A DNA stretch of 32,483 nt from an uncultured Anaerolineae bacterium (GTDB lineage: Bacteria; Chloroflexota; Anaerolineae; Anaerolineales; Villigracilaceae): NCBI GenBank assembly GCA_903854805.1, contig CAINXK010000063.1:1-32483 (forward strand). The letters are read 5' to 3'. Of this stretch, positions 1-32,483 are shown piece after piece. Under the pieces are notes generated by a model that was given only the letters and a program-made list of their open reading frames with translations, was not told the DNA's origin and did no database searches. The position numbers and the translations under genes are program-made. Position 1 is the first letter of the stretch, and each line of letters starts with the position of its first letter.

Positions 1-2
1 AA

Positions 3-1289
3 AACATCTTCCAGCGTTCCGATGAATTCGGCATCGCTGGTAAAGGCTTCGACAGCACAGTGCAATATTTACAGGAGATGGCTGGCGTGGCCAACCAGAT
101 CGCATCCGGCGACCTGACCATCAGAGTCACCCCGCGTGGCACCCAGGATGAATTGGGGATTGCCTTCTCCGAGATGGTTGCCAGCCTGCAAACTTTGATC
201 GTAATGGTCAACCAGAGCGCCAACAATCTGGCTTCAGCCTCCAGCCAGCTGGCCACTTCTTCCAGCCAATCCGGGATCGCCACCAGCCAAATCGCCACTA
301 CCCTGCAGCAGGTCACCCAGGGCATCACCCAGCAATCCGAAGCGGTCACCAGAACAGCCAGCGCAGTCGAACAATTGGGCCAGGCCATCGATGGAGTCGC
401 CAGGGGCGCCCGTGAACAGGCTACCGCGGTCACCCAGGCCTCGCACTTCGCCGGGCGCATCAGCCAGGCAATTGACCAGGTCACTCAAAATGCGCAAGCC
501 GTGACCCAGGATTCGGCCCAAGCCGCGAAACATTCACGCGAGGGCGCCCAAACTGTGCGCGAGACCATCGCTGGGATGGAAGCCATTCGCAGCAAGGTTA
601 ATTTCTCGGCCAGCAAGGTCGAAGAAATGGGCACCCGTTCCGAAGAGATCGGCGCAATTGTAGATACTATTGAAGATATCGCCAGCCAGACCAACCTGCT
701 GGCCCTTAACGCCGCGATTGAAGCCGCACGCGCCGGCGAACAGGGCAAGGGCTTCGCGGTTGTGGCTGATGAAGTCCGCAAACTGGCAGAACGCTCCAGC
801 CTGGCCACCAAAGAAATCGGTGGGTTGATCAAGGGCATCCAGAAAACCGTCGCAGAAGCCGTCAACGCCATGCAAGAATCTGCCCACGAGGTTGAATCCG
901 GTGTAGAACGGGCGCACTCAGCCGGACAGGCGCTCGATAATATCCTGGGCGCTTCCGAATCAGTCTACAAACAGGCCGAAGAAGCCGGCGGCGCCGCTGC
1001 CAGAGTCAGCCTGGCAGCAGACGAACTGATTGGCGCAGTTGAAACGGTTTCAGCCGTCATCGAACAGAACACAGCTGCCACCACACAGATGGCGGTAAAC
1101 TCGAACAAACTGAACGAATCTGTCGAAAACATTGCCAGCGTCAGTGAGCAAAACAGCGCCGCCGTTGAAGAAGTCTCGGCTTCCACCGAAGAAGTTTCGG
1201 CCCAGGTGCACGATGTCTCGGTTTCGGCCGCCAGCCTGATGAAACTTGCCCAGCAGCTGCAGCAGGTAGTCCAAAAGTTCAAACTGTAA
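3..1289 (+). CDS. Methyl-accepting chemotaxis protein, 3' part (5' end outside window)
   Basis: The frame is open from base 3, so the true start lies upstream and 428 codons are visible. The first ~25 residues ([12 protein letters not shown]...) look like the end of one HAMP unit. A second HAMP unit follows ([14 protein letters not shown]...[10 protein letters not shown]), suggesting tandem HAMP domains. The rest is the long helical signalling domain. Its conserved hairpin tip ([20 protein letters not shown], then [15 protein letters not shown]) is where CheA and CheW bind. The protein ends VVQKFKL with no C-terminal pentapeptide for tethering CheR. No ligand-binding or membrane part is visible, so the stimulus is unknown. 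The cheW gene 150 bp downstream fits a joint chemosensory unit. A GTG at base 60 could be mistaken for the start, but coding clearly continues upstream of it. Confidence 0.95.
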
Positions 1290-1301
1290 CCAAATAATTC
1301 C

Positions 1302-1346
1302 ATCCCGCGGGACGTTTTATCTTCAACCTTATATGTCCCGCGGGAT
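1302..1346. repeat. Inverted repeat with 12-bp perfect arms between receptor gene and cheW
   Basis: ATCCCGCGGGAC at 1302-1313 is the exact reverse complement of GTCCCGCGGGAT at 1335-1346, with a 21-nt AT-rich loop. Each arm also contains the self-complementary TCCCGCGGGA. There is no T tract, so it is not a classic intrinsic terminator. It may stabilise the mRNA end or be an interspersed palindromic repeat. Confidence 0.75.
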
Positions 1347-1439
1347 ACGCTCTCACAACCAGACTTCCAATTAGCCCATCCGCGCAACAGGTTTTCATGC
1401 TGTGAGCGGTCGCTGGACAGTTTTTCAAAGGAGATATGC

Positions 1440-1901
1440 ATGGAACAACAGCTGGTAGTTTTTGATCTGGCCGGTGAAGCATACGGCATCAACATCGCAA
1501 CGGTGGAAAGCATCATCAAAATGCAGACCATCACCCAGCTTCCGCAGAGCAAGCCGTACATTATGGGTGTCACAAACCTGCGCGGGGCTGTCATACCGGT
1601 CATCGATCTGCGCATCCGCTTTGGCCTGGAGGCCGAAAAAGCTACACGCCAGACACGCATTATGATCGTCAGCATGGGCAATCTGAAGGTAGGCGTGGTG
1701 GTGGATGGAGTCTCTGAGGTGCTCAGAGTGCCGGATGAGGCCATCGAACCCCTGCCGCCGACCGTCAGCGCGGTCAATTCCACCTTTTTGAAAGGGATTA
1801 TTAACTTTGACAAGCGCCTGATCATCTCACTGGAGCTCGGCAGAGTGCTGGATATCGATGAACAGCAGTCCCTGGCTGCCATGCAGATCAAAGCCAGCTG
1901 A
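1440..1901 (+). CDS. cheW: CheW-like chemotaxis coupling protein
   Basis: A 153-residue single-domain CheW protein, the scaffold linking chemoreceptors to the histidine kinase CheA in the cytoplasm. It starts MEQQLVVFDLAGEAYGINI, as typical CheW proteins do. The conserved strand-loop VTNLRGAVIPVIDLRIRFGL lies at about residues 43-62, and GVVVDGVSEVLRV at about 83-95. Length matches stand-alone CheW. The start is supported by AAAGGAGA 5-12 bases upstream. It follows the receptor gene in the same direction across a 150-bp gap that holds an inverted repeat, so the two may be only partly co-transcribed. No cheA or cheY is in the window. Confidence 0.93.
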   Translation: MEQQLVVFDLAGEAYGINIATVESIIKMQTITQLPQSKPYIMGVTNLRGAVIPVIDLRIRFGLEAEKATRQTRIMIVSMGNLKVGVVVDGVSEVLRVPDEAIEPLPPTVSAVNSTFLKGIINFDKRLIISLELGRVLDIDEQQSLAAMQIKAS

Positions 1902-1906
1902 AGCGC

Positions 1907-1930
1907 GGGTTCCGGGCAGTCTCTGAACCC
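1907..1930 (+). terminator. Weak hairpin after cheW
   Basis: GGGTTC (1907-1912) pairs with GAACCC (1925-1930) just after the cheW stop codon. Only a short, interrupted T stretch follows, so termination here is uncertain. Confidence 0.3.
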
Positions 1931-1993
1931 TGGTTTACTCCATGCCAGCTTCTTAGACGAAAGGCACAATTCGGGTGGCAAACATCGCTAAAG

Positions 1994-2035
1994 TTGATAG
2001 ATTTTGGATGATATTTTTTCAATTTTATGCTAAAC
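1994..2035 (+). promoter_or_regulatory. Possible promoter region upstream of the small membrane protein pair
   Basis: An AT-rich stretch contains TTGATA (1994-1999) and TATGCT (2026-2031) followed by AAACT. The spacing of 26 bases is too long for a standard sigma-70 pair, so another -35 such as TTTGGA (2003-2008, spacing 17) may be used. It is the only AT-rich promoter-like block in this 260-bp gap. The rest of the gap shows nothing I recognise. Confidence 0.3.
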
Positions 2036-2162
2036 TAGCTTCTGCTGCTGGCACATAATTCAGACTAAGCTAGGCCGCCATCCGACACCACCACGGGAAA
2101 CAGCCGTTTAGTAAGTTAAAACAGCTCATATTTATTTTTTCAACCAAAGAGGAAAAGTAAAT

Positions 2163-2381
2163 ATGACAGAAAATACTGCCACCCCTGTTTTTTTTGAGCG
2201 GCTGCGCTGGATCGGCTACGAAATTTTACCTGGATCAATGATTGCGCTTTCGAGCGTATTTACTGGCATAGCCAGCTACCAGGGTTCCATGTCAGATTCG
2301 GACCAGAACAAATATCAAAAGGGTGCGTTTCATTTGAGTTATAAGGCGGTCAGGCAGCCAAAGGTAAATGGCTATATTTAG
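2163..2381 (+). pseudogene. Truncated duplicate of the downstream membrane protein
   Basis: The first ~50 residues closely parallel the start of the next gene: FFERLRWIGYEILPGS against FFDRLRWLGSEIVLGT, then ASYQGSMSDSDQNK against GSYQGSMADSDQNK. After that point the similarity stops and the frame ends at residue 72, so the luminal loop and both C-terminal membrane segments of the 216-residue copy are missing. A good ribosome site (GAGG, 10-13 bases upstream) precedes ATG 2163, so a 72-residue single-span peptide might still be made. Nucleotide identity with the intact copy is only moderate, so the duplication is old. About 25 codons in another frame follow (YPLATNEFDNEW...), which could be decayed coding sequence. 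Function is unknown. Confidence 0.6.
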
Positions 2382-2519
2382 CGTATCCACTTGCGACAAA
2401 TGAGTTCGATAACGAATGGCGATTGGCTCGACCAGCTCAGATCACCACGAAGAACCTAAAAAAATAACTTCCAGTTTTTTTTATCCACAACAATTTCAAT
2501 TCACTCGAGAGGAGAAACA

Positions 2520-3170
2520 ATGACTACAGCAACACTTCCACCCACCTTTTTTGATCGTCTTCGCTGGCTTGGTTCCGAAATCGTTCTGGGAACACTCATC
2601 GCGTTATTGAGCGTTGGAGTCGCCTACGGCAGCTACCAGGGCTCGATGGCTGATTCCGACCAGAACAAGAATGAAATCGAAGGTATGAAAAGCCTGAACG
2701 ATGGTAACACCATCTTCCTGACCGCTAACCAGACTCTGACACAGGATTATGCCTACTACGATAGCTGGTATACCAATCTGGACACCAACCCGGATTTGTC
2801 CGCGTACTACCTGGATCTGATGAGCGATAACTTGGCGACCCTGGCCCAAAAGGATAGCATGGACCAGACGGAATGGACAGCCTATGAAGAAGGTATCTTC
2901 GCCGATGCATACGTTTATTTTGATCGATCCGAGGCTTTCTTCAAACTCGCTGGCGCCTGGGACGAGAAAGGCGACCTACTCCAGCTTGTCGTTCTGTTCA
3001 TGGCGCTCGGCCTGACCTTCGCCGCTTGGGCTTCCCTGCTCAAGGACGAAAGCAATTTACGCCCGCTTTTCGCCATTCTCGCGATTGTCATGCTGATTGC
3101 AGCCCTTGCGACCTATTTCACCATGCCAGCCATCCCGGCCATCGAGATTCCACCCCTCCCCGCAGTTTAA
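2520..3170 (+). CDS. Unrecognised membrane protein with three predicted transmembrane segments
   Basis: A 216-residue protein of no family I can name. Residues ~20-40 (IVLGTLIALLSVGVAYGSYQ) form a first membrane span. A hydrophilic region rich in Tyr, Asp and Asn follows (~42-150; YYDSWYTNLDTNPDLSAYY). A second span lies at ~153-175 and a third at ~180-200, with a Pro-rich C-terminal tail ending PPLPAV. By these spans the acidic middle region would face one side of the membrane as a compact helical domain. Start ATG has AGAGGAG 5-11 bases upstream. It lies directly after a truncated paralogue and is followed by a strong terminator about 125 bp downstream, so it is probably expressed as its own small unit. 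No enzymatic motif is visible. Confidence 0.75.
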   Translation: MTTATLPPTFFDRLRWLGSEIVLGTLIALLSVGVAYGSYQGSMADSDQNKNEIEGMKSLNDGNTIFLTANQTLTQDYAYYDSWYTNLDTNPDLSAYYLDLMSDNLATLAQKDSMDQTEWTAYEEGIFADAYVYFDRSEAFFKLAGAWDEKGDLLQLVVLFMALGLTFAAWASLLKDESNLRPLFAILAIVMLIAALATYFTMPAIPAIEIPPLPAV

Positions 3171-3295
3171 TTCTGCCAGACATAACATTACTTCAAGATT
3201 AACGCCTCCTCAACTTCGAAAAGTTCCATTCTTGACAACATTGCTTATCTGAGCGTTCCAATAGTCGCGATCTAATCTTCACTCGACCCAAAAAA

Positions 3296-3322
3296 ACGGC
3301 CTGCAGTTTGCAGGCCGTTTTT
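3296..3322 (+). terminator. Strong intrinsic terminator
   Basis: ACGGCCTGCA (3296-3305) and TGCAGGCCGT (3309-3318) form a perfect 10-bp stem with a GTT loop, followed by a T run to 3322. A run of A precedes the stem, so it could work in both directions. It ends the membrane protein unit. Confidence 0.9.
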
Positions 3323-3891
3323 CATTATTAACCTGCATCTACTCACCAGCTGCCTCGGCTTTGCTTATCGGCTGATACCTTTGCTGCGCGGCAAATGCTG
3401 GTCCGGCGTGGCAGCCCAGCGATTGTGGCGCTTTTGATTGCAATCGGTGTGATGGTAAACCGAAACCTGGATACCGCTGAATAGTAATAGATACCGTGCG
3501 GGAATGATAACTGACCGGCTTGGTCGTGGGTTTTCCCTGGATATGATTTTGACCCATATATAACCATTTAGACCAACATTTAATGTATAATGTGTTTGAT
3601 TATTCGTAACTCTCCAATCGCCTCAGGGTTTAGACATAGAAATCTGCAACACCTGTAGGCTCACCATGGAGCGCCCCCTGTTAGACAGGTGGCGCTAAAA
3701 ACTGCAAAAATCACAACGCATAACACCAACAACTTGCAAGTTCGGGGCTTCATACGAACAAATTGATTTTCACAGCATTATCAGTTCGATAGCTGTTCTG
3801 CAGGTGTACTTGTTCAGTTGTTGGCATTCCAATCATTAGGTTTTCCTGGCAATGCTGCCAGTCAAATTTTTATCCGCTCTAAGGAGGAGCA
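3323..3891 (+). promoter_or_regulatory. Gene-free region with promoter and ~300-nt leader of the ABC importer gene
   Basis: No convincing gene lies here; open frames on the minus strand near 3339-3567 lack a ribosome site and family resemblance. A perfect -10 box TATAAT is at 3586-3591, directly preceded by TG. No clear -35 is seen at 17 bases. Transcription from there would give a ~290-nt leader with two hairpins. One is at 3670-3696 (AGCGCC, CTGT, loop TAG, ACAG, GGCGCT, with two-base mismatched flanks). The other is at 3846-3861 (CTGGCA, loop ATGC, TGCCAG), followed by a T-rich stretch. The leader matches no riboswitch class I know. Confidence 0.45.
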
Positions 3892-5634
3892 ATGAAGATG
3901 AACCGAATTTACTTGTTTGTCATGCTAGGGGCAATTCTCGTATCTGCCCTGGCAGGCTGCGCACCCGCAGCACCGGCCGCCACGGAGGCACCCGCCGCAC
4001 CTGCAGCCACCGCAGCACCCGCTGCCCCGGCTGCCACTGAAGCCCCGGCCGCCCCCGCCGCCACTGAAGCCCCCGTTTCTGGCGGCACACTGGTACTGGC
4101 CTTCAACCTGGATGACGTGGTAACCCTCGACCCTGCCTTCGCCGGCGAGACCACCAACCTCTTCATTCATATCAACACCTACGACACCCTGGTCGACATC
4201 CGCCCTGAAGATCTCAACACCATCGTGCCACGTTTGGCCGAAAGCTGGGAAACCAACGCTGATTTCACCGAATTCGTCTTCCACCTGCGCAAGGATGCCA
4301 AGTTTGCATCCGGCAACCCCGTCACCGCTGCGGATGTAGTCTTCTCATGGAACCGCCTGCTGAATGTAGCTGGCGCTCCAGCCTTCAACCTGGATGGTAT
4401 CGGCAAAGTTGAAGCAGTCGATGATTACACCGTCAAAGTCTCCACAACCGTCACCGACGGCGTAGCCCAACCCCTACCCCAGTTCCTGTCCAGCGCCAGC
4501 AACCCCAGCCTGGGCATCCAGGATTCAAAACTGGTCAAAGAACACGGCGGCACCGATGCTGCCGATGCCAAAGACACCGACAAGGCCAAGGAATGGCTGG
4601 ACCAGAACTCTGCTGGTTCCGGACCCTTCATCCTGACCAAGTGGTCCCCCAAGGCTTCAATTGAACTGGTCGCCAACAAGAATTACTGGAAGGGCGCTCC
4701 CAAGTTTGACAAGGTCGTCATCACGCATGTCTCTGACCCCACCACCAAGCTGCAGATGCTGGATCGTGGCGATGTTGATATGATCGATTCCCTCAGCAGT
4801 GACCTCGTGGAAAATGCCAAGGCCAATCCTGATATCGTTGTTTCCGCCGACCAATCCCTCGACGAAAACTACCTGGCCATGGCTTATGCCTGCCCGGATG
4901 CGATCAAGGCTGCCACCCCCGATAAATACAAAGAACTGCAGAGCATCGAATCATTCGCGATCATCTGCAAAAAAGAAGTTCGCCAGGCCATCGCCTACGC
5001 GATTGATTACGAAGGCATCACCAAGGCCGTCCTGAACGGTTATGGCACCCGCGCCCCCAGCATCATCCCGATCGGTATCATTGGCGTCGATGCATCCAAG
5101 ACCCAGGGCCGCGATGTTGCCAAGGCCAAGGAACTGCTGACCGCCGCCGGATATCCCAACGGCACAACCCTCGACCTGTACTACGCATCCAACTCCACCC
5201 GCGATACCGTCGCCGCCAAGATCAAGAATGACCTGGCCGAAGCCGGCATCACCCTCAACCTCAAGCCCCTGGAACAGAGTGTCTATCTGACCCAGATGCG
5301 CGCCCAGCAGCTCCCGATGGCTTTCGGCGGCTGGACCCCCGACTACCTGGACGTGACCATGTGGACCGACTACTTCGGTCTCGGCGATCGCTCGATCGCC
5401 TTCCGCATGCGCTTCCAGAATGCCGATTCCATCAAGCTATCCACTGAGATCCGCACAACTGCCGATCCCGTCGCCCGTAAGGCTGCCGTGGAAAAACTGC
5501 AAGCCGTCTTCATTGAGGAAATGCCCTTTACGATGCTGTATCAATCCCAGTACCTGCACGCTTATCGCAGCAATCTGAAGGGTTTCAAATTCCACCCGGT
5601 CTGGTACGCTGACCTGTTCCAACTCTCCAAGTAA
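3892..5634 (+). CDS. Peptide/opine-type ABC transporter substrate-binding lipoprotein
   Basis: A 580-residue extracellular binding protein of the SBP_bac_5 (DppA/OppA) family, which delivers oligopeptides or other small solutes to an ABC importer. A lipoprotein signal (MKMNRIYLFVMLGAILVSALAGC) places the lipid-anchored Cys at residue 23. A linker of four near-identical 9-residue units (APAAPAATE) follows at residues 24-59, a style common in Anaerolineae. The binding domain begins SGGTLVLAFNLDDVVTLDPAF and contains the family segment RLAESWETNADFTEFVFHLRKDAKFASGNPVTAADV at about 113-148. AAGGAGGAG lies just upstream of the ATG. The two permease genes follow, separated by a hairpin-T8 structure that should make this protein more abundant than the permeases. 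The ligand cannot be read from sequence. Confidence 0.95.
   Translation: MKMNRIYLFVMLGAILVSALAGCAPAAPAATEAPAAPAATAAPAAPAATEAPAAPAATEAPVSGGTLVLAFNLDDVVTLDPAFAGETTNLFIHINTYDTLVDIRPEDLNTIVPRLAESWETNADFTEFVFHLRKDAKFASGNPVTAADVVFSWNRLLNVAGAPAFNLDGIGKVEAVDDYTVKVSTTVTDGVAQPLPQFLSSASNPSLGIQDSKLVKEHGGTDAADAKDTDKAKEWLDQNSAGSGPFILTKWSPKASIELVANKNYWKGAPKFDKVVITHVSDPTTKLQMLDRGDVDMIDSLSSDLVENAKANPDIVVSADQSLDENYLAMAYACPDAIKAATPDKYKELQSIESFAIICKKEVRQAIAYAIDYEGITKAVLNGYGTRAPSIIPIGIIGVDASKTQGRDVAKAKELLTAAGYPNGTTLDLYYASNSTRDTVAAKIKNDLAEAGITLNLKPLEQSVYLTQMRAQQLPMAFGGWTPDYLDVTMWTDYFGLGDRSIAFRMRFQNADSIKLSTEIRTTADPVARKAAVEKLQAVFIEEMPFTMLYQSQYLHAYRSNLKGFKFHPVWYADLFQLSK
3961..4068 (+). repeat. Four 27-bp in-frame tandem units coding the lipoprotein linker
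   Basis: Four imperfect 27-bp units encode APAAPAATE, APAAPAATA, APAAPAATE and APAAPAATE right after the lipidated Cys. The units are GC-rich and differ at wobble positions. They give a flexible spacer, and the unit number may vary between strains by slippage. Confidence 0.85.
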
Positions 5635-5644
5635 TTCGTTTGCC

Positions 5645-5680
5645 AGTAGGGGCGGGTTCTGCCCGCCCCTACTTTTTTTT
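5645..5680 (+). terminator. Intra-operon terminator/attenuator between binding-protein and permease genes
   Basis: AGTAGGGGCGGG (5645-5656) pairs fully with CCCGCCCCTACT (5662-5673) across a TTCTG loop and is followed by T at 5673-5680. It sits 10 bases after the binding-protein stop and 24 bases before the permease start. Partial read-through would lower permease expression relative to the binding protein, as is usual for such importers. Confidence 0.85.
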
Positions 5681-5703
5681 GGGATGGAGGTCAACAAAAA
5701 CCG

Positions 5704-6723
5704 ATGAATCTCATCCAACACATCACCAGGCGTCTGCTGTTAATGATCCCCATGGCGATTGGGATCACCCTGCTTCTTTTCATTGTGACACACATCGTGC
5801 CAGTCAATCCGCTGGCTGTCATCCTGACCGAAAGGTCCATGGAAGACCCGCACGCCATTCAGGCCGCCACCGAAAAATGGGGTCTGGACAAACCCTTACC
5901 CGAACAATATCTCATTTACCTCAAGAATTTACTACAAGGCGATCTGGGTACCTCCTTCAAAACCAAGAACCCGGTTGCTTCTGATCTAAAAAACTTCCTA
6001 CCTGCCACCATTGAGCTTTCAATCGGCTCATTTATTTTTGCTATTTTAATTGGGTTACCACTGGGCATCATCTCTGCGGTCAAATCCGGCAGTTTTGTAG
6101 ACCAATTTACGCGGGTCTTCTCGCTGTTGGGCGCCTCCATGCCGCCTTTCTGGTCAGGGCTGCTGGTCTTATTCGTTTTTTATTACAAACTGCGCTGGGC
6201 GCCAGGACCAGGCCGGATCAATTCACGCCTGGGCGCGCCGGAATCCTTCACCGGCCTGTTTGTTTTCGACTCGCTCATACAAGGCAACATGCCGGCCTTT
6301 TGGGATTCGCTCAGCCACTTGATCCTGCCCTCGATTATCCTGGGCTGGTTTACCCTGGCGCTGATCGCCCGCATCACGCGCTCTTCCATGCTGGAAGCGC
6401 TCCAACAAGATTACATCCGCACAGCCCGTGCCAAAGGCCTGGCTGAAAAATGGGTCGTACTTTCACATGCCCTGCGCAACGCGCTCATTCCACTCGTCAC
6501 ACTGGTCGGCCTGGCATTTGCCGGGTTGATGAGCGGCGCCATCATGACCGAGACCATTTTCTCCTGGCCCGGGATTGGGCGCTACGCAGTCGAATCCGCC
6601 GCAAACCTGGATTACCCCGCCATTACCGGCACCACCCTGCTGATCGCAATTATTTATATGTTGGTGAATATTTTTGTGGATGCGCTCTACACCATCATCG
6701 ATCCTCGCATCCGGGAAGGGTAA
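5704..6723 (+). CDS. ABC transporter permease, DppB family
   Basis: A 339-residue inner-membrane permease of the dipeptide/nickel (DppB/OppB) family, one of two subunits forming the import channel. The N-terminus (NLIQHITRRLLLMIPMAIGITLLLF) is the usual first span of DppB, followed by the extracellular segment with DKPLPEQYLIYLKNLLQGDLGTS. The cytoplasmic coupling loop (EAA-like motif) reads DYIRTARAKGLAEKWVVLSHALRNALIPLVT near residues 238-268, where the ATPase docks. It ends DALYTIIDPRIREG, as family members do. A GGATGGAGG site lies ~10 bases upstream. The downstream permease begins 4 bases after its stop. No ATP-binding subunit genes follow, so those must be encoded elsewhere or shared. 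Confidence 0.95.
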   Translation: MNLIQHITRRLLLMIPMAIGITLLLFIVTHIVPVNPLAVILTERSMEDPHAIQAATEKWGLDKPLPEQYLIYLKNLLQGDLGTSFKTKNPVASDLKNFLPATIELSIGSFIFAILIGLPLGIISAVKSGSFVDQFTRVFSLLGASMPPFWSGLLVLFVFYYKLRWAPGPGRINSRLGAPESFTGLFVFDSLIQGNMPAFWDSLSHLILPSIILGWFTLALIARITRSSMLEALQQDYIRTARAKGLAEKWVVLSHALRNALIPLVTLVGLAFAGLMSGAIMTETIFSWPGIGRYAVESAANLDYPAITGTTLLIAIIYMLVNIFVDALYTIIDPRIREG

Positions 6724-6727
6724 ACGG

Positions 6728-7606
6728 ATGACTGTTGCAGATCTCAGCCAACCCGCTTTACAAAATATAGGCGCCAGCCCCACCCAGCGCCGCCTGCGCG
6801 CCTTGCGCCGCAACCCAATGGCCATGATCGGCCTGGCTATCATCGTGTTTTGGGCCATAGCCGCCATCATTGCGCCCTTCACCGGCATGCGTGAGCCGCT
6901 CGCCCAGGATATCGTTTATCGTCTCAAGCCACCCACTGCCCAATATTGGTTTGGCACAGACGAGCTGGGCCGCGATGTCTTCAGCCGGGTTATCTACGGC
7001 GCGCGGATTTCATTGCCAATCGGTTTCGTAGTGATCCTGTTTGCCACCATCATGGGATCGATCGTGGGCGCCTCGGCTGGTTATATTGGCGGAATGTATG
7101 ATTTGCTGATCATGCGCCTGGCAGATATTACCCTGGCATTCCCCTCAATTGTGCTGGCCCTGGCAATCGCCGCGGTCCTGGGCCCCAGTATCACAAACGC
7201 TCTCATCGCCATGGTACTGGTCTGGTGGCCAGAATATGCGCGCTTGATGCGCAGCCAGGTCTTGAGCGTCAAGAACAATGAATATGTCACTGCGGCAGTT
7301 GCGCTCGGAATACCGCGCACACGCATCCTGACCAACCACATTCTGCCTAACACCTTTGCGCCGATCCTGGTCAAAGCCTCGCTGGATGCCGGCAGCGCCA
7401 TCCTTAACATCGCCGCGCTCAGCTTCATCGGGCTGGGAGCTGTGCCACCCACCCCCGAATGGGGCGCCATGATCTCCACCGGGCGTTACCAGTTCTACAG
7501 CTGGTGGCTGACAACTTTCCCCGGGCTGGCCATCCTCTCGGTGGTGCTCGGCTACAACTTCTTCGGTGAAGGCGTGCGCGACTCGTTTGACCCGCGCATG
7601 AACTGA
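6728..7606 (+). CDS. ABC transporter permease, DppC family
   Basis: A 292-residue partner permease of the DppC/OppC type. The start chosen is ATG 6728 (MTVADLSQPALQ), 4 bases after the previous stop and preceded by GGAAGGG. A longer open frame overlapping the upstream gene is unlikely. The N-terminal cytoplasmic part RRLRALRRNPMAMIGLAII leads into the first span. The DppC hallmark PPTAQYWFGTDELGRDVFSRVIYGARISLPIG is at about residues 75-106. The EAA-type coupling loop is EYVTAAVALGIPRTRILTNHILPN (~195-218). The C-terminus NFFGEGVRDSFDPRMN is typical. A strong terminator follows directly, closing a three-gene unit that lacks ATPase genes. Confidence 0.95.
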   Translation: MTVADLSQPALQNIGASPTQRRLRALRRNPMAMIGLAIIVFWAIAAIIAPFTGMREPLAQDIVYRLKPPTAQYWFGTDELGRDVFSRVIYGARISLPIGFVVILFATIMGSIVGASAGYIGGMYDLLIMRLADITLAFPSIVLALAIAAVLGPSITNALIAMVLVWWPEYARLMRSQVLSVKNNEYVTAAVALGIPRTRILTNHILPNTFAPILVKASLDAGSAILNIAALSFIGLGAVPPTPEWGAMISTGRYQFYSWWLTTFPGLAILSVVLGYNFFGEGVRDSFDPRMN

Positions 7607-7625
7607 ACCAGGCCAACTATCCATC

Positions 7626-7654
7626 AACAGCCCGCTTTGGCGGGCTGTTTTTTT
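7626..7654 (+). terminator. Intrinsic terminator after the ABC importer operon
   Basis: AACAGCCCGC (7626-7635) and GCGGGCTGTT (7640-7649) form a perfect 10-bp stem with a TTTG loop and a run of T through 7654. It ends the permease transcript. About 130 bp of sequence without features separates it from the convergent racemase gene. Confidence 0.92.
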
Positions 7655-7784
7655 ACAGAAAAATAATAGACAACCTCAGATTAAACACCGGGTCTATCAA
7701 CTGGCAGTAATTACTTGCGGCTATCCAGGGTCAAGCATTAACCATCCCAACAATTACCTACCCGCATGTTGTGGCACGCCGTGC

Positions 7785-8900
7785 TTACACCCAGGCATTC
7801 TTCGGTATACAAACCCGCGGCACCCGGCTGTGGATCAGCGAAGTAAAATCGACCTGCGAAATCTGGTAAAGCGCCGCCAGGTCGTGCACCTGGATGGATT
7901 CTGACCCCTGCTGGCCCACAATGACCACCTCCTCACCCATCGGAAACCGACCCGGCAGCCGCACCATCAACTGATCCAGGCACAGACGCCCCACTACCGG
8001 GCAAAGCTGACCACCAATGATCACCCGGTTGCCGGGCACACGCCTGAGCCCATCCCCATAACCCACCGGCACCACCCCAATCCACTCCTCGGCCGGCGTG
8101 ATATACGTAAGGCCATAACCCACTGGCCAGCCAGCCGGCAGCAAACGACAGGCCGCCAGCTGTGCCTTCCAGCGTAGAGCCGGACGATAATGCTCCGGCA
8201 GCTCTTTATCTACACGAATACGCAAACCCAAAACCACATTTCCCACCCGCAGCAAGTCAAAACGGGTCTGCGGCAAATAATATGCGGCCGCCGAATTGGC
8301 CAGGTGCACCCAGCGCGGCCGCAACCCGTTGACCTCCAACGCATTGAGCGCCAACTGAAAGCGCCCAAACTGGGCCTCATTGGCCGGCTGGACTTCATCC
8401 GCTGCCGCCAGGTGACTGTATAGCCCATCAATTTTCAGCCGCCCGCTGGCAAGCGCCAGGCGCGTAAAAGACAATACATCCTCAGCAAAAATGCCCAGAC
8501 GCCCCATGCCCGTATCAACCTTCAGATGTACGCCCAGCACCTGCCCGGCCGCACTGGCCCGCGCGGTAAACAAATCCAGGGTTTCAGAGCTGTGCAAAGT
8601 CAGCGTAACCTGGCTGGCGATGGCCTCATCAACCTCATCCGCCGTGACCATCCCCAGCACCAGCACCGGGGTTTGGATACCACTTTGGCGCAAGGCGCGC
8701 GCCTCGCCATAACGCGCCACGCCCAACCAGCTCGCGCCACCCGCCACCGCCGCCTGGGCCACTGCAACCGCGCCATGCCCGTAGGCATCCGCCTTGACAA
8801 TCGCCATCAACGGCGTACCAGTATCGCGGATAATATTGCCGCTGTTACTGCGGACGGCCTCCAAATCAATTTCCAACCAGGTGGGCTGCGCTGCGCTCAT
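7785..8900 (-). CDS. alr: Alanine racemase
   Basis: A 371-residue PLP enzyme interconverting L- and D-alanine in the cytoplasm for peptidoglycan synthesis. The PLP-binding motif MAIVKADAYGHG gives Lys36. The second catalytic base lies in the VGYGLTY segment (Tyr262), followed by the signature EEWIGVVPVGYGDGLRR. The C-terminal beta domain carries VVGRLCLDQLMVRLP. The start is ATG at 8900 (MSAAQPTWLEIDLEAV), with GGAG about 10 bases upstream. The open frame extends upstream to 9281, but that part lies under the divergent peptidase gene and is not family-like. It is divergent from the peptidase gene, with overlapping -10 boxes. With the LD-carboxypeptidase nearby it suggests a role in cell-wall peptide metabolism. 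Whether it is the only racemase of the genome cannot be told. Confidence 0.95.
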   Translation of the reverse strand: MSAAQPTWLEIDLEAVRSNSGNIIRDTGTPLMAIVKADAYGHGAVAVAQAAVAGGASWLGVARYGEARALRQSGIQTPVLVLGMVTADEVDEAIASQVTLTLHSSETLDLFTARASAAGQVLGVHLKVDTGMGRLGIFAEDVLSFTRLALASGRLKIDGLYSHLAAADEVQPANEAQFGRFQLALNALEVNGLRPRWVHLANSAAAYYLPQTRFDLLRVGNVVLGLRIRVDKELPEHYRPALRWKAQLAACRLLPAGWPVGYGLTYITPAEEWIGVVPVGYGDGLRRVPGNRVIIGGQLCPVVGRLCLDQLMVRLPGRFPMGEEVVIVGQQGSESIQVHDLAALYQISQVDFTSLIHSRVPRVCIPKNAWV

Positions 8901-8918
8901 CTCGATCACTCCACTTGA

Positions 8919-8947
8919 ATTATAATCAGCACTCATTCCAGGTTCCA
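8919..8947. promoter_or_regulatory. Shared palindromic -10 box between racemase and peptidase genes
   Basis: ATTATAAT at 8919-8926 is self-complementary, giving TATAAT on the plus strand (8921-8926) and TATAAT on the minus strand (8924-8919). On the minus strand TGGAAC (8947-8942) lies 17 bases upstream as a weak -35. On the plus strand no -35 is seen. The two start codons are only 60 bp apart, so the two promoters would compete. Confidence 0.5.
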
Positions 8948-8960
8948 GGATACCACCAAC

Positions 8961-9632
8961 ATGCCAGAAAGCATTCGCCTGCCCTACCCCGTCCCCTACC
9001 ATGCCCAAATCGCCAGCCCGCAGCTGGCTGAAGCCATTTTTGTGCAGGGCCTCGACCCCACCCTCGATCCACGCTGGGCCGAAAGCGGCGCAGACAGCCC
9101 GCAGGAATATGCTTACTGGGTGGAGCGCGCCTGCGGCGTGGCCTGCCTGAAGATGTGTGTGGAAGCCCTGGGTGGACCGCAGAGAACCCTGATCCAATGG
9201 GCACGCACCGGCCTGGAGCGCGGCGGCTACCTGATCCGCTACGCTGAAAACGGAGACGCGCACGAAGTCGGTTGGATCCATTCTGCCCTGGCCAACCTGG
9301 CGATCGAGACCGGCTTGCAGGCCATGGCAAGTGCCGCCAGCCTGGATGAAATCGTCGCATTCCTGCAGCAGGGCTATCTCGTCATCGCCTCGGTCTCGTA
9401 CGAGGCCGGTGATGACCGTTTACCGATTACAAAAAAAGGCGGGCACCTGATGGTGGTGACCGGCGCGGACTACGACAAAAGTGGTCCGCTGGCGTTTATT
9501 GTCAACAACCCATCCGGACGCAAGACTGAGCTGCAAGCTGGGGCACGCCTGCCCATCGCACGCTTCGCCCCGGCTTACAGCGGGCGCGTCATCTGCCTGC
9601 GGGGCGCCCAAACGCCCACAATCAACGCGTGA
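8961..9632 (+). CDS. C39-like cysteine peptidase (papain-like fold)
   Basis: A 223-residue protein resembling the Peptidase_C39_2 group. The Cys of WVERACGVACLKM (Cys58) begins a helix as in papain-like enzymes. His162 is in KKGGHLMVVTGAD, and the Asn pair 182-183 in FIVNNPSG supplies the third catalytic position. No signal peptide or membrane span is visible, so it appears cytosolic or is exported by another route. It starts with MPESIRLPYPVPYHAQ, whose PVPYHAQ stretch is typical of the N-terminal strand of this family. A ribosome site is weak (AGGA 9-12 bases upstream). It is divergent from alr and convergent with the LD-carboxypeptidase gene, with only 3 bp between stops. The substrate is unknown; a peptidoglycan peptide or a secreted peptide precursor are both possible. 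Confidence 0.8.
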   Translation: MPESIRLPYPVPYHAQIASPQLAEAIFVQGLDPTLDPRWAESGADSPQEYAYWVERACGVACLKMCVEALGGPQRTLIQWARTGLERGGYLIRYAENGDAHEVGWIHSALANLAIETGLQAMASAASLDEIVAFLQQGYLVIASVSYEAGDDRLPITKKGGHLMVVTGADYDKSGPLAFIVNNPSGRKTELQAGARLPIARFAPAYSGRVICLRGAQTPTINA

Positions 9633-9635
9633 TCG

Positions 9636-10625
9636 TTAACGCACAGGTTCCTGCAACAGGGTCAGAGTCCCGGCCGAGGCATCCAGCTCTGCCAGGCAGC
9701 CCAACGGCAGCGTACTCTGATCTTCCACATGCCCAATCATCAGCCCCATAACGGCCGGTATGCTCAGGGCGCGCACGCGTTCGGCCAGAACCTCTTCCTT
9801 CAAGCGGTTTTGGGCATACTCAGAGACCTGCGGGTGTTCAGTAAATTTTCCAAAAACAATCCCGGCCACTTTCTGCAAATTTCCAGAAAGCCACAACTGG
9901 GTCAGCATTCTATCGATGGAATAAATAGCTTCGCTGACATCTTCAAGGAAGAGGATCGCTCCGGTTAGATCGGGCAGATACGGCGTGCCGATCAGGTGCG
10001 CCACCAGGCTTAGATTTCCACCCAGCAAGCGTCCCTGCACCCTGCCAGCCACCAGCGGCGTAATGCGGTTGGCTCTTTCCACGCGCCCTTCGCCATGCTC
10101 AAAAGCGGGCGGCGCGCCAATGCTGATAGGAGCCTGCGGGTTGAAGAGTACCTTTTTGAATTCAGCCAGGGTATAGGCAGAAAAAACCTGGGTAGCCATC
10201 GGCCCGTGGAAGGTGATCAGCCCGGTTTTGGCATAAATGGCCATCAGCAGAGCGCTGATATCGCTGTAGCCGATCAGGATTTTCGGGTTGGCACGGATCA
10301 GGTCATAATCCAAAAGGGGCAGCAGCCGCGATGCTCCGTAGCCTCCACGCCCGCAAAAAATTGCATCGACACTCTCATCCGCAAAAAGAGCATTCAGGTC
10401 AGAGGCGCGGGCAGAATCATCGCCGGCCAGGTAACCACTGCGATCAAAGAGATGCCGCGCCGGGCGAGCATGGAAGCCAAGTGATTCAACCATGTCGATG
10501 GCAAAACGCACACCCTCAGGCTCATTGGGAGGGCTGGAAGGCAGCGCAATCCCGATGGTCTGACCTGGGGCCAGCCGCGCGGGCCGGATCAATGGATGGG
10601 GAATTGGATCTGAACGAGTGGACAT
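9636..10625 (-). CDS. ldcA: LD-carboxypeptidase (muramoyltetrapeptide carboxypeptidase, S66 family)
   Basis: A 329-residue serine peptidase that removes the terminal D-Ala from cell-wall tetrapeptides during peptidoglycan recycling. The nucleophile is Ser121 in KILIGYSDISALL. The Glu and His of the catalytic triad are Glu228 in AILFLEDVSEAIYSIDRML and His299 in MIGHVEDQSTLPLG. The nucleophile loop CGRGGYGASRLLPLLD at 91-106 is also conserved. Length and motif order match the family. Start ATG has AAAGGAAAA just upstream. A promoter is visible on the minus strand (10676-10648). Released D-Ala could be handled by the alanine racemase encoded 0.7 kb away on the same strand, though the peptidase gene lies between them. 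Confidence 0.95.
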   Translation of the reverse strand: MSTRSDPIPHPLIRPARLAPGQTIGIALPSSPPNEPEGVRFAIDMVESLGFHARPARHLFDRSGYLAGDDSARASDLNALFADESVDAIFCGRGGYGASRLLPLLDYDLIRANPKILIGYSDISALLMAIYAKTGLITFHGPMATQVFSAYTLAEFKKVLFNPQAPISIGAPPAFEHGEGRVERANRITPLVAGRVQGRLLGGNLSLVAHLIGTPYLPDLTGAILFLEDVSEAIYSIDRMLTQLWLSGNLQKVAGIVFGKFTEHPQVSEYAQNRLKEEVLAERVRALSIPAVMGLMIGHVEDQSTLPLGCLAELDASAGTLTLLQEPVR

Positions 10626-10647
10626 AATGTTTTCCTTTCAACACAAG

Positions 10648-10676
10648 TTTAACATGAAGCATGTCAGTGGTGTCAA
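10648..10676 (-). promoter_or_regulatory. Promoter of the LD-carboxypeptidase gene
   Basis: On the minus strand TTGACA (10676-10671) is separated by 17 bases from GTTAAA (10653-10648). The start codon follows about 22 bases downstream, so the leader is short. Confidence 0.65.
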
Positions 10677-10770
10677 AATTACTGCCAGTCTTGTGGTCGC
10701 AAAGGTTGTCAGCAGGTTTTTCTTGGGTGCAGCTGGTAAGTTTTGTTTGTGTAAACCGCCCCGGGCGATA

Positions 10771-10792
10771 GCCACGGGTTTTACCCCGTGGC
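10771..10792. repeat. Perfect 8-bp-stem hairpin in the intergenic region
   Basis: GCCACGGG (10771-10778) and CCCGTGGC (10785-10792) with loop TTTTAC. It lies between divergent genes, upstream of the lipoprotein promoter, so it does not terminate either transcript. It may be a small interspersed palindromic repeat. Confidence 0.6.
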
Positions 10793-10831
10793 AGTTTGCC
10801 AGCGAGATAGCGCCTGACAACCAGGATTTGC

Positions 10832-10860
10832 TTGTTAGTTTTCAACTGGCATGGTATTAA
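10832..10860 (+). promoter_or_regulatory. Extended -10 promoter of the DUF4097-like lipoprotein gene
   Basis: TTGTTA (10832-10837), a 17-base spacer, then TATTAA (10855-10860) with TGG in front, forming an extended -10 element. It predicts a start of transcription near 10867, which supports the downstream TTG start codon at 10907. Confidence 0.65.
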
Positions 10861-10906
10861 TGGACAAATAAATTGTGAAATCAAGAAAAAACAGCGAGGA
10901 CCAGCC

Positions 10907-11743
10907 TTGAAATATCCTGCGGCAGTTATCACCGTATTGGTAAGCTTTTTAATCAGCGCTTGCGCTTCTGCGAGCGTGGAGCGCTCCACGCTCGCACCTC
11001 AAACCTATCATCTTGATCACAATCAGGTGCTGCAGATTGAAGTGAACACCGGTAATGTGCAGATCATCGGTACTCAACAAGACTCGCTTGAAGTGCGCGG
11101 CAGCCTGACCAATGAACCCGCGTTGGTTTACAAGGTCGAACAATCCAGCACCGGGCTTCACATCCTGGCACAACTTCCAAAACGTATTTTCCCCTTGCCA
11201 GCTCCCGATCCCATTGATCTTGAGATCCGCATCCCGGCCGGTTACCGGGTTGAATTTGACACCCAGGAAGCCAATTTAATCGTTAAGGATTTCCGCGGAG
11301 ATTTGCAGGTGTCATCCGTGGCGGGTAACGTGCAGGTGGACGGGTTAAACGGATCCGCAGTTCTAAAAGCCAACCGGGGTGAAGTGCTGCTTCAAAACAG
11401 CCAGGGGAAACTGAATCTGCTCGGAAATTACGGGTTTCTGTCGATGCTGGCTGTCCATGGCCAGATAAACGCCTCCACCATTATGGGTTCAGTCAGCTAC
11501 AACGGTATGCCGCAGCCTGGCGATACGATCCATCTTGAAACAGATCATGGACCCGTACAAATTATCCTGATAGACCAGCCCAACCTGCTGGTGGATATTC
11601 ATTCCACCAGCGGGGAAGTCGTATGTATGTTCACAGCGCTTGAGCGCAATCCACGCCAATGCCGGGGCACGCTCGGCGCTGGTGGCGGCCGGCTGGATGT
11701 ACGCACCGTCAGCGGGAATATTATTTTTCAGCCAGCTCCTTAA
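10907..11743 (+). CDS. DUF4097-type beta-repeat lipoprotein
   Basis: A 278-residue predicted lipoprotein. The chosen start is TTG 10907 with GAGGA 6-10 bases upstream. It gives a signal MKYPAAVITVLVSFLISAC with Cys19 as lipid site. A frame extension to 10832 would start inside the promoter and bury the signal. The rest is repeated short beta strands (VNTGNVQIIG, VSSVAGNVQVDGLNGSAVLKANRGEVLL, IHSTSGEVV, VRTVSGNIIF), a right-handed beta-helix-like pattern typical of DUF4097 proteins. The biochemical role of this family is not established. Codons 22-30 contain a perfect 28-bp palindrome. The gene is divergent from ldcA and is followed by a 115-bp gap before the convergent decarboxylase gene. Confidence 0.82.
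   Translation: MKYPAAVITVLVSFLISACASASVERSTLAPQTYHLDHNQVLQIEVNTGNVQIIGTQQDSLEVRGSLTNEPALVYKVEQSSTGLHILAQLPKRIFPLPAPDPIDLEIRIPAGYRVEFDTQEANLIVKDFRGDLQVSSVAGNVQVDGLNGSAVLKANRGEVLLQNSQGKLNLLGNYGFLSMLAVHGQINASTIMGSVSYNGMPQPGDTIHLETDHGPVQIILIDQPNLLVDIHSTSGEVVCMFTALERNPRQCRGTLGAGGGRLDVRTVSGNIIFQPAP
10969..10996. repeat. Perfect 28-bp palindrome inside a coding sequence
   Basis: TGCGAGCGTGGAGC at 10969-10982 is followed directly by its exact reverse complement at 10983-10996 with no loop. It encodes residues ~22-30 just after the lipobox, a tolerant linker. No biological pressure on that linker explains perfect symmetry, so an inserted palindromic element or an operator is likely. Confidence 0.9.
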
Positions 11744-11859
11744 ATTAACTCTCTGGGATTGCCGTGATAGACCAGCCCGTCTGGCAACGCGCTGGTGGGC
11801 GAAATGAATTTCGTCTTAAGTCTGGGCAGCCAGCACTCATGCGCTGATGTGCGTCATAC

Positions 11860-12516
11860 TCAGGCCGGCCAGATTTCCTTGATGCGCTCAGAAACCGCCC
11901 TGGCTGCGGCGCCCGGATCGGGCTGGGCGGTGATACCGCGACCAATCACGATCCCATATAACGGCACGCCTTTCAGCAGCGCTAGAACATTCAGGGTTAC
12001 GCCTCCAGCGATAGCCACATCCAGGCCCATTTCGCACAGGCTGCGGACCTCCTGAACGGCGTGTTCGTCCCACAGCACGCCCTCGTTGAGTTCTTCATCG
12101 ATACTGCGATGATACAGTACCAGACTGACGCCCCGCGCTTTGACCTCGCGCGCACGGGTCAGTACATCTCGCACACCGGTCATATCCACTTCGGCGCGGC
12201 GTTTCCACTTATCGGCTTCGCGTTGAACTTCGACGATGGTCGCCAGGGTGGTGATGCCCTGAGTGGTGACCACATCGGCGCCGGCTTCAAAAGCCATATT
12301 GGCTTCATACGCACCCACATCACTCGATTTAAGGTCAGCCAGGATGAGCTTATTCGGGTAGCCTGCGCGCAGTTTTCTAACGATTTCCATTCCAACTGAC
12401 TTAATCAGCGGGGTGCCAGCTTCGATGATATCCACAGTTGCTGAGGTCAGGCGGGCTAACTCAAGCGCGTGGTTGGAATCCAGGCTGTCGATTGCAAGTT
12501 GTAGTTTGGGTACCAT
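11860..12516 (-). CDS. 3-keto-L-gulonate-6-phosphate decarboxylase-like protein (OMP decarboxylase fold)
   Basis: A 218-residue TIM-barrel enzyme of the KGPDC/hexulose-phosphate synthase group, which acts on keto-sugar phosphates through an enediolate. Visible family positions are Asp10 (LQLAIDS), Glu32 (DIIEAGTPLI), the DxKxxD motif ADLKSSD (Asp61, Lys63, Asp66) and LVLYHRSIDEE with His136. The His-Arg pair after the Tyr is typical of the UlaD/SgbH decarboxylases rather than hexulose-phosphate synthases. The DLKxxD form is closer to the latter, so the exact reaction is open. The start is ATG 12516 with AAGGAG 9-14 bases upstream. A consensus promoter and an operator pair precede it. It is divergent from the zinc dehydrogenase and shares its control region, implying that both act on the substrate imported by the PTS encoded downstream. 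Confidence 0.82.
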   Translation of the reverse strand: MVPKLQLAIDSLDSNHALELARLTSATVDIIEAGTPLIKSVGMEIVRKLRAGYPNKLILADLKSSDVGAYEANMAFEAGADVVTTQGITTLATIVEVQREADKWKRRAEVDMTGVRDVLTRAREVKARGVSLVLYHRSIDEELNEGVLWDEHAVQEVRSLCEMGLDVAIAGGVTLNVLALLKGVPLYGIVIGRGITAQPDPGAAARAVSERIKEIWPA

Positions 12517-12530
12517 GCCCTTGCTCCTTT

Positions 12531-12562
12531 TCACAATTGTGAGTACAATATCACATATGTGA
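12531..12562. promoter_or_regulatory. Operator pair, two 12-bp palindromes 20 bp apart
   Basis: TCACAATTGTGA (12531-12542) and TCACATATGTGA (12551-12562) are both perfect palindromes whose centres are exactly 20 bp apart, two helical turns. They lie just downstream of the minus-strand -10 box and upstream of the plus-strand dehydrogenase. The same architecture recurs at 14830 and 21603. A SorC-family tetramer is the natural candidate to bind. Confidence 0.85.
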
Positions 12563-12564
12563 AT

Positions 12565-12593
12565 ATTATAAATCCAGGCACAGCGTTTGTCAA
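12565..12593 (-). promoter_or_regulatory. Consensus sigma-70 promoter of the decarboxylase gene
   Basis: On the minus strand TTGACA (12593-12588), 17 bases, then TATAAT (12570-12565). All twelve positions match the consensus, so the promoter should be strong and needs the adjacent operators to be silenced. Confidence 0.85.
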
Positions 12594-12615
12594 ATTCCAT
12601 ATTGGAGAGCTTGCC

Positions 12616-13662
12616 ATGTCAGCAGATACGATGAGAACCGTTGTCTATTTAGGCCCTGAACAGGTCGAATTACGCCTGGTACCGATCCCGGAACCGCAAG
12701 CGGGCGAACTGCTCGTGCGCGTGCGGGCTGCCACCACCTGTGGCACAGATGTAAAAACCTACCGGCGCGGCCATCCGAAGTTTCCGCCACCTTTTGCTTT
12801 CGGGCATGAATTTGGCGGAGATGTTGTTAAAGTTGGAGCTGGAACGCAGACGTTCCATGCCGGGATGCGAGTCACAGCCAATGTTTTTGCCGAGTGCGGA
12901 GAATGTTTTTTCTGCCAACATGGCCAGGGCAACCTGTGCGAAAACCTGGTCTACAATTTTGGTGCCTTTTCCGAATACATGATCATTCCGGCTTCGATTG
13001 TCAGGCGGACAACATTTGAAATCCCGGCGCACATCTCATACGCGCAGGCGGCAATTGTCGAGCCGCTGGTCACTGTGGTGGGCGGCCAGCGTATTATCGG
13101 CATCCAGCCAGGTGAGACAGTCGCCATCTTTGGCGCGGGTGGAGCAGTTGGATTGATGCACCAGCAAATGGCGCTGCTGGCCGGGGCGGAACGAGTGATC
13201 GCCGTTGGGCATAGCCAGGCGCGCTTGCAAGCTGCGGCAAGGATGGGGGCCGACCCGATCATAAACGCCAAAAACACCGACGCTGTAGCCGCCATCCGAG
13301 ACCTGACGGGTGGCAGGGGTGCGGATGTGGTCATCGAATGTGCGGGTTCGCTTTCTGCCTGGGAAAATGCAGTTCAGGCGGTGCGCCGAGGCGGACGGGT
13401 GCTGTGGTTCGGCGGGCTGCCCAGTGGCACAAAGATCACGCTGGATTCAGCCCTGATTCATTATGGCGCCATCACACTGTATAACTCGCACGGCGGCACG
13501 GCTGTGGATGCGCGCGAAGCTTTTCGCCTGATCACCAGCAAAGAAGTGGATGTACAGTCCCTCATCTCAGGCGAGCTACCCCTGGAAGGGCTGGAAACCG
13601 CCCTCAAGAAAATGATCGCCGGAGAAGTCATCAAAATGGCGATCAATCCTGACCTGCCATAA
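12616..13662 (+). CDS. Zinc-dependent medium-chain dehydrogenase (sorbitol/threonine dehydrogenase-like)
   Basis: A 348-residue NAD(P)-dependent alcohol/polyol dehydrogenase. Catalytic zinc ligands are visible as Cys42 in TTCGTD and His64-Glu65 in AFGHEFGG. The structural zinc loop has four Cys (94, 97, 100, 108) in ECGECFFCQHGQGNLC. The Rossmann motif is FGAGGAVGLM at ~172-181. The start chosen is ATG 12616 (MSADTM), with GGAG 9-12 bases upstream; an in-frame ATG 57 bases earlier overlaps the operator. It likely oxidises a polyol or sugar-phosphate hydroxyl in the pathway fed by the PTS. The divergent decarboxylase gene shares the operator pair. I see no clean plus-strand promoter within the operators. 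The substrate cannot be fixed from sequence. Confidence 0.9.
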   Translation: MSADTMRTVVYLGPEQVELRLVPIPEPQAGELLVRVRAATTCGTDVKTYRRGHPKFPPPFAFGHEFGGDVVKVGAGTQTFHAGMRVTANVFAECGECFFCQHGQGNLCENLVYNFGAFSEYMIIPASIVRRTTFEIPAHISYAQAAIVEPLVTVVGGQRIIGIQPGETVAIFGAGGAVGLMHQQMALLAGAERVIAVGHSQARLQAAARMGADPIINAKNTDAVAAIRDLTGGRGADVVIECAGSLSAWENAVQAVRRGGRVLWFGGLPSGTKITLDSALIHYGAITLYNSHGGTAVDAREAFRLITSKEVDVQSLISGELPLEGLETALKKMIAGEVIKMAINPDLP

Positions 13663-14085
13663 CCACAAGATTAGAGTTTTTGGCAGCGCTTTTACGCGCT
13701 ATTTTCCAAAGAAACATCGTATCATTCGTCCATTCGGCACTTATTCGTGATAAAAAACACCCACATTAGCCCCTGCAATTACTGCGCTTGTTAAGCACAA
13801 GCCCCAGGCAGCACGAATTAATATTTTTCATCCACTAATCTGGGGGGAATCTGAACTAACTTCTAAAAAAATGGAAACCATTCCCAGGCAGTCGTTAGGG
13901 TCCGCAAAAGAATAAGTTCCATCACGCATTGAAACGCTGTCAGCGCGAGGCCCGCTTTTTGGCGCGTGGCGATCTCCGAAAGAACAGCAACGCCATCTTA
14001 ACGAGTTCAGCGGGTGCCCAAACACCCACGTTGGATGGCGCCGAGAGAAGTTAACAATTACACTCCCCAAGCGTAAAAAAGAATA
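13663..14085. other. Gene-free stretch of ~420 bp with small inverted repeats
   Basis: No gene is supported here. An 80-codon minus-strand frame (14070-13828) has only a TTG start and no good ribosome site. Several short dyads occur, for example CCCCAG near 13802 with CTGGGG near 13841, and GGGTG/CACCC around 14010-14027. Base composition is less regular than in the flanking genes. It separates two convergent genes (the dehydrogenase and the nitroreductase), which normally need far less space. Confidence 0.4.
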
Positions 14086-14598
14086 TTACCAATGCTCGTA
14101 GTGAACCAATTCGGTGAGTGGTTTGCGAATTTTTGGCCCGGGCAGGTCAGCCGGATAGCCGAGCGGAGTAAAGATAACCGGCTCGACCTCGGCGGGTAGT
14201 CGCAAAACGTCACGCGCCGCATCCATATTAAATGCCGCCACCCAGCAGGTACCCAACCCAAGATTGGTTGCTGCCAGAATCAGGTGATCTGCCACAATGG
14301 CAGAGTCGATCAAACGGGCGTTAAAGCGGTCACTTTCACGCACCCAGGCCTGAGAAGAAATCGCACAAACTGCGATCAGCAACGGCGCCTGCACAAACCA
14401 GGGACGGCGATAGATGCGCCCAAGCTCGGCTTCGCGGCCAGTGGTCTGGATGACCACCAGCTGAACCGGCTGACGGTTCGCCGCAGTCGGCGCAAGTCGG
14501 GCGGCTTCAAGCACTTGTTGCAGCTTTTCATCTTCAATCCTGTCCGGGCGGTAAGCCCGCACACTATAGCGTTTGGCGATCAACTCGGAAAATTCCAT
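14086..14598 (-). CDS. Nitroreductase-family FMN oxidoreductase
   Basis: A 170-residue flavin enzyme of the nitroreductase superfamily. FMN-contact segments are RYSVRAYRPD near the N-terminus, APTAANRQPVQLVVIQ at ~35-50, and GLGTCWVAAFNMDAAR at ~112-127. It ends KPLTELVHYEHW, typical of the family. Of two ATGs, the second (14598, MEFSEL) has GGAG at a better distance (9 bases) than the first (14604). It has no N-terminal ferredoxin and no signal peptide. The natural substrate is unknown; members reduce nitro compounds, quinones, flavins or enones. It sits divergent from the PTS operon, about 230 bp from its operator pair, so co-regulation is possible but not shown. Confidence 0.88.
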   Translation of the reverse strand: MEFSELIAKRYSVRAYRPDRIEDEKLQQVLEAARLAPTAANRQPVQLVVIQTTGREAELGRIYRRPWFVQAPLLIAVCAISSQAWVRESDRFNARLIDSAIVADHLILAATNLGLGTCWVAAFNMDAARDVLRLPAEVEPVIFTPLGYPADLPGPKIRKPLTELVHYEHW

Positions 14599-14797
14599 TC
14601 TCATTCACTCCTGAACCAGAATACTTGATCAAAGTTTAACATACAACAACCAGCTGGACGCCGCAGAACAGACCTGGCAATCTACAGTACATCGTGCCCG
14701 AACCTGGATATCTGGACACATGTGGACCGAATCGCTTGCTTTGCGCAGCAGGTCAAGTCATCGTGAGAACCAATATTCAAATCAGAAATTAAAACTA

Positions 14798-14829
14798 TTG
14801 ACTTTCGAGTTTCTGCATGCTATTATAAT
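14798..14829 (+). promoter_or_regulatory. Promoter of the PTS operon
   Basis: TTGACT (14798-14803), 17 bases, then TATTAT (14821-14826); an overlapping TATAAT lies at 14824-14829. The operator pair begins immediately downstream. The 200 bp between this promoter and the nitroreductase start show nothing else I recognise. Confidence 0.7.
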
Positions 14830-14861
14830 TCATATTAGTGAATCGTAATTCACAAAATTGA
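14830..14861. promoter_or_regulatory. Operator pair upstream of the UroD-like gene
   Basis: TCATATTAGTGA (14830-14841) and TCACAAAATTGA (14850-14861) are imperfect versions of the TCAC-N4-GTGA palindrome. They start exactly 20 bp apart, as in the other two pairs. Between them GTGAAT/ATTCAC (14838-14853) makes a further dyad that bridges the inner half-sites. Confidence 0.7.
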
Positions 14862-14875
14862 ATTCGGAGCCCAGA

Positions 14876-16054
14876 ATGCCTGAAACGATGACACCCCGCG
14901 AACGCGTAGAAGCCACGCTCAATCACAAAGAACCGGACCGGGTTCCGATTTCTCTTGGGGGATCGGCCAATCATCTAACCGAGCAACGCTATCTTCTTTT
15001 ACGCGATCACTTTGGTGTCCAGGATGTGCCGCGCCGTACCCTGGTGGGATTCTACACAACCCCAGATTACAACCCGGTCCTGGATAAATTAGGCACCGAT
15101 TTTCGTTTTGTGCACATGCGCCCGCCAACGAACTATATTTCAAATCCGATGGAAGGTGATTTCAAAGAATTTACCGATGAGTGGGGTTTGCAGCACCGGC
15201 TTGTCTCGGGTTACTACGATATGGGCGGAGCGCCTTTGGCCAAGGACTTGAGCAAGGAAAGCATCAAAAATTTTCACTGGCCCGATCCTTATGACCCCAT
15301 CCGAGTTGCGGGGCTAAAAGAAGAAGTCGAAAACCTTTATAACAATACCGATTATTCGATCGTCGCTCACCGTCCGGTTTATGGCAACCTGTGGGAAATG
15401 GTGCGCGTGCTGGTTGGCATGGAAAATGCCCTGATGATGACCACACTGGATACCGCCATGTTTGACGCTTTGCTGGGGAAATTGGCTGAAATTCAGAATG
15501 GTTTTTATGATGCCTTCCTGAGTGTGGTCGGGCCTTATGTGCAAATTGTAGAAATGGCCGATGACTATGGCACCAATGTTGGGCCCATGTTTAACCCGAA
15601 GATTTACAAGCAATTCTTGATGCCGCATTATAAAAAGACAATCGAACTGATTAAGAAAAAAGCTCCCCAGGCCAAAGTCTTGCTGCACAACGACGGCGCA
15701 ATCCGGAAGTTCATTCCAGACCTGATCGAGACCGGTTTCGAGGTATTGAATCCGATCGAGGCGCACCTGGTGGGCATGGACCCGGTCGGACTGAAGCGTG
15801 ATTTTGGCAAAGAGATCACTTTCCAGGGTGGCGTGGATATTAAGCGCGTCATGACGCAAGGCTCGCTGGAGGATATTCGCGGCGAGGTGCGGCTGCGGAT
15901 TGAACAAATGGGAAACGACGGCGGCTATATTCTGGCGCCGGCGCATAACTTTGGCAATGACATCCCTCTTAATAATATGCTGGCTTTCTTTCAAGCCGGT
16001 CATGAACTTGGCTTTTACCCTCTTAATACAGCGCCCAGTGGGCCAGGAAAATAA
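14876..16054 (+). CDS. Uroporphyrinogen decarboxylase-superfamily protein, first gene of the PTS operon
   Basis: A 392-residue member of the UroD/MtaA superfamily. The N-terminus TPRERVEATLNHKEPDRVPISLGG is the standard opening of the non-haem members. The barrel ends with AKVLLHNDGAIRKFIPDLIETGFEVLNPI and FQGGVDI. In MtaA-type methyltransferases a His-x-Cys zinc motif occupies the HNDG position; here it is His-Asn-Asp, so a thiolate zinc site is not evident. True UroD is unlikely, as no haem gene is near. The start is ATG 14876 with GGAG 7-10 bases upstream; an in-frame TTG at 14858 would lie in the operator. Only 1 bp separates it from the aldolase-fold gene. Its biochemical role in sugar catabolism is unknown. 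Confidence 0.85.
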   Translation: MPETMTPRERVEATLNHKEPDRVPISLGGSANHLTEQRYLLLRDHFGVQDVPRRTLVGFYTTPDYNPVLDKLGTDFRFVHMRPPTNYISNPMEGDFKEFTDEWGLQHRLVSGYYDMGGAPLAKDLSKESIKNFHWPDPYDPIRVAGLKEEVENLYNNTDYSIVAHRPVYGNLWEMVRVLVGMENALMMTTLDTAMFDALLGKLAEIQNGFYDAFLSVVGPYVQIVEMADDYGTNVGPMFNPKIYKQFLMPHYKKTIELIKKKAPQAKVLLHNDGAIRKFIPDLIETGFEVLNPIEAHLVGMDPVGLKRDFGKEITFQGGVDIKRVMTQGSLEDIRGEVRLRIEQMGNDGGYILAPAHNFGNDIPLNNMLAFFQAGHELGFYPLNTAPSGPGK

Positions 16055-16055
16055 T

Positions 16056-16718
16056 ATGCTCCTTGAGGAACTCCGCCGTAAAGTTCTGGAAACTGCCAAC
16101 CTGCTGCCAAAATTTGGGCTGGTATGGATGGCGGGCGGCACAGTTTGTGCGCGTGACCCGCAAACCGGTTATGTGATTGTTACGCCCAGTGGCATGCCTT
16201 ATGAAAACCTGACCCCTGCCGATATGATCGTGACCGATATTAACATGAATCTAATTGATGGAAAAAACCGCCCATCAGTTGCCCTCAACCTGTGGACCGG
16301 TTTTTTCTTAGCGCGACCCGAAATTCACGCCGTGGTGCATACGCACTCGCCTTACGCCACCGCCTTTTCAGTCATCAACGAAGCAATCCCGATCATTACC
16401 GAAACCCAGGCCGATTGGTTCGGCCAGCCAATCCCGGTGGCGCCTTACCTGTCTGTGGAAGATCAGCGCTTCGCCAGCTTGCCGGTGCAAATATTGGCTG
16501 ATGGGTTTGGGGTGCTTTTGGGCCAGCACGGAGTTATCACAATCGGAAGAACTTTAGACCAGGCCCTCGAACGAGCCGTTACACTGGAAGAAGCCGCGCG
16601 TACCTATGCCATCGCCAAGAGCATCGGCTCACCTCTGGTTTTCAGTAACCAGATGGCGCACAGTTCATTTGAGTACTACCACAACCGCTATGGACAGCGC
16701 AGCGAAAAACACGAATAG
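16056..16718 (+). CDS. Class II aldolase/adducin-fold protein with altered catalytic positions
   Basis: A 220-residue protein of the family containing fuculose-phosphate aldolase and ribulose-phosphate 4-epimerase. The phosphate-binding segment VTPSGMPYENLTPADMIV is intact, and metal ligands are present in VVHTHSPYATA (two His) and LLGQHGVITIG (third His). Two usual catalytic features differ. The GN-(V/L/I)-S motif is GGTVCAR. The Glu that follows PSS in fuculose aldolase is Ala (PSVALNLWTGF). It may therefore catalyse another reaction or use another base. The start ATG 16056 lies 1 bp after the upstream stop; a longer frame inside the UroD-like gene is a shadow. It is followed after 12 bp by PTS IIA. 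Confidence 0.88.
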   Translation: MLLEELRRKVLETANLLPKFGLVWMAGGTVCARDPQTGYVIVTPSGMPYENLTPADMIVTDINMNLIDGKNRPSVALNLWTGFFLARPEIHAVVHTHSPYATAFSVINEAIPIITETQADWFGQPIPVAPYLSVEDQRFASLPVQILADGFGVLLGQHGVITIGRTLDQALERAVTLEEAARTYAIAKSIGSPLVFSNQMAHSSFEYYHNRYGQRSEKHE

Positions 16719-16730
16719 GAGCAGATCACT

Positions 16731-17192
16731 TTGTTGGCATTCAGCGAATTATCGATAATCATAGATCTGGATGTGCAGGATGCACATACGGTCATCAGTC
16801 TTCTGGCAGAGAAGTTGCATGCGCAGGGCCTGGTCTCGGCCGATTATGGCAACCAGACCTGGGCCAGAGAGCTTGAACATCCAACCGGACTGCCCACCTC
16901 GCCTTTTGCGATTGCGTTTCCACACGCCGATGCTGAAGGTGTCCACCAATCGGCTCTGGCAATTGCCATCTTGCGCACACCGATCCAATTTAAGAACATG
17001 GCTGATCCGGATGAAAGTCTGGATGTATTTATTGTTTTAATGCTAGCTAATAAGAACCCGGAAGAACAAATTCAAACCTTACGAAACCTGGCTTTGCTTT
17101 TTGGTCAGCCAGAAAAACTGGTCGCTTTACGCGAGCAGGTCAGTCTCCAGGCTGTAGAGGCCTGGCTTAAGCAAGAACTTCTGCTTGAGTAG
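16731..17192 (+). CDS. gatA: PTS IIA component, fructose/mannitol/galactitol type
   Basis: A 153-residue cytoplasmic phosphocarrier of the PTS EIIA type-2 family, passing phosphate from HPr to IIB. The phosphorylated residue is His65 in SPFAIAFPHADAEGV. The start is TTG 16731 with AGGAG 9-13 bases upstream; the next TTG 3 bases on is an alternative. Length and motif fit the stand-alone IIA of galactitol systems. It lies in the order aldolase-fold, IIA, IIB, IIC. A 120-bp gap with a hairpin follows before IIB, unusually long for this operon. Confidence 0.92.
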   Translation: MLAFSELSIIIDLDVQDAHTVISLLAEKLHAQGLVSADYGNQTWARELEHPTGLPTSPFAIAFPHADAEGVHQSALAIAILRTPIQFKNMADPDESLDVFIVLMLANKNPEEQIQTLRNLALLFGQPEKLVALREQVSLQAVEAWLKQELLLE

Positions 17193-17197
17193 GCATG

Positions 17198-17239
17198 TGT
17201 CCGAGTGGTTGAACCTCGGCAAGGAGGTCAAAGACAACC
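17198..17239 (+). other. Structured gap between IIA and IIB with tRNA-Ser-like segment
   Basis: TGTCCGAGTGGTTGAA at 17198-17213 reads like the D-arm of bacterial tRNA-Ser or tRNA-Leu. It runs into a nested hairpin: GGTTG (17207-17211) with CAACC (17235-17239) outside, and ACCTC (17213-17217) with GAGGT (17224-17228) inside. No acceptor, anticodon or T arm can be completed, so it is not a tRNA gene. It may be a tRNA fragment or an RNA element affecting IIB expression. Confidence 0.45.
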
Positions 17240-17312
17240 GTAGGTAGTTATATTTGTCGCGACAGGCTTAATAGCCGGCAACCAGATCAAATTCAAGGAG
17301 GCAGAGTAATCC

Positions 17313-17612
17313 ATGAGCAAATTAATAGTCGTTGCATGTGGAGCTGGAATCAATACATCCACAATCGCTGAAGATTCCATTCGAGAGCGTGTGGCCCAGG
17401 AAGGTATGACGGACGTACTGGTCAAAAGGATTTTGATGGCTGACATCGAGGGCTACCTTGGCCGTACAGACCTGATCATGGTTGTATCCATGATGAAAAT
17501 CTTCCGCACCTATAACGTACCGATTTTCCAGGGCATGCCTTTCCTGATTGGCTCGAAACAGGAAAGGGAAGCACTCTTAGACAAGATCGTCGCAGAAATC
17601 AAAAAAGTGTAA
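17313..17612 (+). CDS. gatB: PTS IIB component, galactitol type
   Basis: A 99-residue IIB protein, which accepts phosphate from IIA on a Cys and passes it to the sugar bound to IIC. The phosphorylated residue is Cys9 in the P-loop-like VVACGAGINTSTIAED, close to the CGTGVATST of known GatB proteins. The C-terminal FQGMPFLIGSKQEREALLDKIV matches the family ending. AGGAGG lies 13-18 bases upstream of the ATG. It is followed by IIC after 49 bp. Confidence 0.94.
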   Translation: MSKLIVVACGAGINTSTIAEDSIRERVAQEGMTDVLVKRILMADIEGYLGRTDLIMVVSMMKIFRTYNVPIFQGMPFLIGSKQEREALLDKIVAEIKKV

Positions 17613-17661
17613 CCCCGGATGATCCAATCCGTATTCAGATTTGCAAAAGGAGAATGGTAAC

Positions 17662-18957
17662 ATGGGAGTATTATCTGTTGCTGTTGGTTGGTTGCTGAGC
17701 CTTGGCTCATCACTGATCGTGATGATCGTCCTGATCATCCTTGGTCTGGTATTCCGAGTGGGCTGGCAGAAAGCTGTGCGCGGTGGCATCACCACCGGCG
17801 TTGGCCTGGCTGGCTTATTCCTGGTGGTTAATGTGATCGTCGGAGCCTTACAGCCGGCTGTGGCCGAAATGGCCACTCGTTTTGGCGTAGCCAAGACGCT
17901 GGTGGACGTTAACTGGGCTGACGCGGGCATTGCCTGGGGTTGGCCTGGCGTAGCGGGCTTGATCGTCTCGATCCTGATCGTCAATATCCTGATGCTGGTA
18001 CTCAAACTCACCAAAACCCTCTGGACTGATGTTTGGTCCTATTGGCATGGTTCTGCACTGGCTGGCTTCGTCTGGGCGCTGACAGGTGGCAACATTTTCC
18101 TTGGCATCCTGGCTGGAGTTCTGTATCTGGTAGCTGGCAGCCTGATGAGTGACATGACCGCCAAGAAATACCAGGAATTCAATGATATGCCCGGTATCGG
18201 TGTACCCTGCGGCACCACCGTTCAGGCCAGTTTGTTTGCCATGCCGGTTGTCTGGGTGTTGGACCGCATTCCTGGTCTCAAAGATTGGGATGCATCCCCA
18301 GAAGGCATCAAGAAACGCTTCGGTTTGGTGGGTGAGCCTGGCGTCATGGGCTTCATACTGGGTGTCATCATCGGTATCTTCGCCTACGGCGTCGGAACCG
18401 GTGACCTGGGCATTGCCAAGATCTTGGGCTTGGGTATGAACGTGGCCGTCATGATGATGATCCTGCCCCGCATGGTCTCAATCATCGCCGAAGGCATCAT
18501 CCCGATCACAATGTCGATTGTCCAGTTCATGCGCGAACGCTTCAAGGATCGCGAGATCTACGTGGCGGTTGACTGCGCAGTGCTGTTGGGCCACCCGGCT
18601 GTGATGGCTTCCACCATCATCCTGTTCCCACTGCTCGTGCTGCTTGCGGCGGTTCTGCCCGGCGTGCAAATGCTGCCAATCGCCTCCCTGGCTGTCGTAC
18701 CCTTCTGGGCCGGCGCTGTAGTACCTTACACCAAGGGTAACGTCGTCAAAACCGTGATCGTACTCTTGCTCTACGCAATCCCCTTCATGTATTTATCCAC
18801 CTGGAGCGCCACCTCGCACACCGCCGCCTTCCAAATGATGGGTCAATACAGTGACCAGATCGGCCAGGGACTTAAGCTGGCCAGCTGGGACATGGGCGGC
18901 GATATCCTGGGTAACATCATCCAGGCTGGTTTCCGTATGTTTGGCTTTGGGGCTTAG
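17662..18957 (+). CDS. gatC: PTS IIC membrane permease, galactitol type
   Basis: A 431-residue integral membrane component of the Gat family, which carries the sugar or polyol across the membrane as it is phosphorylated. About ten hydrophobic segments are visible, for example ~16-32, ~43-63, ~95-115, ~128-155, ~228-250, ~265-285 and ~312-340. The family-like stretches include WQKAVRGGITTGVGLAGLFL near the N-terminus, DVWSYWHGSALAGFVWALTG in the middle and AVDCAVLLGHPAVMASTII towards the end. The start is ATG 17662 with AAAGGAGA 9-16 bases upstream; an in-frame TTG 21 bases earlier is less likely. A large hairpin follows the stop. Substrate class (galactitol, other polyol or sugar acid) cannot be read directly. 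Confidence 0.94.
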   Translation: MGVLSVAVGWLLSLGSSLIVMIVLIILGLVFRVGWQKAVRGGITTGVGLAGLFLVVNVIVGALQPAVAEMATRFGVAKTLVDVNWADAGIAWGWPGVAGLIVSILIVNILMLVLKLTKTLWTDVWSYWHGSALAGFVWALTGGNIFLGILAGVLYLVAGSLMSDMTAKKYQEFNDMPGIGVPCGTTVQASLFAMPVVWVLDRIPGLKDWDASPEGIKKRFGLVGEPGVMGFILGVIIGIFAYGVGTGDLGIAKILGLGMNVAVMMMILPRMVSIIAEGIIPITMSIVQFMRERFKDREIYVAVDCAVLLGHPAVMASTIILFPLLVLLAAVLPGVQMLPIASLAVVPFWAGAVVPYTKGNVVKTVIVLLLYAIPFMYLSTWSATSHTAAFQMMGQYSDQIGQGLKLASWDMGGDILGNIIQAGFRMFGFGA

Positions 18958-18977
18958 TCGGATACACAATTGAATAT

Positions 18978-19026
18978 CCAGGGGAGCTTCCACGAGGTTG
19001 GCAAAATCGTGTGGAGCTCCCCCTGG
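18978..19026 (+). other. Large imperfect hairpin after IIC
   Basis: The left arm from 18978 (CCAGGGG-AGCTTCCACGA) pairs with the right arm ending at 19026 (TCGTGTGGAGCTCCCCCTGG), with one or two bulges and a loop of about 11 bases. There is no T tract. It may protect the upstream PTS mRNA or reduce expression of the following genes. Confidence 0.65.
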
Positions 19027-19063
19027 TCTGCAAGGTTAAAATAATCCTTATTAGGAGACTGCC

Positions 19064-19378
19064 ATGTCAAAATATCGTGTCTGCGTAATCGGGGGTTGGT
19101 GCGGTAACCGGTTAGTCATGGTTGCAGAACACCTTGATGAATTATTGCAGAAGGCAGGTTATACCTGCCAGGTGAAAAGCCACAGCGTTTGGGAAAACTA
19201 CAACCAACCACCCACATCCAACCTGGTCTTGCAGCTGCTGCCAGCCTTTACCGAGGCTGAAACTGGTTGCCCGGTCATCAATATCAGACCTTTCCTGGTC
19301 GATCTTGATCATCCCCAAACCTTGGAAAAAATATTTACCCAGATCAAGGGCGATTTTGCTGTTTCAATTCAGCAATAG
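19064..19378 (+). CDS. Diverged PTS IIB-like protein
   Basis: A 104-residue protein that looks like a relative of the galactitol IIB encoded 1.4 kb upstream. The start MSKYRVCVIGGWCGNRLVMVAEHLDELL can be laid on the IIB P-loop region so that Cys13-Gly14 falls near Cys9-Gly10 of IIB. The end CPVINIRPFLVDLDHPQTLEKIFTQIK parallels VPIFQGMPFLIGSKQEREALLDKIVAEIK. The loop after the Cys lacks the Ser/Thr-rich NTST pattern, so phosphate transfer is not certain. AGGAG lies 8-12 bases upstream of the ATG. It could be a second IIB, a regulatory phospho-sensor, or an adaptor. The assignment rests on visual alignment only. Confidence 0.65.
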   Translation: MSKYRVCVIGGWCGNRLVMVAEHLDELLQKAGYTCQVKSHSVWENYNQPPTSNLVLQLLPAFTEAETGCPVINIRPFLVDLDHPQTLEKIFTQIKGDFAVSIQQ

Positions 19379-19395
19379 TTGCAGCCGGTAAAAAA

Positions 19396-20538
19396 ATGGA
19401 AAGACACCTATACTTCGATTATTGCGCAACCACACCCATCCATCCAGAGGTGCGTTCAGCCATGCTAAAAACGCTGGACCAGGATTTCGGGAATCCGTCC
19501 AGCATGCATTCCTTCGGAAAATCTGCGGCGCAGGCTATTGCTGATGCGCGCGCGGAAGTTGCCGCGGGGCTGTGCTGCAGCCCGGATGAGATCACCTTCA
19601 CCAGCGGCGCAACCGAATCGGATAACCTGGCTTTGTTGGGGGTCATGCGCCAGCAACCACCCGGCAAGACACATCTGATCACCACCTCGATTGAACATCA
19701 CGCTGTTTTACACACCGCCAAACAATTGCAAAGCGAAGGGTATCAAATTACCGTACTCTCGGTCGACGATCAGGGCCTGGTAGACCCCGCTGATGTACGC
19801 AAAGCGCTGCGCCCAGATACGGCGCTCATCTCGGTGATGCTGGTCAACAACGAGGTGGGTTCAATCCAACCTGTGGCCGAGATTGGGAAAATTGCGCACG
19901 AAAACGGGGTTTTATTTCACTCGGACGCTGTTCAGGCCATTGGACTGCTGGACGTGAATGTACAGACCCAAAACATTGACTTGCTCTCACTCTCGGCCCA
20001 CAAAATTTATGGACCCAAGGGTGTCGGCGCGCTATTTGTGCGTAAAGGTGTCAGCCTGGCACCGCTCTCGTTTGGCGGTTCGCAGGAAAACAGCCTGCGC
20101 CCAGGCACCGAAAACGTGCCCGGTATAGCCGGGCTGGGCGCAGCCATGCGCCTGACGAATCAGCACAAAGCCGTCGAAAGGGAACGCCTGAGCCGTTTGC
20201 GCAGTAGCCTCATTTCAGGGCTGCTGGAACGCATCCCCGGCCTGACCGTCAATGGACCGGCTGCGCAAGCTGCGCATGTGCTCTCGCTCAGTTTTCCAGA
20301 CGCCAATGGTGAAATGATGCTGATCCGTCTGAATGGGGCCGGCATCGCGGTTTCGATGGGCTCGGCCTGCACATCCAAAGACATTGAGCCATCGCATGTT
20401 CTAACAGCCATGCGGATGCCGCTCAGCCAGATCGATGGCACCCTGCGGATCTCGCTTGGCTACCCGACAACCGAGGCAGAGCTGCTCACCTTGCTGGAAA
20501 TATTACCCGAAATTTGGCGCAAGGCGAAGAACAATTGA
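19396..20538 (+). CDS. Cysteine desulfurase (NifS/IscS-like aminotransferase class V)
   Basis: A 380-residue PLP enzyme that takes sulfur from cysteine as a persulfide. The N-terminus YFDYCATTPIHPEVR is typical of IscS/NifS. PLP Lys203 lies in LSLSAHKIYGPKGVGALF, the cofactor-contact ATESDN at ~72-77 and His101-102 in TTSIEHHAVL. The persulfide Cys325 is in MGSACTSKDIEPSHVL, in the flexible loop. All key residues are kept, so activity is expected. The ribosome site is weak. It overlaps the SorC gene by 4 bases and follows the IIB-like gene by 17 bp. No scaffold protein (IscU/SufU) gene is next to it, so its placement in a PTS operon is unexplained. Confidence 0.92.
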   Translation: MERHLYFDYCATTPIHPEVRSAMLKTLDQDFGNPSSMHSFGKSAAQAIADARAEVAAGLCCSPDEITFTSGATESDNLALLGVMRQQPPGKTHLITTSIEHHAVLHTAKQLQSEGYQITVLSVDDQGLVDPADVRKALRPDTALISVMLVNNEVGSIQPVAEIGKIAHENGVLFHSDAVQAIGLLDVNVQTQNIDLLSLSAHKIYGPKGVGALFVRKGVSLAPLSFGGSQENSLRPGTENVPGIAGLGAAMRLTNQHKAVERERLSRLRSSLISGLLERIPGLTVNGPAAQAAHVLSLSFPDANGEMMLIRLNGAGIAVSMGSACTSKDIEPSHVLTAMRMPLSQIDGTLRISLGYPTTEAELLTLLEILPEIWRKAKNN

Positions 20539-21524
20539 CCAGAGCTGCTGTCGCAATGCCTGACTATCATCCCCCGCTGGACCGTGATTTGCTGCTGGCT
20601 GATGTTGCCGAGATGTACTACCTGGGCCGCATGCGCCAATCTGAAATCGCCAATATCATCGGTCTGACCACTTCGATGGTTTCGCGCTTGCTAACCGAAG
20701 CACATCAACGCAACATGGTGGATATCCATATTCGCAGGCCATTACAATCAGATTATGGCCTCGAAACCGCGCTCAAAGAAAAGTTTAATCTCACCACGGT
20801 CAGCGTGGTAACAGTTCGAAATCATGAAATTACCTTCCTAAAATACCTGGGTGCCGCCGGGGCACAGACCTTTAAACGCTACCTGTCGCCTGGAAGCACA
20901 ATCGGGATCGCCTGGGGCACCACCCTGAGCATACTGGCAGATGAGTTTGAAATTGCCGCTCCGATTCCAACCAAATTAGTGGAACTCGTGGGCGCAATGG
21001 GCTCTAGCAACAGCGAAAATAACGGTCATGGCACCATTATGCGCCTGGCCGAAAAATTAGGCGCCGAGCCCTATATTCTCAATGCGCCCTTCCTGTGCTC
21101 AACAGCCAGGATCGCCCAGGCTCTGCTTACAGATCAAATCCTTGCCAAGCCCTTGGCCATGGCCCAACAGGCCCAAATTGCATTACTCGGCGCTGGCAGC
21201 CTGGAGATGCCATACGCCACGCTTTTCAGGTACGGGTATTTTTCGCCAGAACTGATTGCCGATCTGCATCGGGTTGGGGCGGTTGGCAATGTTTGCGGTT
21301 TATATTTTGATATCAACGGCCAGGAAGCCCGCGCCGACTTCTGCGACCGGCTCATTACGATCAATAAAGAAGACCTGCTCTCCATTCCAATCCGAATTGG
21401 TGTCGTCGGCGGGATCGACAAGGCCAAACCCATCCTGGGTGCCCTACGCGGCGGTTATTTCAACGTCCTGGTGACAGACAACCTGACCGCAAAGCTGGTT
21501 TTGGAACAAGCAGAAAAGTGCTGA
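20535..21524 (+). CDS. SorC-family transcriptional regulator (first of two)
   Basis: A 329-residue sugar-responsive regulator. The helix-turn-helix occupies ~34-56 (RQSEIANIIGLTTSMVSRLL). The C-terminal SorC sugar-binding domain has GIAWGTTLSILADE at ~140, VELVGAMGS near 153-161 and, towards the end, IRIGVVGGIDKAKPILGALRGG. Family members bind a sugar phosphate and act as tetramers. The start is taken as TTG 20535, overlapping the upstream stop; ATG 20556 is the alternative. Its recognition helix is nearly the same as in the second SorC protein. As the last gene of the PTS operon it is probably autoregulated through the operator pair at 14830. The stop is followed by a control region for the next operon. 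Confidence 0.92.
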   Translation: MTRAAVAMPDYHPPLDRDLLLADVAEMYYLGRMRQSEIANIIGLTTSMVSRLLTEAHQRNMVDIHIRRPLQSDYGLETALKEKFNLTTVSVVTVRNHEITFLKYLGAAGAQTFKRYLSPGSTIGIAWGTTLSILADEFEIAAPIPTKLVELVGAMGSSNSENNGHGTIMRLAEKLGAEPYILNAPFLCSTARIAQALLTDQILAKPLAMAQQAQIALLGAGSLEMPYATLFRYGYFSPELIADLHRVGAVGNVCGLYFDINGQEARADFCDRLITINKEDLLSIPIRIGVVGGIDKAKPILGALRGGYFNVLVTDNLTAKLVLEQAEKC

Positions 21525-21574
21525 ATTCGCCCAGCTGGCTCGGTGTTACAACCCAGAAAAACAAGCCAAGACCA

Positions 21575-21603
21575 TTGACAATCAAAATAAAATTTGCTAT
21601 ACT
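21575..21603 (+). promoter_or_regulatory. Near-consensus promoter of the second regulon operon
   Basis: TTGACA (21575-21580), 17 bases, TATACT (21598-21603). The last base of the -10 box is the first base of the operator pair, so a bound repressor would block the start site. Confidence 0.88.
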
Positions 21604-21634
21604 CACATACGTGAGCGCTTATTCACGTATGTGA
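21603..21634. promoter_or_regulatory. Operator pair upstream of the second SorC gene
   Basis: TCACATACGTGA (21603-21614) and TCACGTATGTGA (21623-21634) lie exactly 20 bp apart. Each keeps the TCAC and GTGA ends. Position just downstream of the -10 box equals that of the pairs at 12531 and 14830. The architecture suits repression by a SorC tetramer spanning both sites. Confidence 0.88.
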
Positions 21635-21882
21635 TTTCGGCGCTTTATTCTTTAGCAATGCAGGTCAGCTTAACCGGACGAGAGCCGCGCCGCCACAATT
21701 CAGAGGTTCAGCGCAAACAAATGTCCAACAGAGCAGCGTGCTATTCCTCGCCAATAACTTGCGGGCGAAAGCACGCGACGTGGCAATCTTCTCATCAGAG
21801 TCGAGATCCCCAAGGTCGGGCAGAATGTTGATATCGCCAAAAGGCGGCTCAGAATTACAGAATCATTCTATAGGTGGACACA
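21635..21882 (+). other. ~250-nt leader before the second SorC gene
   Basis: No gene is supported; a 66-codon frame starting GTG 21631 begins inside the operator and has no family resemblance. Small hairpins occur: CGCC/GGCG around AAAA at 21835-21846, and AGAAT-C-ATTCT close to the ribosome site. A leader this long suggests post-transcriptional control, but I recognise no known RNA class. Confidence 0.35.
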
Positions 21883-22872
21883 ATGGCAAAGGGAATTGAA
21901 ACATCTGAACAAAGTCAGTCACCAGAACGGATTAATTTACTCACAAATGTAGCCGAAATGTACTATCTGGAAGGCAAAGACCAGTTGGAAATTTCGCGGG
22001 TGGTGGGCGTCACCCGCTCGATGGTTTCACGAATGTTGACCGAAGCGCGCCAACGCGGTATCGTGGAAATCCGAGTCAACCGGACTTTACAGACCGATCC
22101 GGAGCTTGAAGCCGCCATGGTCGAACGTTTCGGAATTAAATCAGCCAAAATCATTGCGCTGCGGGGTGCAGATGACGCTGCAGCACTCCTAAACCTGGGC
22201 CGCGCCGGAGCACAGGTGCTTCAAGAATACATCACACCGTATAGCACAATTGCTCTAGCCTGGGGCACATCGATCAGCGCCACTGTGGATGCGGTCGCAG
22301 AACGCGAGGTTATCCCCATCAAGGTGGTTCAATTGGTGGGCGCCATGGGCGCACGCAACGAGGAATACGATGGGCATGCGCTCGTCCAACGCCTGGCCAC
22401 CAAGCTGGGCGGGGAAACTTATTTTATCAATGCGCCCTACCTTTGCCCGAACGCTGAAGTTGCCTCCGCCATGCTCGCCACCAAGAGTATTGAAGAAACC
22501 GTAGACATGGGCAGACAGGCCCAGGTGGCTCTTTTTGGGATTGGCAGTACCACCCCGAAATATTCAAGCTATTTTCTAGCAGGTTATGTTTCACAGGAAG
22601 AAATGGATTATATCCTTGCCGCCGATGCCGTCGGTGACATTGCCGGCATCCATTTTGACCTGTGGGGCAAACTAGTATGCGAAGATTTTTACCGCCGCCT
22701 GGTAACCATTCGACACGAGCACCTGCTGCGTATTCCGACCAGGATTGGCGTAGCCGGCGGCCCTGGAAAAATGGTCCCAATTCTTGGCGCTTTACGCGGC
22801 GGCTGGATCAATGTACTGGTTACAGACAGCCTCACCGCCCGCAAGGTCTTGGAATTGGACCATATCAAGTAA
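21883..22872 (+). CDS. SorC-family transcriptional regulator (second of two)
   Basis: A 329-residue regulator, the same length as the first SorC protein. The DNA-binding region is at ~33-55 (DQLEISRVVGVTRSMVSRML, then TEARQRGIVEIRV). The ligand domain has IALAWGTSISATVDAV, VVQLVGAMGARNEEYDGHALV and IGVAGGPGKMVPILGALRGG. The start is ATG 21883 with AGGTGG upstream, rather than the GTG 9 bases before it. Its recognition helix TRSMVSRMLTEARQR matches TTSMVSRLLTEAHQR of the first protein, so both probably read the same operators while their effector domains differ. It leads an operon with dehydrogenase E1/E2 and the general PTS proteins and is likely autoregulated. Confidence 0.92.
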   Translation: MAKGIETSEQSQSPERINLLTNVAEMYYLEGKDQLEISRVVGVTRSMVSRMLTEARQRGIVEIRVNRTLQTDPELEAAMVERFGIKSAKIIALRGADDAAALLNLGRAGAQVLQEYITPYSTIALAWGTSISATVDAVAEREVIPIKVVQLVGAMGARNEEYDGHALVQRLATKLGGETYFINAPYLCPNAEVASAMLATKSIEETVDMGRQAQVALFGIGSTTPKYSSYFLAGYVSQEEMDYILAADAVGDIAGIHFDLWGKLVCEDFYRRLVTIRHEHLLRIPTRIGVAGGPGKMVPILGALRGGWINVLVTDSLTARKVLELDHIK

Positions 22873-22899
22873 AAGCCCTATTCACCAATCGAGGTTTCA

Positions 22900-23913
22900 A
22901 TGTCAATAGAAAGTCAAGTTCAGGAAACATTTGGTCAGAAAGTTGCCCGCTTAAAATTGTCGAATGATCAACTATTGAATGCGTACCGCACGATGAGCAC
23001 CATCCGGCAGTTCGAGTTAATGGCCGATAAATTGTATGCCATGGGAAAGGTGCACGGCACCATGCACCTTTCTGCCGGGCAGGAAGCGGTTGCAGTCGGG
23101 CTTGGCATGGCCGTTCGAAAAGATGATTACTTCATCAATCATCACCGTGGCCATGGCCACTTTATCGCCAAAGATGCCGATGTAAAACTGATGATGGCCG
23201 AGTTCATGGGCAAAGATACTGGTTACTGCCGCGGTCGCGGCGGTTCGATGCATATCGCCGACTTCCCTTCTCACAGCCTGGGAGCCAATGGCATCGTTGG
23301 CGGCGGGATTTCCTACTCGGTGGGGGTTGGGCTTGCGCTGCAAATGCAGCGCCGTCAAGAGATCGCCATCACCGTATTTGGGGATGGCGCCTCAAACGAA
23401 GGCGTTTTTCATGAGGCCCTCAATATGGCCGCCCTCTGGAAGTTACCCAATCTCTACGTCTGCGAAAACAACAAATATGGCATGTCGATGGATATCGCCA
23501 ACGCCGCAGCCAAACTGCCCATCGCCCAGCGCGCCGAAGGCTACGGCATTCCCTGGTCTTACATTGATGGCAATGACCTCCTGACGGTTTACGAGACCAT
23601 GCAAAATGCAGTCACACACATCCGTTCCGGTCAGGGGCCGGTCCTGGTCGAAGCCCAAACCTATCGCTATTTCGGTCATTCCAAAAGCGACCGGAATTTA
23701 TATCGCAGCAAGGAAGAGATTGAACATTGGCGCAACACCAAAGATCCGATCAAGCGCTTGGTCACTGATCTTTCAGAAATAGGCTTATTAAATGAAGCCC
23801 TCATCCAAGAGATTGAGCAGGAAACTGCCAGCAGCATCGCTGCTGCCGTAGCGTTTGCCGAAGCCTCTCCTGAACCTGATCCCGCTACCGTAATGGAGTT
23901 TGTTTATGCCTGA
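22900..23913 (+). CDS. pdhA: Pyruvate/acetoin dehydrogenase E1 component, alpha subunit
   Basis: A 337-residue thiamine-diphosphate subunit of a 2-oxo acid (pyruvate) or acetoin dehydrogenase. The ThDP motif is [20 protein letters not shown] (161-180) ending at Asn190-191 (CENNKYG). [11 protein letters not shown] at 81-91 and the phosphorylation-loop-like stretch [19 protein letters not shown] fit the family. Start is ATG 22900 with GAGG 8-11 bases upstream. The gene overlaps E1 beta by 8 bases. Pyruvate is the more likely substrate because enzyme I and glycolysis make it and the PTS genes lie in the same operon, but acetoin cannot be excluded. Confidence 0.93.
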
Positions 23914-24892
23914 GATTACTTACCTCGAAGCCATCCGGCAAGCCTTGTGGGAAGAGATGAAACGCGACGAACGCGTTTTCATCCTTGGTGAAGATATCGG
24001 ACGTTATGGCGGCGCCTTTGGGGTGACCACCGGCATGTTGGATGAATTTGGTCCCGAGCGCATCCGCGAAACGCCCATCTCTGAGCCCACGATCGTCGCC
24101 ACCGCGATTGGCGCTTCCTTGCTGGGTATGCGCCCGGTCGCCGAAATCATGTTCATGGATTTTGTTTTACTAACCCTCGACCAGTTGGGCAACCAGGCCG
24201 CCAAAATGCGCTATATGTTCGGTGGCAAGGCCAATGTTCCGATAGTGGTACGCATGCCCGCTGGATCGGGTACAGGCGCAGCCGCCCAACATTCCCAATC
24301 ACTCGAATCGCTCCTGATGCATCTGCCTGGCTTGAAGGTCGTCATGCCCAGCACCCCTTACGAGGCCAAAGGGCTGCTGCTGACAGCCATACGCGACCCC
24401 AACCCGGTTTGTTTTGTGGAGCACAAACTGCTTTACAAAACCAAGGGTGAGGTACCGGCAGGCGAGTACACGCTGCCCTTTGGTGTGGCAGATATCAAGC
24501 GTACGGGCAAAGATCTGACGGTGGTAGCCAACAACATCATGGTCCTGAAAACCCTGGCGGTGGCCGAAAAATTGGCCAAAGAAGGCTTCGACATCGAAGT
24601 AATCGACCCGCGCACCCTGGTACCTCTAGATCGCGAAACGATCATCAATTCGGTTTGTAAAACCGGCCGTTTGCTGGTGATCCACGAAGCCTGCCAGACC
24701 GGCGGGTGGGCTGGTGAAGTCATCGCCAGCATTGTATCCAGCCGCGCCTTTGGTTACCTGGATGCTCCCATCCGGCGCCTGGCAGGCAAAGATTGCCCGA
24801 TTCCCTACAACCGCGGCCTGGAACGCGCAGCGGTGCCACAGGAAGAAGACATTGAAGCTGAAATCCGCACGATCTTGATGGGTGGGTATTGA
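23906..24892 (+). CDS. pdhB: Pyruvate/acetoin dehydrogenase E1 component, beta subunit
   Basis: A 328-residue E1 beta subunit, which with the alpha subunit forms the ThDP site. Family signatures are [59 protein letters not shown] and [16 protein letters not shown]. Start ATG 23906 (MPEITYLEA) overlaps the upstream stop, with GGAG 8-11 bases before it. E2 starts 1 bp after its stop. Tight spacing ensures equal output with the alpha subunit. Confidence 0.94.
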
Positions 24893-24893
24893 T

Positions 24894-26294
24894 ATGCCCG
24901 TAGCCTTCATCATGCCCAAGGTCGATATGGACCAGGAAAAAGCCACCATCATCACCTGGTTGAAAAAAGAGGGCGACCTTATTAAATTGGATGAGACCGT
25001 TCTGGTGGTCGAGACCGAAAAAGTGTCCATCGAAGTATCCGCGCCAGCCACGGGCACGCTGGTAGGCATGCGCTTCAAGGCCGGCGACGTGGTCCCGATC
25101 GCGCAGGTGATCGCTTATGTCTTGCTCAGCGGCGAAACGATCAAGGATCTTCCAGCAGATCTGACCCCAGCGGCCCAACCTGCGGTGCTGCCCGCCGCGT
25201 CTGTGCCTGTCCATCAGACCGATATCAACCCGATCTCCCCCCCACCAGCCGGCGCCGCGCAGATTGCAACACATTCGGCCACGCCCATCGCCATACGCAT
25301 GGCAAAAGAATTGGGTCTTGATCTCAACCAGGTACCCACAGCGGGTGAGCGCACCACACGCGAAGATGTCGAACGCTACATCCAGGGTCGCGACCAGGCC
25401 AAAACCACGCAGGCTATGAATACCGGCAAAATTTCCGCCACCCCGGCCGCGCGGCGCATAGCCCGTGAAACCGGCGTCCCGCTGGAATCGATTGCTGGCA
25501 GCGGCCCACTTGGTCGCATCCAGGCTGCAGATATTGCTTCTGCCAGCCCGGCAGCCGCACCCGAGCATCCGCCAGTCTCTGCCAATAAATCGGAGCGACC
25601 AGCGCAAATCATCCCGCTCGCCGGCATACGCTTGAAAATTGCACAGCGCTTGCAGGCCAGCTTCCAAGAATCTCCACACATCGCACTAACCGTGGAAGCC
25701 GATGTTACCCACCTGGAAGTGGTGCGCACACACATGAACAACATTGCCATGCGTGAAAAGGCTGGCAAAATTTCGCTGACAGCCTTGTTGGTCAAGGTTG
25801 TCGCCTGGGCTTTAGAGCGCAACCCCTATATCAACGCATCTCTGATCGATAACCAGATTTACCTCTGGCAGGATGTTAATATCGGCGTGGCAACCGCCCT
25901 GGAAGACGGGCTGATTGTGCCGGTCATCCACCAGACCAACCACCTTTCTGTGCGCCAGATTGCCAATAGTCTTGCAGATTTAGGCGCGCGCGCGCGCGAG
26001 GGCCGCCTGGCTCTCTCTGATGTGCAGCGCGGCACCTTCACCATTTCAAACCTGGGCATGTTCGGTATCCAGCAGTTCCGAGCAGTCATCAACCCGCCAG
26101 AGAGCGCCATCCTGGCAGTTGGTGCAGTCCTGCGCAAACCGGTGGTGGTGGACGAACAAGATACTGTGGCCGTGCGCCCGATCATGACGATGACGATTGC
26201 CGCAGATCATCGTGTAATTGATGGCGTTGTGGCGGCACGCTTCCTGGCCGATCTGGTTCAGGGCATTGAGTTCCCAGAAACATTGTTGTATTGA
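24894..26294 (+). CDS. pdhC: Dihydrolipoamide acyltransferase (E2) with two subunit-binding domains
   Basis: A 466-residue E2 of a 2-oxo acid dehydrogenase complex. The lipoyl domain comes first with Lys43 in VVETEKVSIEVSAP. Two small peripheral subunit-binding domains follow, at ~128-164 (ATPIAIRMAKELGLDLNQVP) and ~180-215 (ATPAARRIARETGVPLESIAGSG). Most E2 proteins have one. The catalytic domain (~235-466) ends with the active-site ADHRVIDGVVAARFLADL (His439, Asp443). Linkers are Ala/Pro-rich. No dihydrolipoamide dehydrogenase (E3) gene is in the window, so E3 must be shared. Two binding domains may help hold E1 and a shared E3 at once. HPr follows 10 bp downstream. Confidence 0.94.
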   Translation: MPVAFIMPKVDMDQEKATIITWLKKEGDLIKLDETVLVVETEKVSIEVSAPATGTLVGMRFKAGDVVPIAQVIAYVLLSGETIKDLPADLTPAAQPAVLPAASVPVHQTDINPISPPPAGAAQIATHSATPIAIRMAKELGLDLNQVPTAGERTTREDVERYIQGRDQAKTTQAMNTGKISATPAARRIARETGVPLESIAGSGPLGRIQAADIASASPAAAPEHPPVSANKSERPAQIIPLAGIRLKIAQRLQASFQESPHIALTVEADVTHLEVVRTHMNNIAMREKAGKISLTALLVKVVAWALERNPYINASLIDNQIYLWQDVNIGVATALEDGLIVPVIHQTNHLSVRQIANSLADLGARAREGRLALSDVQRGTFTISNLGMFGIQQFRAVINPPESAILAVGAVLRKPVVVDEQDTVAVRPIMTMTIAADHRVIDGVVAARFLADLVQGIEFPETLLY

Positions 26295-26304
26295 GGGCTT
26301 AACC

Positions 26305-26583
26305 ATGCTTGAAACAAAAGTCAGTATCACCAACAAGGTGGGCTTGCATGCCCGCCCGGCGTCGTTGTTTGTGCAAGTGGCGAAAAAATACGCCTCCGAT
26401 ATCACAGTTTGCAATCTAACCACCGGCAGCAGCCCGGTCAACGCCAAGAGCATCATCAGCATCCTGACCCTGGGTGTGATGCAGAATCATGAGATTCTGA
26501 TCCAGGCAAATGGCGCCGACGAAGCCGACGCCATCCAGCGCCTGACCCTGCTGGTGCAGTCTGATTTTGGAGAAAGCAAGTGA
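26305..26583 (+). CDS. ptsH: Phosphocarrier protein HPr
   Basis: A 92-residue HPr that carries phosphate from enzyme I to IIA. The phosphorylated His15 lies in NKVGLHARPASLFVQ. The segment VNAKSIISIL puts Ser49 at the position of the regulatory Ser46 of Firmicutes HPr, so HPr kinase control is possible; no kinase gene is in the window. The start is ATG 26305; a longer frame running back into E2 is a shadow. Its stop overlaps the enzyme I start by 3 bases of GTGA. Encoding it next to enzyme I is common; encoding it behind dehydrogenase genes is not. Confidence 0.95.
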   Translation: MLETKVSITNKVGLHARPASLFVQVAKKYASDITVCNLTTGSSPVNAKSIISILTLGVMQNHEILIQANGADEADAIQRLTLLVQSDFGESK

Positions 26584-28316
26584 GCCCGGAGCTTTTTCTT
26601 CAGGGGATTGCCGCGAGTGATGGCATTGCCATCGGGCCGGCCTTCCTTTATGCTATTCAAGAACTGACGATTCCAACCCGGCTGCCTGGCCAGCCCAATC
26701 TCGAAATTGCGCGCTTTATCTCTGCGAGTGAGCAAGCCAGCCTGGAACTGAACAGTCTGCGAGAAAGTGTGCTGTTGCGCAGTCAAGGCGAGCAGCTGGC
26801 CGCCATCTTTGATGCGCACTTGATGATGCTGGAAGACCCGCTGCTGACGGAAAATATCAACGCCAAGATCGAGAGTGGCCTGATCGTGGAACAGGCCGTT
26901 GCTGATGCCACGCGTGAACTGGCTGCATTGTTAGCCTGCATGCAGGATGAACTCTTTGCCGCCCGCGCTGCCGATGTTCAGGATGTTGGACGTCGAATTT
27001 TGCGTATTCTGCTCGACCTGCCAGATACTGCCTTGAGCAATCTGCAAGCTCCGTCCATCATCATTGCCCAGGATTTAACACCTTCTGACACTGCCAGGCT
27101 GGACCCGGAATTAGTTCTAGGGTTTTGCACCGCTTTTGGCGGCCTGACCTCGCACAGTGCCATTCTGGCGCGCACATTGGGAATTCCAGCCCTGGTAGGT
27201 ATGGGAGCCCATTTACTGGAAACGGTCGAACTTGATGATTCGCTCTTGATGGATGGTTCGACCGGTCTGATGATCGTGGATCCGACACAAGCGACAGTTT
27301 CAGAGTATCAGAAACTCAAACGCAAGCAAGATGCTCATTTATTGGAAGTTAAAGCCAGTGCCCAGAGCGCAGCCCACACAGCCAACGGCCGGCATGTGGA
27401 AGTGGCCGCCAATATCGGCGAAGTGGAGACAGCTTTGGAAGCCGTTGAGTATGGGGCCGAAGGCGTCGGCTTACTGCGCACAGAATTCCTGTATTTGAGC
27501 GAAACCCGCGCCCCCGATGAAAACAAGCAGTTTGAAATTTACCAGGAAATTTTCAATGTGCTGGGCCAGCGCCCGCTCATTATTCGAACGCTGGATATCG
27601 GCGGAGATAAGCCGCCTTCCTATATGCCTTTCCCGAAAGAGATGAACCCTTTTCTGGGCTGGCGTGCCATCCGCATGTGTATGGACGATACAGGTTTGTT
27701 TAAAACCCAACTGCGCGCCATTCTACGTGCTGCCGTCGGACACGACATCCGCATCATGTTCCCGATGATCATCAGTTTGGATGAGTTGTTGTGTGCGCGT
27801 GGTCTGATCGCCCAGGCGGAAAGCGAACTGGAAGAAGAGCGAAAACCCTTCGCGAAGAATGTGCCGGTTGGCATTATGGTTGAAACACCTGCAGCAGCTA
27901 TCCTGGTGGATATTCTGGCGTCTGCCTCAGATTTCTTTAGCCTTGGAACGAACGATCTGACCCAATATACGCTGGCAGTCGATCGTGGTAATGAGAAAGT
28001 CGCTGGCCTATTCCAGCCGCTGCACCCGGCCGTCCTGCGGCTGATCAAGCTGACAATCGATGCTGCCCACAGCAAAGGCAAGTGGGTCGGGATGTGCGGC
28101 GAACTGGCTGGGATGCAAAAAGCGATTCCCATTTTGCTGGGCTTGGGTCTGGATGAATTCAGCATGGCTTCACGTTCCATCCCGATGGCCAAGCATTTGA
28201 TCGCAAAACTTAGCGACGAACGGGCGCGCGAAATTTCGACACAAGCTCTTTCACTGTCAACGGCTATTGAAATCGAAGCCTATATGAAAACCGTATTGGC
28301 TGAACTGGAAGATTAA
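26580..28316 (+). CDS. ptsI: PTS enzyme I (PEP-protein phosphotransferase)
   Basis: A 578-residue enzyme I, which takes phosphate from PEP and gives it to HPr, releasing pyruvate. The phospho-His is His192 in AFGGLTSHSAILARTLGIPALVG. The PEP-binding barrel shows GVGLLRTEFLYL, TLDIGGDKPPSYMP, MVETPAAAILVDILA, SLGTNDLTQYTLAVDRG and WVGMCGELAG with Cys506. All catalytic positions seen are kept, and length matches free-standing enzyme I (about 575). Start is GTG 26580 overlapping the HPr stop, with GGAG 9-12 bases upstream. It closes the operon that begins at the promoter 21575. I see no clear terminator in the 200 bp that follow. Confidence 0.96.
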   Translation: MSPELFLQGIAASDGIAIGPAFLYAIQELTIPTRLPGQPNLEIARFISASEQASLELNSLRESVLLRSQGEQLAAIFDAHLMMLEDPLLTENINAKIESGLIVEQAVADATRELAALLACMQDELFAARAADVQDVGRRILRILLDLPDTALSNLQAPSIIIAQDLTPSDTARLDPELVLGFCTAFGGLTSHSAILARTLGIPALVGMGAHLLETVELDDSLLMDGSTGLMIVDPTQATVSEYQKLKRKQDAHLLEVKASAQSAAHTANGRHVEVAANIGEVETALEAVEYGAEGVGLLRTEFLYLSETRAPDENKQFEIYQEIFNVLGQRPLIIRTLDIGGDKPPSYMPFPKEMNPFLGWRAIRMCMDDTGLFKTQLRAILRAAVGHDIRIMFPMIISLDELLCARGLIAQAESELEEERKPFAKNVPVGIMVETPAAAILVDILASASDFFSLGTNDLTQYTLAVDRGNEKVAGLFQPLHPAVLRLIKLTIDAAHSKGKWVGMCGELAGMQKAIPILLGLGLDEFSMASRSIPMAKHLIAKLSDERAREISTQALSLSTAIEIEAYMKTVLAELED

Positions 28317-28517
28317 ACAGACGTTGTGACGATGTAAATCGATTCCGCTCAATGCTCAGAAGTTAAATCTGCAAAATCCCTGCGCTGATGCAAAAGAACT
28401 ACTGCAACTCGCTCGAATGGATGCAAACCGCGATAAACAACCGCTGCACGCCAGCCTTGATAGAATGAAAAAACAAAAACCAGCCAAAAATTCATCGAAC
28501 GACCAGGAGTCTGCCCC

Positions 28518-29225
28518 ATGCCCGCCTTTGACCTGATCGGTTTCGACGCCGACGACACCCTTTGGCAGAACGAACGTTATTATAATGAAGCGCAGACCCG
28601 TTTTGCTCAGCTGCTCAGCCATTACCACCCGGAAGAGTGGGTGCGCGAGCGCCTTTACGAGACCGAAACCCGCAATATCCAGCATTTTGGCTACGGGGTT
28701 AAAGCCTTTGCACTTTCAATGATCGAGACCGCGGTGGAATTGACCGAGGGACGCATTTCCGGGCAGGATATCAAAACGTTGGTGGAAGTGGCGCGCGAAA
28801 TGCTGGATGCCGAGGTGGAGCTGCTGCCGCAGGTACGCGAAGCCATCCACCTGCTGGCAAAAACCCACCGCCTGGCACTGATCACCAAGGGCGACTTGCT
28901 GGACCAGGAGCGCAAAATTGAACGTTCTGGACTGGGTCAATATTTTCAGGATGTCGAAATTGTCAGTCACAAGACACCCGCTGCCTATGCGCAATTCCTG
29001 AAGAAACTTTCCATCCCTGCCGAGCGCTTCCTGATGGTCGGCAATTCGCTGCGTTCCGATATCCTGCCGGTGCTGCAGCTCGGCGGCAGCGCCGTGCACA
29101 TTCCATACGGCAGCACCTGGCAGCACGAGCAAGCCGACACACCGCCCATGGGTACACCCGGCTTCCAGGCCGTCAGCGAATTTGGGCAGATACCCACCCT
29201 CATCGCCCTGCTCGAGCAGGCTTAA
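28518..29225 (+). CDS. HAD-superfamily hydrolase
   Basis: A 235-residue phosphatase-like protein. Motif I is FDADDTLWQN (Asp10 nucleophile, Asp12), motif II ITKGD near 115-119, and motif III/IV includes SHKTPAAY and MVGNSLRSDILP. An alpha-helical cap between motif I and II (residues ~20-90) is of the phosphoglycolate-phosphatase-like type. Start ATG has CAGGAG 9-14 bases upstream. It follows the enzyme I gene after a 200-bp gap with no visible operator, so it is probably a separate unit. Its substrate is unknown; dephosphorylation of a sugar phosphate would suit the setting, but that is a guess. Confidence 0.9.
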   Translation: MPAFDLIGFDADDTLWQNERYYNEAQTRFAQLLSHYHPEEWVRERLYETETRNIQHFGYGVKAFALSMIETAVELTEGRISGQDIKTLVEVAREMLDAEVELLPQVREAIHLLAKTHRLALITKGDLLDQERKIERSGLGQYFQDVEIVSHKTPAAYAQFLKKLSIPAERFLMVGNSLRSDILPVLQLGGSAVHIPYGSTWQHEQADTPPMGTPGFQAVSEFGQIPTLIALLEQA

Positions 29226-29287
29226 CAAATACACCAGAAATATCTTTACTCACAGCTGCTTTTCCCCACCCAGATACTGCCACGCAA

Positions 29288-29325
29288 GTGCTGATTTTGT
29301 GGAAAAACTTCCGCAAAATCAGCAC
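29288..29325. terminator. Long hairpin between convergent units
   Basis: GTGCTGATTTTGTGGAA (29288-29304) pairs with TTCCGCAAAATCAGCAC (29309-29325) around an AAAC loop, a 17-bp stem with one G-U pair. It lies between the HAD gene and the convergent minus-strand group, so it may stop transcription from both sides although flanking T runs are poor. A second small hairpin (CCCGGC/GCCGGG) is at 29380-29397. The rest of the 290-bp gap shows nothing. Confidence 0.6.
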
Positions 29326-29517
29326 AAAATATAATTCTCATTCATCTGGGCATATTCTACCCAGCCAGCCACGCTTTTACCCGGCAACGCAGCCGGGCGA
29401 AGCTGGTCATCACCCGGGTCGCGCCCTACCCTGAGACTGCAGCCATCGCAGCAACACGCTGTGCCCTATGGTGCCGGCGCCGGTCACGGCAGAGTTGCTC
29501 CATGGGCATATTTACTT

Positions 29518-29877
29518 CTATTTTTCCGCTTGACCAGCCTGCGGGTCAAGGGCTGGAGCACCCGTCTGATCTGGGATCGTTGGACTGGCTGGCAGACCCG
29601 CGATTTTCTGGTCGCGCTCCTGGATGGCACCCAACAGGCGCGCCTGCTCGGCTTTCAGTTCGCGGTTCTCCTGCTCGGCCTGCGCCAAACGCATCGCACC
29701 CGTGCGCCCCAACGAACGGCCCCCCAGCAGGTCCAACAGCAGGGCCAGCAGGTAGCCGATCAGACCCAGCAGTACAATCCACCACTGATCGATGATCACT
29801 GCCGTGACGATGCTCATGCCGAGCACCACCCAGGCATACATGTCCAACAAAAACCACCAGGGACGCGTCTCTGGCAT
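29518..29877 (-). CDS. Small membrane protein with two spans and a coiled coil
   Basis: A 119-residue protein of no family I recognise. Residues ~8-28 and ~31-51 are hydrophobic spans (FLLDMYAWVVLGMSIVTAVI; WWIVLLGLIGYLLALLLDLL) joined by a very short turn. The remainder is a helical stretch rich in Glu, Gln and Ala (MRLAQAEQENRELKAEQARLLGAIQERDQ) likely to form a coiled coil, and a Pro-rich tail. Start ATG lies 2 bp after the stop of the vWA fusion gene with GGAG 9-12 bases upstream. Tight coupling suggests it assists the fusion protein at the membrane, for example as an anchor or assembly factor. That is inferred from position only. Confidence 0.75.
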   Translation of the reverse strand: MPETRPWWFLLDMYAWVVLGMSIVTAVIIDQWWIVLLGLIGYLLALLLDLLGGRSLGRTGAMRLAQAEQENRELKAEQARLLGAIQERDQKIAGLPASPTIPDQTGAPALDPQAGQAEK

Positions 29878-29879
29878 GC

Positions 29880-31682
29880 TTACTGCTCCGCCGAAATGGC
29901 GTTATAGATCGCCTCAATGCTGGCCGGGTCGCCGGTGAAAGTCTTGCCATTCGTGCGGTTCGCAATCCGCAGCATTAAATCAGTATCTGCATCCGTGCCA
30001 TACGCAATCGTAAAGACCTTGGTGCCATCCACAATCTCGCCGGTTGGAAGACAGTTAAACATCTGGTTCTGAGAATTTGTGCTGGAAGTATCGACCCCAT
30101 CCGAGAGCAGCACGATACCATACAGGCGCTTCTCGTTTTTATCTTTATGATCGCTCTGGGTCTGGGTGATTTTTTCCATCGCCGCACAGACCGAGTCATA
30201 CAGCGGGGTTTTACCACTGGCATACAAACCGTTCAGGCTTTTGGCCAGGGTCTCTGAAACATCTCCGGCCACCCCACCACCCAGGTCCACCACCCCGGCA
30301 CTACCGCCGAAGCCGAGCACAAATATCTCGTCGTTAGGATCGAGCCGCTTGACAAAGTTGACCGAACTGGCCACCGCATTGCGGATCTTTTCACCTTCCA
30401 TGCTGCCAGAAGTATCCAGGAGCATGATGATGCTGGCCTTCTTCTTGGTCTGATGAAAGACATCCTTGACCGCCGCCGCCACATCCGCGGATGGGCTTTG
30501 CAAGGCCGGGACAGTCGCACGAGTGACGCGCGGATCGGTGCCGCTATCCAGGCTGATGGGCGCGTGCAGGGCAATGCTCTCATCCACCGGGCGCAGATAA
30601 TAATTAATAGCCAGCTCCTGCTGCGGGCGTGCCAACAGATAATCCCGGAAGATTTTGGCCGCCTCTTTTTGCGGCGCGCTCACCCACTCGCCATCCAGGA
30701 TGCAGTAGGGCTGTTCGGTCCAGTAGGTACCTTTCGACGGGAATATAAACACCAACTGATAACGCAAAATATCAGCGAAATCCTTGTTGGTCTTGAGCAC
30801 ATCCGCCTCGCTGGTAGTCACCGCGTGCAGGTAATCTGGCCCACGCTGCGCCAGAAGCTGCATCAGCGGGCGGCTCTGCATGCCATAATGGTAGGTGTTC
30901 TGTTCAACACCCCGGAAGGCCGCCACCACCTGCTCAGAATAGACCTGCTCAGCTGTGATCCCGCTGGTCTGTCCGACGGTCGAATAAGCCAGGGTTGCCA
31001 GGCTGAGCAGACCGGTATTGGCAAAATCGGGGTGGGTATGCCCAAATTTAAACTGACCCCATTCGGGATGCCCGTAACTCTTCCAGCCTTGCGGATCAGC
31101 CGATAATTTGACGATATCATCCCAACTGATCGGCTTATCCGGCCAACCGAGTGCTTCGGCCATCGGGCGCCACATCGCAAACCCAATCGGCGCCAGCACG
31201 CTGGGCGGGCAGCTTTCGGAAACCAGCAGCTTGCTATTGCGGTCACGCCAGACCTGGTTGGCGCCATCCACCCAGGATTGATCACCGGGGCTCCAGACCA
31301 CTGGCGTGCTTTTGCCATCCAGGATGGCTTTTTGCGAACCGCCCGAGGTGACATGCGTGACGCTGACATTGATGACTTCGCCGCTGGGCAGTTTGTGCTG
31401 TTCCTGGTTGAACTGCGCCACCACCGCGTTCATCCAATCTTCCTTGGTGTTGGCCGATGAAATCTCAAAGCTGACAGAGCCAGCCGGCACATCCGCTGTG
31501 GCCACCGACGGGGCAGAAGTCGTGCCGGGCAGCGCCGTGGCCGAGTCTTGCCCGGCACCCGTCGCAGACTGCAGCAGGCGCGGCAAGGTCAAAGCTCCGG
31601 CAATGATACAGCCAAAGATCAGCACAGCCGCCACAACCACCACGGCCCCCCAGGGAATTTTTGGTTTTTCGGAATACGTCAT
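29880..31682 (-). CDS. Membrane-anchored solute-binding domain fused to a von Willebrand factor A domain
   Basis: A 600-residue protein. An N-terminal membrane anchor (~12-34, GAVVVVAAVLIFGCIIAGALTL) is followed by a Thr/Ser/Ala-rich linker. Residues ~70-400 resemble extracellular solute-binding proteins (VSFEISSANTKEDWMNAVVAQFN, VVWSPGDQSWVDGAN, PISWDDIVKLSADPQGW, FGHTHPDFANTGLLSLATL). Residues ~415-590 are a vWA domain with a full metal site: DTSGSM (Asp423), Thr in GKTPLYDS and Asp in LLSDGVD. The topology puts both domains outside the cell. Combination with the small coiled-coil membrane protein downstream and the FGE-fold protein upstream suggests a surface complex. No ligand or function is known. 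Start ATG 31682 has GAGGTG 6-11 bases upstream. Confidence 0.88.
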   Translation of the reverse strand: MTYSEKPKIPWGAVVVVAAVLIFGCIIAGALTLPRLLQSATGAGQDSATALPGTTSAPSVATADVPAGSVSFEISSANTKEDWMNAVVAQFNQEQHKLPSGEVINVSVTHVTSGGSQKAILDGKSTPVVWSPGDQSWVDGANQVWRDRNSKLLVSESCPPSVLAPIGFAMWRPMAEALGWPDKPISWDDIVKLSADPQGWKSYGHPEWGQFKFGHTHPDFANTGLLSLATLAYSTVGQTSGITAEQVYSEQVVAAFRGVEQNTYHYGMQSRPLMQLLAQRGPDYLHAVTTSEADVLKTNKDFADILRYQLVFIFPSKGTYWTEQPYCILDGEWVSAPQKEAAKIFRDYLLARPQQELAINYYLRPVDESIALHAPISLDSGTDPRVTRATVPALQSPSADVAAAVKDVFHQTKKKASIIMLLDTSGSMEGEKIRNAVASSVNFVKRLDPNDEIFVLGFGGSAGVVDLGGGVAGDVSETLAKSLNGLYASGKTPLYDSVCAAMEKITQTQSDHKDKNEKRLYGIVLLSDGVDTSSTNSQNQMFNCLPTGEIVDGTKVFTIAYGTDADTDLMLRIANRTNGKTFTGDPASIEAIYNAISAEQ

Positions 31683-31748
31683 CTCAACACCTCTCGAATA
31701 AATACACGAAGTTACCCAGAAATCTAATCACGCCCCGCCAGTAAACAC

Positions 31749-32483
31749 CTATCCAGACCCCAGCGCCATGCGGAACCCCAGGAACGGAAAAAAGTAACCG
31801 GCCGGGTAAACATGGCGATACGATGTGCGCGCGCCAAAAACCGTATCATTAAATGAACCGCCGCGCGCCACCAACACAGGTCCAGGCGGCAAAGGCTCGC
31901 TGGGCAGCGCAGCATACGAGCTGCAAGTCCACTGCTGGACGTTGCCGCACATATCCAGCACGCCAAACGGACTGGTGTCGCCGGGCAGGCTGCCCGCATC
32001 GAGCGTATCAGAGACATTCTTCTCGGCGGTATTCGCCAGGCCACTCTCAAAAGCCTCGCCCCACGGAAAAGGCCGGCCATCCACGCCGCGCGCCGCATAT
32101 TCCCACTCGGCCTCAGTCGGCAGGCGTAAGGCCTTATTCTTTTGAGCCGAAAGCCAGGCACAGTAAGCCTCGGCTTCATAAGCGCAGACACCCACCAACG
32201 GGTGAAAATCGCGCGCCCGCTGGGCATCCCAACCATCCGGTTCGTGACGATTCTCGCGACCCCAACCATCCGATGCGCCGTTCAACCAATCCCAACCCGA
32301 CGGGCTCCACCAACGCCTTTCAGCCTGCGCACCGCTTTCGATGAAAACGGCGTACTGGCTGACCGTGACCGGAACATGTGTGATTTGGAATTCGGGGACA
32401 AAAACGGCGCGTGCGGGCTGCTCACGCGAGTGAAAACGACTGCCCATGCGGAAAGTCCCGCCCGGGATATTTTTTAATAATCC
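31749..32483 (-). CDS. Formylglycine-generating-enzyme-fold (SUMF1) protein, 5' end cut by window
   Basis: The frame is open to the window edge, and 244 codons are visible. Upstream of Met 32447 the frame reads IPGGTFRMGS, the usual opening motif of the family, so the true start is outside. Further signatures are HPLVGVCAYEAEAYCAWLSA, LRLPTEAEWEYAARG, DMCGNVQQWT and LVARGGSFNDTVFGARTSYRHV. Sulfatase-activating enzymes have catalytic Cys in the segment after RGGS; here the residues are Asn-Asp, so formylglycine formation is not expected. Such FGE-fold proteins often bind ligands or partner proteins. It precedes the vWA fusion gene by 66 bp on the same strand. Confidence 0.88.
   Translation of the reverse strand, partial: GLLKNIPGGTFRMGSRFHSREQPARAVFVPEFQITHVPVTVSQYAVFIESGAQAERRWWSPSGWDWLNGASDGWGRENRHEPDGWDAQRARDFHPLVGVCAYEAEAYCAWLSAQKNKALRLPTEAEWEYAARGVDGRPFPWGEAFESGLANTAEKNVSDTLDAGSLPGDTSPFGVLDMCGNVQQWTCSSYAALPSEPLPPGPVLVARGGSFNDTVFGARTSYRHVYPAGYFFPFLGFRMALGSG

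What the first reader, a model, noticed from the sequence alone, without database searches (positions are those of the whole stretch)
12531..21634. Three operator pairs of one design define a regulon
At 12531/12551, 14830/14850 and 21603/21623 two 12-bp TCAC-N4-GTGA-type palindromes start exactly 20 bp apart, each pair right after a -10 box (gap -1 to +3 bases). The promoters themselves are near consensus (TTGACA-N17-TATAAT, TTGACT-N17-TATTAT, TTGACA-N17-TATACT). Repetition of symmetry, spacing and placement at three sites is very unlikely by chance. SorC proteins such as CggR bind as tetramers downstream of promoters, which suits two dimers two helical turns apart.
Basis: partly seen in the sequence, partly recalled or inferred. 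Interest (0 to 1): 0.82.

Follow-up and report, generated by a model that had tools for sequence, protein, structure and literature searches.

The report
Conserved paired operators of SorC repressors
Three matching pairs of short mirror-image DNA sites sit at the promoters of a sugar-uptake and pyruvate-oxidation gene cluster, and such pairs recur beside the same kind of regulator gene in related bacteria, so they are almost certainly binding sites of the SorC-family repressors encoded there.

Summary
Pairs of TCAC-N4-GTGA dyads exactly 20 bp apart lie at 12531/12551 and 21603/21623 (perfect) and 14830/14850 (one mismatch per dyad); 200 shuffles gave none. Related Anaerolineae keep them at homologous promoters. 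A gene-blind scan of 301 genomes of the order found 37 pairs (at most 1 mismatch); 27 sit beside a SorC gene or genes of this cluster. The SorC-regulon reading is well supported; binding, tetramer and effector are inferred. The regulators are DeoR-type, not CggR-type. Pair A's spacer is a conserved -10 box (GTATAATA in 9 of 10 loci), so one operator probably shuts two divergent promoters. Most relatives show one SorC; here there are two, and the SorC1 clade has lost an arginine kept in all 169 others aligned. Operator B is imperfect in the three SorC1-clade genomes where it could be read, a suggestive sign of co-divergence. Three SorC clusters (L019, L021, L022) show no pair. New member of a known kind; neat rather than startling.

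The parts
12531..12542 (.). Site A, dyad 1 (TCACAATTGTGA)
   Evidence: 10 loci tabulated, the window included
12551..12562 (.). Site A, dyad 2 (TCACATATGTGA), 20 bp from dyad 1
12544..12549 (+). Putative -10 (TACAAT here, TATAAT in the other 9 of 10 loci) inside the site A spacer, for the divergent Zn-dehydrogenase; -35 weak
   Evidence: promoter use is inferred
12565..12593 (-). Promoter of the decarboxylase gene: TTGACA-N17-TATAAT, read on the minus strand
   Evidence: sequence
14798..14826 (+). Promoter B: TTGACT-N17-TATTAT
   Evidence: sequence
14830..14841 (.). Site B, dyad 1 (TCATATTAGTGA, 1 mismatch)
   Evidence: identical in L001
14850..14861 (.). Site B, dyad 2 (TCACAAAATTGA, 1 mismatch)
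21575..21603 (+). Promoter C: TTGACA-N17-TATACT; last base shared with dyad 1
   Evidence: sequence
21603..21614 (.). Site C, dyad 1 (TCACATACGTGA)
21623..21634 (.). Site C, dyad 2 (TCACGTATGTGA)
20514..21524 (+). SorC1, DeoR-type SorC regulator (likely real start about 20556, from the 322-aa length of P0121); T53 in place of the arginine aligned with DeoR R34
   Evidence: PF04198 194 bits
21874..22872 (+). SorC2, DeoR-type SorC regulator (likely start 21883, from the 329-aa length of relatives); keeps R48
   Evidence: PF04198 210 bits
11860..12516 (-). 3-keto-L-gulonate-6-phosphate decarboxylase (UlaD)-like enzyme, downstream of site A
   Evidence: PF00215; best solved relative 1xbx; below the NCBIfam cut-offs
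12616..13662 (+). Zinc-dependent dehydrogenase, divergent from the decarboxylase
   Evidence: PF08240/PF00107
14876..16054 (+). URO-D-family protein, first gene after site B
   Evidence: PF01208
15951..16718 (+). Class II aldolase / ribulose-5-P 4-epimerase-like
   Evidence: PF00596
16731..18957 (+). PTS EIIA, EIIB, EIIC (galactitol-type)
   Evidence: PF00359, PF02302, PF03611
19064..20538 (+). Small EIIB-like protein and NifS-like cysteine desulfurase
22900..26294 (+). Pyruvate-dehydrogenase-type E1 alpha, E1 beta, E2
26296..28316 (+). HPr and PTS enzyme I

Best explanation
The three pairs are operators of a SorC/DeoR-type, autogenously controlled repressor system. A tetramer (two dimers) would sit on two 12-bp dyads two helical turns apart, covering roughly -7 to +25 of the promoter, and block RNA polymerase until a phosphosugar from the PTS pathway binds the effector domain and releases it. 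Pair A lies over two divergent promoters (decarboxylase and dehydrogenase), pair B before the URO-D/aldolase/PTS/NifS/SorC1 genes, and pair C before SorC2, the pyruvate-dehydrogenase-type complex, HPr and EI, so uptake, catabolism and oxidation are switched together. Shown: the sites, their conservation, their linkage to SorC genes, the promoter-like sequences beside them. Inferred: binding, tetramer, repression, inducer, operon extents, and which of SorC1 and SorC2 acts where (most likely SorC2 at A and C, SorC1 at B).
For:: pair design far above chance in the window; the same pair at homologous promoters (rows tabulated, window included: 10 for site A, 10 for B, 20 upstream of SorC); gene-blind scan of 301 genomes, 37 pairs, 27 beside SorC or this cluster; the reversed-pattern control gave 3 hits in 3 genomes; co-occurrence, Fisher p 4e-10; of the 14 genomes with SorC but no strict pair, 8 have a looser pair (20 or 21 bp, <=2 mismatches) within 300 bp upstream of SorC, against 0.002 expected from shuffles; 2 more (G012, G013) have two perfect dyads 22 bp apart before URO-D, and one (G238) a 3-mismatch pair at 20 bp before URO-D; both proteins are SorC; the best fold match of the SorC2 model is DeoR bound to DNA (8r7y). 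PMC11229326 (passages read): DeoR and CggR act as tetramers on DNA; FBP and DHAP release CggR, and dR5P is given as DeoR's effector.
Against: No binding or expression data. L019, L021 and L022 (PTS cluster, SorC 40-42% identical to SorC2, same GVTRSM motif, DNA upstream present) have no pair at spacing 20 (<=3 mismatches) nor at 18, 21-25 or 36 (<=2); L013, L023 and L025 none either. L012 has a clear site A but no clear site B. 10 of 37 order-wide pairs are unconnected with SorC, against 3 hits for the reversed control; 8 of the 10 lie in open frames of >=100 codons, but so do 4 of the SorC-linked ones (L075, L078, L081, L093). In the 15 relatives' genomes, which were chosen for their loci, the reversed control gave 6 hits against 31. 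Spacing is not absolute: 21 in L008 site B, 22 in L016 and L018. The genome-contig scan used the recognition-helix word GVTRSM, so L001-L028 are biased towards that helix; the order-wide scans are not.
Confidence: 0.88

Rival explanations
1. The pairs bind another transcription factor encoded elsewhere (for example a CRP/FNR-like or GntR-type protein), and SorC is only one of its targets.
For: TCAC/GTGA words also occur in CRP-type sites (recalled); no binding data exist here. 10 of 37 order-wide pairs lie away from SorC.
Against: Pairs lie directly upstream of SorC at loci where the stretch read shows no PTS-cluster genes (L009, L028; L074, L078, L079). CRP sites are GTGA-N6-TCAC (recalled), whereas here GTGA and TCAC are 8 apart. 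Among the 20 window proteins scanned with Pfam the two SorC proteins are the only regulators.
Confidence: 0.06
2. SorC1 and SorC2 are redundant and both bind all three pairs; the imperfect site B is only a weaker operator.
For: In most relatives one SorC is seen with sites A and B. Recognition helices differ little (TTSMVSRLL against TRSMVSRML). Genomes whose SorC keeps the arginine also show position-4 changes in site B (3 of 32 half-sites, counted by eye), and one of them, L012, has no clear site B.
Against: All 36 SorC1-clade members with a residue there lack the arginine and all 169 others have it. Site B has 2, 2 and 3 mismatches in the three SorC1-clade genomes (window, L001, G238), 0 or 1 in the 8 other site B rows.
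Confidence: 0.45
3. The pairs are chance palindromes or a dispersed repeat with no regulatory role.
For: None found beyond their shortness.
Against: None in 200 shuffles at <=2 mismatches; in the 20-row site C alignment the dyads are the most conserved stretch; placement beside promoter-like sequence recurs across genomes.
Confidence: 0.01

Closest known systems
Bacillus subtilis DeoR and the dra-nupC-pdp operator (PMC11229326; passages read)
   Same: Same protein architecture and the same type of DNA-binding domain; best fold match of SorC2 (8r7y). Two half-operators for a tetramer. Its right half-operator contains ACATATGT, the same core as the dyad at 12551.
   Different: DeoR's operator is asymmetric, pattern TTGAA/TTCAA, centres 22 bp apart (my choice of centres) and at -60 to -21; here two symmetric TCAC-N4-GTGA dyads, 20 bp, over the -10 and start. 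NCBIfam DeoR model scores 189 and 193 against a cut-off of 420.
Bacillus subtilis CggR and the gapA operator (PMC11229326; passages read)
   Same: SorC family, tetramer on two half-operators whose CGGGAC repeats are 20 bp apart, downstream of the promoter.
   Different: Different DNA-binding domain and motif; operator at +32 to +77; sequence match of SorC1 and SorC2 to full-length CggR (8r3g) only E 9e-7 and 4e-7.
E. coli LsrR and Klebsiella SorC
   Same: SorC family, closest solved full-length relatives with DeoR.
   Different: 27-29% identical over the fold; their operators were not compared here.

Membership tests
SorC family of transcriptional regulators | C-terminal sugar-binding (effector) domain PF04198 | tested here: met
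   194 and 210 bits, cut-off 27
SorC family of transcriptional regulators | N-terminal helix-turn-helix of DeoR/LsrR type | tested here: met
   Full-length matches to LsrR, DeoR and SorC; SorC2 model helices 17-32, 37-44, 48-60 and top fold match 8r7y
SorC family of transcriptional regulators | Tetramer bound to two half-operators | not testable with these tools
   The two dyads fit; oligomer and binding not tested
SorC family of transcriptional regulators | Operator at own or neighbouring operon | tested here: met
   Pairs upstream of SorC or its cluster in many genomes; exceptions L013, L019, L021-L023, L025. Site presence only, not binding
B. subtilis-type DeoR (equivalog) | NCBIfam NF053881 above its cut-off | tested here: not met
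   189 and 193 bits against 420
CggR subfamily | CggR-type DNA-binding domain and GGGAC half-sites | tested here: not met
   SorC2's match to CggR covers only the effector domain, SorC1's is weak; no GGGAC at the sites by eye
CRP/FNR operators | GTGA-N6-TCAC (recalled) | tested here: not met
   GTGA and TCAC are 8 bp apart between the dyads of all three pairs

The most novel reading that the evidence does not exclude
SorC1 belongs to a clade that lost a base-contacting arginine of the recognition helix (replaced by S, T, P or A), and its operator B has drifted with it, in the window and L001 at exactly the base that this arginine should read, while SorC2 kept the arginine and perfect operators at A and C. 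One operator design would thus have split into two channels within a single gene cluster by very few changes, uncoupling sugar uptake (B) from catabolism and pyruvate oxidation (A, C).
Probability: 0.35. Interest if true: 0.55.

Novelty: new member of a known kind. Interest (0 to 1): 0.42.

Why it matters
It gives a candidate DNA-binding motif and regulon for a SorC subfamily that recurs in the order of the window's closest relatives (Anaerolineae); my searches (listings only) showed no paper describing one. It is a clean test set for how a SorC tetramer reads two dyads (20, 21 and 22 bp versions exist in nature), and a possible small-step case of paralogues splitting a shared operator. It also suggests that a PTS, its own EI and HPr, and a pyruvate-dehydrogenase-type complex share one switch.

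Tried and rejected
Viral contigs: no SorC1 relative; six stretches with exact pairs, none with a match to the 21 window proteins used as queries, taken as chance. Three SorC relatives on named plasmids outside Chloroflexota (Streptomyces, Ponticoccus, Sinorhizobium): no pair at 18-24 bp within 3 kb (one weak 24-bp hit in Sinorhizobium set aside), so the motif may be particular to this subfamily (n=3 only). A remnant of L001's second URO-D-like gene in the leader between site C and SorC2: no match, rejected. More SorC1-clade genomes with site B: family (152 genomes), class (396) and order (400) searches. Besides G001 they gave G763 and, found only on checking the helices, G238. G763 shows SorC1, a perfect site C and the start of a second SorC, but its best URO-D match is 35%, so site B could not be read. 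G238 has the PTS cluster, a proline in place of the arginine and a site B with 3 mismatches: positions 2 and 3 of one half, position 4 of another. So 'only position 4 changes' holds for the window and L001, not for G238; co-divergence in general is a little better supported, the one-base version a little worse, and I left its probability at 0.35. The contact of DeoR R34 with the base 2.5 bp from the dyad centre comes from a 3.7 A structure that its authors treat as low confidence, and the residue match rests on my count of a 5-residue tag offset in 8r7y and on recalled DeoR numbering. A + strand promoter at site A has only a weak -35 in most loci. Rfam found nothing in the window. Papers: PMC8579813, passages only, CggR is the only regulator labelled SorC family in those passages; some searches were listings and added nothing else. 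Counts to read with care: the 24 pairs with <=2 mismatches in L001-L028 (16 of 28 loci) include two register artefacts overlapping true sites (L010 4332, L016 4325) and one unassigned site (L027 4377). In one search I tabulated 40 operators chosen, leaving out those with spacing 21 or 22, the two pairs of L082, L012's unclear site B, and the pairs not near SorC; it holds a few with 2 mismatches.
Full report
WHAT IS THERE. The three pairs are exactly where the finding puts them. At 12531/12551 and 21603/21623 all four dyads are perfect TCAC-N4-GTGA; at 14830/14850 each dyad has one mismatch. No other place in the 32,483-base window has a pair with 20-bp spacing and at most 3 mismatches in all; shuffled sequence gives 0 (<=2) and 0.09 (<=3) per window. 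Promoters A (minus strand), B and C are near consensus, with the first dyad starting -1 to +3 bases after the -10 box.

GENES. Minus strand from site A: a decarboxylase closest to 3-keto-L-gulonate-6-phosphate decarboxylase. Plus strand from site A: a zinc dehydrogenase. After site B: a URO-D-family protein, a class II aldolase or epimerase, PTS EIIA, EIIB and EIIC of galactitol type, a small EIIB-like protein (5gqs, E 0.05), a NifS-like protein and SorC1. After site C: SorC2, E1 alpha, E1 beta and E2 of pyruvate-dehydrogenase type, HPr and EI. SorC1 and SorC2 are 48% identical.

CONSERVATION. A scan of genome contigs with a SorC2 alignment gave 28 loci, all Anaerolineae or other Chloroflexi by title or by the tree's labels. 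The pair recurs at the homologous places: between decarboxylase and dehydrogenase (L001, L002, L004, L005, L006, L008, L010, L012), before URO-D (L001, L002, L004-L007, L010, L015), and before a SorC gene, with or without E1 after it (L009, L014, L024, L028; in L001 a second URO-D-like gene comes first). Counting pairs with <=2 mismatches over the 28 loci and the window, spacing 20 has 27 and no other spacing from 12 to 59 has more than 5 (spacing 36 arises from one dyad plus promoter sequence). Of the 28 loci, 12 have no such pair. Five cannot be judged because the contig begins inside the operon or at SorC (L003, L011, L017, L020, L026); L018 has two perfect dyads 22 bp apart; L013, L019, L021, L022, L023 and L025 have DNA upstream and no pair. 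L019, L021 and L022 are real exceptions as to the motif, since they hold the PTS genes and a SorC with the same recognition motif; I do not know what their SorC reads.

SPECIFICITY. In 15 relatives' genomes, chosen for their loci, the pair (<=2 mismatches) occurs 1-4 times per genome, 31 in all, against 6 for the reversed pattern. In 301 genomes of the order, scanned without reference to genes, 29 genomes hold 37 pairs at <=1 mismatch; the reversed pattern gave 3 hits. Twenty-seven of the 37 lie beside a SorC gene or genes of this cluster; 10 do not (G006:C4, G025, G053, G065, G118, G120, G160, G272, G277, G298). Eight of the 10 lie in open frames of at least 100 codons, as do 4 of the SorC-linked ones, so that is only a hint that the 10 are chance. 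Genomes with SorC (E<=1e-60) and genomes with the pair overlap in 15 of 29 and 29, p 4e-10. Of the 14 genomes with SorC but without a strict pair, 8 show a looser pair within 300 bp upstream of SorC (0.002 expected from shuffles), 2 a perfect pair at 22 bp before URO-D and 1 (G238) a 3-mismatch pair at 20 bp before URO-D; in G213 and G239 I found none, and in G082 there is no upstream DNA.

GEOMETRY. By eye, in most of the 40 operators the first dyad begins on or within 3 bases of a -10-like box (L061, L065, L078 and L079 show none clearly). By the usual numbering the pair then covers about -7 to +25, which fits a repressor that blocks initiation and not an activator (inference). Site A is special: its 8-bp spacer is GTATAATA in 9 of 10 loci (window GTACAATA), whereas spacers at B and C vary. 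On the + strand this is a consensus -10 box for the dehydrogenase; a good -35 is present only in L010. I read A as one operator over two divergent promoters.

MECHANISM. B. subtilis DeoR and CggR act as tetramers on two half-operators, and the phosphosugars FBP and DHAP break up the CggR complex (PMC11229326, passages). SorC2's model (pLDDT 88.6, one chain only) is most like DeoR on DNA. Two dyads two helical turns apart suit such a tetramer. The inducer is unknown; since the domain binds phosphosugars, a phosphorylated intermediate of the PTS pathway is most likely (inference).

TWO PARALOGUES. Nine PTS-cluster loci (L002, L004-L008, L010, L011, L015) show one SorC between NifS and E1; L003, L016 and L018-L022 show one SorC after NifS without E1 in view; L012 has it after EI. 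The window, L001 and G763 have SorC1, then site C, then a second SorC. I aligned 206 SorC proteins: the 120 best listed of each of two searches (1264 and 434 found; duplicates merged) and the window's two. The residue that is R48 in SorC2 is R in 169, missing in one fragment, and S, T, P or A in 36, which with that fragment form one clade holding SorC1 (FastTree support 1.0; again with G238 and G763 added). By the alignment and a 5-residue tag offset it corresponds to DeoR R34, reported to touch the base 2.5 bp from the dyad centre, which is half-site position 4 here. Site B in the window and L001 deviates only there (4 of 8 half-sites), against 7 of 152 in the other operators tabulated (p 8e-4) and 3 of 32 in the 8 other site B rows (p 0.02). 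G238, a deep member with proline, has site B with one position-4 change and two other changes; adding it makes 5 of 12 (p 5e-4 and 0.025). Site B has at least 2 mismatches in all 3 SorC1-clade genomes and in none of the 8 others tabulated (p 0.006), but the table leaves out L012, an arginine-type genome without a clear site B. Rows are related, so these are not true probabilities. Suggestive, not shown.

VERDICT. It is a new member of a known kind, with a possible operator split between paralogues as its most interesting part.

Noticed in passing
L001:8839-9978: A second URO-D-family gene lies between site C and SorC2 in the closest relative; in the window this stretch is a leader of about 250 bases without a matching gene.
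   Followed up: partly
window 14876-16054 and 19396-20538: A URO-D-family protein (weakly like corrinoid methyltransferases in NCBIfam) and a NifS-like desulfurase recur in this sugar PTS operon in many of the loci; their role there is not obvious.
   Followed up: no
window 19064-19378: A 104-aa protein without a Pfam match, conserved in the operon, weakly like PTS galactitol EIIB; perhaps a second, regulatory EIIB.
   Followed up: partly
L016:4345 and L018:39: Same two perfect dyads but 22 bp apart in a deep SorC branch, the spacing of B. subtilis DeoR by my reading of its centres.
   Followed up: partly
L082:1501-1603: Two operator pairs in one intergenic region between two divergent SorC genes.
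   Followed up: no
L019, L021, L022: PTS clusters with a SorC of the same recognition motif but no recognisable operator pair.
   Followed up: partly
L025, within 220 bases upstream of 8966: In a distant SorC relative a perfect TCACAATTGTGA dyad with a half-dyad about 19 bp before it (by eye), suggesting that the motif is older than this subfamily.
   Followed up: no
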